From Chrysophaeum taylorii (Eukaryota > Sar > Pelagophyceae > Pelagomonadales > Pelagomonadaceae), in NCBI GenBank assembly GCA_029834535.1, contig JAQMWT010000105.1, positions 1-64,000 of the forward strand: DNA of 64,000 bases. The letters are read 5' to 3'. The notes beneath the pieces are model-generated. The model was not told where the DNA came from. It saw nothing but the letters and a program-made list of their open reading frames with translations, and did no database searches. The translations under genes and the position numbers were made by a program. Shown here piece after piece: positions 1 through 64,000 of this stretch (its first letter is position 1; each line of letters begins with the position of its first letter).

Positions 1-890
1 CTTTTTTTTCCCGAGACGTGGCTCGGAGTTCTTGTTTCGTGGAGACTAATGTTGGGGTCGGAAACGGACGGCCTCGCTCTTTTCGAGTCTGGTAGTTTTC
101 ACTCCCTGACACACCAACGCATGCTGACTTTGAGCGCGATCTTAAAGGTCTTATCGCAAGCCCTCGGGCCCCGTCCACACGGCCACTGCAACGGTACCAG
201 AATACATGATCGATCGTGTCGTGTGTCACCGAGGCTCCTCCACCTGTAATCCCTTAGGCCCCGCCGACTCCAACGATCAACACATAGCCGGCCAGACCCC
301 CGCGGTCGCGTCCCCCCTCTTGCCCAAATCGCCGTCTTCTGTCCGTCCCTCCTACGGGCCCTGTCGGACGAGCCCCGGGACATTTTAATGCGCTTCTGAG
401 TCGCACTCCACCCGACCCCACAGTGCGCGCAATACCGACAAGCCCCCTCCCGGCGTCTGACACGCGCACATGTGAGGTGACCACTTATACTTACGGGGGG
501 TTGTGGGGGCGGATAACAAGAATGGACTTACCTGGGGTGAGAGATGTGTGGGGGGGGGACTATGTGAATATAGTGACCAGGTGAGCTTACTGGAGGGCGT
601 ACCAGGTGACCTTACTGGTTTTTTAGAGTAAACTCAAAGGATTTGGTGGGGCTCTGTGCGGTGATCAAAGCAGCTTAGACTTGCGGGGGGTGAAGCGACG
701 AGCTCAAAGGTAGTGGGTTGTGAGCACGAGCTGGTTTACCGGGCCGACTGTACTCGGGTTATTTTTAAGATTTTGGGACTAGGTGAACTTCTTGACCAGG
801 TGTAACACTTACTGGGACAAGGGTCCACCAGTAACTTACTGGTGTTGTTCGCGAGATTGGGACTAGTGACAATACTACTGCCTGCACTTG
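1..890 (+). repeat. Helitron-derived unit R1 (5' part outside window)
   Basis: Bases 1-480 are a decayed copy of the last third of the Pif1-type helicase found intact at 53914-54630: the same blocks for the FPGDE, NGM, HGHCNGTR and PEDI segments can be followed, with stops and indels. Bases 480-890 are a minisatellite built on GTGAACTTACTGG and GATTGGGACTAG, ending in CCTGCACTTG at 890, the 3' end of every unit of this family here. The following unit starts directly at 891, so R1 and R2 are head to tail. The unit is non-autonomous and encodes nothing functional. Confidence 0.8.
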
Positions 891-920
891 TCGTAACTTA
901 AACACTACTAATCGACAGAT

Positions 921-965
921 GTTTTTTGTCTGTTTGTCTGTCTGTTTGTTTGTTTGTTTGTTTTT
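921..965 (+). repeat. TTTG/TCTG microsatellite, LINE insertion site
   Basis: A run of TTTG and TCTG tetranucleotides lies about 20 bp inside the Helitron 5' end, directly after ACTAATCGACAGATG. The 3' end of a minus-strand LINE begins immediately after it. The same arrangement recurs at 4083, 20836, 41626 and 48050. Confidence 0.85.
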
Positions 966-1570
966 CTTTAAAATGTCGACTGGCTAAGAGGGGGTTGTGG
1001 GTTGGGGGATCATGAAGGATGTGGGTGGGTTTGGTGGGGTATGGAGGTAGTGCCGACGTGCGGAGATAAGTACCGGGACCTAGTCGGGTCATAGCCGGAC
1101 GGCGTGGGGTCAGGCGTAAGCGAGACGGGCCCCGCCCGTAAAAGAGGTTCCGTACGCATGCTGCCGCCGGACCGTAATGTTCTAACTAAGGCTATTGGTA
1201 TGACGTCCTGCTGGGATCGTGCGGCGCTGGGTGGGGTTCCCCGGCAGCGGCGAAACATTGTTGAGGGCGGTGAGGGCACATACTATTCCCGTCCTATGCT
1301 TTGGCGAATCCCCCCTCACGGTAGATGCGGCGAGTTTGGGCCGCCTTTTGCCTCTGTGAAGTTGTCGCCGACCGCTTGCACCAGCAGGTTCGCGCTAGCG
1401 TAGGCGCTCTTCTGCGCATTGTTTGGTGGCGAGAGCGTGGCCCGCCGCGCTGGCCTCACCGAAGGCAGCCAAGACAGGTGCCGGCGACGGTGCCGTGCTC
1501 GTAGCCGCTTTCGACAGGGCCCAAGAAGCGCCGCAGGCGTGTGCTGTACCCGGCTGGGATGAGGGCGTCG
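963..1570 (-). mobile_element. 5'-truncated LINE fragment L1
   Basis: Read on the minus strand this ends with the LINE 3' end (CCCCTCTTAGCCAGTCGACATTT followed by the AGACAAAC-type tail). The block matches the 3' part of the near full-length copy at 41645-46809, including the stretch for cctgctgggatcgggcggcc and the GTCGTACGCATGCTGCC block. Many indels. The 5' side is truncated against the next LINE copy at 1571-1581, where a short TTTG run separates them. Confidence 0.75.
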
Positions 1571-1581
1571 GTTGTTTGTTT

Positions 1582-2865
1582 GACTTTAAATGTCGACTGC
1601 TAAGAGGGGGTGTGTGTAGGGGAGCATGAAATGATGTAGGTGGGTTTGTGGGGTATGAGGTGATTTGCCTGAAGGGCGGAGAGATGAAGTACGCGGGACC
1701 TAGTCGGGGTCATCGCCGAAGGCTAGGGCAGGCGAAGAGGACTGGCCCTCCCGTAGGTCGTACGCATGCTGCCGCCTGACGTATGTTCGACGAAGGTGAC
1801 TGTGCACTGCTGGGAGGATCGGGCGGCCTGGTCTGGTTTCCCCGAGGCGGCGACATGGGTGAGGGCGGTGAGGGCACAGCGACCCGGCTTAAGAATGCGT
1901 TGGCGATCCCCCACCACGGTAGATGCGGCGGTTTGGGCCGCCTTTGCCTTGTGAAGTTGTCGCAGCCGCTTTCACCCCAGGTTCGCGCAGCGTGCGCTCT
2001 GCGACTGCTTGGCGCAGAGCGGGGCACGCCGCGCTGGCCGCACCGAAGGCACCAAAGACGAGGCCGGCGACGGTGCCGTAGCTACGTAGCCGCTTTTCGA
2101 CAGGGCCAAGAAGCCAGTCGGTGTTCTGTCCCGGCTGGGGATGATGGCGTCGTCCGGCGTGGCGTGAGCGAGGTATTCGGAGTGGTACTTGCGCTGCGGG
2201 AGCCGATCAAACATGGGACGGTTGTTGTGTTAATGGGAGGATGGATGGCGTGTCGGTGTACACCGGAAGACAAGCGAGGTTTTGTTGAATGTCGTATGGG
2301 AGAGGGGCAGGGAGGGATTGCTGCCTTGTTGGTCGAGCGTGTGAGTAAATGTCTGGGACGACTTGGGACGTCGGCTAGATTGCCTCTGTTACCTGGCCGT
2401 AGAGTCGCGTGCGAAAACATGGTAGGGAGGCGACGACGTCGCAAAGTGTGCCGAAAACCTCGGCCAGGGCTGGGATGCCGCCTCTTTTACGCTGCCGTGG
2501 GGACTGCAGTGCGAGCTGGCCGTCATGCCAGGTGGTCCGCGCTCCTCCCGCGGAGTTGACAAGGTTTGCCTGCTTGAGAAGCACCTTGCCGTGAGCGTCG
2601 AGAAAACGACGTCAGGTGCCCAGAATGCGGTGGCACGAGGCCCCAACAAGCTGGAGGGAGAGATGGAGGGGTAGCCAAGTACGGTCTCACATTCACCCAG
2701 CAGCGGGTTGGGATTTTAAGTCCCCGGCAGAGCTGTGGCCACGATCTTGATGAACGAGGTGTCGATAAGCGATCCCGATGAGGGACTGCCGCTACTCGAC
2801 GTTCTCGGTGGATTGGAAGTTTGACCGCACGGCCTGAGGTGCGTGGCCCGAGCTGTCTCGCACTG
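1582..2865 (-). mobile_element. 5'-truncated LINE fragment L2
   Basis: A longer minus-strand copy of the same LINE, reaching from the 3' end (about 1582) back into the last part of the reverse-transcriptase ORF. Conceptual translation shows broken pieces equivalent to the WHDGQL and LTQANLVN segments of the copy at 42113-43834. It is followed by TTGTTTGTTTGTCCCTCG, the second half of the split Helitron microsatellite. L1 and L2 form a tandem pair inserted at one microsatellite. Confidence 0.75.
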
Positions 2866-3499
2866 TCTGTTAGAGTTGTTTGTTTGTCCCTCGATTTAGG
2901 GTAAGGATCAGTAGGCGCGAGAGTAAGGATCAGGTAGGCGCGAGAGCCAGACAGTGATCCTCCAAGCCGTCTACGGCGACCTCGCAGACTATTTCCACGA
3001 CCCGCGGCGGCTCTTTCAGCGCGCCATTCTCACGCCCCGTCGAAACGATGTTGTCGATGCTGACAACGCGCGCATGACCGCGGCCTTTTTTCCCGGAGAC
3101 GAGGCGTCGGAGTTCTTTTCGGCTGACTAGGCTGGGTCGGAAGACGACGCCTCGCTCTTTACAGTAGAGTTTTCAACTCCCCAACCAACGGCATGCTGAC
3201 TTTGATCGCGAGCTTAAAGTCTTCGCAACCTCGACCCGTCGCACGGCCACTGCAACGGTACCAGATACATGATCGCGTGTCGTTGTCACCGAGGCTCCTC
3301 CAACCTGTATCCCTTAAGGCCCGCCTACGCCAAACGATCAACAAGAGCCAGGGCCAGACGCCCCGCGAGGTCGGCGTCCTCTTTCCCAAGCCCGTCTTCT
3401 GCCACGTCCAGCTCTACGTCCTCTCTGTCGATCGGCACCCCGAGATGATAGTACCATCTGGGTTACGACTCCACCTAAACTTAACGTGCATAAACTTAA

Positions 3500-3790
3500 A
3501 ACAAGGTAGCGTTAAAACGGCGTGAAACTGCCAAACAAAAAAAACTTGCTGGGTCCAAAACAGAAAATCAAGTACAAAAAGATTGAACAAAACGAAATGA
3601 AAAAACTAGGGCCAGGAGAAAAAAGGAAAAAAAAACTGAAGAGAAAAACAAAGCAGGCGAAAAAAAGTGAAAAACGGGGACGAGAGGAACTTACTCAAAG
3701 GGAGAGTTGGGCTAAAAAAAAACACTGACAAGGTGAACTTAACAAAAAAAATAGCGAAGAAGTGAACAAACTTTAAAACCCCACACGTGC
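3500..3790. other. A-rich, lysine-codon-like degenerate stretch
   Basis: About 290 bases with very high A content and long AAAA runs inside the Helitron minisatellite tail. Pieces such as AACTTGCTGGGTCC and GGTGAACTTAAC show it was the GTGAACTTACTGG minisatellite. It translates as a lysine-rich ORF, but this is a composition effect and not a gene. Confidence 0.5.
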
Positions 3791-4130
3791 TGCGCAAGAC
3801 CGATAATCCCCCCCTCCGCGTCTACACGCTCACTATAGGGTGGAACTTACTGGGACCATGAACGTCTGGGGTTTGAGGTGAACTGATGACCAGGTGAAAC
3901 TTGTGGACCAGCGTGAACCCATACTGGGGTTTTTTAGAGTAAAAGGGTTTTTAGAGTGAAACTCAAGGTTTTGCGGCGCGTGCGGATCAAAGCAGCTTAG
4001 ATTGGCAGGTGAACTTACTGAGGTTAGAGATTGGGACTAGGTGAACTTACTGGCCTGCACTTGTCCTACCTACTAATCGACAGATGTTTGTTTGTTTGTC
4101 TGTTTGTCTGTTTGTTTGTTTGTCTTTAAA

Positions 4131-4257
4131 TGTCGACTCCTAAGATGGGGGTGTGTGTGGGGAGCATGAAGGATGTGGGTGGGTTTGTTTGTCTTTAAAT
4201 GTCGACTGCTAAGAGGGGTGTGGGGGTGTTGTGTGGGGAGCATGAAGGTGGGGTTTG
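4131..4257 (-). mobile_element. Two tandem LINE 3'-end stubs
   Basis: Two copies of the last 60 or so bases of the LINE (GTCTTTAAATGTCGACT... GGAGCATGAAGG on the plus strand) lie in tandem, separated by TTTGTTTG. Both are extremely short 5'-truncated insertions in the Helitron microsatellite. Confidence 0.75.
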
Positions 4258-5130
4258 TTTGTCCCTCGATTTAGGGTAAGGATCAGGTAGGCGCGAGAGC
4301 CAGACAGTGATCCTCAAGCCGTCTACGGCGACCTCGCAGACTATTTCCACGACCCGCGGCGGCTCTTTCAGCGCGCCATTCTCACGCCCGTCGAAACGAT
4401 GTTGTCGATGCTGACAACGCGCGCATGACCGCGGCCTTTTTCCCGGAGACGAGGCGTCGGAGTTTTTTCCGGCCGACTAGGTTGGGTCGGAAGACGACGC
4501 CTCGCTCTTAACAGTCGAGTTTCCAACTCCTGACAACCAACGGCATGCTGACTTTGATCGCGAGCTTAAAGTCTTCGCAACCTCGACCCTTCGCGCGGCC
4601 ACTGCAACGGTACCAGATACATGATCGATCGTGTCGTTGTCACCGAGGATCCTCCGACCTGTATGGTAACATAAGGCCCGCCGACGCCAAACGATCACCA
4701 AGAGCCAGGGCCAGACGCCCCGCGAGGTCGGCGTCCTCTTGCGAAGCCCGTCTTCTGCCACGTCCAGCTCTACGTGGCTCTCTGTCGATCGCACCCCGAG
4801 GATATGCTCTTCTGAGTCGACGACTCCACCTACCCCCCACGTGCTGCGCAATACCGATAAGCCCCCTCCCCACGAACACACGCGCACTGTAGGCGAGCTC
4901 ACTGGGACCAGGTGAAATTACTGGGGCTTGAGATTGGGACTAGGTGAACTAGTGACCAGGTGAACTTACTGAGCCCAGGTGCAGCTTACTTACTGGTGGT
5001 TAAAGTAAACTCAAAGATTGGCGGCGTGTGCGGATCAAAGCAGCTTAGATTGGCGGAGGCGACAGCGACCGAGCGAAAAAGGAGTGGTGTGAGCACGAGT
5101 GGGTTTACGCCAACGTTTACTGGGGTTAAC

Positions 5131-5382
5131 TCGGATAAGAAAACGAGACTAACCCGCGCCGCAACGACGGGTCCTACAACGCGTGGGCTTTTTCCTTTTT
5201 TTGCGTGAGGGGGCGAAAGGATGCCGACTTCACTATGGGGACTAGTTCCATCGCGACGATCTCGCGGCGTGGCGGCACATACTGCTTGAGTACAAATGAA
5301 CATAGCTCAGCGATCCGTTGAGTATGTCTTAGTACAAACTGAAACATAGTTAACGGCTCGTACGAACTTTCTTATCCGACCC
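5131..5382. mobile_element. MITE copy 1, about 252 bp
   Basis: Almost identical to 39836-40090. The right end TTTCTTATCCGACCC is the inverted complement of the left end (GGGTCGGATAAGAAA in copy 2; here the first bases are altered to ACTCGGATAAGAAA). It interrupts the Helitron minisatellite phrase CTGGGGTTAGAGATTGGG, part of which is repeated on both sides. It codes for nothing; the small ORF it contains is a by-product. Confidence 0.8.
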
Positions 5383-5493
5383 TGGTTAGAGATTGGGACT
5401 AGGTGAACTTACTGACGAACGTAACGGGACCAGGTGAACTTACTGGGGTTAGAGATAGGTGAACTTACTGGCCTACACTTGTCGACATTTAAA

Positions 5494-5706
5494 GACAACT
5501 GGAATGGGGCGTTAGACCAGCGATAAGGGAATGACGTAGGGATACTGGATACGTGGTGCAGGGGTAAGTGTCATAGCTTCCTCACACAGGTGCTGGAAAA
5601 GAAAGAAAAGGAAAAAGGGGTAAGTGAGGAGTGAGGACCTCACACAGGTGCTGGAAAAGAAAGAAAAGAAAGAAAAGGATAAAGGGGTAAGTGAGACGCT
5701 CACAGA
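5494..5706 (-). repeat. 3' LTR region of Copia 1
   Basis: Bases from about 5495 (gacaactggaatggggcg) to 5586 align with the right LTR at 10845-10975, with indels. Beyond that a CCTCACACAGGTGCTGG/AAAGAAAG block is tandemly duplicated (5581-5636 and 5638-5700), so the inner LTR boundary is uncertain. Confidence 0.55.
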
Positions 5707-5764
5707 GGAGAAGCTTGAAGGAAGACGTCAGGAGAGGCAGTGTGGCAGAAAGAGACAGGAGATA

Positions 5765-7279
5765 TCAGGGCGAAGTCACGAGGTGAGGTAACGAGCACGA
5801 AGCCGGAGGAAGGAAGGAAGGAAGGGAGGAAGGAGCTTCCGTACTGCGGGTGATAATATCACTAAGGTTGTCAAGGCGAGTAATGTGTTGGAGATCAATG
5901 ATGTGGCTGCGATGATATTCGGCGGTGCTGTAAAAGCGAATATCAATATGGCGGGTGCGCCGCGTGAGACATTGGAGACGAACTTGGGTGACGGTGGTAC
6001 TATTATCGACATACATTGGTACCGTGTGACGAGGGAGATCAAAGTCATCAAAAAGTTTGAGAAGCCAAGAGAGCCCAGCAGTAGCGGCGTAAAGAGCGAG
6101 CAATTCAGCTTCGAAAGAGGAGCGGGCGAGGAGGTACTGCGAGCGGGAGCAGTGGGCTATCATAGAGCCAGCAAGGAGAAAACAAAAACCAGTAGTGGAG
6201 TGGCGGTCATCAGGGTCGTCGGCCCAGCTGGAGTCGGAATAACCACAGAGACGAAGGGTAGAATCGCGACCATGAATAAGGGCAAGATCCTGAGTACCGT
6301 TGAGATAACGCAGAGTGTGGGATAAAGCGTGCCAGTGGGGTTTACCAGGATTGTGTGAAAAACGCGCATACTGATTGACGGACCAAGTGATATCAGGGCG
6401 AGTCATGATGGAGATAAATAAAGCACAGCCAACAATACGACGAAAAGGGATGCGCGCCATGAAGACGCGATCTGGAGAGCGAGGAGCAGGACAATCAGCC
6501 GCAGAAAGATGAAGACCTTTGGGAGCGGGAGTCAGTTCGGGTTTACTGTTGATAAAGCGATGTTCGGTAAGGATTTCACGGATAGCATGGGATTGGTCAA
6601 GAGTGAGCGTGCGTCGAGAGCGATCACGCGTAATGCGAAGACCAACGTAAGTGGTTAGATCAAGCTCGTTGACGTCAGTGAAGGTTCGGAAACGGAGGAA
6701 GAAGGCTTGGTAATGGCCAAGGCAATGACGAGGGTGCGCCACAAGAAGATCATCAACGACAAGAACGAGACGTAGGACAACGGTAGAATTAAGCACGAGC
6801 TTGTAACTGCAAGTGTCACCAGATCCGCGGACGAAGCCACAATCATTGACAAGGAAGCGTTCCAAATAAAGCCACCAATTACGACAAGCTTGTTTGCAAC
6901 CATACCAAGAGCGACGGAGCTTGTAAACGATTTTGGAACGATCAGTGGGTTGGCGAGGAGCATAGCCTTCGGGTGGCCAGACATAGATGTCTTCGTCAAT
7001 GGGAGCTTGGATAAAAGCGGAGCTGACGTCTAACTTGTGCAAATCCCAGTCTTGAACAGCAACAAAAGTGAGAAAAAAACGTATGGTGACGATGTTAGCA
7101 ACCGGCGAGTAGGTGTCGTGATAATCAATGCCGTGAACCTGGGTGTAACCGCGGACAACGAGTCGAGCCTTGTACGATTTGAAGCGGCCAGAGTCATACT
7201 TCTTGCGGAGGATCCACTTGAGGGTACAGATGTTGCCAGAAAAAAGTCGAAGGAACGCGAACAACATCCCAGCAACCAA
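5765..7279 (-). CDS. Copia reverse transcriptase and RNase H (broken polyprotein part)
   Basis: The minus-strand frame carries the Copia RT (RVT_2) core: KARLVVRGYTQVHGIDY, then SPVANIVTIRFFL, LDVSSAFIQAPIDEDIYV, and a catalytic VVDDLLVA where most Copia elements have YVDD. Downstream it reads as Copia RNase H, with GYSDSSWADDPDDRHSTTGF and the SSFEAELLALYAA block, and ends after the LSDIITRST segment. It copies element RNA to cDNA in virus-like particles. It is the C-terminal part of a polyprotein; the integrase frame upstream overlaps it around 7194-7279, showing a frameshift near 7210. The first Met is not a true start. Confidence 0.9.
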   Translation of the reverse strand: MVAGMLFAFLRLFSGNICTLKWILRKKYDSGRFKSYKARLVVRGYTQVHGIDYHDTYSPVANIVTIRFFLTFVAVQDWDLHKLDVSSAFIQAPIDEDIYVWPPEGYAPRQPTDRSKIVYKLRRSWYGCKQACRNWWLYLERFLVNDCGFVRGSGDTCSYKLVLNSTVVLRLVLVVDDLLVAHPRHCLGHYQAFFLRFRTFTDVNELDLTTYVGLRITRDRSRRTLTLDQSHAIREILTEHRFINSKPELTPAPKGLHLSAADCPAPRSPDRVFMARIPFRRIVGCALFISIMTRPDITWSVNQYARFSHNPGKPHWHALSHTLRYLNGTQDLALIHGRDSTLRLCGYSDSSWADDPDDRHSTTGFCFLLAGSMIAHCSRSQYLLARSSFEAELLALYAATAGLSWLLKLFDDFDLPRHTVPMYVDNSTTVTQVRLQCLTRRTRHIDIRFYSTAEYHRSHIIDLQHITRLDNLSDIITRSTEAPSSLPSFLPPASCSLPHLVTSP

Positions 7280-9272
7280 GCTGACCGAGGCAATGATATT
7301 CCTTGGCGATGGCTTGCAACCAGCCAGGACGCTCAGGATTTGTCTGAGTCAAAGCTTCGCGTAAATGGGTGGAAGTGATAGACCCGTCGTCAATGTATGA
7401 ATACTGAGGGGTTTCTTCGGAAGCAGAGTAATGAACATGGACAGCATGGGGATCAACAAGGGTGTGAGCTAGACAAAGGAGAAGGAAGACATAATGAACT
7501 AACAAACGAAAGCTAGAATAAGAAACATATAGAGAGTGACAGGAGGAAACAGAATCGACAGTATGACAGGAGGAAACAGAATCGACGACATTACGTTGAG
7601 GACAAACAGAATTGACGTTGCGTTGTGGACAAACGCTAGAATGAAAGTTCGATGGTTTGTTGGTGTTGGTTGGTAATGCGCTTTGGTCGACTTTGCGCGG
7701 TCGGCCCCGTTTGGCTCGACGTAATGGTGCACTTTTCGTATTGTCCGTTGACGGTTGTGGTATTGTTTCTGGGGTGATCAGTCCCGATAAGGCCGGCTCC
7801 TGAGCATCAAAAACAGGAGACAAGGGAGCAACAGCGGAAGACAAACGAGGGTCATAATAAAATAAGTCAGGAAAACGAGAATCCACAAGAGGAGGAGGAG
7901 GAGGAAGGGGTTGGGAGGACAGAGACTTACGCATAGCAAAATTTTCGTCAAAAACAATGTCAATCGAAGTATGGATGACGGGACCAGAGGAGCGTTGAAG
8001 CAATATGCGATAACCAGGTCCGGCAGAGGGATACCCAATGAAGATACCTGTTATAGCTTTGGTAGGCCATTTATCGCCAGTAAGAATTGCAGCAGGACAG
8101 CCCCAAACACGAAGAAAATCGACACGGGGGAGAGTTTCATGTAGCATTTCATATGGCGCCATGTAACCAGGGTTAGAGGCGTTTGGCATGCGCTCGGAGA
8201 TGAAGTCGGCCGTTTCCAAGGCCCAACGCCAAAAATCAGGTGGACGGTGCGCATGCACCAAAAGAGTACGAGTAATATCAGCAGTTGCGCGATGAGAGCG
8301 TTCCACAACACCAGAAAAAGCATGCGCCTGTGAAGTTTTGGACTGAGCAGCAGGAGCCCGTTTGAGGGCGATGTTGTTGCCCAGACAGAAGGTTTCGAAT
8401 TGGCCCATAAGAGAGCGGTCACGATCGGTGTAGATGAGGGCGATGCGATATCCAAATGGGCGAACCACGGTAGACAGAAAAAGTTCGAGTTGACGAGCGT
8501 TCGTAAGTGCATCGTGTCGTGGGGCAAAGTAACGTGAGCGGCGGCGCGTATGATCATCGACAAACGTAAGGATGGCACGGTCGTGGTAAATGAAAGAAGG
8601 AACGCCCGTAAACATGAGATCTGCGTGGATAATAAGATAGGGCGCAACGGCACGTGGGCGGGACAAAGGCTCGGTGGCAGGAATCGAAGTGGAAGTGGAG
8701 GCATGTGCTTTACGTTGGCCAACATGCGCAGCATGCATTTTACCTAGAGCACAAGCAGGACAAAAAGAAAGAGACGCGGAGCTGGGGAAAAGCGGTGCGC
8801 CAACAGCGAGAGACGACAAACGTCGGATACAAGAGGGACTATAGTGACCAAGACGAGCATGCCAAAGGTCGAAGGTAAGTTGAGTGCGTTGAGACACGAC
8901 GGGAAACGCACAAGGGTCATGTACGCGAGGGCAAGAAGAAAATGCCACAAAAGGTGAAACGAAGTCCGCGTAGGGCGCAGCGGTCGTATTGCCGTTCCAA
9001 CAGACGATCAAAAGAAGACCACAGCGATGAAGCAGGGGAATAACGTGATGCGTTTGTCGGTGACGTAAAATTCGTTGCGGACAAGTAGGGCCTGTTAACA
9101 TCCTGAATCGTATGACAATCGTAACCAACTTGCTCAAGGGCATGATCCGAAAGAATCCGTTTGTCCCCAAGGCCAGGAGAGATGAGGGTATGCGGGAACG
9201 CGACATGGATGCCATGAGGGGCGGAAAGAGTGGGTGCAGGAGAAGGAAGACCACGATTGTCGAGAGGACCAA
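7194..9272 (-). CDS. Copia integrase (GAG-pre-integrase plus catalytic core)
   Basis: The frame contains the GAG-pre-integrase zinc module LWHARLGHYSPSC...CPACALGK (His and Cys ligands encoded at about 8751-8861), then an rve-type core with the DDE triad: HADLM (D at about 8621), YTDRDRS (D at about 8426) and SGVVERSHR (E at about 8303). A Copia-type C-terminal segment with RVWGCPA and GIFIGY follows. It inserts cDNA into the genome. The stretch before the RT (FHSSVCPQRNVNSVC...) is low-complexity with a small internal repeat. It is frameshifted relative to gag/protease upstream and RT downstream. Confidence 0.9.
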   Translation of the reverse strand: MVLSTIVVFLLLHPLFPPLMASMSRSRIPSSLLALGTNGFFRIMPLSKLVTIVIRFRMLTGPTCPQRILRHRQTHHVIPLLHRCGLLLIVCWNGNTTAAPYADFVSPFVAFSSCPRVHDPCAFPVVSQRTQLTFDLWHARLGHYSPSCIRRLSSLAVGAPLFPSSASLSFCPACALGKMHAAHVGQRKAHASTSTSIPATEPLSRPRAVAPYLIIHADLMFTGVPSFIYHDRAILTFVDDHTRRRSRYFAPRHDALTNARQLELFLSTVVRPFGYRIALIYTDRDRSLMGQFETFCLGNNIALKRAPAAQSKTSQAHAFSGVVERSHRATADITRTLLVHAHRPPDFWRWALETADFISERMPNASNPGYMAPYEMLHETLPRVDFLRVWGCPAAILTGDKWPTKAITGIFIGYPSAGPGYRILLQRSSGPVIHTSIDIVFDENFAMRKSLSSQPLPPPPPLVDSRFPDLFYYDPRLSSAVAPLSPVFDAQEPALSGLITPETIPQPSTDNTKSAPLRRAKRGRPRKVDQSALPTNTNKPSNFHSSVCPQRNVNSVCPQRNVVDSVSSCHTVDSVSSCHSLYVSYSSFRLLVHYVFLLLCLAHTLVDPHAVHVHYSASEETPQYSYIDDGSITSTHLREALTQTNPERPGWLQAIAKEYHCLGQLGCWDVVRVPSTFFWQHLYPQVDPPQEV

Positions 9273-9287
9273 TTGAAGGGAACGAAA

Positions 9288-10082
9288 TTAAATGAGCAGT
9301 GCCAGAACCAGAAACAGAGCCAGTGCCGATAGCAGAAGTGATGGAGTGCTGTTGAGTGTTGTCAAGGTCAGTGAAACCAGCAGGGGAATTGAAGAGATTG
9401 ACGTTGGCCCCGGTATCGTAGACGACGAGGCGAAGGTTGTTGCTGTGCAGGTAGTCGCGTTCACGAGCGGTGAGCAGAGCGGTAAGGGCATTGGTGGAGG
9501 AAAGGACTTGGTGAATGGAGGCGGAGATGGAAAGAAGATGGAAATTGAAAGACGGATAGGTGGATGCAGAAAGAGATGGGTCAGGAGGGGAGATGGCGGT
9601 GGAAGGTGGGACAGAGGGGGTGTGGTGGAGGATGGCAACGCAAGAAGCGGCGGAGAGGGTTGAGATGGGGGCAAGAGTGGGAAGGGGGCGGAAAGATAGT
9701 TTTGGTAGAATGGTGGTGGTGGATGGGGTCGAGGTGGGTAGTGGGGATTGGATCGAGGTGGGTATTGGGGACGAGGGCGAGGGCGGGCTGCGGCTTGGGA
9801 GAGCAAATAGCGCATGCGCTTACGACAATCCTTCTGGTGATGGCCAGGAATACCACAAAAGCGACAAAGGTCAGTAGGGCGTGGGCGCTTGCGGTAGAAA
9901 GAACCACGGGAAAATGGAGGCGAAGGCCGGGAACGGAAAGGTGGGCGAGGGCGAGAACTTTGTTGGGAGCGCCAAGCATTGAGACGATGAAGGCATCTAT
10001 TTATCCGAAGGATGGTTGGTACGACCGCAAAAGTTGCAACGTTCACGATGGCGGGGACCCTCACGGAGCGTAGCACGGACAA
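9288..10082 (-). CDS. Copia gag C-terminus with zinc knuckles, and protease
   Basis: A CCHC knuckle, CRFCGIPGHHQKDC, is encoded at about 9825-9866. A second knuckle, CNFCGRTNHPSDKC-like, can be read just upstream in another frame (about 9997-10040) but is broken by an indel. After a proline-rich linker the frame shifts; in the next frame the retroviral-type protease signature YDTGANVNLF is visible at about 9393-9422. So gag nucleocapsid and the aspartic protease are both present but not in a single open frame. Confidence 0.75.
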   Translation of the reverse strand: MSVLRSVRVPAIVNVATFAVVPTILRINRCLHRLNAWRSQQSSRPRPPFRSRPSPPFSRGSFYRKRPRPTDLCRFCGIPGHHQKDCRKRMRYLLSQAAARPRPRPQYPPRSNPHYPPRPHPPPPFYQNYLSAPFPLLPPSQPSPPLLALPSSTTPPLSHLPPPSPLLTHLFLHPPIRLSISIFFPSPPPFTKSFPPPMPLPLCSPLVNATTCTATTFASSSTIPGPTSISSIPLLVSLTLTTLNSTPSLLLSALALFLVLALLI

Positions 10083-10844
10083 GCGCAGACTTAAAATCTG
10101 AAGATAATCGAAAACTTTACTGTTGAGGCGATCAACGAAACCATCATATGTGCGCAGTTTAGGGTCAAGTGCAATGAGATCCTTAGAGACACAAGATCGA
10201 GTCGGGGATTTTCTTTCGTCTGAAGCAATTGCAATGCAAGAGTGTCAGGGAAGAAATCTTGATGATGCCGAGCAACTCGAACACCGGTGATGAACTTGTT
10301 AAGAAAAGACTCAAGTTCATCGATATTGTTGCATACCAAGGAATGCAAGGACGCAATTGCAGACTGAGCGACACGACCCCCATGGCCCATGTAAACATCG
10401 GTAATGCGCTCGAAAAAAAAAACCGCGTGAAGTTCATATCGCGGTTTTCACGGATGTCCGCACGATCAGTATCATGGCATTTGGAAGTGCCATAAACAGT
10501 GCAGAGTACCAACGTTGCTGCTGCTGCAGCTGCTGCTGCTGCTGCTTAACACCAAATTCATCTTCTTCAGAGCAGAGCCAGAGGCGGAAATAAATGCTGG
10601 TCCAAGTGTCGTTGGTCAAGATAATGCGATCGCCGGGTCCATCGGTGAAAAAGATGATGTCGCTCACCGCTGAAGGCATCAAGTTTTTGCGGCGAAAGCT
10701 TGCTATCTTTAATTTCGATCGAGGACATGATAAACGAGAACGAACCGAACACGTAGCAAAAAACTGAAGCCGATGAGGAAGGAGTGTCGACGTGAAGTCA
10801 AGCACGGGTTCGATCGAAACGAACGAATTCTGCACCTGCTACCA
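10083..10844 (-). pseudogene. Copia gag N-terminal region, fragmented
   Basis: Overlapping minus-strand frames between about 10091 and 10835 give pieces of a gag-like helical protein (LHSLVCNNIDELESFLNKFITG; DTWTSIYFRLWLCSEEDEF) joined by frameshifts. A CAG/CTG run at 10514-10545 encodes poly-glutamine. Position between the primer site and the zinc knuckles supports gag; the sequence alone would not. Confidence 0.55.
10831..10844 (-). promoter_or_regulatory. Primer binding site of Copia 1
   Basis: The minus strand reads TGGTAGCAGGTGCA directly inside the 5' LTR. TGGTA-CAG matches the 3' end of initiator-methionine tRNA, the usual primer of Copia elements. This fixes the inner LTR boundary at about 10845. 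Confidence 0.65.
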
Positions 10845-10975
10845 TGTGTGTGACAAATGGAATGGGGCGTTAGACTATAGCGGAAATGATAAGGGAAATG
10901 AGACGTAGAGGGATACTGTGGATACGTGGTGCAGGGGTAAGTAAGTAAGTAAGTGTCATAGCTTCCTCACAAAGG
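10845..10975 (-). repeat. 5' LTR of Copia 1
   Basis: On the minus strand it begins TGTGAGGAAGC and ends CACACA, so it has TG...CA ends. It shares blocks GGAATGGGGCGTTAG, GGATACGTGGTGCAGGGGTAAG and GTCATAGCTTCCTCACA with 5500-5586. A GTAAGTAAGTAAG expansion makes it longer than the left copy. Confidence 0.65.
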
Positions 10976-11031
10976 GTGTGTATGTATTCATTCATTCTCC
11001 TGTGTGTGCCTTTTTCGTGTCCGATATCTTC

Positions 11032-11047
11032 TAACCCTAACCCTAAT
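11032..11047. repeat. Interstitial CCCTAA telomere-like repeat
   Basis: CTAACCCTAACCCTAAT, about two and a half copies of the TTAGGG-type telomere unit on the minus strand, just beyond the Copia LTR. Too short to indicate a chromosome end. Confidence 0.5.
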
Positions 11048-11209
11048 ATGTAACGCCGTGCTGGCGCGCCCCCCTCTCATTTCAGCTCGACGGCGCTCAG
11101 GCCCGCCCATATATATAATAATAATAATAAGCTGGTTTGAAATAATCAGCGCACGTTGTTGGCTAATAATAATAATAAGCTTTGAGCGAGTTTCCTCGTA
11201 AAAAACCCC

Positions 11210-12022
11210 TCATTTCGTCGTAGTAGTTTTAGCCTTGTCGACGAGGAGTTTAAAGGCGGCGCAGAGTTTGCGGGCTTGGGTTTCGGAGAAGCACTCGACG
11301 TCGACCGTGCGGTCTTCGAGGATAAAGGAGAAAGCGCGACGAGCCACCAACGGACCTTCGCCCGTTTTGCGAAGAACAACCGTTCCGGCCATTCCGTTGG
11401 GATGTTTTGGGTTTCCGATTGTGGCGGGGTCGACGACGTAGGCGGCACGGACAGACTTGACCTCGGCGAGTGGTATCATCTTCTTTTGGCCGAGTTTCCA
11501 CCCGAACCTCTTCTCGTCTTCGCTGATAACGAGGGTTCGGTCTCTGATCTTTCCGTCGCGGCAGTGTTTCTTGAACGGAATGCCCGCGCTCTTTAAGACT
11601 TCCTTCGTCTCCGTCAGATCCACCTGCAGATTCTCCTTCTTTGATTCTTCTTCTTCGGAAGCTTCCCGAGCTTCTTCGGAAGCTTCCCGAGCTTCTTCGG
11701 AAGCTTCCCGAGCTTCTTCGGAAGCTTCCCGAGCTTCTTCGGGAGCTTCCGACGGGAGCTCGTCCTCGTGGGGAATGACGTGCTCCGGAACGTCTATCGG
11801 CTCTTCGTTGACAGCTTCTTCGGCGTACTCGATTTCCTTCCCGTGTTCCACGCTCGCGATCACCTCACCTGTAAAGATTCACCACGCTTCACAAAACTCA
11901 CCGTCTTCAACGATCTCCACCTTGGCCGACGCCTCGTCCTCCTTGAAATCGTGGATGCACGCGCACGCCCCGAGGTCCTCGAACAAACGCTCCCACCAAA
12001 AATTCGGCCTCACTTCTGCCAT
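11210..12022 (-). CDS. PH-like-domain protein with acidic repeat, two exons
   Basis: Exon 1 is 12022-11902 (ATG at 12022; begins MAEVRPNFWWERLF), a 33-nt intron lies at 11869-11901, exon 2 is 11868-11210. The joined length is 780 nt, 259 codons plus stop, in one frame. Reading through the intron hits a stop, so splicing is required. The middle is acidic with about four EEAREAS repeats encoded by a 21-bp tandem repeat. The C-terminal half starts VLKSAGIPFKKH and contains RDRTLVISEDEKRFGWKL, MIPLAEVKSVRAA and AFSFILEDRTVDVECFSE, the strand pattern of a PH domain of the phospholipase-C type. A lipid-binding or scaffold role is inferred only. A hAT element sits 92 bp upstream of the ATG. Confidence 0.75.
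11655..11748 (-). repeat. 21-bp coding tandem repeat
   Basis: Four and a half near-perfect copies of gaagcttcccgagcttcttcg inside the PH-like gene, encoding repeated EEAREAS. Confidence 0.9.
11869..11901 (-). other. 33-nt spliceosomal intron
   Basis: On the minus strand: GTGAGTTTTG at the donor side and AATCTTTACAG at the acceptor. It splits a GG codon after EIVED, phase 1, and removal joins EIVEDG to EVIASVEHG. The intron contains in-frame stops. Confidence 0.75.
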
Positions 12023-12121
12023 AGGCGGCCGGCGAGTCACTTCTACAATGCTTACCTCCGTCTCCTCACAGCCACTTATTCATCACATCGATGCTCACCC
12101 TATCTCAGAGGCAAAATTAAT

Positions 12122-12147
12122 CAGGGCTGCACCTTGACGTCAAGGTC
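12122..12147 (+). repeat. hAT copy 1, left terminal inverted repeat
   Basis: CAGGGCTGCACCTTGACGTC followed by AAGGTC. The first 17 bases are matched by the right end. The same terminus is present at 41546-41571 in copy 2. Confidence 0.95.
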
Positions 12148-13090
12148 TTCAACAACTTTTTTTTTGACGTTAAACGACGACGACGACGACGACCGTTAAA
12201 TGTAGACCTTGACCTTTTCGTGACTTGAGGTGACCACATTTAGCGAGCCAGTCACAGGATTGATTTTTTTGCGTGACGTCGTCGTCGTCGTCGGCGAAGA
12301 CGGAATCGGCTCAAGTGCGTGTATACCATACCACCAGCTCGTGTTGGACGAGGATGTCAGCGGGGCGGAGGAGGAGGAGGAATACGACGCCGCGAGGCAG
12401 TACATTCCGCCGGAGCAGTATCGGGATATATCACGCACGCCCGCAAAACGCCCGCCCGCCCGCGAAAGAAAGCCGGGAGCAGAGCGGCGCCTTCTGGGGT
12501 TTGGAGGCACGTTAAGCGCCTGACAGAACAGACAGGGGATCGATCACCCAGAGCGAGCGTGCGAGCGAAGAAAGACTCGGACTGCAGTTATAAAAAGGAC
12601 GCACTGCTGCATCTTTCGCGATCCGACGAGCGGCAGGACGCGTTACGACCTGGCCGCGATGCCAAAAACACGAGAAGAAGAAGAAGGGGATTTGGAATAT
12701 TACGGCGGCGCTGGCGCACTTCGAGAAGGCGCACCCGGACTCCGAGATTGGTCGGAACCAGGCGGAGAAAAAAACGGAAAGCGAGGGAGGTAGGAGTGTC
12801 AGAAGCGTTGGAAGCCTGCCGCAGACAAAAAAATCCGCGGTGAGGAGGAGGAAGACCGGGGGTACTACTCTGGACAGCTACATTTCGTTGTGACGACAGG
12901 TAGGTAGGTTCCTCCGACAGGAAAGCTGTCGCGCTCGGTTTCGCAGCTCGGTATGTTGTCTTTGGCGCGCAAAAAAAAGTGTCGATGGTTACGGCGAACG
13001 ACCGATACTTTCGGGAAATGAATCAGGCCCACTTTCAACTAGGCAGCAGCAGCAGCAGCCGAGGCGGTTCGTGTCCACACCTCCATCGCA

Positions 13091-14985
13091 ATGGGCAAAG
13101 GGTTCTGGGTTAAAGCGGAGTTCGCGAACTTCGTGCGGGTGATGAAACATATCTTTGAGGTCCAAGTCGGAGCCGCCGCCGCCGAGGGAAACCCCTTCGC
13201 GCAGTCGATACATGACGGCGGCACACTCAAGGACCACCACAAGAAGCGTGTCGCTGTCGGTATCCAGTTTATTCCCAAGGAGTGGGTTCGCAACCTCGTC
13301 ATCTGTTTGGGGTTCCGAACGGTGACCGACGGGACGAAGCAGACAACGGTGCGCGCGCCCTCGAGGAGATTCACATCAACATCACGGGCGTGTCATACAG
13401 AACCGCCGTCGCGAACGTCGTCTCCGACCAGGCTGCGTTGGGTGTCGCCGAAGAAGTAAACTTGATCGGCGACGTCTGCGACATGCACAAGGTGAGTAAG
13501 ATCTCGCGATCCTGAGGATCGGAGATCTGACGCGGTCAAAAAACAAGAAGATCATCAACCGTTTTTTTCCCCGAGGGCCAGGCTATCATGCAGTTGGCTC
13601 ACGACATCGCGAAGTACTTCTCCTACGGGACCGATCGCACGGACGCTCTCTTCAAACTGTGCAAGCTCACCCACTGCCCTCGCATCAAGCCCAAGCTCGA
13701 CCTGAACGGCACCCGCGTCTCTGCGCGCCACGCTCTCCTGCGCTCTGTGCTCCAATTGACGAAAGCCCTCCACATCTACGCGGTCCAACACAGGAAAATC
13801 GATTGGGCGGCCACCGAAGAGGACTTCGAGACGATGGCGGAGTTCGAGGCCATCACGAATATCACCGACGCTGCCGAAAAGCTCGTCCAACTATGAGGGC
13901 CTCTTCATGGGCGCGGTCTCGTGCGAGCTCGAGCGCCAGATGATCACCAAGCTGGAAGCGGATAGTTTCTCGCTCATCGATTACGAGGGCGACACCACGG
14001 GCCGCGCGCTCCCTCGTCGTATCAAGGCCATCGATGATTTTTTCACCGAAACTGGCAAGGAGTGCCACAGGCGCGCCATCCTCGAAGCTCAGCGACGCTA
14101 CTGCGGGAACAAGGGCGAGTCGATCATTCCTTTCTTGGAGTACAATCAGAGATCCGATCGCGAGCTCATTGCTGCTCTGCTCGACTTCCGCACCATCAGC
14201 ATCATCTCTCTGAGGAGGATAAGCATAAAGCCATTCCCCTCCTGAAGAAGAAGCTGTATGTCGAGTACGGCAACAATATCCATGCTGCCCAGCGGCTCGA
14301 GCAGAAGGCTGCAGCTGCGGCGACGTCTACACAAAAGGATGCTGGTGCTGCTGGTGCTGCGGACGAGACTCTTGTTGCTGTCGATGGCGGCGACGTGGAC
14401 ACTTGCGCGGATGCGGCCGTGGATAATGGCGGCATGTTAAATTTTGGGTTGTGGGGCGATACGTTGCAGGTGGCGGATCCGCACCCGACGCCGACACCAG
14501 CGGAGGAAGAGCCGGCTGTGGACTTTGACGAGGCGTTCCCCCGGTGGATCAGGTTCGCGAGCCAGATCAAATGGAACCAGGAGTTTCCGGCGGAGCTCAA
14601 AGACGGTACCCAGCCTCTTGACGTTGTTGATGACCTCCTTCCACTACACGTCGGCAAGCTCTACCAACGTGCGGAGCAGAACCCCGACCTGGGCTTATTT
14701 CCCAAACTCGCCCGTGCCTCGCGCGGTGCTATCGGGGTAGCATATACCAGCCGAGAGCATATACCAGCCGAGAGCTTTTGCGAGCGCGTCATCTCCGCTG
14801 GAAACATTGTCATGGACGACAAGAGCACTTGCCTAGGTTCTGAGATATCTGAGATGCTGACAGTCCTCCTCATTAATCGGAGGTTTATGGAATGGGCACG
14901 AGAGAAGTACGCCAACACCAAGCTCATCTCCAAGCACCACGAGATTTCGGACGAGAATAACGACGCTATCGACCTGGCCTCTTAA
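13091..14985 (+). pseudogene. hAT transposase, frameshifted
   Basis: Starts MGKGFWVKAEFANFVRVMKH at 13091. Frames then run through ITGVSYRTAVANVVSDQA, GDVCDMHKVSK, ALLRSVLQLTKALHIYAVQ and YNQRSDRELIAALLDFRT to a C-terminal EHIPAESFCERVISAGNIVM...EMLTVLLINRRFMEWAREKY block. That last block matches the hAT C-terminal dimerisation region (SERVFSxAG...LSPxxxEMLxxLxxN pattern). Indels occur near 13350, 13515, 13570, 13885 and 14210. The one near 13885 is also in copy 2. An alanine-rich segment (14295-14420) separates the core from the C-terminus. I could not place all DDE residues. Confidence 0.75.
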
Positions 14986-15349
14986 ATCCTTTTCCACCCG
15001 AGCCCACCATATCCCGCATTTATTACCCAATAGTGCCATTCTTTTGAAGTGTGGTTTCTCGTGCTTCAGCAGGGGGAGGGAGGTACGAGAGACGAGGGGA
15101 GGCGAGGAAGACGTTAACAACGCGCGTGGGACGTTTTTGAGGCGAGGAAGACGCTAACTGCGCGTGTGGGACGTTTCCAGCCTCAGCCGGCCTCTGCCGG
15201 CTGCTTATATGCGGCTGCTTTTCTCGTTTTCGTGATGTTGACATTGACTTGACCATCATGAAGGCAGTCATACTGAAAGTTGATTTTGACGTTTACCAGA
15301 TCTGACCACTGTCTGCGTGACGTCAAAGTCAAGATTTTTGATGTGACAA

Positions 15350-15375
15350 AAATTTCGAGTCAAGGTGCAGCCCTG
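15350..15375 (-). repeat. hAT copy 1, right terminal inverted repeat
   Basis: Ends GTCAAGGTGCAGCCCTG at 15375, the complement of the left terminus, followed directly by the AAATTAAT duplication. Confidence 0.95.
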
Positions 15376-15383
15376 AAATTAAT

Positions 15384-15854
15384 CATCAAAGGTGCAGTAT
15401 TGGCTAAACTTTGATTAATTTTTCGAGCCCAAGCGAGGCACTCCCCAAAGTCGATAAAAGTTGTTTCAAACGCCAAGTTGATGGCTCGAGGGGTGTCGGT
15501 ATGACTCCTACAAGTGTATTCGACCATAATTAGAATCCACTTTCAGTTTGCGCAAAAAAAAAAAAAAAAATCGGTACGACCCAAACCCGCGTGTCGCCCG
15601 GCCACACCCGCCGAAACGTCCCCTTGCGACTGTAGTCCGTGAAGGTACAAGTGGTCTCGGGCGACCCGGCAGAGCGACGCGAGCCCTCTTTGAGTCCGTT
15701 GAGGTTCAAAATCTGTCTTCGGTCGCCCGCGGTACGGATAATAAATGGCCCGAGATATTATATTACCCCCGGATTTCGACGCGGACTCGGCTCTGAAGTG
15801 TGCGGGGCACCCTCTCGGACCTATCGCGACACTGTCCAGCGGTCTACTACGAAT
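15384..15854. other. Intergenic sequence with a dispersed 60-bp repeat
   Basis: No gene is supported. Bases 15428-15487 (TCGAGCCCAAGCGAGGCAC, then CCCAAAGT and TTTCAAACG) are closely matched at 61210-61266. A run of A lies at 15555-15571. Confidence 0.5.
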
Positions 15855-16777
15855 TTATTCGGTAATAGAGTCCATGGCGCTATTGTTGGCGCGCTGCAGC
15901 TCAGACTGGGGAATGGAGCGACGGGCTCCGGCATTCCGCTTGAGCTTCTTGGCGTGGCGCTGGGTTTCGATCGCGAGAAAAATGGGCGATCTCGTCTTTG
16001 CCTCCATTCTCGGCGCGGTAGACGAGCTTGTACTCGCGGGCAGTCCGCGAGTACCGCGTGAAACGTACGCCACGTTCCTCGAAAAGTGCCTCGTCTTCCG
16101 CTTTCTCTGGGCGCGCTGCAAGCACTTGGCGAGATCCTCGGCGGCGAGTTTTTGAGTCGATGAACTCATCCTTGCGCTTCTTGTTCTGGAGAGGCCGGCC
16201 CAGCGAGCTGTCTCCTACGGCACGACGAGCGCCCTGTTTCGGTCCCACAAAGGCCGGCGCGAACTTGGCCTTCATCAGCGGCGGCGACGACGTGGCCGCC
16301 AACTTCGGCGGCCTCTTCGCCGTCTCCTCCGACGCAACCGGCGCGCCCGCAGGCTTGCGCTTGTACGCCCGCGGCTCGTGCTTCCGCCGAAAGTTGTCCC
16401 TCGCTGCTGCAGCGGCCTCCTCTTTTGTGTCGTACAGCGTCGAGCTCCGAACCACCTTCGCCTTGCCTTTCCCCACCCTCTTCTCGTCCTTGTCAATGAT
16501 GACGAAGAACTTGCGCGCGCGGCTTGCGTGTTGATCATCGCTCTACCGCCCGATCGATCCCTGGGATCGGCGGCCCGTCTCCGGAGGCCTCATACAAACC
16601 GTGCAGGAGCGTGCGCGTGAAGCTGTACTCTCCCGAGGCCACCACAGCGTACAAGAGCGACGCAAGTATCGCGATCAGCTCTCGATTCAAATCGATTACG
16701 CCACCTTCGTCGAGCGCCAGCCATGTGTCCAGACTCACATTGAACTTCCCATTTATGTTTTTCCGTTTAGTCTCGAA
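15855..16777 (-). pseudogene. Basic hypothetical protein gene cut by a Helitron
   Basis: A minus-strand coding stretch runs from the Helitron junction at 16777. The first part reads NINGKFNVSLDTWLALDEGG and ELIAILASLLYAVVASGEYS. A 37-nt GT-AG intron (16510-16546) restores the frame into FFVIIDKDEKRVGKGKAKVV, then EEAAAAARDNFRRK and a lysine/arginine-rich tail. An indel in an A run near 15980 shifts the frame to a C-terminus ending AMDSITE at 15855. The 5' end is lost where the Helitron unit begins. I do not recognise the family; a nucleic-acid-binding role is only suggested by charge. Confidence 0.5.
16510..16546 (-). other. Probable 37-nt intron
   Basis: On the minus strand GTAGAGCGATG...GCGCAAG. 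Removal joins IPGIDRA to FFVIIDKD in phase 0, whereas reading through gives a stop in GIDRAVER*. The length resembles the 33-nt intron at 11869. Confidence 0.5.
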
Positions 16778-17786
16778 CAAGTGCGGGCCAGTAAGTTCAC
16801 CTAGTCCCAATCTCTAACCCCAGTAAGTTCACCTGGTCCCAGTAAGTTCACCTGGTCAGTAAGTTCACCTAGTCCAAATCTCTAACCCCAGTAAGTTCGG
16901 CGTAAACCCACTCGTGCTCACACACACTCGCCCCACTCTCCTTTGAGCTCGTCGCTCTCACCTCCGCCAATCTAAGCTGCTTTGATCCGTACACGCCGCT
17001 AGCCTTTGCCTTTACTCTAAAAACCCCGGTAAGTTCACTTGGTCCCAGTAAGTTCACCTGGTCACTAAGTTCACCTGGTCACTAAGTTCACCTAGTCCCA
17101 ATCTCAAACCCCAGTAAGTTCACCTGGTCCCGTAAGTTCACCTATAGTGCGCGAGTAGACGCCGGGAGGGGGCTTATCGGTATTGCGCTGCACGTGTGGG
17201 GTAGGGTGGAGTCGTCGACTCAGAAGAGCATATCCTCGGGGTTGCCGCTCGACAGAGAGCCACGTAGAGCTGGACGTGGCAGAAGACGGGCTAGGGCAAG
17301 AGGACGCCGACCTCGTGGGGCGTCTGGCCCTGGCTCTTGGTGATCGTTTGGCGTCGGCGGGCCTTAAGGGATACAGGTTGGAGGAGCCTCGGTGACAACG
17401 ACACGATCGATCATGTATCTGGTACCGTTGCAGTGGCCGTGGGACGGGTCGAGGTTGCGAAGACTATAAGCTCGCGATCAAAGTCAGCATGCCGTTGGTT
17501 GTCAGGGAGTCGAAAACTCGACTGTAAAGAGCGAGGCGTCGTCTTCCGACCCAACCTAGTCGGCCGAAAAGAACTCCGACGCCTCGTCTCCGGGAAAAAA
17601 AGGCCGCGGTCATGCGCGCGGCGTTGTCAGCATCGACAACATCGTTTCGACGGGGCGTGAGAATGGCGCGCTGAAAGAGCCGCCGCGGGTCTTGGAAACA
17701 GTCTGCGAGGTCGCCGTAGACGGCTTGGAGGATCACTGTCTGGGTCGCGCGCCTACCTGATCCTCACCCTAAATCGGGGGACACAC
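16778..17786 (-). mobile_element. Helitron-derived unit R4, inverted
   Basis: On the minus strand the unit ends GGCCCGCACTTG at 16778. Going right on the plus strand come the minisatellite (CAGTAAGTTCACC), the helicase relic (about 17160-17750) and the complement of the TCCCTCGATTTAGGG block at about 17760-17785. Its own 5' terminus is missing, replaced by a 26-bp plus-strand LINE end (17787-17812). Confidence 0.8.
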
Positions 17787-17812
17787 ACCCCCCTGAGTCT
17801 TAGCAGTCGACA
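17787..17812 (+). mobile_element. LINE 3'-end stub
   Basis: CCCCCCTGAGTCTTAGCAGTCGACA, the last bases of the LINE before its tail, sits exactly between units R4 and R5. Confidence 0.6.
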
Positions 17813-18727
17813 TCTTAACTACTAATCGACAGATGTTTGTCTGTCTGTTTGTCTGTCTGTTTGTCCCTCGATTTAGGGTAAGGATCAGGTAGGCGCGAGA
17901 GCCAGACAGTGATCCTCCAAGCCGTCTACGGCGACCTCGCAGACTATTTCCACGACCCGCGCGGCTCAGCCAGCGCGCCATTCTCACGCCCCGTCGAAAC
18001 GATGTTGTCGATGCTGACAACGCGCGCATGACCGCGGCTTCCCGGAGACGAGGCGTCGGAGTTCTTTTCGGCTGACTAGGCTGGGTCGGAAGACGACGCC
18101 TCGCTCTTTACTGTAGAGTTTTCAACTCCTGACAACCAACGGCATGCTGACTTCGATCGCGAGCTTGATGTCTCGCAACCTCGACCCGTCGCACGGCCAC
18201 TGCAACGGTACCAGATACGTGATCGATCGTGTCGTTGTCACCGAGGCTCCTCCAACCTGTATCTTAAGGCCCGCCTACGCCAAACGATCAACAAGAGCCA
18301 GGGCCAGGCCCCGCGAGGCGGCGTCGTCCTCTACGTGGCTCTCATCTCGAGATATACAATCTGGGTCGGCGACCTCCCTACCCCGGCTGCTGCCGATAAG
18401 CCCCTCAGCCTACACTGTGCAGACTTGCTGGTGGGTGACTTACTGGGGTTGAGGTTGGGACTGGGTGACGTGACCAGGTGAAACTGGGACCAGGTGAACT
18501 TACTGGGTTTTAGAGTAAAGGGTTTTAAGATTTGGCGGCGCGTGCGGATCAAAGCAGCTTAGATTGGCGGAGGCGAGAGCGACGAGCTCAAAGGAGTTGG
18601 TGTGAGCTAGGTGAACTTACTGTCAATAATAATACTGACCAGGTGAACTTATATGAAACTTACTGGGACCAGGTGAACTTACTGGGGTTAGAGATTGGGA
18701 CTAGGTGAACTTACTGGCCTGCCCTTG
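17813..18727 (+). mobile_element. Helitron-derived unit R5
   Basis: Starts TCTTAACTACTAATCG at 17813 and ends GGCCTGCCCTTG at 18727. Contains an intact-looking microsatellite (17833-17868), the TCCCTCGATTTAGGG block, a helicase relic (17905-18420) with more deletions than the others, and the minisatellite tail. It is the shortest uninterrupted unit (915 bp). Confidence 0.85.
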
Positions 18728-19560
18728 TTTAATTTTAAAGACAAACAATCTTGGCGATGACCCCGACTAGGTCCCGCGTACTTATCTCCGCCCGTCAGGC
18801 ACATCCCTCATACGCCACAAACCCACCCACATCCTTCATGCTCCCCACACACACACCCCTCTTAGCAGTCGACATTTAAAGACAAACAACACCCCACAAA
18901 CCCACCCACATCCTTCATGCTCCCCACACACACCCCCCTCTTAGCAGTCGACATTTAAAGACAAACACCAACCCACACACACCCCCCTCTTAGCAGTCGA
19001 CATTTAAAGACAAACACCCACCCATCACATGCTCCCACACACCCCCTCGTAGGATAGACATTTTTAAAGACAAACACCCACCCACATCCTTCATCCTCCC
19101 CACACACACCCCTCCCAGGAGTCGACATTTACAGACAAACAAACGACTTGCAGTCGACATTTAAAGACAAACAGCGATGACCCACCCAGGCTGCCCGATC
19201 CCAGCAGGACGTAACCCTTCGTCGCACATACGGCGGCAGCATGCGTACGACCTACGGGCGGGGCCCGCCCTCTCGCCTGCCGTCACGACTCGGCGATGAC
19301 CCCGACTAGGTCCCGCGTACTTATCTCCGCCCGTCAGGCACATCCATCCTACCCCACAAACCCACCCACATCCTTCATGCTCCCCACACACACCCCCCTC
19401 TTAGCAGTCGACATTTAAAGACAAACAGCGATGACCCCGACTAGGTCCCGCGTACTTATCTCCGCCCGTCAGGCACATCCTCCTAAACCCACCCACATCC
19501 TTCATGCTCCCCTCACACACCCCCTTTAGCAGCCGACATTTAAAGACAAACAGACAGACT
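18728..19560 (+). repeat. Tandem stack of LINE 3' ends
   Basis: About eight consecutive plus-strand copies of the LINE 3' end, each finishing in TTAGCAGTCGACATTTAAAGACAAAC, with variable 5' truncation (about 35 to 250 bases). The longest carry GATGACCCCGACTAGGTCCC and CCGCCCGTCAGGCACATCC. The stack begins immediately at the end of unit R5. Confidence 0.9.
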
Positions 19561-19898
19561 TGGCGTGGCGGCACAGAAAAAAAACCTTCCGACCCCGGGT
19601 GACAAAGGGGTACTCACCGACTCGTCTAGACCTCACTGAACGAGGAACACACGGACTCGGGGTCGGGTATGCTCGCCACACACGCTCACGCTCACCAAGC
19701 CTCTCATCAAGATGGAGAGATGGAATATGATAGCAAGAAAACTAAGAATACAGCAAAATGCTCTCACAAGAGAGGGTGATGTCACTAAAGATCGGAAAAG
19801 GTGTCCGTTGAACGGGTATCAAGCCTCGAGAGAGGGGGTAAGCCTTAGCGGTCAGGAGTTGCCGCCACAGGACTCCCCTGGTGAGAACACGAGCGCCC
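19561..19898 (-). other. 3' region of the Gypsy element, possible LTR part
   Basis: Non-coding in practice. It starts with GGCGTGGCGGCACAG beyond the LINE stack and contains GCTCGCCACACACGCTCACG. No second copy is in the window, so an LTR cannot be confirmed. Confidence 0.3.
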
Positions 19899-20815
19899 TC
19901 AGCGAGTCCGGCGAGAAGCACGAGCCTTGGCTGAATGAGCATCTCGAGAACGAATCTTCTTGTAGGCACGTTCAACGACAGGTTCAGGAACGCGTCCACC
20001 ACGTAAAGTGAACTTAGGAATCAACACATCGATCTCATGCGGGGCGAAGTCGGTGACAGAAGGAGTGGTACTGTTGTTGACCTTGGTCTTGTCGGTGAAA
20101 CTGCGACCGTCCACGTCCTTGTATTCCGGCTTAAGCTTGAGTAGAGAGATGTGAAGTAGGCTTGTAATAAGAAACCTTGTCATGGGGACCGAGATCAGCA
20201 TAGAAATGCAGAGCGACTCGATCATTCACAAAATCATAGGGCTCATAAACTTCAGCGACATAAATCTTCTTTCGCCAATCGGACCGTTTATTATCCGGAA
20301 TCCGAAAGATAACGAACTTACCATGCTTGTAATCATCCCGAAAGGTCTCCTTGGGCTTGGGCACAGCTCGATCGACCACTGGAGAAACCATCACAGGGGT
20401 AATCTGACTAACATGAACACAACGGCATTCGGGAGGATAATCAAGAGACTCAATCCTGTAAGTATCCGGGGACAAGCGTTCCAAAATAACGAATGGACCG
20501 CGCCATTCCGGTCGAAGCTTGTTCTGAAGAAAAGGGATATAGAGCAGAACATGTGAACCTTCTTCATACTCCACATCAACATGGTCCGCATTATAGGCGA
20601 GACGTTGTTTACGAAGAGCCTTCTCACGAGCGTCGTTCACCGTAGCGGTATAGAACTTCAGCCTCTCGCGAGTCTCTGCCACAACATCGGAGCGAGTTTT
20701 CGGCAGGCGGCGGACATCAAGATCCATGATCGTGTAATCGGTTGGCAATAAAGGCTGCCGGTTAAGACGAAGCATGAAAGGTGAGATCTGAGTCCCCGGA
20801 ATAAATTTACGATTT
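19899..20815 (-). CDS. Gypsy integrase C-terminal part
   Basis: Begins at the Helitron junction with KNRKFIPGTQISPFMLRL and continues through DYTIMDLDVRRLPKTRSD, RETRERL-like helix and YEEGSHVLLYIPFLQNKL, RPEWRGPFVILERLSPDTYR. The GxxVLLY...KLRPxWxGPF pattern is the Gypsy integrase C-terminal (GPF/Y) module that binds DNA and sometimes targets chromatin. An extra tail (KRSDWRKKIYVAEVYEPYDF) follows. A frameshift near 20150 leads into a short KPEYKDVDGRSF extension ending near 19899. Confidence 0.8.
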
Positions 20816-20875
20816 TCCTAACTACTAATCGACAGATGTTTGTCTGTTTGTCTGTCTGTCTGTTTGTTGTTTGTC

Positions 20876-21510
20876 TTTAAACATGGGCTGCTGAAAGGGG
20901 TGTGTTTTGTTTGTTAAACATCGACTGCTAGAAGTGGGTGTGTGTGTGGTGTTGTAACTCATGTAAACTGAAAAGAGGTGTGTGTGGGGATGAAGGATGT
21001 GGAGTGGGTTTAGATTATGTATGGTGTGACAGAGCGGGGATAATACGCGGGACCTAGTCGGGGTCATCGCCGCGCGTGGGGCAGGCAGAAGAGGGACGGG
21101 CCCCGTGTGTGTGTTGTCTTTAAATGGAGGCTAAGAGGGGGTGTGTGGGGAGCATGAAGGATGTGGGTGGGTTTTTGTGGCGTATGAAGGATGCCTGACG
21201 GGCGGAGATAGTACGCGGGACCTAGTCGGGGTCACGCCGAGGCGTGGGGCAGGCGAAGAGAGGACGGGCCCCGCCCGTAGGTCGTACGCATGCTGCCGCC
21301 GGACGTATGTGCGACGAAGGGTGACGTCCTGCTGGGATCGGGCGGCCTGGGCGGGGTTCCCCGAGGCGGCGACATGGGTGAGGGCGGTGAGGGCACAGCG
21401 AGCCCGGCCTAATGCGTTGGCGATCCCCCACTCACGGTAGATGCGGCGAGTTTGGGCCGCCTTTGCCTCTGTGAAGTTGGCGCAGCCGCTTGTCACCCAG
21501 GTTCGTGTGT
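20876..21510 (-). mobile_element. Two tandem LINE fragments in R6
   Basis: Two minus-strand copies: a decayed one at about 20876-21105 and a cleaner one at 21115-21510 with GTCTTTAAATGGAGGCTAAG at its 3' side and GTCGTACGCATGCTGCCGCC inside. Both lie in the Helitron microsatellite, bounded by TGTGTGTGTTTGTCCCTCG. Confidence 0.8.
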
Positions 21511-21552
21511 GTGTTTGTCCCTCGATATAGGGTAAGGATCAGGTAGGCGCGA

Positions 21553-21945
21553 GAGCCAGACAGTGATCAGTGGCTGCGCCAACTTCACAGAGGCAAAGGC
21601 GGCCCAAACTCGCCGCATCTACCGTGAGTGGGGGATCGCCAACGCATTAGTCCGGGCTCGCTGTGCCCTCACCGCCCTCACCCATGTCGCCGCCGCGGGA
21701 ACCCCACCCAGGCCGCCCGATCCCAGCAGGACGTCACCCTTCGTCGCACATACGTCCGGCGGCAGCATGCGTACGACCTACGGGCGGGGCCCGTCCTCTC
21801 TTCGCCTGCCCCACGCCTCGGCGATGACCCCGACTAGGTCCCGCGTACGCTCGCCCGTCAGGCATCATCCCGCCCCACAAACCCACCCATCATCCTATGC
21901 CCACACACACCCCTGGCAGTATCGCCATTTAAAGACAGACGGATC
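21553..21945 (+). mobile_element. Plus-strand LINE 3' fragment in R6
   Basis: GGCTGCGCCAACTTCACAGAGG to CATTTAAAGACAGACGG is the same LINE portion as 21115-21510 in opposite orientation. It sits between CCAGACAGTGATC and ATCACCAAGCCG of the relic, with ATC on both sides. The local CAGACAG resembles the complement of the microsatellite target. Confidence 0.75.
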
Positions 21946-22804
21946 ACCAAGCCGTCTACGCGGCGACGCAGCGAACTACACGACCCGCGGCGGCTCTTTC
22001 AGCGCGCCATTCTCACGCCGTGCAGAACAGTGTTGTCGTGGTAGCGACAACGCGCAACCGCGGCCTTTTTCCGGAGACAGGCGTCAGGTTGCTTTGGCAC
22101 GGGCTGAGGCGGGTGGAAGACGACGCGCTCGCTCACAGTAAGTTTTCAACTCCGACAACCAACAGCATGCTGACTTGATCGCGAGCTTAATGTCTTCGCA
22201 ACCTCGATCCGTCGCACGGCCACTGCAACGGTACCAGATGCATCGATCGTTGGGTTGCCAGGCTCCTCAACCTGTATCCCTTGGCCCGCCTACGCCAAAC
22301 GATCAACAAGAGCCAGGGCCAGACGCCCCGCAAGGTCGGCGGCCTATTGGCAAGCCGTCTTCTGCCACGTCCAGCTCGACGTGGCTCTCTGTCGATCGGC
22401 AACCGGAGACATCATATTTCTGGGTCGACGATTCCACCACCCCCCGGCTGCGCAATGCCGATAAGCCCCCTCCCGGCGTGCACGCGCACTATAGGTGAAG
22501 TTACTGGGACCACTGACTGGGGTTTGAGATTGGGACTAGGTGAACTGACTGACCTGGAGAAGCTGTGACCACGTGTACATACAGGGGTATTAGAGTAAAG
22601 GGTTTTTAGAGTAAACTCAAAGGTTGGCGGCGCGTGCGGATCAAAGCAGCTTAGATTGGCGGAGGCGAGAGCGACGAGCTCAAATGAGTTGGTGTGAGCT
22701 AGGTGAACTTACTGACCAGGTGAACTTATATGAAACTTACTGGGACCAGGTGAACTTACTGGGGTTAGAGATTGGGACTAGGTGAACTTACTGGCCTGCA
22801 CTTG

Positions 22805-23222
22805 TATAACAGAAAGCAATGTACTCCGCGAATTCGGGCCATTCTGTGATCTTGCGGTTTTGAAGGCACGCACGGAGGAAAGCCTTGAAAAAGCGGTTGA
22901 CCCTTTCCGCAGGATTAGCCTGAGCATGATACGGAATCGTGGTACTATACCGAACATTGAAAAGATGACAAAACTCTTCCATCAGCTTGTTGACGAACTC
23001 TTTCCCATTGTCGGTACGAATCCTCTGAGGTAGATAACCTTTGAGTAATATATTCGCGACAAAAGACTCGAGGATTGACTCAGCAGTCTTATGGTGTAGT
23101 ACGTCAAGAATCAAGAAATGGGAAAATGGATCAAAAAAGACGATGAGATATGTCTCGGGACCAGCACTGGGCAAAGGTCCAAACAAATCCATACAAAGGA
23201 CGAGACAATCACCATCATACAC
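22805..23222 (-). CDS. Gypsy integrase catalytic core
   Basis: Carries the rve core with all three acidic residues in context: LCMDLFGPLP (D1), RTDNGKEFVN (D2) and NPAERVNRFFKAFL (E3). HKTAESILESF and ADPFSHF-like (FFDPFSHFLI) segments lie between. It catalyses strand transfer of element cDNA. The open frame is cut at 22804 by the Helitron unit; the C-terminus is at 19899-20815. A small indel near 23230 separates it from the zinc module frame. Confidence 0.9.
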
Positions 23223-23243
23223 CGGTTGCTGAAGCAGACCTGC

Positions 23244-23852
23244 TCACTTTGGTTCAGGCGTACGAGCTTTCTTGCACACTATGCAACCAGCAATGTAAGC
23301 ACCCACCTCATTAGACATATGGGGCCACCAAAAACGTTCAAGTATCGACTGCACTGTACTTTGACGACCCATATGACCACCATTGAGAGGTGTGTCATGG
23401 TACAATCGGATGATGCGCGTCCGTAAAGTTCGGAGTGCGACTATCATCGGGTCCAAGTCGGGTGCGGCACGGTAGAGAACTCCTTTCGCCACTTGATAGC
23501 GATAATTGGCTCCGTACCGACGAAGAGAATGGCCCTGAACCATGCGATAACGAATGCCCTCGCAAGTAGCATCAGTGATCTGCTCGTTGGCTATCTCTTC
23601 CAAAGTCAAATTATCCGGAATCTTGTCGATGTACTCTTGGTAATCGTCGGCATCACGGAAAATACTAGGCTGGGTCTGAAGTCGTTGCTTCTGACGTTGT
23701 TTCGTAGCATGAGACGTGACCAATTGCATCGGATCATCGAGGTCTTCTTCCTCTTCCTCTAGAGGCAACTCAGTCGTAACAAACGACAGAATGACATGGC
23801 ACCCTGGTAAAGGTACTCCTTCATCATCAACAGAACGAGGGTTTCTTGGCAC
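23244..23852 (-). CDS. Gypsy integrase N-terminal zinc module and linker
   Basis: Contains the H2C2 integrase zinc module: HDTPLNGGHMGRQSTVQSIL...CIVCKKAR. Upstream are an acidic linker (EEEEEDLDDPMQLV) and a helical segment (DDYQEYIDKIPDNLTLEE). It bridges RNase H and the integrase core. An indel near 23800 separates it from the RNase H end (DPELGYKPGKSPEMSIPDCL at 23759-24001). Confidence 0.85.
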   Translation of the reverse strand: MPRNPRSVDDEGVPLPGCHVILSFVTTELPLEEEEEDLDDPMQLVTSHATKQRQKQRLQTQPSIFRDADDYQEYIDKIPDNLTLEEIANEQITDATCEGIRYRMVQGHSLRRYGANYRYQVAKGVLYRAAPDLDPMIVALRTLRTRIIRLYHDTPLNGGHMGRQSTVQSILERFWWPHMSNEVGAYIAGCIVCKKARTPEPK

Positions 23853-24694
23853 ACTAGATACGCGTGGTTCAAGGGCTCACCAAACTCGTCCGTCTCGATG
23901 ACATGATCTATAGGATTGCGAGAGAGACAGTCAGGGATGCTCATTTCCGGCGACTTCCCTGGCTTGTAACCCAATTCAGGATCAAAATTGGCGAGCCGCA
24001 TCGCTCATCGAGCCAACTGCCCAGACGAGTGCTTCGCCTTTCGTAAAAACGTTAAGTTGCGATGATCTGTTTCAAGGATCGTCTTGTGACCTTCAATATA
24101 AGAGCGGAAATGCTCAAGAGAAAGAACAACTGCCAGGAGCTCTAGCCGGCGAGGCTCATAGTCCCGCATCTCTTTCGGCACAGCTCGGCTCCAATACTCA
24201 GTTACTCGTTCCTCTCGTGTCACCTTGCCGGTTTCGTCCTTGATTTCCACGAGCTGAAAAAGATACGCACCCAGACCATCCTTGGAAGCATCCGAGCGGA
24301 TCTGAAACGGAAGATCGTAGTCAGGATGATAAACTCCACGAGAATCCACCAAAGCTTCGATGATCGTGTCCCATGCCTTTTGGCACTCAGGCGTCCACTC
24401 AAACTTAACGCCTTCAAGACACAATCGCCTAAGCGGCTCCACAATCTTCGAATAATTCTTCACATATCGGCGGCAATAGTTGCTCATACCAATGAAAGAT
24501 CGAATCTGGGTCTTCGGGGACGTATTGGCCAACGTACCGGGAATCGGCATCTGCTGCAACGCTTCTAACGTCTTGGGATTCGGCTTCAAGCCTTCCGGAG
24601 TCGAAATATGTCCCAAAAACTCGATTTCATCCTTGAGGAGGTGGAACTTCGAAGTTCGTCCACTATATCCTCGCTGTGCTAAATGGCACAACAC
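23759..24694 (-). CDS. Gypsy RT thumb and RNase H
   Basis: Starts in the RT with KFHLLKDEIEFLGHISTPEG (the FLGH...G motif of Gypsy RT), then IRSFIGMSNYCRRYVKNYSK and LRRLCLEGVKFEWTPECQKA. RNase H follows with FQIRSDASKDGLGAYLFQ and RRLELLAVVLSLEHFRSYIE, LETDHRNLTFL. It ends in the conserved D...P...SIPDCLSR connection. One small break near 24003 interrupts the frame. Function: removal of the RNA template during reverse transcription. Confidence 0.9.
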
Positions 24695-24948
24695 TTCAAA
24701 ACTTGTAAATGTCGATGGAGTTCATCCGATCCCATCATAATATCGTCGACAAACGCGACCAAGTCCTTATACATCCATGTGGACAAATCGCTAGCCATCT
24801 GCTTACAAAAGAGAGCTCCTTCTGTTTTTACTCCTAGAGGCAAGCGCAAGAAACTATGGGCTCCAAGTGGACTAACCATAGTAACAGCGTCCTGAGCAGC
24901 GGCGTCCAAACGCAAGTTATGATAACCCCATCGATGCACGTCCGCCAA
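24679..24948 (-). CDS. Gypsy RT palm with FVDD
   Basis: Reads HRWGYHNLRLDAAAQDAVT, FLRLPLGVKTEGALFCKQM and DLVAFVDDIMMGS; the catalytic FVDD is encoded at about 24741-24752. Most Gypsy elements have YVDD or FIDD here. Frame-separated from RT parts on both sides. Confidence 0.85.
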   Translation of the reverse strand: MADVHRWGYHNLRLDAAAQDAVTMVSPLGAHSFLRLPLGVKTEGALFCKQMASDLSTWMYKDLVAFVDDIMMGSDELHRHLQVLKCCAI

Positions 24949-25628
24949 CGGCGCATGGCAAGAAAAGCCAAAGCATCATCTTGCCGAATATTCGGCCAAC
25001 TGTCATTGACCAGCTGATCATTGAGCTGACGCAAGTCAACGGCAGCACGAAAAGCATTCGACGTCCCGGCCTCGGCTCCCTTCTTAGGCAACATCAGTAC
25101 AGGAAATCCCCACGGAGAGTTCGCCGGTCGGATGACTCCATCGCGACACCACTCAGTGATCTGCTTTCTGAGACACTCGAGCTTTGCTGGCGTCAACCTA
25201 TAAGGCGTCATCTTGATCGGTCGTGGGTTTGCGTCTTTAAAGCGTAGAGAAACCGGTGGCGAGTCCACGGGTCTCATAATCGGATCAAAGAAAGCCCACG
25301 CGTATTGCACGCAATGGCTCAACATCATCTTCGCATCATCATCCAGATGCGGGTTGTCGGGAATTCCTAGATCTCGAACAACCTTATCGACTTCTTCCTT
25401 CGTCGAAATTACGACTTTCATCGCATCATTGTCCTTGACGTGCTCGGGAATCTGCGGTAACGGTACACCGTCCGCATCGCGCGGCATATCCTTCCATGGC
25501 ACGTCGAACTTTTCTTCGTATTTGAACCTCACCTCAGGGTGGCTCTTATCGGTCTTTTCACCTTTGACGCGCACATTCGGCTCGCTCCTTACGGTACACC
25601 GTCCGCATCGCGCGGCATATCCTTCCAT
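24834..25628 (-). CDS. Gypsy RT fingers and upstream polyprotein
   Basis: Includes PRPIKMTPYRLTPAKLECLR, RPANSPWGFPVLMLPKK and FRAAVDLRQLND, the standard entry into Gypsy RT (RPSxSPWxxPVxxVxKK...RxxxDYRxLN). The N-terminal part lies in the 131-bp tandem duplication that shifts the frame relative to the RS-rich region. A protease motif (D-S/T-G) was not found in this stretch. Confidence 0.85.
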   Translation of the reverse strand: MEGYAARCGRCTVRSEPNVRVKGEKTDKSHPEVRFKYEEKFDVPWKDMPRDADGVPLPQIPEHVKDNDAMKVVISTKEEVDKVVRDLGIPDNPHLDDDAKMMLSHCVQYAWAFFDPIMRPVDSPPVSLRFKDANPRPIKMTPYRLTPAKLECLRKQITEWCRDGVIRPANSPWGFPVLMLPKKGAEAGTSNAFRAAVDLRQLNDQLVNDSWPNIRQDDALAFLAMRRWRTCIDGVIITCVWTPLLRTLLLWLVHLEPIVSCACL

Positions 25629-25721
25629 GGCACATCGAACTTTTCTTCGTATTTGAACCTCACCTCAGGGTGGCTCTTATTGATCTTTTCACCTTTGACG
25701 CGCACATTCGGCTCGCTCCTT
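25460..25721. repeat. 131-bp tandem duplication in Gypsy pol
   Basis: Copy A 25460-25590 and copy B 25591-25721 start ACGGTACACCGTCCGCATCG and differ at only a few bases (for example GCACGTCG against GCACATCG). The period of 131 is not a multiple of three, so the duplication breaks the polyprotein frame. Confidence 0.9.
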
Positions 25722-26599
25722 ACTTTCGGCTCCTGTTCAGGTTCAGGATCCAGCGGAACGTCCACTTTTGATTGTCGGGGGGGGGCAGCAGAAAAAACAT
25801 GAGCCGTCCTCGGCGCATCAGTTGGAAGCGGAAGCATAGGAACTTCTGGTAATCGTCGTTTCTCGTCCATCAAATCGGACATTCCCGTCAACTTCTCCTC
25901 CATCGGCGCCGCTGTGGTCTGCTCAGCTGCGACTAAAACGGTATCGGGGAGGGGCGTAGGAAAAGAAGACGTTGTCCTCGACGTCAACTCACAAGGTCTA
26001 ACGTCATCATCGTAAACTGCCCTGCAAGACATGCACATTGACGAATGGGGGGACACTGGAACCTGCGGCATGGGTTCGTCAGTCTCCGAATCTGAGTCTT
26101 CCCAGTAGTGCGGAGAATCCCAAGTAGCATCTGACATTGCTTCCACATACGATGTAGAAGGCCACCGAACGATCCGAGCGTTGGTGGTATGTTGCTCCTG
26201 TTGCAAACGATGGCTGCTCGTCACAGCGACATCGGCAACATCGTCGGAGAATCGGGCAGGGCGCGCCGTCGGGTAAAAGACAACCCCCGACATTGGCGGC
26301 GCGTCGCATAAAGATTGGAACGCGAAAGATGCGCTCGAAGGTCCCGAACTATCCTGATATCTGCCTCCGTCATACTCGTCATCGTAATGTCGATGACGTC
26401 GGCGCCGGCGCGAATTGCGACTAGAGCTCCGGTGACGGCAAGGACTCGGGCTGTCTTGAGCAGTATGGGCTTTTCGATTAGGGCTCTGGCTTCGATGTCG
26501 GCGTGACGATCGTCTAGAAGGTGATCGTCCGTCTCGCTGTCGTGTAGAAAACGACGTAGTATCCTTGATGCTTCTGACCTCGCTCACCATGGTCGCCAT
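25589..26599 (-). CDS. Gypsy arginine/serine-rich region between gag and RT
   Basis: N-terminal part is RS-rich (SPSRRSSRRHRSQSPNRKAH; SRNSRRRRRHRHYDDEYDGG), then an acidic, proline-containing linker and KVRSEPNVRVKGEK leading into the duplicated block. RS-rich stretches in retroelements bind nucleic acid. Position suggests a nucleocapsid extension or the region where protease should lie; no DTG or DSG is seen, so the protease is unassigned. Confidence 0.6.
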   Translation of the reverse strand: MATMVSEVRSIKDTTSFSTRQRDGRSPSRRSSRRHRSQSPNRKAHTAQDSPSPCRHRSSSRNSRRRRRHRHYDDEYDGGRYQDSSGPSSASFAFQSLCDAPPMSGVVFYPTARPARFSDDVADVAVTSSHRLQQEQHTTNARIVRWPSTSYVEAMSDATWDSPHYWEDSDSETDEPMPQVPVSPHSSMCMSCRAVYDDDVRPCELTSRTTSSFPTPLPDTVLVAAEQTTAAPMEEKLTGMSDLMDEKRRLPEVPMLPLPTDAPRTAHVFSAAPPRQSKVDVPLDPEPEQEPKVRSEPNVRVKGEKINKSHPEVRFKYEEKFDVPWKDMPRDADGVP

Positions 26600-26754
26600 T
26601 GCGGTTCCAAGATCGATGGGGCCGTTTGAATTTCATTAGAAGGCTCCGATCCGTGCGTGGCGTTCGCATTAGATGCATCATCACGCTTTGCCCAATCGGA
26701 CCGCGATATGGGCTGCTTCTTCTGCTTACGAAATCGCTTCCACATCGCACAGTA

Positions 26755-27060
26755 TTAACGATCCGGATCGCGGTTGCAAACTACGCGATTTCCGTGTTCA
26801 TCTTCATCATGGGTGGTCCAGAAGAACCCACAGTGCGGGCACGTTCGCTTGCCCCACAAAAAAGGATCTCGTAAAATCAGCGGGTCCGTATTCCCAGACG
26901 GTTTATCCGCATCTTGCTTGGCTTGTTGATCGGAGGCCATAGCTCGAACTCCCCGCCATCGCGGCGGTTTATTCGATTTCGGATTAGGTGGGCCTTGGTC
27001 CTTCTCCTTCTCCATCAACTTTCGTAAGTCGTTCTCGAGCCGCGTAATAAGCGCTACCAT
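26755..27060 (-). CDS. Gypsy zinc-finger segment
   Basis: Short frame with KRTCPHCGFFWTTHDEDEHG and VVC: a C-x2-C-x6-H-x4-H-x5-C arrangement, a variant of a retroviral-type knuckle. It overlaps the gag frame end at 27054-27060 and probably is the C-terminal part of gag. Confidence 0.6.
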   Translation of the reverse strand: MVALITRLENDLRKLMEKEKDQGPPNPKSNKPPRWRGVRAMASDQQAKQDADKPSGNTDPLILRDPFLWGKRTCPHCGFFWTTHDEDEHGNRVVCNRDPDR

Positions 27061-28094
27061 CGACTTACGTAACTATCAGGATGTCCGCTCCTCATAGTCC
27101 GCACACGGGTCCTCAACTCCTTGGACGTCAATCCACTGATAAGCTGGTCGAGGATATCGACATCATCCATCGTGCGGCTGGACACGGAACAAAACTCCAG
27201 GGCTTCAGATTGGAATCTGGTACAATACGTTTGGACTTGCCGCTCCCCAGACTTCTTCGGAACTGAAGCCTGGGTGACCTTCCGCAGCTTGTCAAGCAGC
27301 TCCTGCTGCGTGCGCGGAGGTAGGCAAGTCGATCTAAAATAATCCAAAATCTTGTCGCAATACGTCTTGTTAAGACGACGGATACGACGAACCGAGACTC
27401 CATGCTCTTCATCGTCAGTATCTAATTTCAAGTAAAACGACGGACCGTGTGGTAGCTCATCGCAGAGCTCCTCGTATTTCTGCAAGTGTTCCTCAAAATT
27501 TGGTGCAACGGTGTCCCGTAGATGCACAGGTAGTAAGTAACGTAATTTCTCGACCGAGTAATGGTCATCTGCTAAAGTATGCATCATCGCCGCCGAATCC
27601 AAATTGAATTGCCGTTGGTCTCGGCCGTCGATGACGAGTTTGAAGTTATCAGGCTTCAAACTGGAAGTGGGTCGATGGGATCGGCTCAAGTTGCCCTTTT
27701 CGAAGGCGTTGGCAACCGTCTGCGATATTCCCCGCGATAATTCCCATAAAATTTTCGTACTTTCATTCTCAATGTCCGCCCTACCCTCATTCTCCGTATC
27801 GACTCGGGGCGGAGGTTCACTCCCCGTTTCAGTGTTCCTTTCCGGTTCAGGCGGCCTCACGGGCGTTTCCGGTTCGGGTCGACTCACGGGTCGTTCGCGG
27901 CTACTCTTCCGACGCGTACGTTCGGCTAACAATTTACCTCGTTCACGACGAAATCGTTCAACCTCTTCACGTAGGGTCTTCGAGGTCTCAATCTCTTGCT
28001 GTAATGCATCATTGAGCATAGCAGCTTCTCGTCGAGCCGCTTCCTCTTTCGTCACCGCCGCCCTTGCTTCCTTCTTACAAAGATCTTTTTGCAC
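27054..28094 (-). CDS. Gypsy gag (capsid) protein
   Basis: Begins within a coiled-coil, charged segment (KKEARAAVTKEEAARREAAM; EIETSKTLREEVERFRRERG), passes a proline/glutamate-rich hinge and enters a capsid-like helical region: MMHTLADDHYSVEKLRYLLP, YCDKILDYFRSTCLPPRTQQ, VQTYCTRFQSEALEFCSVSS and DQLISGLTSKELRTRVRTM. The LLxKLxxxxQ...VxxYxxxFxxL...FxxGL pattern is that of Gypsy capsid. The first codon here is GTG and the true N-terminus was lost at the Copia 2 junction (28080). Confidence 0.8.
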   Translation of the reverse strand: MQKDLCKKEARAAVTKEEAARREAAMLNDALQQEIETSKTLREEVERFRRERGKLLAERTRRKSSRERPVSRPEPETPVRPPEPERNTETGSEPPPRVDTENEGRADIENESTKILWELSRGISQTVANAFEKGNLSRSHRPTSSLKPDNFKLVIDGRDQRQFNLDSAAMMHTLADDHYSVEKLRYLLPVHLRDTVAPNFEEHLQKYEELCDELPHGPSFYLKLDTDDEEHGVSVRRIRRLNKTYCDKILDYFRSTCLPPRTQQELLDKLRKVTQASVPKKSGERQVQTYCTRFQSEALEFCSVSSRTMDDVDILDQLISGLTSKELRTRVRTMRSGHPDSYVSRW

Positions 28095-30081
28095 AAGATG
28101 GCCTCATTCTTGTCCCAGGTTCCAAACAGCCTAACACTCGCAAGGCCACTTCCATGAAAACTATCCGAGCCCGGTTACAAGCATCTACTATTGGTGCTTA
28201 CAAAGCCGCTGGTGGCAAGCTCGCCGATTTCCGCTGGGATCTTCGCCACCACTGTCTTACGTTCAAGTCTCCCGCCCTCTCCGCCCTTCATCTCCGTGGT
28301 GGTATCCTCTGGTCTGCTATCTGCTCAGAGGGGGAACATGCGTTGTTAGCTCGTCTTCTTCTCCCGTTGCGTACTGACTTACTTGCCCGCTACCCGCACG
28401 TCGATGGTTACTTCGCCCACGCCAAGTGCGCATCCAGCATCTCCCAGCTGCAACCTTTTTAACTGCTGATGGTTCACCTACGTGCCCTATTCCTCAGCCC
28501 CTTTTATCTGCGTTCACTGAAAATGCTGCTGCCTTCGGCACTTCTTCCTTACAATATGCACTTACGTACCTGGCGCCGACCAGCTTTATTGATCACAACT
28601 CATCCGAGTTTGGCGCTACTTCTGCATCTCTGGCTGACTTGGAGGAATATCTTCTGGTCTCTACACAGTTTATCACCCAGGTCTTACGTACCGACCCTAC
28701 TATCCATATCCAACTGGAATCTGCCCCTACTACTCCTACCGACGCTGTTTCCGCTTATCCCGAAGTTGCGCACACTGCCTCGACCGCAACGTCGCTAAAC
28801 TATAATTCACCAGCCACTGTTGGTCCTGACGAATATAAGGTCCAAGAAGCGGACGTCACCATTGACGAATATAAACTTAAGTGCCTCCACGGTTTGTCGC
28901 CTGAAAACAGGCACGCCTACCTCAAGGCCATCGCCAAGGAACTCCACGACATTATCCGCTTTGGCTGCTTCAAACTTTCCTTACCCGACGGTGTCTCTCG
29001 TCCTATTGACAGCAAGATGGTGCTGAAGATTAAAACAGACTCTGCAGGCAAATACGTTAAGCACAAGGCTCGCCTTGTACTACGTGGCTTCCTAGCATCT
29101 CTTGGCGCCGATTTCTTTGGTACCTTCAGCCCCATGGCCACTATGACCGCAATCCGGGTACTACTAGCTATTGCAGCATACAAGCAATTGCCTGTTTACC
29201 ATGCAGACGTCCCGAACGCCTTCGTTCAGTCTGACATCGATGCCAATGTCTATGTTCAATTACCAGACGGCATCAAGCTTATCGACCCCGATGACGCTAA
29301 GTACAAGGGCCGACGTCTACCGAAACTGCTGAAGTCACTTTATAGACTTAGGCAATCACCATCCTTTTGGAACAAAGAGATAGACGGCTTCTTCCGTAGC
29401 CTTGGTTACAAACGCCTGCATTCGGACTCTTGCCTATATGCTCGCGTATCCGCACATGCTAAGTTCGTCGTATGCAGTCTGTCTGTAGACGACATTGTTA
29501 TTGTGTCCAATGACGACCCTCTTCGTACTGAATTACAGGATGCCCTCCACAAACGGTATGCTGTAGAGCAGTTTGAACCTGTCCATACCCTCCTAGGCAT
29601 GCGTGTGTGTCGCACATCTGACGGCTCCATTTCTCTGGATGTGCAAGCCAAGCTGGATGAACTCTTCGCTGATCACCCAGTCTTGCAGCAACTGACCCCG
29701 CTTAAATATCCTATGTCATCGTCCTTCAAGTATAAAGATGGCACTCCCAGCACTGAAACAGAGTTGTACATCAACTCGCACTTTGCCACCCTCCTTGGCA
29801 AGCTGGTGTTCATGCAAGTTGCCTGCAGACCTGACTTCTCGCAAGCCTTGGGCAGATGTTCGCGTGGTATGCATGCACCCACATATGTTCACGTTCAAAT
29901 GCTAGAGCATTTGCTTCGCTACCTCAAGAAGCCGGAAAACCGCTCACTTCGCCTCTGGTTTCACCCTAAAGGTAATGCCATTGAAGCTCACCTTCGCACT
30001 GTCTCCGCTAATCGAATTGATCTATCCACTGTGGTCGACTACCAACCACAGGATGTATCACTGGACAGTTTGACCCCTTAG
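28080..30081 (+). CDS. Copia 2 reverse transcriptase and upstream pol segment
   Basis: A first frame (to 28462) reads NTRKATSMKTIRARLQASTI and LLLPLRTDLLARYPHVDGYF, unassigned. A shift near 28450 leads to the RT frame: YLKAIAKELHDIIRFGCFKL, KHKARLVLRGFLASLGADFF, FSPMATMTAIRVLLAIAAYK, VYHADVPNAFVQSDIDANVY and the catalytic LSVDDIVIVSND (gta gac gac at 29485-29493; SVDD where YVDD is usual). It continues with FMQVACRPDFSQALGRCSRG and LRYLKKPENRSLRLWF. The frame stops at 30081; RNase H is in the next frame. Confidence 0.88.
28782..28803 (+). promoter_or_regulatory. 22-base junction motif, copy 1
   Basis: GACCGCAACGTCGCTAAAC followed by TAT, just before the conserved RT start. Differs from copy 2 at one base. 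Confidence 0.5.
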
Positions 30082-30086
30082 TTGCC

Positions 30087-30671
30087 ATGGTTGACGCTGA
30101 TAATGCCCCTTCCTTAGCACAGGAAGATAGGAAATCTACCACCGGGTTTGTCTTCTATCTTTTCAACTGCCTTATTGGTTGGAAAAGCAAACTTCAACCG
30201 ATTGTCTCCTGCTCAACTCACGAAGCTGAGTTGATTGCCCTCAGTATTTGTGCTGATGAAGCTGTTTGGCTACGCAAGCTGCTGTTGGAACTCTCCTTTG
30301 TCGTCAACCCCACCTTCTACGTCAACAATGCTAATGGTGAGAACACCGCTGACCCTGTTGACTTCGATGACAATGACAACCCAATTGCTGAAGATATGCG
30401 CTTCATCAGAAGCCTGCCTCTTTTGTCTGACAATGCTACCGCTGTTCACACCTCTAATAACCCAGATGGGTCCTCTCGATCCAAGGCACTGTCGACTAGA
30501 TGGTTTGAGATTCGTGAGTACATATCGCTTCAGAAAATACGAGTCCATCATGTTCCCGGCAAGCTGAACGTGGCGGATGGCTTTACAAAACCACTTGCGG
30601 CTGAGTTCTCCACTTTTCGTTCTCTACTCGGTATGCATCATGCCTCTCACGACAATCCTTTACAGGATTGA
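30087..30671 (+). CDS. Copia 2 RNase H
   Basis: Reads VDADNAPSLAQEDRKSTTGF, then LIGWKSKLQPIVSCSTHEAE, LIALSICADEAVWLRKLLLE, LLSDNATAVHTS and HVPGKLNVADGFTKPLA. This is the full Copia RNase H set (D...RKSTTG, SSxEAE, DN.A, HV....ADxFTK). It includes an unusual insert rich in D and N between the SxEAE and DN blocks. It is one frameshift downstream of RT. Confidence 0.92.
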   Translation: MVDADNAPSLAQEDRKSTTGFVFYLFNCLIGWKSKLQPIVSCSTHEAELIALSICADEAVWLRKLLLELSFVVNPTFYVNNANGENTADPVDFDDNDNPIAEDMRFIRSLPLLSDNATAVHTSNNPDGSSRSKALSTRWFEIREYISLQKIRVHHVPGKLNVADGFTKPLAAEFSTFRSLLGMHHASHDNPLQD

Positions 30672-31819
30672 AGATACCTAGCTCTAGTGACCGCAACGTC
30701 GTTAAACTATCCCTGGCATTTTTTTCTCTTGCCACATTTTTTTTTTTATTGCCACTTTTTTTTTTTTATACACGGGCGAGTGTTGTTCATGTCTTCTTGA
30801 CACTCCCGTGGCCGTGGCATCTCTCCCAAGTTGTTTCAAAAGCGACAACCCATAACCACTGTCACTCCTACTACCTCCCAGGCTGCTACTGTCTCACCGA
30901 CACCAGCGATGGCCACAACATGGATTTTGCCCTGATTGAACGAGGATTCTCTCGTTCTGAGAGCTTCCGTACTCCTGCCACGCCCTTTCTCTCTTCTGTT
31001 ATGCGAGCGGAAATCTACGGCACTCAACTCGATATGAATCTGCTGACTCTTTACTGTTTGTGGAACTTACGACGTTCATATCCATGCGCCTACCCATTAC
31101 TACATTTTGGGAAGCTGCTCCTGCTATTACTTCTATTGGCTGCTACAGAGGCCCCAAACGTGAACGTCTCATCCTGTCATCCTACATTTCTTGCTTCTAC
31201 CACATATAATTCGAAGTCACAAGCACCTAGTGAACTCCCCACTGAAGTGCTGAGTCACCTTAACACAGATGACCACAAGAAGAATGGTCATATTCCCATC
31301 TCAACTATCACCACCAACATTTGTTGTGCTTGTCACAACACCGATCAGGCGCCCATACAACCTAACGTATGTGCACGTAATGCTACTTCCTTCCAACCCT
31401 CCTGTAACGGGTGCTCAGCTGGTCATATACGCGCAACCATCATACGCACGTATCATTTGCCAAAGGAGCTACATCTCTTGACCAGCAATCTAACACAACA
31501 TTCGTCACTTGCTCATTTAGTCTTATCAGTAACCGATGCAGCCACAGACTCCACTTCTCAATTACCATTGGCACTGGATCTTCAGCTTATTACTCAGATG
31601 CACCTGGAGCATCTTAACTTTCTTGTAACGCTCGAGCAAACACAAGCTCGTAAAACTCAGGCTATGTTCAAGGCCACCAAATACCACCATGTGATTCATA
31701 CTGTTATCCGATCGCGTGTACAACATCTTAACAACTACGCATCATCCTCTGATGATACAGAACCGCTATCACTCCGGAATGTAATGTTCGGCCACACTTA
31801 TGTTCAGGCAGAACATTAA
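30668..31819 (+). CDS. Copia 2 third ORF, possible membrane protein
   Basis: A 383-codon open frame after RNase H, with no match I recognise. The open frame starts at a TTG, so the hydrophobic N-terminal stretch (LAFFSLATFFFLLPLFFFY, from T-rich DNA) may not be translated; the first ATG is near 30921 (MDFALIERGF). Further on lie a leucine run (KLLLLLLLLAA), several Cys pairs (CCACHN; CNGCSAGH) and three N-glycosylation sequons (NVS, NAT, NLT). Position and layout recall the env-like ORFs of some Copia elements, but this is inference. Confidence 0.45.
   Translation: MKIPSSSDRNVVKLSLAFFSLATFFFLLPLFFFYTRASVVHVFLTLPWPWHLSQVVSKATTHNHCHSYYLPGCYCLTDTSDGHNMDFALIERGFSRSESFRTPATPFLSSVMRAEIYGTQLDMNLLTLYCLWNLRRSYPCAYPLLHFGKLLLLLLLLAATEAPNVNVSSCHPTFLASTTYNSKSQAPSELPTEVLSHLNTDDHKKNGHIPISTITTNICCACHNTDQAPIQPNVCARNATSFQPSCNGCSAGHIRATIIRTYHLPKELHLLTSNLTQHSSLAHLVLSVTDAATDSTSQLPLALDLQLITQMHLEHLNFLVTLEQTQARKTQAMFKATKYHHVIHTVIRSRVQHLNNYASSSDDTEPLSLRNVMFGHTYVQAEH
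30689..30710 (+). promoter_or_regulatory. 22-base junction motif, copy 2
   Basis: GACCGCAACGTCGTTAAAC followed by TAT, 18 bases after the RNase H stop. Confidence 0.5.
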
Positions 31820-31842
31820 GGCTCCTGCACCCTTTTGACGTT

Positions 31843-31863
31843 GACCGAAACGTCGTTAAACTA
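31843..31863 (+). promoter_or_regulatory. 22-base junction motif, copy 3
   Basis: GACCGAAACGTCGTTAAAC followed by TA, 24 bases after the stop of the third ORF. Confidence 0.5.
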
Positions 31864-32912
31864 CTCACTCCACGCTAGACGCTATTCTGGAGATATCTTC
31901 GCCACCGTTACCTACGCCTTCTGCTTCGCTTGCTGATTCCGACTGTGCCAACAAGTCGACCAACTCCAGGAGACACCTCCCTGGAGAACCGGCTCTTCCC
32001 TCCTACAGCCAACACCCGCGTGTTACTTATACACCGTACAAGATCACAGAGCTGTTGTCTCGCTTAATACTCACAGCTCATGATCAACATGCTACCAACT
32101 ACTCCCCGGACGATCACCTCCTTCATCTACGTGACAAGTTGCTCTCATGCTTCAGAGCATTCCGTCCGCTCTCATGTGAATCTGAAGACTCTTCTATCTT
32201 CGTTCTTCGTTCGCCAAGTCCAACTTTTTTTTTTTTGGAAAACCAACTGGACACCTTTCAACTAGATTCTCCATCGCCATCCATACTGAATGCTCTACTC
32301 ACCCTTCTCTTGGCACCATCGTTCAGCTGGTGTTCACCACCTTACAGCAGAAGCTGACGATGATTAATAATCGAACACACTGTCTGTTGTATCTGTGTTT
32401 CTTAATGTTCTGTTCAAAAGGGTCAAATCGACTCTCAGTTCCACCAAGTCCAAGTCCAAGTCCTAAGACCCTTCTATACTCTTGATGCTTCGTATGTGAC
32501 CTCTGTGACCATCAAGACCGTATTCCTTCTTTTTTTTTCTTCATCATCATCTTTCTTTCTCAAGAGATGCTCTACAGTCGCACCTTGCGCTTAAGACATC
32601 TCGAGGGGGCAGCGAAATCTGCTGCCTCTTACCCTTATCCGTCCGTTGAGAACGTGATCTCTTCCCACCTTCTTCTTCCTTTCTACACAATCAAATAGTC
32701 TCTGATTTGTGCCTACGCTCATCATCATGGTCTAGCGCGTCCGGGTATGTAGCACTATACACTTCACCTTTCTCGTGTAGTTCTAGATGCCGCCTGTCGT
32801 GTTCTGAGGATATAGGGAACATAACCTTCATTCCCCGAATTAACCTTTCCAGACGTACACGATGAGACGGGATGGTTTCCCAGGTGACTTACCACTGCTT
32901 GCTAAATGCTCT
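31864..32912 (+). other. Copia 2 3' non-coding region
   Basis: About 1 kb, pyrimidine-rich on the plus strand, with poly-T runs (32224, 32527). No coding sequence is supported. It ends where homology to hAT begins. Confidence 0.4.
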
Positions 32913-33002
32913 GCATCGTTATTCTCGTCCGAAATCCCATGATGCTTGGAGATGAGCTTGGTGTTGGCGTACTTCTCTCGTGCCCATTCCATAAACTCCC
33001 GA

Positions 33003-33279
33003 TGAATTAATTACTTAATTAATTAATTAATTAATTAATTAATTAATTAATTGATTAATTAATTAATTAATTAATTAATTAATCAATTAATTAATTAATT
33101 AATTAATTAATTGATTAATTAATTAATTAATTAATTAATTAATTAATTAATTAATTAATTAATTAATTAATTAATTAATTAATTAATTAATTAATTAATT
33201 AATTAATTAATTAATTAATTAATTAATTAATTAATTAATTAAGTAATTAATTAATCAATTAATTAATTAATTAATTAAT
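33003..33279. repeat. (AATT)n microsatellite in hAT copy 2
   Basis: About 275 bases of nearly pure AATT/TTAA repeat with rare ATTG or AAGT variants. Copy 1 has only CCGATTAATGAGG at this point (14871-14883 complement), so the array grew from an ATTAAT seed inside transposase coding sequence. Confidence 0.97.
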
Positions 33280-33319
33280 GCGGAGGAGGGCTGTCAGCAT
33301 CTCAGATATAGCTCAGAGC

Positions 33320-35044
33320 CTAGGCAAGTGCTCTTGTCGTCCAAGACAATGTTTTCAGCGGAAAAAAATGACGCGCTCGCAAAAAAAAATGACGCGCTCG
33401 CAAAAGCTTTCGGCCGGTATATGCTACCCCGATAGCACCGCGCGAGGCACGGGCGAGTTTGGGAAATAAGCCCAGGTCGGGGTTCTGCTCCGCACGTTGG
33501 TAGAGCTTGCCGACGTGTAGTGGAAGGAGGTCATCAACAACGTCAAGAGGCTGGGTACAGTCTTTGAGCTCCGCCGGAAACTCCTGCTTCCAATTGATCT
33601 GGCTCGCGAACCTGATCCACCGGGGGAAACGCCTCATCAAAGTCCACAGCCGGCTCTTCCTCCGCTGGTGTCGGCGTCGGCTGCGGATCCGCCACCTGCA
33701 ACGTATCGCCCCACAACCCAAAATTTAACATGCCGCCATTATCCACGGCCGCATCCGCGCAAGTGTCCATGCCGCCGCCATCGGCAGCAACAAGAGTCTC
33801 GGCACCAGCATCCTTTTTGCGTAGACGTCGCCGCAGCTGCAGCCTTCTGCTCGAGCCGCTGGGTATGGATATTGTTGCCGTACTCGACATACAGCTCCTT
33901 CAGGAGGGGAATGGCTTTGGGCTTATCCTCCTCAGAGATGATGCTGATGGTGCGGAAGTCGAGCAGAGCAGCAATGAGCTCGCGATCGGATCTCTGATTG
34001 TACTCCAGGAAAGGAATGATCGACTCGCCCTTGTTCCCGCGGTAGCATCGCTGAGCTTCGAGGATGGCGCGCCTGTGGCACTCCTTGCCGGTTTGGGTGA
34101 AAAAATCATCGATGGCCTTGATGCGACGAGGGAGCGCGCGGCCCGTGGTGTCGCCCTCGTAATCGATGAGCGAGAAACTATCCGCTTCCAGCTTGGTGAT
34201 CATCTGGCGCTCGAGCTCGCACGAGACCGCGCCCGTGAAGAGGCCCTCATAGTTGGACGAGCTTTTCGGCAGCGTCGGTGATATTCGTGATGGCCTCGAA
34301 CTCCGCCATCGTCTCGAAGTCCTCTTCGGTGGCCGGCCAATCGATTTTCTTGTGTTGGACCGCGTAGATGTGGAGGGCTTTCGTCAATTGGAGCACAGAG
34401 CGCAGGAGAGCGTGGCGCGCAGAGACGCGGGTGCCGTTCAGGTCGAGCTTGGGCTTGATACGAGGGCAGTGGGAGAGCTTGCACAGTTTGAAGAGAGCGT
34501 CCGTGCAATCGGTCCCGTAGGTGAAGTGCTTCGCGATGTTGTGAGCCAACTGCATGATAGCCTGGCCCTCGGGGAAGCGGTTGATGATTTTCTTGTTTTT
34601 TGACCGCGTCAGATCTCCGATGCAGGATCGCGAGATCTTACTCACCTTGTGCATGTCGCAGACGTCGCCGACCACGTTTACTTCTTCGGCGACGCCCAAG
34701 ACAGCCTGGTCGGAGACGACGTTCGCGACGGCGGTTCTGTACGAAACGCCCGTGATGTTGATGTGAATCTCCTCGAGCGCGCGCGCCGTTGTCTGCTTCG
34801 TCCCGTCGGTCACCGTTCGGAACCCCAAACAGATGACGAGGTTGCGAACCCACTCCTTGCGAATAAACTGGATACCGACAGCGACACGCTTCTTGTGGTG
34901 GTCCTTGAGTGTGCCGCCGTCATGTATCGACTGCGCGAAGGGGTTTCCCTCGGCGGCGGCGGCTCCGACTTGGACCTCAAAGATATGTTTCATCACCCGC
35001 ACGAAGTTCGCGAACTCCGCTTTAACCCAGAACCCTTTGCCCAT
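33320..35044 (-). pseudogene. hAT transposase copy 2, partly open
   Basis: The N-terminal 265 codons are continuous (35044-34247; MGKGFWVKAEFANFVRVMKH to TNITDAAEKLVQL), longer than in copy 1. The frame then shifts by one base to SSNYEGLFTGAVSCELERQM and runs to NNIHTQRLEQKAAAAAT (34203-33739), then through an alanine/acidic linker to LPLHVGKLYQRAEQNPDLGL. The C-terminal dimerisation block is wrecked by a small duplication (ATGACGCGCTCGCAAAA twice, 33368-33402) and by the AATT array. Not functional. Confidence 0.75.
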
Positions 35045-35882
35045 TGCGATGGAGGTGTGGACACGAACCGCCTCGGCTGCTGCTGCTGCTGCCTAGTTGA
35101 AAGTGGGCCTGATTCATTTCCCGAAAGTATCGGTCGTTCGCCGTAACCATCGACACTTTTTTTTGCGCGCCAAAGACAACATACCGAGCTGTGAAACCGA
35201 GCGCGACAGCTTTCCTGTCGGAGGAACCTACCTACCTGTCGTCACAACGAAATGTAGCTGTCCAGAGTAGTACCCCCGGTCTTCCTCCTCCTCACCGCGG
35301 ATTTTTTTTGTCTGCGGCAGGCTTCCAACGCTTCTGACACTCCTACCTCCCTCGCTTTCCGTTTTTTTCTCCGCCTGGTTCCGACCAATCTCGGAGTCCG
35401 GGTGCGCCTTCTCGAAGTGCGCCAGCGCCGCCGTCGTATTCCAAATCCCCTTCTTCTTCTTCTTGTGTTTTTGGCATCGCGGTCAGGTCGTAACGCGTCC
35501 TGCCGCTCGTCGGATCGCGAAAGATGCAGCAGTGCGTCCTTTTTTATAACTGCAGTCCGAGTCTTTCTTCGCTCGCTCGCTCGCTCTGGGTGATCGATCC
35601 CCTGTCTGTTCTGTCAGGCGCTTAACGTGCCTCCAAACCCCAGAAGGCGCCGCTCTGCTCCCGGCTTTCTTTCCCGGGCGGGCGGGCGTTTTGCGGGCGT
35701 GCGTGATATATCCCGATAGTGGTCCGGTGGAATGTACTGCCTCGCGGCGTCGTATTCCTCCTCCTCCTCCGCCCCGCTGAGATCCTCGTCCAACACGAGG
35801 TGGTGGTATGGTATACACGCACTCGAGCCGATTCCGTCTTCTCGAACGTCACGTAAAATCAATCCCGTGACCCGTGAGTCTC

Positions 35883-36150
35883 AAGGGGAACGGGGAAAGT
35901 CGCGGGGACGGGGAAGAGAAGGTGCGGGGAGCGAGGAAGGTGCGGGGACGGGGAAGGTGCGGGGGCGGGGAAGGTGCGGGGACGGGGAAGGTGCGGGGAC
36001 GGGGAAGGCGCGGGGAGCGGGGAAGGTGCGGGGAGGGAAGGTGCGGGAACGGGGAAGGTGCGGGGAGCGAGGAAGGCGCGGGGGCGGGGAAGGTGCGGGG
36101 ACGAGGAAGGTGCGGGGAGGGAAGGTGCGGGAACGGGGAAGGTGCGGTGA
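35883..36150 (+). repeat. GC-rich minisatellite, left arm
   Basis: Repeats of GGGGAAGGTGCGGGGAC and variants. Its outer part (AAGGGGAACGGGGAAAGTCG) is found complementary at 40525-40543, making this and the block 40255-40543 inverted arms. Open frames here are repeat artefacts. Confidence 0.9.
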
Positions 36151-36153
36151 GCG

Positions 36154-36371
36154 AGAGCGCTGTACCCATTTCCTTCGACGCGAGAACATCGTGGCTTCTC
36201 TTTTAACTACATATTAGAAACGAAACCCTCGTAGCAGTCGACTTTTTAATTACTCATTAAAAAACTAGCTCGCATGCACTCCTAAAATCTCGCTCTGCGT
36301 TAGTTCCCCCTCGAGAGGAGCACAATGGTCGCACGTGTGACGGTGGCACCCAGCTCACTTTCCCTTCGTAC
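36154..36371 (+). repeat. 218-bp direct repeat A
   Basis: AGAGCGCTGTACCCATTTCC to CACTTTCCCTTCGTAC, identical to 37071-37288 except for about one base. Spacing is 917 bp. Confidence 0.95.
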
Positions 36372-36943
36372 GTCAACCCGACATCGCCTTTCGTTTCCAG
36401 CCAGGCTACACACACATGTTTCTTGCCACGTCGCGGAAGCGATGGCCCGTCGTCTTCATCGAGCGCGACGCATGGAAGTAGCTTTTTGGCCCAAACCGCC
36501 AAGCGCACCAACGACCCCGGGTCGTGGAGGTCGGGGTCTCCTGCCGAAACGCTCTCTCTCGGTGCGTCGTGCTCCAGTACACCAAAAGCTGTTGGAGACG
36601 CAGCGGGCGCGGAGGTACGGATAACGTCGACATTGCTGCTGGTGCATGCTGACAGTATCTCGACGAGCTTGTGCGTGCCCTGGCGGCTCTGGGCGCGCGC
36701 GGCCAGCCCGAGCTCTTTGTTCACTAGGACGATCCTCTCCGATGTGGTAATGTTTCCCGTTGATTTTTTGTTTCTGAGCTCGTTGATGACAGTGGCTTCG
36801 CGCTGTAATCGATCTTGAGCCCGAGAATCAAATTCCATCAGGCCACGTGCCCAACCGACGGACGTAGGTTGATGGACCCCCTCGGAACGAAGGAAGAAAG
36901 CGGCAAAAAAGTGCACGAGGATGGTGCGCTGCGTGTCGGCCAA
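36257..36943 (-). CDS. Unknown ORF in the insertion
   Basis: A 228-codon minus-strand frame containing FDSRAQDRLQREATVINELR, ERIVLVNKELGLAARAQSRQ and KKHVCVAWLETKGDVGLTYE. Its C-terminus lies in direct repeat A. The composition is protein-like with charged helices, but I recognise no domain. Its upstream continuation (CLFAVVRDCLDWPT in another frame) suggests a frameshift. No function is proposed. Confidence 0.4.
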   Translation of the reverse strand: MADTQRTILVHFFAAFFLRSEGVHQPTSVGWARGLMEFDSRAQDRLQREATVINELRNKKSTGNITTSERIVLVNKELGLAARAQSRQGTHKLVEILSACTSSNVDVIRTSAPAASPTAFGVLEHDAPRESVSAGDPDLHDPGSLVRLAVWAKKLLPCVALDEDDGPSLPRRGKKHVCVAWLETKGDVGLTYEGKVSWVPPSHVRPLCSSRGGTNAERDFRSACELVF

Positions 36944-37070
36944 TCAAGACAATCTCGCACGACAGCAAACAAACACACTTCTGAGCTCAACCTGCCAAGG
37001 CACGCGCGATGCACCTCATCTCGTGGGTGAGTTCGTCTGCGAGAGGGCACCAACTCGGCCGCGCGGGGCC

Positions 37071-37288
37071 AGAGCGCTGTATCCATTTCCTTCGACGCGA
37101 GAACATCGTGGCTTCTCTTTTAACTACATATTAGAAACGAAACCCTCGTAGCAGTCGACTTTTTAATTACTCATTAAAAAACTAGCTCGCATGCACTCCT
37201 AAAATCTCGCTCTGCGTTAGTTCCCCCTCGAGAGGAGCACAATGGTCGCACGTGTGACGGTGGCACCCAGCTCACTTTCCCTTCGTAC
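37071..37288 (+). repeat. 218-bp direct repeat B
   Basis: Second copy of the repeat at 36154-36371. Near identity implies a recent duplication. Confidence 0.95.
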
Positions 37289-37907
37289 CTCGTGTGGCAC
37301 GTCTGCTAAATATTGGAGGCACCGCGAGCGGATTGGGCGGATTTTCCTCAGAAAACAAAAATCGTCGAGGCCCGTTCGAGAATGAATGAGGGGCCGAAGT
37401 GAAAGGCGCCCCTTAATCGTGACATTGACGAGCATATATTATTACTATTGGTAAGCAACTCCATTCTGCTGAGGCAGAATGGATGAACTCCATTCTGCTA
37501 AGGCAGAATGGATGAACGCAGGGGAAATAAAAAAATGACAAGCGGGCCGGGGCCAAGAAGGAGCAACAAGGGGGAGAAAAGGTGTGAGACAGGAACAGGG
37601 ATATGGGCGGAGCGAGAGAAAAAGTGGGGACAATAAAGAAGGGCGCAGAGAGAGGGCAAGACAAAGAAAGAGCAAGATGGGGACGCGAAATAGGAAAGCT
37701 GGAGGGATACACTGCCCCCAGCATGTCCGTGCGCTTGCATTCATTAAACACCCTCGCGTGACTGTACCCTTTCAGCCTCCTAGGGTGCCCATGCCTTTTT
37801 CCCCTCGCGAATCGTGGCTTGTTTGATTTCAATTGCAAGTGCGACGTGAGCCTGCGTTAAATCGGTAGAGGGTTCTCGTATTCCGCAGACAACCTGGGCA
37901 GCCCACC
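37289..37907. other. Non-coding part of the insertion
   Basis: Contains a 27-bp tandem repeat (ACTCCATTCTGCTGAGGCAG type, 37458-37515) and a purine-rich stretch (37520-37690). No gene is supported. Confidence 0.5.
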
Positions 37908-39558
37908 TTAAGAGCTCGTCGTAAAGAACTCTCTTATTGTCGTCATTGCATAATACGCTTTGGCGAGCTGCACAAAAATATGGTGTTCCGCCGTTCGATC
38001 ATGTCGACGGATGTCTTTCAGGATTGTGTCTGTGTGCCAAATCTTGCGGATCCAGGCTTTGGTTCCTTCGTCAACGACAAATTTCTTGCAAGGATCGTCG
38101 TATTCGAAAGGCTCATCGTCTTCTGGTGGGGGTGAGCACCCCGATCGCGGGCTAATCGGCGACATGCGCTCGTCTTTGTTCTCATCTGGGTGTCCTTCCT
38201 CGTTTCCGGGAGAGCCAATCGAGCTCATAAAAATCACGAATTGCACTATCACCGGGGTTGCATTCCGCCATCTTGCGCGTTTCTCCTTGCTGTGCTCGAT
38301 CTCTTCCAATTTTGGACATGAGTTCCTGCGTAAGCAACTTCATTTCCTCGATATTCTTTTCCACATATTCGATATTCTTTTCCATATTCCGGACTCTAAT
38401 TCCCAAGAGAGGTCCGCGTGAGTCGCGTGAGTCATGCCATTACAAAAATCGCGACAATCTCCCAAAAGTGTCGATGATGCTTTGTTCAAATACTCGTTAA
38501 TCACAGCGGAGAGAGCCTGGTCTTTATTCGGAAATCGAGTGACTTCCGCCATGATGTTTGACGCCTTTGCCTTAAACTCGACCCATAAATCCGAGAGCGC
38601 AGCGTCGCTTCGATTTGAGATGAGATAACAATGCTCAGACGGCGGTTGAGAAATCCCAGAACAATGTCCATACGGTTGAAAAATCCCGGAGGTACTTCTC
38701 TCGTCATGCGTGGTGCTACTTGTCTCAAAGTCGGAGTGACCGTGTGCACCTCGGTGGGATGCAAATGGACCATATCCAATGGAAGCAGCGGGCCGCTCGT
38801 CCGGACGTATCAGTCGATCCACATCGAGGTGGCCTCCATTCTGCACAAATCGAAGGGTACCACAAAGTATGCAGCCTATCGCAAACGATGCGTCGATCAC
38901 GAACTTACGGTCCCAATCAGCTACAGGATCGGCCCAGTATTGGTCGTAGCTTCCCTTCACAAATTCCGCAATCACGGCACCACGAATCCCGCCACGCAGT
39001 TCGTGCTCGTGCACGGACGTCCACTGCGTCATCGACGCGAGTCGTTTGACATGAAACGATCGAGGTTGAGGTCGGTCGTCTGGACGAGGTTCAGCGTTAA
39101 CTGATGAAGCGGGGACCGTGGCTCGAGACCAAAAGTCGGCTTTCTCATTAAGCACAGAAGATGCCCACGTCGGGAACTCACTCGTCCCGTTCAACGACGT
39201 GATAAAAAACACCCGGCGACCTTGACACCGGAGTTGCGCCATCTGCAACGTCAGTCGTAGGTCGTTCCACATTAACGTGCCAGTGGAAGGCTTCGCCGAC
39301 TACAGCGCTGATGACATCGCGGAGGTCGACGTTCACGAAGTTCGCGTGCCGGAAGACCAAGTTGCATAGCGAGATGAGGTGCTCCCTCCCCAAGATTTTT
39401 TTCACAAACTCGGGAGGGTAAAGCCCGATGCTGCGTCCACTCAGCGCCGCGGCCACAAGACTTTCACACGTCTTGGGGACTTGTATGAGGACGGCGCGGC
39501 CTTGGGTTTCCTGACGACGCGCCTTCCTTCCCATCCGTCGAATGATGTCGTGCACCAC
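37908..39558 (-). pseudogene. Unknown multi-frame ORF in the insertion
   Basis: Three consecutive minus-strand frames look like one broken gene. First (39558-39178): SGRSIGLYPPEFVKKILGRE and HLISLCNLVFRHANFVNVDL. Second (39272-38340): GAVIAEFVKGSYDQYWADPV, DLWVEFKAKASNIMAEVTRF and ALSAVINEYLNKASSTLLGD. Third (38406-37908, itself shifted near 38240): EYVEKNIEEMKLLTQELMSK and AWIRKIWHTDTILKDIRRHD. The coiled-coil-like KNIEYVEKNIEEMK comes from a short DNA repeat. It could be the insertion's own protein; no known transposase motif is seen. Confidence 0.4.
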
Positions 39559-39835
39559 ACCACAGCTCTCCTCAGTCCTCGCCTTCGTCGAGAAGTCCTA
39601 GAAACGGGGAGAAGGAATCGGGGGGGTCGTCTGGTAGTGACGTCTGCGAGCAAAGCACTGACGTCGACGCAGTGTTGAAGCAATGCGATCTTTCGCGGCC
39701 CAACGGTCTCCGTGCCGAAGGGGGAGGGCCGCATCTAAGATGACGTAAAAGATGTGGAAGTTCGCGTGAAGTTCACTTGTAGCCAAAGCTACAAAGGTGT
39801 GCAAACGAAAATGTAGATTTCCGGTATAATGTATA

Positions 39836-40090
39836 GGGTCGGATAAGAAAACGAGACTAGCCCGCGCCGCAACGACGGGTCCTACAACGCGTGGGCTTTT
39901 TCCTTTTTTTGCGCGAGGGGACGAAAGGATGCCGACTTCACTATGGGGACTAGTTCCATCGCGACGATCTCGCGGCGTGGCGGCACATACTGCTTGAGTA
40001 CAAATGAACATAGCTCAGCGATCCGTTGAGTATGTCTTAGTACAAACTGAAACATAGTTAACGGCTCGTACGAACTTTCTTATCCGACCC
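39836..40090. mobile_element. MITE copy 2, 255 bp
   Basis: Ends GGGTCGGATAAGAAA and TTTCTTATCCGACCC are inverted complements, flanked by TA on both sides. Almost identical to 5131-5382. TA duplication and small size fit a Tc1/mariner-type MITE. Confidence 0.88.
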
Positions 40091-40254
40091 TACCTAGAGG
40101 ACCCCTTCAGAGACCCGAACGAAACTCATCGAAACTCATCGACCGATTTACCCCTTCGAAAAACCGCAGGTTTATTAGAAAGGCCGCGTTGTGACAGCCG
40201 GTCCGGCCTAGAGGGGCGGGAGAAACGGGTATCCGCTACACCTTCCTTTTTGCC

Positions 40255-40543
40255 CGCGACCACCCCGTCCCCGCACCTTCCCCGTCCCCGCACCTTCCCC
40301 GCTCCCCGCCACATCCCCGCTCCCCGCCACATCCCCGTCCCCGTACTTTCCCCGTCCCCGCACTTTCCCCGTCCCCGCACCTTCCCCGTCCCCGCACCTT
40401 CCCCTCCCCGCACTTTCCCGTCCCCGCACTTTCCCGCCCCCACCCCGTCCCGCGCCTTCCCCGTCCCAGCACTTCCCCGCCCCGCACCTTCCTCGCTCCC
40501 CGCACCTTCTTTCCCCGTCCCCGCGACTTTCCCCGTTCCCCTT
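40255..40543 (-). repeat. GC-rich minisatellite, inverted arm
   Basis: The complement of the 35883-36150 array, ending GCGACTTTCCCCGTTCCCCTT. With the left arm it brackets 4.1 kb. Confidence 0.9.
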
Positions 40544-40779
40544 ATGCCTCTTAAGGTATTGTCCTTTTAGAGCTGCACGTTTACAGGACTGAACCGGCGG
40601 GACGCACGAGAGAGATGGGGGGTAGGGGGATCAGAGTACGCGGTGGTCCCGGGTTAGGAGTCCTTGGCGAGAGGAACTCCGCGGACCCCCCCCAGGTTTA
40701 CTCGCAAACCGCCCTGAGAGAGGGTGGCTTCGCGAGGAAAGAGGATCCTCGGAAAGCGGGGAAGCCGCGGAGTAAGAGG

Positions 40780-41405
40780 AAGGTGCGGGGATGGGGCAGG
40801 TGCGGGGACGAGGAGAGTGCGAGGACGGGAGGTCGCGAGGAAGGGGCGCGGGGGCGGGGATATCGCGGGGAAGAGGAAGGTGCGAGGTTGGGGAAGATGC
40901 GGGGACGAGGAGAGTGCGAGGACGGGGAGATCGCGGGGAAGGGGAAGGTGCGAGGACAGGGATGTCGCGAGGAAGAGGAAGGTGCGGGGACCGGGGACAT
41001 CGCGGGAAGAGGAAGATGCGAGGTCGGGGAAGGTGCGGGGACGAGGAGGGTGCGAGGACGGGGAGAGCGCGAGGACGAGGAGAGTGCGGAGGAGGGGCGA
41101 GTCGCGGGGAAAGGGGAAGGTGCGAGGACGGGGAGATCGAGGGAAGAGGGAGTGCGGGGAGCAGGGAAGTCGCGGGGACGAGGGAGGTCGCGGGGACGGG
41201 GAAGGTGCGGGGAACGGGGAAGGTGCGGGGAGGGAAGGTGCGGGAACGGGGAAGGTGCGGGGAGGGAAGGTGCGGGACGGGAAGGTGGGGGGGCGGGGAA
41301 GGTGCGGGGAGCGAGGAAGGCGCGGGGAGAGAAAGTGCGGGGGCGGGGAAGGTGCGGGGACGGGGAAGGTGCGGGGCGCGGGGAAGGTGCGGGGACGGGG
41401 ATTTT
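40780..41405 (+). repeat. GC-rich minisatellite, right array
   Basis: More than 35 diverged copies of a 15-18-bp unit (GGGGAAGGTGCGGGGAC and GGAAGAGGAAGGTGCGAGG). Long open frames on both strands are artefacts of repeat length. Confidence 0.92.
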
Positions 41406-42112
41406 CCCCTTTCGACTCTCGGCCCGTGACCAACCAACCAGGTCGCTAAAAGTGGTGGTCACGTCAAGTCACGACGAAAAGGTCAAGAAGGTCAACACTT
41501 AAGAAGAATGGTCTAGGTTTAACGTCAAAAAAATGTTGCTGACACGACCTTGACGTCAAGGTGCAGCCCTGAAGGGTTTGGTAGAACAGGAGGACACTTA
41601 AAATCTTAACTACTAATCGACAGATGTTTGTCTGTCTGTCTGTCTTTAAATGTCGACTGCTAAGAGGGGGGGGTGTGTGTGGGGAGCATGAAGGATGTGG
41701 GTGGGTTTGTGGTAGGAGGGATGTGCCTGACGGGCGGGATATGTACGCGGGACCTAGTCGGGGTCATCGCCGAGGCGTGGGGCAGGCGAAGAGAGGACGG
41801 GCCCCGCCCGTAGGTCGTACGCATGCTGCCGCCGGACGTATGTGCGACGAAGGGTGACGTCCTGCTGGGATCGGGCGGCCTGGGTGGGTTCCCGAGGCGG
41901 CGACATGGGTGAGGGCGGTGAGGCACAGCGAGCCCGGCCTAATGCGTTGGCGATCCCCCATCGGTAGATGCGGCGAGTTTGGGCCTTTGCCTCTGTGAAG
42001 TTGGCGCAGCGCTTGTCACCCAGGTTCGCGCAGCGCGCTGCGCATGTTTGGGCGCAGCGTGGCACGCCGCGCTGGCCTCAAAGGCACGACGAGGCCGGCG
42101 ACGGTGCCGTAG

Positions 42113-43834
42113 CTACGTAGCCGCTGTTCGACAGGGCCCAAGAAGCCAGGCGGTGGTGCTGTACCCGGCTGGGGACGATGGCGTCGATGCCGCGGGCGTG
42201 AGCGAGGTATTCGGAGTGGACTTGCGCTGCGCGCCGATCGACAGGCGACGGGTGGAGGGATGGAGGGCGTGGGCGGTGTACAACGAACCCCAAGCGAGGT
42301 TTTGATATCGTAGAGTTGCTCCTGTTGTCGAGCGTGGTGAGGATGTCTGGGACGACTTGACGTCGGGCGAGATTGCCTCGGTACCGGCCGTAGAGGCGCG
42401 TGCGAATGGTAGGGGCGCGACGTCAGCAAAGATGCCGAAAACCTCGGACAGGGCTGGGATGCCGGCCTCTTTGACGCTGCCGTGGACGCAGTCGAGCTGG
42501 CCGTCATGCCAGGTGGTCCGCGCTCCTCCGCGGTTGACAAGGTTGGCCTGCGTGAGAAGCACCTTGCCGTGAGCGTCGAGAACGACGCCAGTGCCCAGAA
42601 TGCGAGTGCCCACGAGGCCCAAACAAGCTGGAGAGGGGTAGCCAAAGTACTGGGCACACATCTCAGCCCAGCAGCGGTTGGGGATTTGAAGGCCAGAGCT
42701 GGGCCACGAGCTGATGAACGTGGTCGAGAAGCGATCCCATGAGGACGCCGCTACTCGAAGTGCTTCGGTGATGGGAAGGGTGGCCGCAAGGCGCTGGAGT
42801 GCAGTGGCCCGAGCTGTCTCGCGCTGGGAGGTTAGAGCACGCTGGAGTTGGGGTATGAGCACGGGTGTCGAGATGGTGGGGTCGACGAGGACGCCCATGG
42901 AGACGAATTCGTGGGAGAGAGGACCGTCGACGAGATGAACGTTGGCGGGGTCGCCGGAACCAGCGCCGCCGTGGGAAGCCAGCGTGGTACGGAGATCAGC
43001 CCGAAGTCCGTCCCACGCAGTCTCGAGTGCCCGCCCCAGGCGGCAACCGGATGCGAGGAGGTGGTGCCAACGGTGCAACTCGTTACCTTTGCGAAAAGAA
43101 GTGGCACCCAGGACCGAGGCGAGGCGGGGGAGGTAGCCAGGGACCTCCAAGGCACCCGTAGGATCGCGAAGGTCGACGAGGTGTGGGAGGGCCTGGGCCG
43201 CCGTGCCAACAAAGGCGGCGGGGCTGAGGTCGGCGCAGGAGCGAATGCCGCCACCCCCACTTCGAGCAGGAAGACGGGGGCGTTGGAGGACGATGCCGGT
43301 GGAGTCAAAAACCTGACGCGGATCTGCGCCAAGTGCTGTGGCGACGAAGCTGAGGACGGCAACGTCGAAGCGGCGGAGCGCGCTCAAGGCATTGGTGGGG
43401 TAGCAGTGTTGCGCGATGTAGTCCATGCGCGGGGCGATGCAGTAGCGGCCCAACGAGTACATGCAGTGGGGGGAGACGTTCTGGAGCTTGGTGCGAATAC
43501 GGCTCATGTAGCTCATCTGAGCGTCAGCCTCGCGTTGCAAGGTAGCTTCGACATAGGCATCTCCGGCGTGTCCGGGGGGGGCGATGGGCACACCGTAGAT
43601 TACAAGGCCGTCGGCGACAACGGGGATACCAGCAAGAGTACGCGTGCCGTCAGGCGCAACTTGGACGTGGTCGTGAACATCGGGGTGATCAAGAAAGCCC
43701 GTGCCAAGTGCCGGACAGAACGCTACGCACTTGTCGAGGCGGAGCTCCTCGCCGCTAGCTTGGATGTCGCGGGCGTACTGCAGGAGGGCGTCGACAACCT
43801 CACGAGGGGAACCAGAGATGACGCCGTCGTCCAT
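42113..43834 (-). CDS. LINE RT motif C to C-terminal domain
   Basis: Starts at the catalytic motif, FGMDDGVISGSP, an unusual form of the FADD box. Continues through REVVDALLQYARDIQASGEE, LRLDKCVAFCP, YIAQHCYPTNALSALRRFDV and a thumb-like region to NRCWAEMCAQYFGYPSPACL and WHDGQLDCVHGSVKEAGIPA. Close to the end, frames compete: VVPDILTTLDNR in one and LYDIKT in another (42301-42355). Together they form PD-x(n)-DIK, a PD-(D/E)xK-like nuclease core. Confidence 0.85.
   Translation of the reverse strand: MDDGVISGSPREVVDALLQYARDIQASGEELRLDKCVAFCPALGTGFLDHPDVHDHVQVAPDGTRTLAGIPVVADGLVIYGVPIAPPGHAGDAYVEATLQREADAQMSYMSRIRTKLQNVSPHCMYSLGRYCIAPRMDYIAQHCYPTNALSALRRFDVAVLSFVATALGADPRQVFDSTGIVLQRPRLPARSGGGGIRSCADLSPAAFVGTAAQALPHLVDLRDPTGALEVPGYLPRLASVLGATSFRKGNELHRWHHLLASGCRLGRALETAWDGLRADLRTTLASHGGAGSGDPANVHLVDGPLSHEFVSMGVLVDPTISTPVLIPQLQRALTSQRETARATALQRLAATLPITEALRVAASSWDRFSTTFISSWPSSGLQIPNRCWAEMCAQYFGYPSPACLGLVGTRILGTGVVLDAHGKVLLTQANLVNRGGARTTWHDGQLDCVHGSVKEAGIPALSEVFGIFADVAPLPFARASTAGTEAISPDVKSSQTSSPRSTTGATLRYQNLAWGSLYTAHALHPSTRRLSIGAQRKSTPNTSLTPAASTPSSPAGYSTTAWLLGPCRTAAT
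42298..42355 (-). other. PD...DIK nuclease-like motif of the LINE
   Basis: On the minus strand CCAGAC (Pro-Asp, 42345-42350) is followed 12 or so codons later by GATATCAAA (Asp-Ile-Lys, 42301-42309). One indel lies between them. Confidence 0.6.
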
Positions 43835-44265
43835 GCCAAATCGGGCGTAGCCGGCACATGAACGTAAGCGGTGTCAAGGGCCTGAGCGGCGTCATGCGTT
43901 GCCAGACAGTACGCCGGTGGATAGGTGGGGTCGCCTTGCTGGCCGCCTTCTTGAGAGTCGAAGGGGGCGCGATCGAGGCCGGTGGGGCCGTGGAGGGCCA
44001 CCCAGGATGCCGGCCGCAATTGCTTGAACATAAGGTGGCCAAAGGCACGCAGCTTAGCGTTGGCGTGGTTTGCGAGTTTGTCCACGACGGTCCGGCGCTT
44101 GAGCTCGTTGAAGGCGTTGCGTTTGTCCAGCTTGATGATGACCTGGTCGGGGTACTGCTCCGCGGGTGCGGACGCCAAAGACGAGGCGCGAGGGGCCGCC
44201 CTTGACCCCGACGGCAACGTTGATCGGGTACAGTGCCTCAGAGGCTCGGAGTGGAGGCTACGCAC
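43723..44265 (-). CDS. LINE reverse transcriptase palm, motifs A and B
   Basis: IIKLDKRNAFNELKRRTVVD carries motif A (Asp codon at about 44125-44127) and FDSQEGGQQGDPTYPPAYCL carries motif B (about 43927-43950). The frame then shifts, and motif C is in the next frame. Confidence 0.88.
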   Translation of the reverse strand: MRSLHSEPLRHCTRSTLPSGSRAAPRASSLASAPAEQYPDQVIIKLDKRNAFNELKRRTVVDKLANHANAKLRAFGHLMFKQLRPASWVALHGPTGLDRAPFDSQEGGQQGDPTYPPAYCLATHDAAQALDTAYVHVPATPDLAWTTASSLVPLVRLSTPSCSTPATSKLAARSSASTSA

Positions 44266-44370
44266 AAGGCACCGTCCAGTGGCACGGCGGCGGACGGTGC
44301 CAATGCCGATAGGTCGAACGTCAGGTGCTTGGTTAGTCAGCGGCGCGTCGTTTTACCAACGGAATGAGGG

Positions 44371-45126
44371 TTACCGTGGTGGTGATGAAGTAATACCAGT
44401 CAGGAAGAGCTCCGCGAACGAACAAGGTCTCAAGGTTGTCGATTTTGTCCATCGCCGAGCGTGCCTTGACGTTGCTCGGGAAGGGCTGGGCGAAAACGGA
44501 AGGAATTCATTGCGGCACTGGTCGGGGCCCACACCAGCCTTCGGCCGGAGCGTGCGGTAAGTTTCACGCAGGGCGACCGAGAGTGTGGCGAGCCCTTGCG
44601 GGTGGTTGGGGAAAGTGTGAAGGTCCTCCTTGCGAGCAGGATGTTTGGACACGAGTTGGCGCATGACGTCTGGGTGGCATGGGTCGGCGATGCCCAGGCT
44701 GGTGAGAATACGGCACGCCCGAGAGAGGTCGCCAGATTCAGCGAGTCGCAATGCACGAAGTGCGTCGTCATCGTCGGGGGCCGCCCGTGAGCGTACATGG
44801 GAGCGCACGCGAGTCACGTCGTGGAGGTAGCCGTCAATGAGGAGGTCGTAACGCCCTGCGGCGAAGGCTGTAAAGCGGTCAGTGAGCACGTCGGGCCGAC
44901 GGGCGCCGCCTCGTGGTGCTCGCCGAAGAAGTAGGCTGTGAAGGCTCATGTACCAAAGGAGGGCACGGTCACGAGCGTTATCGGAAGTGGCGTCTTCAAA
45001 CCATGAACACACCTCGGCCATTGCGCTCGCCCATGCCTCGCGGAATTGGGCGGGAATGGTGCGAATGCAAGAGCACGGCGATATAATGAGGTCTTTGATG
45101 GAGACCTCGTCGATCGCAGAGCGCAA
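44371..45126 (-). CDS. LINE segment between finger and RT palm
   Basis: Helical region (REAWASAMAEVCSWFEDATS; RALLWYMSLHSLLLRR) followed by ALRALRLAESGDLSRACRIL and LRPKAGVGPDQCRNEFLPF. The last phrase equals the RT entry motif (AxGPDxxRxEFL) common in microbial-eukaryote LINEs. A frameshift near 44485 separates it from the palm. Confidence 0.75.
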   Translation of the reverse strand: MRSAIDEVSIKDLIISPCSCIRTIPAQFREAWASAMAEVCSWFEDATSDNARDRALLWYMSLHSLLLRRAPRGGARRPDVLTDRFTAFAAGRYDLLIDGYLHDVTRVRSHVRSRAAPDDDDALRALRLAESGDLSRACRILTSLGIADPCHPDVMRQLVSKHPARKEDLHTFPNHPQGLATLSVALRETYRTLRPKAGVGPDQCRNEFLPFSPSPSRATSRHARRWTKSTTLRPCSFAELFLTGITSSPPR

Positions 45127-45136
45127 ATCGCTCAGG

Positions 45137-46186
45137 TCACGTGGACGGCGTGTCGGGAGGAGGGGCTGGCCGGATGACGTAGGGTGGGCGGGGGCAACAG
45201 ACGGTGGCGCGAATGTGACCGAGGCCCAATGGGAGAAATGCCAGGAGACGCGCTCGTGGGGGCTGCAGCCGTGACAGGGGTGTTGCGGTGGCTGGTGGCA
45301 GGGGGGGCGCGGCGGTTGCCGGCGGCAGCGGCGGGGGTGGAGGAGGTGCTAGTAGTGGGGGGTGGTCCGGCCAGCGGCAGGGGTGTGGCGGCTGGCTGTG
45401 GCATTCGCAGTGCGGTTGCCAGACGCAGTGGTGCGGCGGTTGCCAGCGGGAGGGGTGGTAGGGGTGTTGCGAGTGCCAGTGGATCGCGTGCGGGAGCCAA
45501 TGTGGGAGAGGCGGGCGGCACGGGCAGCTTGAGCAGCGTGGGCGGCAGCGCGATGGGCGAGGTAAGCGTCGGCGCTGGCAGCAGCGGCGGCGGCCCGTCC
45601 CGTGTCGAGTTGGAGTGCCGCAGCAGCGGCAGCAGCAGCGTGCATAGCGGCGAGATGGCGTTCCGCAGCAGCAGCGGCTCGAGCGGCAAGGGCGGCGTCG
45701 CGCATACGCGCTCGAATGCGATATCGGGCGGTAGTGGCGGCAAGGGCTGCAGCAAGTGGGAAAATGCGGTGAGGTGCGGCAGCGCGGACCTGGGGGGGGA
45801 GAGTGCACAGACACCCAGCTTTGATGAGGGCGGACCATGCGTATAGGACTGCGGCAGTTGGGGCACGGCGGAAGGCGCGCGCGGTTGGTGGGCGCCACGT
45901 CAGGGTCGCCTTGGTCGCCGGCGAGGTTGCTTAGCGCCCACTGACCAACGCAGGCGGGGTGCAGGACCACGCGACAGCAGCGGACTTGGCAACGGGTAAA
46001 GCAAGGGCTGGAGCATATAGGACAAGCGCGGTCCCGGAGGTAGCTGACATAGCGGCCGGCCGTGTGGCGCAGGAAGCGGCGGATTATTGCCAGGGATCGA
46101 CGAGCACGTAATCGCTTCCAGGCTCGAAATTGGTGCCGAAGAAGGGCCGCTGCGTAGTGGAGTGGCGGGCCAGGAGTCTGGCGCAA
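45137..46186 (-). CDS. LINE N-terminal region with RING/RING-CH-like finger
   Basis: Residues about 50-115 read RDRACPICSSPCFTRC, CCRVVLHPACVGQWALSNLA and PPCPNCRSPIRM (46024-45853). The spacing C-x2-C...C-C-x4-H-x2-C...C-x2-C fits a RING or RING-CH finger. Upstream is a basic helix (RHQFRAWKRLRARRSLAIIR). After the finger the true frame shifts to an alanine-rich helical stretch (ARMRDAALAARAAAAAERHL, about 45708). N-terminal fingers of RLE LINEs usually bind target DNA; a RING-like one could instead act in ubiquitin transfer. Function is inferred. Confidence 0.65.
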   Translation of the reverse strand: MRQTPGPPLHYAAALLRHQFRAWKRLRARRSLAIIRRFLRHTAGRYVSYLRDRACPICSSPCFTRCQVRCCRVVLHPACVGQWALSNLAGDQGDPDVAPTNRARLPPCPNCRSPIRMVRPHQSWVSVHSPPPGPRCRTSPHFPTCCSPCRHYRPISHSSAYARRRPCRSSRCCCGTPSRRYARCCCRCCGTPTRHGTGRRRCCQRRRLPRPSRCRPRCSSCPCRPPLPHWLPHAIHWHSQHPYHPSRWQPPHHCVWQPHCECHSQPPHPCRWPDHPPLLAPPPPPPLPPATAAPPLPPATATPLSRLQPPRARLLAFLPLGLGHIRATVCCPRPPYVIRPAPPPDTPST

Positions 46187-46809
46187 GGCCGCGACGCGGT
46201 TTTGCCGGGCAGCACGTGCTTGAGCGTGTTGAGCGCGGGTGCGTATGACGCGGGCGACATCCGGATGTGCAGAGTTGGTGCATGCGCGTGAAGGCGAGGC
46301 AGATAGCGGCGGCTGAGAGGTAGGTGACGGCCCGAGGGTGGCGAGGAATTTGGCGTGGGTGTGGCAGACGCCGGGAAATTGGTGGCAGTGGGTGTGACGG
46401 ACTGTGTGGGCGTAGCAGGTGAGCGACGGGCACGGAGGTGCTGCCGAGCGCGAACAAAGCGCTGAAGACGGAGCGCGGCGGTGTGACGTGGCTGACCAGG
46501 AGCGCGGCGCAGGGTCGCAACGAGGTTCTGTCGAGCAGCACGTGCAAGAGTATGATGAGCGCGACTTCGGGCAGCACGAGCGGTGGACGAGAAAGTAGAG
46601 TGCGGGGCAGGGGTCGGAGGCAGAGCCGGTTGTGGTGGCGGAGGGGGAGTTGGCGAGATCTGGGTCGCGGAGGCGGGCGGCGAGTGAGCCGGTGTGGCCG
46701 CAGCAGACGATGGAGGGCTGTCGGTAGCGAGAGCTCCCTGGGGTTGAGTCCGTGCGCGAAAGCGGCGCTGGAGACGAGTCGCAGCGTGGTGGCGAGACTC
46801 ACCAGGATC

Positions 46810-46832
46810 GTGTCTGTCTGTCTGTCTGTCTG
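46810..46832 (+). repeat. TCTG/TTTG microsatellite beyond the LINE 5' end
   Basis: GTCTGTCTGTCTGTCTGTTT directly follows the LINE 5' end and leads to the Helitron TCCTCGATTTAGGG block. With 41626-41644 it forms the split target. Confidence 0.85.
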
Positions 46833-46834
46833 TT

Positions 46835-47490
46835 TGCTCCTCGATTTAGGGTAAGGATCAGGTAGGCGCGAGAGTAAGGATCAGGTAGGCGCGAGAGCCA
46901 GACATTGATCCTCCAAGCCGTCTACGGCGACCTCGCAGACTATTTCCACGACCCGCGGCGGCTCTTTCAGCGCGCCATTCTCACGCCCCGTCGAAACGAT
47001 GTTGTCGATGCTGACAACGCGCGCATGACCGCGGCCTTTTTTTCCCGGAGACGAGGCGTCGGAGTTCTTTTCGGCTGACTAGGCTGGGTCGGAAGACGAC
47101 GCCTCGCTCTTTACAGTAGAGTTTTCAACTCCCTGACAACCAACGGTATGCTGACTTTGATCGCGAGCTTAATGTCTTCGCAACCTCGACCCGTCGCACG
47201 GCCACTGCAACGGTACCAGATACATGATCGATCGTGTCGTTGTCACCGAGGCTCCTCCAACCTGTATCGCTTAAGGCCCGCCTACGCCAAACGATCAACA
47301 AGAGCCAGGGCCAGACGCCCCGCGAGGTCGGCGTCCTCTTTCCCAAGCCCGTCTTCTGCCACGTCCAGCTCTACGTGGCTCTCTGTCGATCGGCTTCCCC
47401 GAGGATATACTCATCTGGGTCGACGACTCCACCCTACCCCACACGTGCTGCGCAATACCGATAAGCCCCCTCACGGCGTCTACACGCGCA
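46835..47490 (+). pseudogene. Helitron helicase relic of R7
   Basis: Representative relic. The TCCTCGATTTAGGGTAAGG block (partly duplicated) joins directly to the sequence for LQAVYGDLADYFHDPRRLFQ, i.e. to the position equal to about 53914 in the autonomous copy, so 5.7 kb is deleted. Further shared deletions remove the segment from LAHWVDGEKK to ELRRRQF. NKSQGQTPREVGVLFPKPVF is still readable. A TGACTAGG stop near 47079 is common to most relics. Confidence 0.85.
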
Positions 47491-47735
47491 CTGTAGGTGA
47501 ACTTACTGGGACCAGGTGAACTTACTGGGGTTGGAGATTGGGACTAGGTGAGCTGAGTGACCAGGTGAAACTGGGACCAGGTGAACATACTGGGGCTTTT
47601 AGCGTAAAGGTTTTATAGAGTAAACTCAATGGTTGGCGGCGCGTGCGGATCAAAGCAGCTTAGATTGGCGGAGGCGAGAGCGACGAGCTCAAAGGAGTTG
47701 GTGTGAGCTAGGTGAACTTACTGACCAGGTGAACT

Positions 47736-47955
47736 AACTAATTAACTTCGGACCTCTCCCGGGCATGGGAGCCAGGCTGGGCCGGCAGTAGCCGGTCCAG
47801 GATCACAGAGCAAAAATCACACAGCTGGGGTAGAGGCGAGGGATGAAAAGCCGTTGATGGCGGACCGCCACTGCGCGCGGTCTTGTGCGAGGTCGTGCCA
47901 CGAGTTGAAGGGGATGTCGCATTTCCGGAGTGCCTTGGCGAGCGACCTCCCGTAC
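47736..47955 (-). mobile_element. RTE-type LINE 3' fragment
   Basis: Interrupts the Helitron minisatellite phrase GGTGAACTTATATGAAACTT. The minus strand encodes GRSLAKALRKCDIPFNSWHD and LAQDRAQWRSAING, the W-x-x-LAxDRxxWR ending of RTE-clade LINE proteins, followed by a short 3' UTR ending in GTTAATTAGTTAG. A 5'-truncated fragment of a second LINE family. Confidence 0.7.
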
Positions 47956-48082
47956 ATGAAACTTACTGGGACCAGGTGAACTTACTGGGGTTAGAGATTG
48001 GGACTAGGTGAACTTACTGGCCTGCACTTGTCCTAACTACTAATCGACAGATGTTTGTCTGTTTGTCTGTTTGTTTGTCTGT

Positions 48083-48120
48083 CTTTAAATGTCGACTGCT
48101 AAGAGGGGGGGGTGTGTGTG
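48083..48120 (-). mobile_element. LINE 3'-end stub in the autonomous Helitron
   Basis: TCTTTAAATGTCGACTGCTAAG and the G/T-rich sequence after it match the LINE 3' end; only some 35 bases were inserted between microsatellite halves. Confidence 0.75.
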
Positions 48121-48220
48121 GTTGTCTGTCCCTCGATTTAGGGTAAGGATCAAAAGGATTAGGAGACGACGGTTGCTTTTTTCTGTACCCCAAGACGACG
48201 GTTGCTTTTTTCTGTACCCA

Positions 48221-51200
48221 ATGTGCTTTGGGTGGGACGCGCACGCGCACGTCGCCGCGAAGAGAGAGGAGCTTCACGAGCTTCGAGCGCGGTATCGCCA
48301 TGCTTTCGGGGTCATGTGCGACGACGCGACATCGAGCGACATTGACAGGCTCGCGCCCGGGCGACTCGCAGCGTGCTTCGCGATGGAGGCGCAGAAGGAG
48401 GACGAGTGGGACCCTGTACGTCGGGCGCTGACTCGGAAGATCAAGATACGGGAACTCAAGGTGGAGGCGGTGCGAGCGCGGATGGCTGAGCGGAAACGGG
48501 TTGGGGTCAAGAAAAAGCAAGGGCGTGACCTCAACGCTCTTCAGCGAGAGATCGACGCCTTCGAGCAGGAGGTCGCAGGCCTCAAGGCCCGGCTGGACGA
48601 CCACCTGGGCGCCGCCGCCGAGCAGCTGCATCAACGCACCGTTTGGTTCGAGATCGAAGGCCTCGAACGCACCGTCGACCAGCTTGAAGCCGCCTACGAC
48701 ATGCGCCAGATGCTCCTCCGTTGCTCTCGACGCCGAGTGTTGGATGTCTCTGGCGCGTTCGCCCATTGGGTCGAGGTGAACACTCGCTCACGTGGACCTT
48801 GGCCGATCTCTCCGTTGCGGGGCAAGGAGCTCGACCGATCGCTCGCCGCCGACGCCGCCGCTCGCGCCATGCGCGTGCTCAACATGTTGCCGATCATCGA
48901 GGAGGATGACGACGACGACATCGTGGTCCCCGGGCCGCCCGACGACGTATCGATCTGCGAGCGCGGCCAGCACTGTGACGGCGGCTGGGAAGAGCAGAAA
49001 AGTGATGGCGACGGGGTCGGCACTCAAACTGCGCCGTCACCCGCAGCTTCCGCCGACCGTATCCGGCCACGAGAGCTCGCTCTAGCCATGCGGATCGGGT
49101 TCAACGACCTCGGCGCCATCCAGCGCGCCGCCACAATGTTGGTTGCCCGCGTCCCTCAACGACTGAATGTCGACGTAGCGTTCTACAAGCTCATAGAGCA
49201 CGTCCAAAGCCTACCCGTGCGACCACCCAAGCTTCTCGGTGGAGCTCGAACGAGACCTGCGGGCCGAGGCGGTGGTCGAGGTGCGCGAGGCGGTGGTCGT
49301 GGTCGTGTAGCACATGGCGGAGGAAGCGTTGGCGCGCAGGACCGACGCGCCTTGGCGCCCTTGGACAACAACGTGCGACCGCCGCCATTCGACTACTCGA
49401 CTCAGCAGCTGCCGCGGGGCGTCAGGATCCCATCCAGGCAACCAGTGGCACACCGGCCCCAGAGTGACGCGCTGAGGATGAAGCTGTGGGCCGAGCGCGA
49501 TTTACTGTGCTTGAGCTGCGGAGGAGTCGGCTGTGCCGTCTGCGGACCATGCTCCCCAGGCGCCTGCTGCGGCAGAAGGCTATGCTCGCATCACCCTTCT
49601 TACGAAAGCCTCAAGAGGTGGAATCGATTGCATTCCCAAGGTGGTGACCAACGAGATGCTCGACTCGGCGCCGACGCCGCGCGCCACCGGACAGCGCGGG
49701 CGCTTGAGGACGAGGACGAGCGAGATGCTCGAGTCGGCGCCCAGGCTGCGCGCCACCGGACAGCGCGGGCGCTTGAGGACGAGGACGAGCGAGATGCTCG
49801 AGTCGGCGCCGACGCCGCGCGCCACCGGACAGCGCGGGCGCTTGAGGACGAGGACGAGCGAGATGCTCGAGTCGGCGCCGACGCCGCGCGCCACCGGACA
49901 GCGCGGGCGCTTGAGGACGAGGACGAGCGAGATGCTCGAGTCGGCGCCCAGGCTGCGCGCCAGCGGACAGCGCGGGCGCTTGAGGACGAGGACGAGCGAG
50001 ATGCTCGAGTCGGCGCCGACGCCGCGCGCCACCGGACAGCGCGGGCACGAGAAAACGTCGACCAAAGAAGTGCTCGAATCGGTGCCCAGGCTGCGCGCCA
50101 GCGGTCAGACCGACAAGGTCAAATCAACCGTCGACGCCGAAGCAGTGTCAGTGTCGCCGGCCAGCACACGATCGACGAGTTTGACGAGGGCAAAGTCGAG
50201 AAACACGACTGCGGATACATGTCCAAGCTCTGTTCGCACTGCAACGCGCTGTACTTTGAAGGGGAGGCCACTCAAGCCGGCGTGTTCACGAAGTGCTGCG
50301 CCAATGGCACTGTGGTGCTGCCGCGGATTCCGGAGCCGCCTAATGAGATCCAGGCCCTCTTCAAAGGCAACACGGAGCAGTCCCCCGACTTCCTCGCCAA
50401 CATCCGGTCGTACAACTGCGCGCTGAACTTCGCGTCGCTCAAATGCACGGACGAGCGCCTTATGGCCCGCGGGCAGGCGAACCACCGCTGCCCGATTTCC
50501 GCATTGCGCATCTCCGGCCAAGTCAACGTCTTTCTCGGTCCAGTCCGCGCCGCCGACGGAGCAGATCCAGTCTGCGCCCAGGTCTACTTGCTTGACCCCC
50601 AATCACAGTTGAATCATCGTGCCCGTAATGCGCGGCTCGACCGACAGGTGCTCGGCGTGCTTCAGGATTACATTCTGCGACGCAACCGGTTTTGCCGTGA
50701 GTTCGTCCAGCTCGACCGGGATTTTCGCATCAACCGTGCGAATGTCGCCGACGCGCGGATCGTGTTCCATGCGGAGGAACGTGCCGGCAATGTCCACGAA
50801 CGCCGCGCGAACGCGCCGACGGCGGAAGAGGTCGCCTTCGTATACCACGGCGATGCGACCGCAGTCGCCAAGTCGAGGGACATTGTCGTCAAGCACCGGC
50901 CGGACCATGGCGGTTCCTTGGTCACCATCAGCAATTTGCATCGATGGCGCGACCCTCTCCACTACGTGCTCCTGTACCTCGACGGCGCGACGGAAGTCTT
51001 CCACCTGGGGATTCGACGCGTCAATCCAGAGAACGGCATTTCGACCGACAAGAAGGTGACCGAGATAGACTTCTATGCGTACAGGATCCAAGTGCGTGCT
51101 GACGACAGCGCTGGCGGAGGAGAGAACGACATGGATGTCGATCAACGCAACCATCCAGCTCGCGAGTTCTCGGCCTTGCACCTCAGCAGGCTCCTCTTTC

Positions 51201-53695
51201 AGGAGTACCTCCTCGACGCGCACACGAAGGTGGAGGCCTCGCGCCTCGACTTTCTTCGTAACAACCAGCACCAACTCCGCGCCGATCTCTACCACGGACT
51301 CGAAGATGCGGTGGCGAGCGGCAACGAAAGAGATGCCGGCAAGTTTTTCCTTCTGCCGTCGTCGTTCAAGGGTGGGCCGCGCGAAATGCGGGCGGCGTAC
51401 CAGGATTCCATGGCCATAGTGCGCGAATACGGCAAGCCGGACTTCTTCATCACGTTCACGACCAACCCCAAGTGGGATGAGATCCAGCGCGAGCTCGAAC
51501 CGAACCAGAGCGCGAAGGACCGACCGGATTTGGTCTGTCGGGTGTTCCACGTCAAGCTCAAGGAGCTCCTCTCGGACATCTTCGACAAGGGCGTTCTCGG
51601 CAAGGCCGTGGCGTACAGCTACTCGATCGAGTATCAGAAACGAGGGCTCCCGCACGCGCACATTTTGCTGATTCTGGATCGCGACTCCAAGATACCGCCC
51701 GAGGACATAGACAAGTACGTGTGCACCGAGATCCCGGACCCACGCACGCAGCCTGAACTCCACCGCATCGTCGTCAGCAACCTCATCCACAACCCGTGCT
51801 GTGAGCACGGCGACCGTCAAGCGTCGTGCATTAAGGACGGCATCTGCTCGAAGAGCTTCCCCAAGGATTTTAAGTCGCAGACCACGGTTCCAGAGGACGG
51901 GTACGCGGTCTATCGGCGCCGCAGCCCCGACCAGGGCGGCCGCACTGTTACGAAGCAAATCCACGGCCGCGACGTCCTGTTGGATAACCGTTGGGTTGTC
52001 CCATACAACCCTTACCTCGCGAAGAAGTACGAGGCACATATAAACGTCGAGTTTTGTGCCTCGGTCAAGTCGGTCAAGTACATCCACAAGTACGTCTACA
52101 AGGGCCACGACGAGGCGACCGTGTCCATCGAGACCTCCCAAGCGCGGGACGAGATCGACGAGTTCGTCAACGGTCGGTACGTTTGCGCGACCGAGGCTGC
52201 CTGGCGGCTCTACGGCTTCGAGACCCACGGTCATTATCCGCCGGTCGAGCGCCTCGCCGTGCACCTGGAAAATGGGCAGCGCATCGTTTGGGAGGATTCG
52301 GACGACCCTGTCGTAAGAGCGGAGCGGGCGCGAATCGCGGCCGCGGTGCCTCCGGAAACGACGTTGACGGCGTGGTTCAACATTAACCGCCACTACAAGA
52401 ATCTCTGGCTCCACTCAGGGGGGGACCAGGATGTTTTCGACGAATCCCTCGCTCGCGGCGAACGGGATTCACGGAAATATTTTTACCACGAGATGCCGAA
52501 AAATTTTACCTTCGAGAAGACGGGGACGACAGCGACGTGGAAGCCTCGGAAGCAGGGCGACACCCGCCGCCGCGAGCGCCTCGGCTTGGACCTCGACGAC
52601 TTCTCCTGCGACAAGGTCGCACGCGTCTACTCGGTGTCGCCCAAGGACCGCGAGTGCTTCTACTTGCGGATCCTGCTCTCACACGTCCAGGGCGCGACCT
52701 CATTCGAAGATCTGCGCGAGTTCGGAGGCATCGTCTATCCAACGTATGTTGCCGCCTGCCGCGCGCGAGGCCTCACACAAGACGACGACGAGTGGGACGA
52801 GTGCCTTCGCGAGGCCGCCAACTTTCTTATTGGGGCGTCGTTGCGACGGCTCTTCGCGACCATCCTCTCGACCTGCGAGCCCTCGGATCCGTTCGGGCTT
52901 TGGACGACGCACACAGAGGCGCTCTGCGATGACATTCTCCACAGGCATCGAACGAGCCACCAGAACCCGAACCTCCAGCTCAACGCCGAAATTGAGAACG
53001 AGGCGCTGCTCGATGTTGAGTCGATGCTCGACGCCGTCGGCTGCACGCTTCCGAACGAATTTCCCGAGCGACGACAGGTGGCGAACGTCACTTGCCGACA
53101 GGTCGTCGACGAGCTCATCTTCAGCGACTCGACCGAGAAAAGGCAGGCGCTGTGCAGCCAAGTCATCGCGAACGTCGCCAGCATGCGGCAAAGGAACCCA
53201 GACCAATTTCGGCTCTATGAGGAGATCTGTGGGGACATCGACAGTGGTACCGGCCGAGTGTACTTCGTCGACGCGCCCGCCGGCACTGGAAAGACCTTCT
53301 TGAGCACGACGCTGCTCGCGTACGTCCGCAAGAGCCAAAACGTCGCGCTCGCGACTGCGGGCTCCGGGATCGCCGCTACGCTTCTTCCCGGCGGACGGAC
53401 ATCGCACTCGCGTTACAAAATTCCACTCGACCCCGACGAGTTGTCGTTCTGCAACATTACGCAGCGAGTAAACGATCAGACGCGGGCCGTCATTGCCGAG
53501 GCCAACTTGCTGCTTTGGGACGAGGTTCCGATGACGAACAAGCTCTGTTTCGAGGCCCTCGACCGCACGCTCCAGCGCGTGTTCGAGTGCGCCCAGCCGT
53601 TCGGTGGCAAGGTCGTTGTCTTTTGGGCGACTTTCGCCAATGTCTGCCCGTCCTCAAGCACGCCCGCCAGTTCCAGATCGTGGACGCAACGCTGA
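48221..53695 (+). CDS. Helitron Rep/helicase protein, main frame
   Basis: I take ATG 48221 (MCFGWDAHAHV) because upstream codons lie in LINE stub and repeat. Order: charged coiled-coil region; RGG-like GRGGGRGARGGGRGR (49260-49320); cysteine-rich CLSCGGVGCAVCGPC (49511-49560); seven 23-residue repeats; Helitron zinc region CGYMSKLCSHCNALYFEGEA...CC (50209-50295); GQVNVFLGPVRA; Rep motifs FITFTTNPKW (about 51445), GLPHAHILL with the HUH pair at 51653-51661, and KYIHKYVYKG with the catalytic tyrosines (52079-52099); helicase Walker A APAGTGKT (53273-53296) and Walker B LLLWDEVPM. The correct frame is lost near 53625, and the last 23 codons before the stop at 53695 are out of frame. It nicks and ligates single strands in rolling-circle transposition. 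Confidence 0.93.
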   Translation: MCFGWDAHAHVAAKREELHELRARYRHAFGVMCDDATSSDIDRLAPGRLAACFAMEAQKEDEWDPVRRALTRKIKIRELKVEAVRARMAERKRVGVKKKQGRDLNALQREIDAFEQEVAGLKARLDDHLGAAAEQLHQRTVWFEIEGLERTVDQLEAAYDMRQMLLRCSRRRVLDVSGAFAHWVEVNTRSRGPWPISPLRGKELDRSLAADAAARAMRVLNMLPIIEEDDDDDIVVPGPPDDVSICERGQHCDGGWEEQKSDGDGVGTQTAPSPAASADRIRPRELALAMRIGFNDLGAIQRAATMLVARVPQRLNVDVAFYKLIEHVQSLPVRPPKLLGGARTRPAGRGGGRGARGGGRGRVAHGGGSVGAQDRRALAPLDNNVRPPPFDYSTQQLPRGVRIPSRQPVAHRPQSDALRMKLWAERDLLCLSCGGVGCAVCGPCSPGACCGRRLCSHHPSYESLKRWNRLHSQGGDQRDARLGADAARHRTARALEDEDERDARVGAQAARHRTARALEDEDERDARVGADAARHRTARALEDEDERDARVGADAARHRTARALEDEDERDARVGAQAARQRTARALEDEDERDARVGADAARHRTARARENVDQRSARIGAQAARQRSDRQGQINRRRRSSVSVAGQHTIDEFDEGKVEKHDCGYMSKLCSHCNALYFEGEATQAGVFTKCCANGTVVLPRIPEPPNEIQALFKGNTEQSPDFLANIRSYNCALNFASLKCTDERLMARGQANHRCPISALRISGQVNVFLGPVRAADGADPVCAQVYLLDPQSQLNHRARNARLDRQVLGVLQDYILRRNRFCREFVQLDRDFRINRANVADARIVFHAEERAGNVHERRANAPTAEEVAFVYHGDATAVAKSRDIVVKHRPDHGGSLVTISNLHRWRDPLHYVLLYLDGATEVFHLGIRRVNPENGISTDKKVTEIDFYAYRIQVRADDSAGGGENDMDVDQRNHPAREFSALHLSRLLFQEYLLDAHTKVEASRLDFLRNNQHQLRADLYHGLEDAVASGNERDAGKFFLLPSSFKGGPREMRAAYQDSMAIVREYGKPDFFITFTTNPKWDEIQRELEPNQSAKDRPDLVCRVFHVKLKELLSDIFDKGVLGKAVAYSYSIEYQKRGLPHAHILLILDRDSKIPPEDIDKYVCTEIPDPRTQPELHRIVVSNLIHNPCCEHGDRQASCIKDGICSKSFPKDFKSQTTVPEDGYAVYRRRSPDQGGRTVTKQIHGRDVLLDNRWVVPYNPYLAKKYEAHINVEFCASVKSVKYIHKYVYKGHDEATVSIETSQARDEIDEFVNGRYVCATEAAWRLYGFETHGHYPPVERLAVHLENGQRIVWEDSDDPVVRAERARIAAAVPPETTLTAWFNINRHYKNLWLHSGGDQDVFDESLARGERDSRKYFYHEMPKNFTFEKTGTTATWKPRKQGDTRRRERLGLDLDDFSCDKVARVYSVSPKDRECFYLRILLSHVQGATSFEDLREFGGIVYPTYVAACRARGLTQDDDEWDECLREAANFLIGASLRRLFATILSTCEPSDPFGLWTTHTEALCDDILHRHRTSHQNPNLQLNAEIENEALLDVESMLDAVGCTLPNEFPERRQVANVTCRQVVDELIFSDSTEKRQALCSQVIANVASMRQRNPDQFRLYEEICGDIDSGTGRVYFVDAPAGTGKTFLSTTLLAYVRKSQNVALATAGSGIAATLLPGGRTSHSRYKIPLDPDELSFCNITQRVNDQTRAVIAEANLLLWDEVPMTNKLCFEALDRTLQRVFECAQPFGGKVVVFWATFANVCPSSSTPASSRSWTQR
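49652..50134 (+). repeat. 69-bp coding tandem repeat (7 units)
   Basis: Units start at 49652, 49721, 49790, 49859, 49928, 49997 and 50066; each encodes RDARVGADAARHRTARALED plus EDE, with ADAARH alternating with AQAARQ. The last unit is degenerate. Similar arginine/glutamate repeats precede the zinc region in Helitrons of other lineages. Confidence 0.95.
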
Positions 53696-54630
53696 AGAAG
53701 TCTCGACGGATTTGGCCCCACGTCCGCATCCGCTACCTTACGAAGAACATGCGCGTCGAGCTTTCGGGTGGCCTCGATGCCAGGCAGCTCGCTGAATTTT
53801 CCGACTTTCTCCTCAAGGTCGGAAACGGTTTGGTTCCTACTGTCCCGAGCTTGGGACGGGACTGGATCAAGATCGACGATTACGTTCGCTGCGTCGAGCG
53901 CGAGCCAGAGTTGATCCAAGCCGTTTACGGCGACCTCGCAGACAATTTCCAAGACCCGCGGTGGCTTTTCCAGCGCGCCATTCTTACGCCCCGAAACGAT
54001 GTTGTCGATTCTGTCAACGCGCGCATGACCGCGGCCTTTCCCGGAGACGAGGCGACGGAGTTCTTTTCGGCCGACGAGGTTGGGACGGACGACGACCCCT
54101 CGCTCTTTCCAGTCGAGTTTCTCAACTCCCTGACAATCAACGGCATGCCGCCGCACAAGCTCGCGCTCAAAGTCGGCATGCCGGTGATGTTGCTTCGCAA
54201 TCTCGACCCGTCGCACGGCCACTGCAACGGCACCCGATACATCATCGAGCGCATCGTCTCGCCGAGGCTTCTCCAACTCGCCCATTGGGTGGACGGCGAG
54301 AAAAAAACCCTCATGGTCCCGCGCATCACCCTCACCACGAAGCAGGGCGACCTCCCCTTCGAGCTGCGCCGACGCCAGTTTCCGTTAAGGCCGGCGTTCG
54401 CCATGACGATCAACAAGAGCCAGGGCCAGACGCTTCGCAAGGTCGGCGTCCTCTTGCCCAAGCCCGTCTTCGGCCACGGCCAGCTCTACGTGGCTCTCAG
54501 CCGAGTTGGCAAGCCCGAGGACATCGTCTTCTGGGTCGACGACTCCACCCTACCCAACGTAGCGCAATACCGACAACGCCACCCTGGCGTCTACACGCGC
54601 AACGTGGTTTACCACGAGGTCCTCCGGTAG
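53604..54630 (+). CDS. Helitron Pif1-family helicase, C-terminal frame
   Basis: After a one-base shift at about 53620-53628 (in GTCTTTTGGGCGAC) the helicase continues with LGDFRQCLPVLKHARQFQIV, IWPHVRIRYLTKNMRVELSG, LIQAVYGDLADNFQDPRWLF, AILTPRNDVVDSVNARMTAA, VGMPVMLLRNLDPSHGHCNG, AFAMTINKSQGQTLRKVGV and GQLYVALSRVGKPEDIVFWV. These are Pif1 motifs III to VI. It ends YHEVLR at 54630. The helicase unwinds DNA during transposition. The part from 53914 on is what all relic units derive from. Confidence 0.93.
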
Positions 54631-54811
54631 CCGCACTACCCTTATTAGGACGAGTGTTGTTCGCGAGGGACCGGGTCGAAGTCAGCGCAGCAGCGCAGCA
54701 CGAAACTTTGTGGGGTTTGAGAACCAAGTGAATGTGGGGTAAACTCAAAGGTGAATGTGGGGTTAGAAATCTGAGCAAACTTACTGGCCTGCACTTACTG
54801 GCCTGCACTTG
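54631..54811 (+). other. Helitron 3' non-coding region
   Basis: Holds a simplified version of the minisatellite (AACTCAAAGGTGAATGTGGGG) and two copies of ACTTACTGGCCTGC before the 3' end. The autonomous copy has far fewer GTGAACTTACTGG units than the relics. Confidence 0.6.
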
Positions 54812-55860
54812 TCCTAACTACTAATCGACAGATGTTTGTTTGTTTGTTTGTCTGTTTGTTTGTTTGTCCCTCGATTTAGGGTAAGGATCAGGTTAGGCGC
54901 GAGAGTAAGGATCAGGTAGGCAGAGCCAGACAGTGATCCTCCAAGCCGTCTACGGCGACCTCGCAGACTATTTCCACGACCCGCGGCGGCTCTTTCAGCG
55001 CGCCATTCTCACGCCCCGTCGAAACGATGTTGTCGATGCTGACAACGCGCGCATGACCGCGGCCTTTTTTTTCCCGGAGACGAGGCGTCGGAGTTCTTTT
55101 CGGCCGACTAGGTTGGGTCGGAAGACGACGCCTCGCTCTTTACAGTAGAGTTTTCAACTCCCTGACAACCAACGGCATGCTGACTTTGATCGCGAGCTTA
55201 AAGTCTTCGCAACCTCGACCCGTCGCACGGCCACTGCAACGGTACCAGATACATGATCGATCGTGTCGTTGTCACCGAGGCTCCTCCAACCTGTATCCCT
55301 TAAGGCCCGCCGACGCCAAACGATCAACAAGAGCCAGGGCCAGACGCCCCGCGAGGTCGGCGTCCTCTTGCCCAAGCCCGTCTTCTGTCACGTCCAGCTC
55401 TACGTGGCTCTCTGTCGATCGGCAACCCCGAGGATATGCTCTTCTGAGTCGACGACTCCACCCTACCCAGCACGTGCTGCGCAATACCGATAAGCCCCCT
55501 CCCGGCGTCTACACGCGCACTGTAGGTGAACTTACTGGGACCAGGTGAACTTACTGGGGTTTGAGATTGGGACTAGGTGAATATAGTGACCAGGTGAACT
55601 TACTGGGACCAGGTGAACTTACTGGGGTTTTAGAGTAAACTCAAAGGTTAGCGGCGTGTGCGGATCAAAGCAGCTTAGATTGGCGGAGGCGACAGCGACG
55701 AGCTCGAAGGAGTGGTGTGAGCACGAGTGGGTTTACGCCGAACTTACTGGGGTTAGAAATTTGGACTAGGTGAACTTACTGGCCAGGTGAACTTACTGGG
55801 ACCAGGTGAACTTACTGGGGTTAGAGATTGGGACTAGGTGAACTTACTGGCCTGCACTTG
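54812..55860 (+). mobile_element. Helitron-derived unit R8
   Basis: TCCTAACTACTAATCG to GGCCTGCACTTG, 1049 bp, uninterrupted and the best model of the relic family: 5' end, microsatellite, TCCCTCGATTTAGGG block (with duplicated GTAAGGATCAGG), helicase relic (54935-55525), minisatellite. Confidence 0.93.
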
Positions 55861-56898
55861 TGTTTGTCTGTTTGTCTGTTTGTTTGTTTGTCCCTCGATT
55901 TAGGGTAAGGATCAGGTTAGGCGCGAGAGTAAGGATCAGGTAGGCAGAGCCAGACAGTGATCCTCCAAGCCGTCTACGGCGACCTCGCAGACTATTTCCA
56001 CGACCCGCGGCGGCTCTTTCAGCGCGCCATTCTCACGCCCCGTCGAAACGATGTTGTCGATGCTGACAACGCGCGCATGACCGCGGCCTTTTTTTCCCGG
56101 AGACGAGGCGTCGGAGTTCTTTTCGGCTGACTAGGCTGGGTCGGAAGACGACGCCTCGCTCTTTACAGTAGAGTTTTCAACTCCCTGACAACCAACGGCA
56201 TGCTGACTTTGATCGCGAGCTTAAAGTCTTCGCAACCTCGACCCGTCGCACGGCCACTGCAACGGTACCAGATACATGATCGATCGTGTCGTTGTCACCG
56301 AGGCTCCTCCAACCTGTATCCCTTAAGGCCCGCCGACGCCAAACGATCAACAAGAGCCAGGGCCAGACGCCCCGCGAGGTCGGCGTCCTCTTGCCCAAGC
56401 CCGTCTTCTGTCACGTCCAGCTCTACGTGGCTCTCTGTCGATCGGCAACCCCGAGGATATGCTCTTCTGAGTCGACGACTCCACCCTACCCAGCACGTGC
56501 TGCGCAATACCGATAAGCCCCCTCCCGGCGTCTACACGCGCACTATAGGTTAACTTACTGGGACCAGGCGAACTTACTGGGGTTTGGGATTGGGACTAGG
56601 TGAACTTAGTGACCAGGTGAACTTACTGGGACCAAGTGAACTTACTGGGGTTTTTAGAGTGAACGCAAAGGCTAGCGGCGTGTACGGATCAAAGCGGCTT
56701 AGATTGGCGGAGGTGAGAGCGACGAGCTCGAAGGAGAGTGGGGTGAGTGGGTGTGAGCACGAGTGGGCTTACAGTGTAAGTTACACCGAACTTACTGGGG
56801 TTAGAGATTGGGACTAGGTGAACTTACTGGGACCACGTGAACTTACTAGGGTTTGAGATTGGGACTAGGTGAACTTACTTACTGGCCTTGTGGACTTG
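55861..56898 (+). mobile_element. Helitron-derived unit R9
   Basis: Follows R8 with its first 20 or so bases missing: it starts in the microsatellite TGTTTGTCTG. The helicase relic (55958-56550) is almost identical to that of R8, including stops. It ends CTTGTGGACTTG at 56898, 25 bases before the start codon of the next gene. Confidence 0.9.
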
Positions 56899-56923
56899 TG
56901 TAATAAGAACAACAACAACAAGA

Positions 56924-58183
56924 ATGATGATGATGGTGGTGGTGGCCTGCGCCGCGGCGGTTCAGCAGCCCCAGAGCGTCTGGCGGGCGGAGGGAACTAG
57001 CACAAGTTCTGAGGTGGGATGTTTCGCGTGCGAAGGGTGCGGAGATATTCGGAATTTGTGGTACCTTGGACCTCGGCCGTGGCGCGAAGTTTTTGCGAAT
57101 TACAACCTTCTTGTCGATGACGACAGGAGAATGAAACTCGAAATGTCGACGTGCGAAGAAGAACCGTTTGTTTTTGTGCAGAATTCCTACGACTACGAAG
57201 TATACGCGGCGTGGGTAAGACAAAACCCGAAAAAAAAGCCGGAGGTCGTCGTTTTTGATAAACCGACCGAATTGGGCGGCGCGACGAGGGATGACGTCAT
57301 ATTTACGGGCATGGATACGGCGAAGATCGGTCCGACGTTCCGGTACTGCAACTTCTACCTGACTCACGCGATCGAAAATCAAATCGGCCGAAGAGAAAGG
57401 AAAACGAAAGGACTTAAGAAGTTTGTGATATTAATCAAAAAACCAAAGCTCTGGCGATTTTGGTTTTTGGCTCGAATTTTCGAAACCGAGCTCTGGGAGG
57501 ACGTCGACTACACGGTCCCCACAAAACCGCCGCCTTCCTGTCCCGAATGCAACGCGACGGACTTCGCGAACGCGGTGAAACCTCGTCACTACGACGGCAC
57601 GGCCGCGCACGGGAATCAGTTCTCGGTCGAAATGCTGGAGCCAACGGGTCGGATTCACATCATTCTAGAATCGCAACCTGCCTCGAACGATATTTTGTTT
57701 TGGCGACGAAAGGTGAAGCGGTTGATGACGACGTGTGCCTGGGACGAGAGACTCTCGGAGAAAACGTTTAACGCTATCGCCTACGGTCATCCGTTTATGA
57801 TAATCGGCACGAACAGGGCGCTGGACCTCGTGCGTGCCCACGGCTTCGAGACGTTTGGGGCCTGCATCAACGAGTCCTACGCGAGGATCGATGACCCGAG
57901 GGAAAGGATGCGCGCCGTCGTAAGCGAGATGAGGAGGCTGAGTCTCGACTTCGACAAAACCTACGCCTGCCTCGCCCCCATCGCCGACCGCAACCGCGCC
58001 CGCCTCCTCACCGAAATCAAGCAAAAACAAATCATCCAGCGTCTCTACGCCTGGGGCATGCGCCCAGACCCGGCCTACGACTTCTCCGTTTTCCACGCCA
58101 TCGTCGATTCGGCGGCCGCCTCCTACGGCATCAACCTCACCAACTGTCGTCATCGTCATCATCCCACCACCACCACCAAATAA
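56924..58183 (+). CDS. Putative secreted protein, glycosyltransferase-like C-terminal block
   Basis: An intact 419-codon frame without introns. I take the first of four ATGs (56924); MMMMVVVACAAAVQQPQS looks like a short signal peptide. Then WYLGPRPWREVFANYNLLVD, PFVFVQNSYDYEVYAAWVRQ, DVIFTGMDTAKIGPTFRYCN and a CPECNAT pair. The C-terminal block LSEKTFNAIAYGHPFMIIGT followed by HGFETFGACINESYARIDDP and RERMRAVVSEMRRL resembles a conserved block (SEKTxKPLxxGxPFIxxG...LGFxTF...DESYDxIxDxxER) that I recall from uncharacterised, often glycosyltransferase-associated proteins of viruses and protists. Enzymatic function is unproven. It ends with a His/Thr-rich tail. The Helitron array ends only 25 bases upstream. 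Confidence 0.75.
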   Translation: MMMMVVVACAAAVQQPQSVWRAEGTSTSSEVGCFACEGCGDIRNLWYLGPRPWREVFANYNLLVDDDRRMKLEMSTCEEEPFVFVQNSYDYEVYAAWVRQNPKKKPEVVVFDKPTELGGATRDDVIFTGMDTAKIGPTFRYCNFYLTHAIENQIGRRERKTKGLKKFVILIKKPKLWRFWFLARIFETELWEDVDYTVPTKPPPSCPECNATDFANAVKPRHYDGTAAHGNQFSVEMLEPTGRIHIILESQPASNDILFWRRKVKRLMTTCAWDERLSEKTFNAIAYGHPFMIIGTNRALDLVRAHGFETFGACINESYARIDDPRERMRAVVSEMRRLSLDFDKTYACLAPIADRNRARLLTEIKQKQIIQRLYAWGMRPDPAYDFSVFHAIVDSAAASYGINLTNCRHRHHPTTTTK

Positions 58184-58375
58184 TTATAATCAACACTCTA
58201 TCTTATCCGTTTTATCCTTATCGGGGGGGACCGTCAGCGCGTCTCTCAGCACAGCAAGTCCCTGCTCTACGGAGAGCGAAGGACTGGCTAGTTGCGTTCG
58301 AACAGCGGGCGGCGCAAGAAGCAGCAGACGACGGCGCAGGATCTTGCTCGTGCCGACCAGAGATCCAAAGCGGCG

Positions 58376-58416
<41 letters not shown>

Positions 58417-58997
58417 TGCAGAGCAAAAGATCGACGAGCGCCAACAAACCCTTGACGAACGTCTATCGTCGAGCTATCAAGGCCCTAAACCCGGCGTATG
58501 CACGGGCCAAGGGGCTGACCGGAGAAAAAAAAAGCGTCGTATCATCTCCTTTGCGAAGGTTGGCTTCACCAGCGTTTGGTTCGAGACAAACGGGGAAGTC
58601 TGTCTTTTAGGGACCTCGTCGCAGCCGTGGGCGACGCCAAGGCATTCATTCATATGGCCGACAGACAACGCGGGTTCGATGTCGTCGCTGCGCTCGGGTC
58701 TCTTCGTTCGGCTGCACCAAGCAGCACAACTTCCCCGAGATGTATCTTCTTATCGGCCGTTGTGTTGTTCGATCTCCTTTGCGTGGACATCGAGATGAAG
58801 AATATCATCGCGGACTTTGAATAATTCCTCTTAGCAGCGGTTCTCGCTCCTCCACCAGACGTTACTGCAGAAGGACCGCCTCGTCGGCCAGAGCATGCTT
58901 AACTTAACATCATCAAGACGTTCGTTCCAATACGCCTACCTCGTGCTGCTCCCGTCCATCACCCGGAACTGGTCGATCGCGGGCTTGCTCTGGTTGA
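58184..58997 (+). pseudogene. Decayed alanine-rich coding region
   Basis: Frames switch repeatedly. One gives QTTAQDLARADQRSKAATAA followed by poly-alanine from a GGC run and EQKIDERQQTLDERLSS; another gives NVYRRAIKALNPAYARAKGL; a third LSFRDLVAAVGDAKAFIHMA. These may be parts of one protein broken by indels. No family is recognised. Confidence 0.3.
58370..58418 (+). repeat. (GGC)n trinucleotide run
   Basis: About 14 GGC triplets, giving poly-Ala, poly-Gly or poly-Arg by frame. Confidence 0.95.
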
Positions 58998-59253
58998 TGC
59001 TCCCGAGTACACTACGAGCTGCTCGAGCGGCACAACAACAACAACACCAAGGCCCGCCGCCGCGACTGCAGGCGTTGTTTCTCGAGGATCTCGCGCAGTC
59101 GGCTCGTACTAAACGCCGCGGCGACGCTAGACATCCTGCCAACCCCTTTCGGGCAGGCGGGCCTCCACTATCTCGAAATCGACAAGGACGTCCCGCGCCC
59201 TAATTTTCGTCGTCCTCCAACAACAAGTCCGAGTCCTGCCCGAAGACGCCAGT
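58998..59253 (+). pseudogene. Coding-like fragment
   Basis: An open stretch reading RVHYELLERHNNNNTKARRR and VLNAAATLDILPTPFGQAGL, HYLEIDKDVPRPNF. Amino-acid usage looks protein-like, but neither start nor family is identified. Confidence 0.25.
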
Positions 59254-60871
59254 GATACGTAGGGTCGACAGTCGTTTCGACGTCATCCGCGAACGCTGGC
59301 TCGGTACCGGCAACAAGGACCATCTATATCCGGCAAAGAACCAGGCGAGGATGACGGCGAAGAAATAAATAAAGGGTACCTTAGTTCCTACGCGAGAACG
59401 AACTCGTGCCGCCGCCGCCGCCGCCGCTCTCTCTCTACGCTTTGCTGTGAAGATACCTCCGTGAGCTCGAGGAGCCAACCGTGGCGGTTAAATTCACGAG
59501 CGCCAGTTTTTTGCAATTACGACGACGACAACAACAACAGGGGCTCAATGGCTACTACCCTGCTGCCGGACGCTGGTGTGTGTCATCCGAAGAGGAGCGT
59601 CACTACGTCCTTCTAGCGATGACGACTCTCTCTAATTCTCGGCGACGTCGATGGCATCTAGGTTCGACCGGACGCATTACTGTCACAATCCGCCAGTCAT
59701 CATCAACGCGGTCAGGAGATCCTCCATCTCTAATCATCAGACGAGGGTCAGGCCGTCACGTCAGCCCTGGTGAATTCGAATGTGAGGACTGAATTTATAA
59801 TGAACCTAGTGAATTCCCAATTTAAAAGTGTCGGGACCCACCCAGCGGGAGGACGTAGTAGTCCCACAGCACGCCGTAGTAGTAGTAGTAGGGTTTTGAT
59901 TGAAGAAAAGTACAAATTTCAAAGGATGTGGCAATTCCGAAAAAAAGTAGAGCTGAACGGATCGTAGTATAGCTGAACGGATCGTAGCATTGAAAAGCTC
60001 CTGCTGGCCTTCGATCGCGCCTCAACGACCTGGCCCCGAGATTGGCATGCATGAATCAATCACAGAACATCATGATGGGACCATTCGATGAACTCGAGTC
60101 AAGCTGCGGACACACTTTGTCGAAGACGACAGGCTCGACCTCTTCCGCTACTCCGAAGATGCCACCGAGAACGAACTCAGAGCAGAAAAAAAAAGATTTG
60201 CGTAGCTATGCACTCCGAGTCTTAGCTAAAGTCATAGAGAACCTGCTGGTCATGCACGCACGCACGCACGCACGCAGAAAAGAAGTTCCACCTACGCGCC
60301 CGTTCCGGCACAACAACAACGAATTTGCTTGCGCGAGTCGCGCGTCCGGGAACTAAACGCGTCACACCAGGAGCACTCGGCCCACCAGCTGAGCAATGCT
60401 CGGCTGCCAACTCCTCGGCGGGCGCCGCTGTCGCAGTCGTTGCCCTTCGCCAGCATCACAGAGAAGGAGAGGAAGCTTTCAGCCACCTGGCGGACTGAGC
60501 CCAAAGTGGCCACAACGCTCAATCGAGAGGAAAGACCCGCGGGTGTGGTGTCGATCGACTAAGGTGTCGGCGACCGTGGTGGGATGGTGTGAGCACGCAG
60601 GGTTGTAGGAACGTTAAAGTGCTGCTGCTAGGAGGGGGGGGGGGGGCGAACGCGAGCACGCTCGGTGGTTTGTTTGAGTGTTGCGTTTAACTACAACAAC
60701 GCCAGCAGCGTTTCGGTCGCAACGCTTGAAGGCACTGCGAACCTCATTCGTCGTCCTGAAGGCTGTCGTCGGAGTCGTCCCGTCAACATTGGTGGAGACC
60801 CGTGCGAAGAGAAGACAGCTGAGGCAGCAGAGAGGAGTGTCTCTTCAACCAGCCTTAGTCGGAGTTCGACT
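59254..60871. other. Poorly coding sequence
   Basis: Short coding-like pieces occur (plus strand VIRRVDSRFDVIRERWLGTG at about 59250; FVEDDRLDLFRYSEDATENE at about 60117) with stops between. A CACG run is at 60255-60277 and a G run at 60632-60647. No gene can be defined. Confidence 0.3.
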
Positions 60872-61096
60872 TTAGTCCTCCTCGTAGTTTTCGAGTTTGA
60901 GCCCCTGCGACTGACAAGACGCGTTGTTGTTGTCCCACCGAACGTCGTAGACCCGAGCCCGCAGCTTGAAGTTGACGCCGAACCACCACCACAGACGACA
61001 CTCAAAGGTCGAGGTATCCAAGTAGGAGAGGCTCATCACTCGGCGACTTGCGAACCTCGCGCGGGACCTCCCGCCCATTCCACACTTCTCGCCCAT
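60872..61096 (-). CDS. Small hypothetical ORF
   Basis: Minus-strand 74 codons: MGEKCGMGGRSRARFASRRV, then MSLSYLDTSTFECRLWWWFG, VNFKLRARVYDVRWDNNNAS and KLENYEED. The second Met may be the start. Composition is protein-like with a WWW cluster. It may be an exon of a larger gene; no family recognised. Confidence 0.3.
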   Translation of the reverse strand: MGEKCGMGGRSRARFASRRVMSLSYLDTSTFECRLWWWFGVNFKLRARVYDVRWDNNNASCQSQGLKLENYEED

Positions 61097-61209
61097 GACA
61101 CCTTATTAAACAATCGGTGCCGTTCTCTGCAGGCAGGCCCCAAAAAAAAGTCATCAAAGTTGCAGGATTTGGTTATAGTTCGATTTTGTGATTTTCAGGC
61201 CGTGATTTT

Positions 61210-61266
61210 CGAGCCCAAGCGAGGCACCCCCCAAAGTTGATCAAAGATTTTTCAAACGTCAAAGTT
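61210..61266. repeat. Dispersed 60-bp repeat, second copy
   Basis: TCGAGCCCAAGCGAGGCACC, CCCAAAGTTGATCAAAG and TTTCAAACGTCAAAGTTG match 15428-15487 closely. Nature unknown. Confidence 0.7.
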
Positions 61267-61965
61267 GAAGAGCAGAAGCGGTTGGCGTCGAAATTATCGC
61301 TCCCGGGCTGTGGACCTCCACGACCAACAAGCAGGCCTGGGTATCCGCGTGGTACGTGCCCCGACAACGACACTTCCTCGAAGACGGAGATGGCGGTGCG
61401 GGCTCAATTTCTCGGAAGAGAAGCGCCGCGCGCCTCGAATTGGTTTAACTGGCAGGCAAAGGCCGGCGAGGCATGAATCACCGATCGACGAGGAGGACGA
61501 CGGGAACGAAGCCGGCGCCGACACCGCGTACACGGTCATCATCCCGGGACCAGCTGCTGCCCGCGGTGTTGTTGTTACTGCGACGCCGGTACGGACGCAG
61601 CCGTCGCGCTCTCAGATCAGCCCGGGACCAGACGGCGACGCTGAACTGGACGCTGGAGGACATTAACTGGTTCTTTTCTGGAAAAAAAAAAAGGCGGCCG
61701 CTACCTTCAACGCGCCCGATGACGCCGAGCTCGACGCGAACCTCTTCCGTAGCAAGGACGGCTACAAACCCCCGAGGATCTCACCAATCTCACCCCGTTC
61801 CCAAGCCCTGGCCTTGTCGCCAGCGCCACCACGATCCAGAAAAAAAGTTTGCCGACCTGCGCCCGCTTGACCTCCGTTCCCGACCAGAAAAAATGTGTAT
61901 CTTGAAGCTATGCGCTCGCACGTTTAGGCGGACACGCAGGGTGAATTTAGGTGGACAACAGGCAG

Positions 61966-62073
61966 CGGCGTGGGCCAGCGGCGTGGGCCAGCGGCGTGGG
62001 CCAGCGGCGTGGGCCAGCGGCGTGGGCCAGCGGCGTGGGCCAGCGGCGTGGGCCAGCGGCGTGGGCCAGCGTC
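61966..62073 (+). repeat. 13-bp minisatellite
   Basis: About eight perfect copies of GTGGGCCAGCGGC in tandem. Open frames here (GPAAWASGVGQRR) are by-products. Confidence 0.97.
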
Positions 62074-62582
62074 ATGCCGCTGCGCCCCGAACCTCGTCGC
62101 AAGCCACGAGCGCAATGAGGCGACGACGTTTAACAACGCGAAAGACGGCTTCGAGCCTCCTCTTCCCCTCGTCGTCACGACTTGCGCGCTTGAAGTACTC
62201 AGCAGGTTTGAACATTTCACTTTTGCTTTGCCGTCCCCTGCAGAGAACGGGTGCACCATAGCTACAAAAAAAGGGCTTAGCAAACCAGATCATTTATTCC
62301 GGAATCTTCTGGGGTATCCATTTCCGGATTTTTCATTTTTTTTTTCCCGCGCGAGTCATAACTCTCTTCGTCCACCGGACTTCTCGACGTTACCGCTCGT
62401 TTTCACCCGGGGTATAGTTTACGACCGTTTTTTTGAGTTTGGACGAGAGACGCTGTGCGGCGAAGCCGCTGGAGCTGCCCCAAGCTCGGAGCTAGTCGCT
62501 AGTAGCCGGCGTCTCTGACGGCCAACAGCGCCTCCTAGCACGGCCACCCGTTACTAGCGGTTCCGAGAGGCTTCGAAAGGAT
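62074..62582. other. No gene supported
   Basis: Frames are open in places on both strands, but nothing with consistent coding character is visible. A T run lies at 62338-62346. Confidence 0.4.
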
Positions 62583-63311
62583 ATGAGCGACGTTATCGAC
62601 GCCGCCGCCGAAGAGGCCGCTGCGGTTGAGGACGCACTGGCTGGAACGGAGCCGGTCGGCATCGACTTGGACGTTAACGATCTCGTGTACCGCATCTGTC
62701 GTTTAGCCCCGAGGGGGCGCTGGTTGGCGCTCGACGATGACTTCTACGGCCCCCACTTCACATAGGCCATCGGCGTCGACTTTGGCGTCGTACACCGCAT
62801 CTGCGAGAAGCACGACTGGCTTGAAAAGTTCTTCGTCCGATTCGCTGATGGCTCGGGGTTCTTCCACCGCCCGAGAAGCACGCTGGCGCGGGTTGTGAGC
62901 AGGGAGGAGGTCGACCAATACCTCGCCAGGGCCAGGATTTCGCAGCTGAACAAAAGGGAGCGCAAGCGCCTGCAATTTGCCATCGGGAAGGTCAGATGGC
63001 TGATCGTCGACCCAACTCGCTCGTCGGCGCAACTCATCTGTCCGGGTGACCAGATTCCACTTCGCAACTCCCAATACCGCATGGCTGCTCTGCGCAAAGG
63101 CTGGGCCGCCCTTGGGGGGCCGCCGAGGAGCGTCAGAACCATCGACGAGCTCATCAACGAGAACGCCAGTGGACTCTATGGCCGGCCGGCACCCGAAGTA
63201 GGATGGCATGAGATCGAGGAGGTGCCCGAACCCATGGATCTTGACCACACTGACGTCCGGCTTCGACGACGACGACGACGACGCCCCGTCTCCCAGGCCT
63301 ATGCTCCATGA
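62583..63311 (+). CDS. Hypothetical protein with in-frame TAG
   Basis: Starts ATG 62583 (MSDVIDAAAEEAAAVEDALA). The frame is broken only by TAG at 62763-62765 and continues open in the same frame to 63311: FGVVHRICEKHDWLEKFFVR, YLARARISQLNKRERKRLQF, RTIDELINENASGLYGRPAP. The phrases GIDLDVNDLVYRIC and GVDFGVVHRIC on either side of the stop are similar, so the stop lies in or beside a partial duplication; an unspliced short intron, readthrough or a mutation are all possible. Family not recognised. Confidence 0.4.
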
Positions 63312-63683
63312 GCGTAGCCATGTCCGCTTCGATCGAGGCGTTGATCTTACGCCACTTCTCCTTCCCGTAAGAAGGGAGCACCTCCTGGAAGAGAGGAATG
63401 AAGAAGTGAAAGAGGTATGGGCGGTGCTGGATGATGCTCTCCGAAACATGCTTGCGATTGTGTAGCTTGGGCCAAACCAACCAGATGTTTTTTTTTGAGA
63501 TGGAGCTTGCGAACTTCCTGTCAAAGCTGAACGCCGCCGTCGTGCTCGTTGTCTGTCTGCTGTGTCGTCGGATGCGACCAGTTCGTGGAGCCGCTCCGCC
63601 TCCTCCGCGTCGAGTACGTCGTCCAGATCACCGTCGTCCATTACGGACGGCCCTGGAGAAGCGAGCCGGCATGGCGCCGCCAT
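63154..63683 (-). pseudogene. Hypothetical minus-strand gene, frameshifted
   Basis: ATG at 63683 (MAAPCRLASPGPSVMDDGDL), acidic DDVLDAEEAERLHELVASDD, then a shift near 63545 into FSFDRKFASSISKKNIWLVW, PKLHNRKHVSESIIQHRPYL and FHFFIPLFQEVLPSYGKEKW. The second frame looks truly coding. It overlaps the end of the plus-strand ORF at 63154-63311, so at most one of them is right there. No family recognised; an N-terminal transposase region is possible. Confidence 0.35.
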
Positions 63684-63799
63684 GAGCACCGTGACAGCAC
63701 GTTGCGTCAGAAATATATATACCGCAGATACTTTAAACAATATCAAGTTAGGGTTCTAGTAGTATCAGGGTATAGTAGTTCTCCTCGCTGATTGGGAAG

Positions 63800-64000
63800 T
63801 AAGTGGTTTAGGTTTTGAACCGCCACGTCAGCTCACCCCACCCGCTAACCCCGAGCCTTGCCGTCCCCCTCCATTTCAGCTTGACGCCCTCTCTAAGCTG
63901 CTGCTTCGCATGTTTGCTAATAAGCTTTGAGTCTTAACTCCTAAACAAACAAACCCCGCGTTGTTGACCCCCCGAGAAGCGCGGGGCGAACCTCGGAGTG
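63800..64000. other. Window end, resembles 11050-11190
   Basis: CCCCCTCCATTTCAGCTTGACGCCCTC and GCTAATAAGCTTTGAG recall CCCCTCTCATTTCAGCTCGACGG and CTAATAATAATAATAAGCTTTGAG near 11075-11185. Possibly a second copy of the region 3' of the PH-like gene. No gene supported. Confidence 0.35.

Follow-up and report, generated by a model that had tools for sequence, protein, structure and literature searches.

The question raised by this locus is why a LINE should lie, copy after copy, in a short (GACA)n tract just inside the 5' end of a Helitron, and whether its placement follows the repeat, the Helitron or the joint multiplication of both. The window analyzed here is the whole stretch of 64,000 nucleotides from Chrysophaeum taylorii (contig JAQMWT010000105.1, positions 1 to 64,000). 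The reading that we favor, with a probability of roughly 80%, is that a young RLE-type LINE family inserts by TPRT at GACA with a preference for tandem (GACA/AACA)n, and that a Helitron family spreads this site. The LINE copy that the note describes has the following parts:

41645..46809, minus strand: LINE copy, aligning at 97% with a reference of 6,909 nt (nt 1726-6909)
41644/41645, minus strand: LINE 3' terminus, ...GTCGACATTTAAAG, whose final G is common to LINE and target
43723..44560, minus strand: reverse transcriptase (RT) fingers/palm (LDKRNAFN, GGQQGDP), here broken up by frameshifts
42113..43873, minus strand: open frame with RT motif C (FGMDDG) and the part after it
42301..42350, minus strand: putative endonuclease motif PD...YDIK, its halves out of frame in this copy
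45854..46024, minus strand: C4HC3 (RING-CH/PHD-like) cysteine/histidine cluster CPIC...CPNC, without profile match

This copy is 5'-truncated and frame-broken, its start corresponding to about nt 1868 in another copy of 7,024 nt; as the full-length LINE measures ~7.0 kb and ~1.87 kb is missing at the 5' end, we rejected the possibility that it is a complete element. Its 3' end at 41644 adjoins a (GACA)n/AACA tract; next comes CATCTGTCGATTAGTAGTTAAGA, which is, in reverse complement, the Helitron 5' end that begins TCTTAAC at 41604. The junctions of this copy and the other Helitron features of the window are:

41604..41626, plus strand: Helitron 5' terminus TCTTAACTACTAATCGACAGATG, its TC end deduced from copies with differing flanks
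41625..41643, minus strand: (GACA)n/AACA tract on the 3' side, between LINE 3' end and Helitron terminus
46811..46834, minus strand: (GACA)n tract on the 5' side, the rest of the Helitron tract that the LINE interrupts
46836..46900, plus strand: Helitron sequence resuming inward of the tract (CCTCGATTTAGGGTAAGGATCAGG...), in an order identical to that of empty copies
905..962, minus strand: Helitron 5' end whose tract holds a LINE 3' end
4070..4210, minus strand: Helitron 5' end with a chain of LINE 3' ends
17813..17887, plus strand: Helitron 5' end with empty tract, its TC terminus adjoining a plus-strand LINE 3' remnant (17802)
20816..20876, minus strand: Helitron 5' end that carries pieces of LINE 3' sequence
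48031..48121, minus strand: Helitron 5' end that carries a short fragment of LINE 3' sequence, just upstream of the coding Helitron
54812..54890, plus strand: Helitron 5' end with empty tract
48089..54630, plus strand: coding Helitron with Helitron_like_N and PIF1 helicase domains in two frames

Thus, the window holds seven Helitron 5' ends (at most 3 mismatches), five with LINE ends (low coordinates 905, 4070, 20822, 41610 and 48037) and two LINE-empty (17819 and 54818), besides an eighth tract (55858) that lacks the terminal 20 bp of the Helitron end. The earlier note on this DNA, which covered minus-strand copies only, had placed all of them in Helitron tracts; this applies to the five ends above but not to the copy at ~1582, which belongs to a head-to-tail LINE chain and is not directly at a Helitron end. 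Two LINE ends on the plus strand, at 5477 and 19528, lie outside Helitron tracts. That observation largely holds and reaches beyond the window, as described below. The Helitron at 17813 is a further example, beside those of the sample from other contigs, of a Helitron flank at a LINE tail.

Assignment of the host element to Helitrons is supported by its protein (Helitron_like_N at E 1.2e-58 and PIF1 helicase at E 2.1e-43, window 48089-53692) and by flanks that, by eye, diverge at the 5' TC; tandem junctions, also judged by eye, suggest a 3' end of the form CACTTG. In the 70.8 Mb of genome searched, a 17-mer of the Helitron end gave 2,937 matches (none for the reversed control), which correspond to ~2,900 Helitron 5' ends with a (GACA/AACA)n tract ~20 bp inside. 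An 18-mer of the LINE end gave 3,602 matches versus a single one for its control. Of 3,025 tract ends, 2,277, about three quarters, belong to Helitrons; since most tracts sit in this one position of one family, the Helitron, in the favored reading, spreads the LINE landing site.

LINE 3' junctions were mapped in a sample that was not drawn at random: it consists of the first 100 exact LINE ends listed, all fetched and all from contigs C2-C12. This sample contains 116 LINE ends at up to 2 mismatches, 29 of them running directly into a Helitron end. Grouped into insertion clusters, 41 of 61 are located at the 5' region of a Helitron; by our test, 16 are flanked by no Helitron at all, and 4 are undecided. 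The Helitron tract, proposed earlier as the landing site, thus proves to be the main site in this sample, though not an exclusive one. Chance placement was rejected, as the tracts (2,937 x ~40 bp) account for ~0.17% of genomic sequence. Nor does the supply of GACA account for the enrichment: Helitron tracts provide ~16,000 of ~614,000 GACA sites (2.7%, extrapolated from one window), which predicts ~3% rather than 41/61. Viewed from the other side, among the first 100 Helitron ends listed at least 30 carry a LINE, and near 2 of them (up to 120 bp away) there is a LINE end on the opposite strand.

The same counts could in principle arise from a few LINE landings in Helitrons, the pair then being multiplied by Helitron transposition or tandem amplification. 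Such passenger spread would fit the recurrence of Helitron ends every ~1.0-1.1 kb on several contigs and the finding of one LINE start, 6843, in 11 of 95 pieces. On the other hand, the 20 first LINE pieces that lie no more than 60 bp from the inner part of the Helitron show 18 distinct 5' starts; only 9 of 42 Helitron 5' ends (in a LINE-selected sample) adjoin another Helitron, the other flanks being mostly different; and many Helitrons have no LINE. We argue from the differing truncation points that the insertions are independent, and on start and flank diversity we rejected passenger spread as the main cause, considering it highly improbable. Two observations count against the favored reading: among clusters with a downstream Helitron end, 16 of 35 do not show the inner part of the Helitron in the 70 bp upstream, and the near-full copies L012, L022 and L028 have Helitron at one side only.

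Insertions outside Helitrons point to what is recognized. Target duplications begin with GACA in 8 of 13 such cases. The duplications there include GACATAGAAAG, GACATT, GACAGAA and AACACAAAA and, further, GACAGATTCG, GACAACTGGAA, GACAGTGCCAAA, GACAATG, GACAAACAAAAA, GACGTATGG and others; two of the 13 (L051 and L083) begin with neither RACA nor GAC. No clear duplication was found at L021, L068, L082, L088 or the second insertion of L083. Strict Helitron specificity was therefore rejected, duplication-bearing insertions occurring elsewhere, and GACA is likely the target with the tandem tract as its hotspot. A LINE protein that recognizes the Helitron 5' end or a transposition intermediate would also find most tracts Helitron-borne (2,277/3,025), a coincidence that makes the two kinds of recognition hard to separate; we nevertheless regard this as very unlikely, given that single-GACA insertions outside Helitrons carry duplications and that LINE ends at a Helitron end do not outnumber those near another LINE piece.

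In the favored scheme of GACA-directed TPRT, the predicted endonuclease would nick the TGTC-reading strand, and the new 3' end would pair with the LINE RNA at its tail, which carries GACA (...TTTAAAGACA) and where reverse transcription would begin. One GACA would suffice, tandem (GACA/AACA)n being strongly favored. Since a GACA tract remains 3' of an inserted LINE, the next LINE can land behind it, and repeated landing may thus generate the head-to-tail chains, composed mostly of very short 5'-truncated pieces. Such chains are common: LINE ends are often placed in front of more LINE pieces, and a same-orientation LINE stretch lies within 80 bp of 58 of the 116 sampled ends. These 58 ends would also suit a history in which the tract began as the GACA tail of a LINE, picked up by an ancestral Helitron, and LINEs are now drawn to the sequence of their own tail anywhere, as would the identity of LINE tails with the repeat and the one GACA unit gained at the L080 insertion. 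This origin of the tract is unlikely in our view, as 12 LINE-free Helitron ends with a clean 28-44 bp tract have no LINE letters between the Helitron parts, an argument that concerns present copies only.

A two-way relationship, in which the Helitron carries and multiplies the (GACA)n target, LINEs regenerate and can extend tracts, and LINE tails and tracts serve as insertion sites for Helitrons in return, we consider conceivable if somewhat doubtful. Some Helitrons do adjoin LINE tails, making reciprocity possible: the 5' flanks carry CTGCTAAGAGG at L044, L056 and L112, CATTTAAAGACAAAC at L060 and a RACA tract at L039, L072 and L116. If true, the two families would build shared gene-sparing nests.

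The family assignment of the LINE rests on its RT, 5' truncation and target-site duplications, the latter two being typical of TPRT. The RT with FGMDDG noticed earlier is present in the window copy. A profile of L023, P0001 and P0002 matched R2 chains in PDB (9nl3, E 3.3e-6; 9dou, E 4.3e-6) across the RT; unrelated chains were also among the matches, one at E 1.3e-4. This makes it an RT of the non-LTR type that, as judged from the profile, is related to R2-type LINEs. Single LINE proteins gave Pfam RVT_1 at E 0.029 only (below the family cut-off), no PDB match at E <= 1 and nothing useful in NCBIfam. Protein searches found two relatives only, a second search returning the same pair, and none appeared among viral contigs. 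The C-terminal PD...DIK motif was also found, with PD (near 42350) and DIK (near 42301) in different frames in the window copy; a pattern search gave PD-x12-DIK in an open LINE copy and PD-x13-ETK in P0001, and a PD-(D/E)xK-like pattern occurs once within the RT of L023 and of P0001 as well. The C-terminal domain had no profile match in Pfam and no structural match in PDB, where its alignment retrieved only ribosomal S9 (E 0.32). We tentatively class the LINE as RLE-type, its restriction-like endonuclease being predicted from one weak motif. As for R2-clade traits, no CCHC knuckle such as lies beside the RLE in that clade matched by pattern in the L023 ORF, and none of the LINE junctions inspected was in a 28S rRNA gene; a pattern search of the LINE found no C2H2 finger.

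The long, P/A/R-rich N-terminus bears the cluster that had been described as a RING-like finger. Its spacing, C-x2-C-x7-C-x4-C-x4-H-x2-C-x28-C-x2-C, agrees with RING or RING-CH, C4HC3 being the Cys/His rule of RING-CH fingers. Beyond the spacing the description found no support: Pfam gave no match for a 100-residue piece and PUB_1 alone (E 0.0039, below cut-off) for a longer one (L101), a search for relatives of the cluster found none, and the nearest relative of the protein, P0001, which may be incomplete, has zero cysteines in its first 393 residues. Diverged cluster copies (L105-L109) contain stops or frameshifts and say little. A structure model from the single sequence was uninformative (mean pLDDT 45.7).

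With thousands of LINE copies, target choice can be read here at base resolution, for single versus tandem GACA and inside or outside Helitrons. One transposon family appears to provide the bulk of another's landing sites, so that transposon ecology (safe havens, nests) can be put to the test with counts. A LINE with its target inside a DNA transposon is represented by Tx1L in Tx1D of Xenopus; Tx1L has an APE endonuclease and a piggyBac-like host, in contrast to the restriction-like endonuclease motif and the Helitron of the present case. The targets listed for LINEs in parts of two publications include transposons and microsatellites (PMC4640811, PMC8869645), so that a LINE aimed at another transposon has precedents, and the present case is not new in kind; the pairing with a Helitron tract looks new, its ingredients being known. 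With the R2-type RLE retrotransposons, as covered in part of PMC6895275, the LINE shares the RT profile match, a putative C-terminal PD-(D/E)xK-like motif and 5' truncation, but it differs in its target (GACA repeats versus 28S rDNA) and in its long P/A/R-rich N-terminus with the C4HC3 cluster. Helitron-like elements that contain microsatellites, among them DINE-1 and elements with hitchhiking (GTCY)n, likewise combine a rolling-circle-type element with a short repeat tract; the portion of PMC4067079 dealing with them describes no LINE that uses the tract, whereas here there is one. Insertion in microsatellites is also a trait of Togen ((TG)n) and some HERO families, given in part of PMC4640811 as microsatellite-specific RLE LINEs; what sets the present LINE apart is that a Helitron carries most of its microsatellites.

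In the window, the LINE 3' end reads ...AGCAGTCGACATTTAAAG; beyond it come a GACA/AACA tract and, next, CATCTGTCGATTAGTAGTTAAGA, the reverse strand of which, TCTTAACTACTAATCGACAGATG, lies at the Helitron 5' end. The TC of TCTTAACTACTAATCGACAGATG marks the point (as judged by eye) where the flanks of different copies diverge, and thus fits the expectation for a Helitron 5' end. The elements concerned are:

41645-46809, minus strand: LINE copy, by alignment to the LINE family
48089-54630: coding Helitron (Helitron_like_N, E 1.2e-58; PIF1, E 2.1e-43), its 5' end carrying the same (GACA/AACA)n tract
C4:47433-54456 (contig C4): long LINE copy of 7,024 nt; an ATG within CCGCCACCATGG context lies 23 nt into the copy

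LINE-free Helitron copies have the order CCTAAATCGAGG-(GACA/AACA)n-CATCTGTCGATTAGTAG. In 15 stretches picked from the listings of Helitron ends, with or without the RACA units, as likely empty of the LINE, two of the 16 Helitron ends (loci L113 and L118) do carry LINE ends, and the 12 tracts measurable by pattern are 28-44 bp long. At 55840-55892 a tract directly follows CCTGCACTTG, and the Helitron 5' end lacks its terminal 20 bp. Same-strand Helitron 5' ends recur every ~1.0-1.1 kb on contigs C1, C5, C7 and C11, forming tandem Helitron arrays in which several ends adjoin sequence reading CACTTG. The segment 40555-41502, which directly adjoins a Helitron 5' end, has stop-free frames of more than 200 aa in all six frames.

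Across the genome (70.8 Mb in 697 contigs), the LINE-end 18-mer occurs 3,602 times with up to two mismatches (reversed control, 1) and the Helitron-end 17-mer 2,937 times with up to one (control, 0). Tract ends of any origin that consist of four units and run into a pyrimidine number 3,025 (reversed control, 169). Exact Helitron ends with four RACA units in front number 2,277, so that Helitrons account for about three quarters of these tract ends. Among the first 100 Helitron ends in the matches listed, the 100 bp upstream contain an exact LINE 3' end in the same orientation in at least 30 cases, a minimum, as exact LINE ends alone were counted; a LINE end on the opposite strand lies within 120 bp in two of the first 100 listed.

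The converse sample, drawn from low-numbered contigs only (C2-C12), comprised the first 100 exact LINE ends among the matches listed, all extracted as loci and together containing 116 LINE ends. Within the following 80 bp, 58 of these meet a LINE stretch in the same orientation (in at least two, L039 and L077, after an intervening Helitron end) and two a stretch in the opposite orientation; 29 run into a Helitron end and 27 into other sequence, several of the latter being Helitron ends past a small interruption. The 116 ends group into 61 clusters, which were searched for Helitron sequence 110 bp downstream and 70 bp upstream. A Helitron end lies downstream in 35 (the inner part being present upstream in 13, absent in 16 and cut off by the locus edge in 6), and the inner part alone lies upstream in 6; four clusters without a downstream end are cut by the locus edge. 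The Helitron 5' region is thus the site of 41 of the 61 clusters in this sample, whereas GACA supply alone would place ~2.7% of insertions at Helitron tracts (~16,000 GACA units within them versus ~597,000 GACA sites outside, extrapolated from the window). The proposal of the earlier note that the Helitron microsatellite is the landing site therefore holds for most clusters, but not as an exclusive rule, as 16 of 61 have no Helitron within the distances searched.

The same association could arise if Helitrons had multiplied a few LINE-bearing copies. Against this speak the LINE pieces lying no more than 60 bp from the inner Helitron part, 20 in number with 18 different 5' starts, and the Helitron flanks: in a LINE-selected sample of 42 Helitron 5' ends, nine adjoin another Helitron end and the remaining flanks were mostly seen once. 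For the 95 LINE pieces whose 5' end is internal, the median length is 67 bp; 11 of them share a single start (6843).

Near-full LINE copies outside the window share 95-99.8% pairwise identity (mostly 97-99%). We extended 13 of them upstream; L012, L022 and L028 have a Helitron on one side only, and five have none on either side. Four of these five show target duplications:

L014: GACATAGAAAG
L019: GACATT
L023: GACAGAA
L016: AACACAAAA

No clear duplication was seen in the flanks of the fifth, L021. By eye, a flank repeat of 6 bp or more is present in nine of 14 further non-Helitron rows (L044, L051, L062, L075, L078, L080, L081, the first of L083, and L084), with one mismatch in two of them; L044 has imperfect inner Helitron sequence upstream. 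The flanks of L074 have at least GACA in common, and by eye L068, L082, L088 and the second of L083 show no clear repeated flank. In total, eight of the 13 duplications begin with GACA and one with AACA, the first G being also the last G of the LINE and assignable to either; in two (L062, L084) GAC is followed by G in one flank or both, and two start otherwise (L051, CACCC...; L083, AACTTC...). GACA is thus where the LINE attaches its 3' end, and the Helitron tract presents a long succession of such units. The LINE ends at window position 5477 and in L062, L078 and L082 lie within another repeat containing GGCGTTA and AGCGATAAG, those at 5477 and in L078 at the identical position.

One GACA unit was gained at insertion in L080. 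Because a tract remains on the 3' side, a later LINE can insert at it, and the head-to-tail chains would then follow; for some chains the source may instead be tandem duplication, for example where 6583 starts repeat in L060. Helitron 5' ends also adjoin LINE 3' ends or GACA tracts (window 17802-17819, L044, L056, L112, L060, L039, L072, L116), as if Helitrons also inserted into LINE tails; by eye, two of the 16 ends in L110-L124, picked as likely LINE-free, adjoin a LINE 3' end or GACA tract.

All LINE copies were analysed as found, without frame repair. The window copy is incomplete, beginning at about nt 1868 of the 7,024-nt copy, and its reading frame is disrupted at several places; that of the C4 copy, which is flanked by two LINE 3' fragments inside a Helitron tract (L048, L049), is likewise interrupted. 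The open copy L023 has, in a 1,214-residue part, the RT motifs LDKRNAFN, GGQQGDP and GMDDG, while its match to Pfam RVT_1 (E 0.029) is under the cut-off. A profile of L023 with two related proteins, P0001 (35% identity over 92%) and P0002 (25% over 54%), matches R2 retrotransposon proteins in PDB (E 3.3e-6 and 4.3e-6); FAP297 (E 1.3e-4) and ribosomal L19 (E 0.0086), also returned, were taken as compositional matches. Since neither a CCHC nor a C2H2 pattern was found in the L023 open frame, we do not assign the LINE to the R2 clade. The C-terminal PD...DIK motif noted earlier has its halves in different frames in the window copy, but is present in the open copy, where PD-x12-DIK aligns with PD-x13-ETK of P0001, consistent with a PD-(D/E)xK nuclease; the same pattern matches once more in the RT of both L023 and P0001, and the C-terminal domain gave no profile or structure match in Pfam and PDB. 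As for the proposed RING-like finger, the long open frame has at residue 887 a cysteine cluster (C-x2-C-x7-C-x4-C-x4-H-x2-C-x28-C-x2-C) spaced like the C4HC3 fingers, RING-CH and PHD among them, but it had no Pfam match, the search returned no relatives, and a single-sequence structure model was uninformative (pLDDT 45.7). Of 57 genomic rows, 36 reach an identity of 91% or more across 89 or more of the 100 residues, so the copies are too young to show constraint; P0001, which may be incomplete, lacks cysteine throughout its first 393 residues.

Other RT matches include a second, abundant family (L005-L008 and other matches at E ~1e-24), whose RT match spans 855 bp and whose open frames reach 1,134 aa, and eight separate matches on the small contig C696 (58 kb), which may represent organellar group II introns. 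Contigs C25 and C521 share several of the same matches at near-identical coordinates and are perhaps two haplotypes of one region, a pair useful for comparing empty sites.

Nested targeting has a precedent in Tx1L, which is found inside Tx1D. Passages of Kojima and Jurka (PMC4640811) describe most RLE LINEs as target-specific, with transposons and microsatellites among the targets and the Togen families specific for (TG)n; a passage of PMC8869645 likewise lists microsatellites and other TEs as targets, and one of PMC4067079 reports Helitron-like elements with microsatellites. Titles and abstract openings of the papers listed by literature searches yielded no description of a LINE aimed at a Helitron tract. 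Overall, LINEs targeting microsatellites or transposons are already known, and the use of a Helitron tract by a LINE hence looks like a new pairing, a variant of a known theme.
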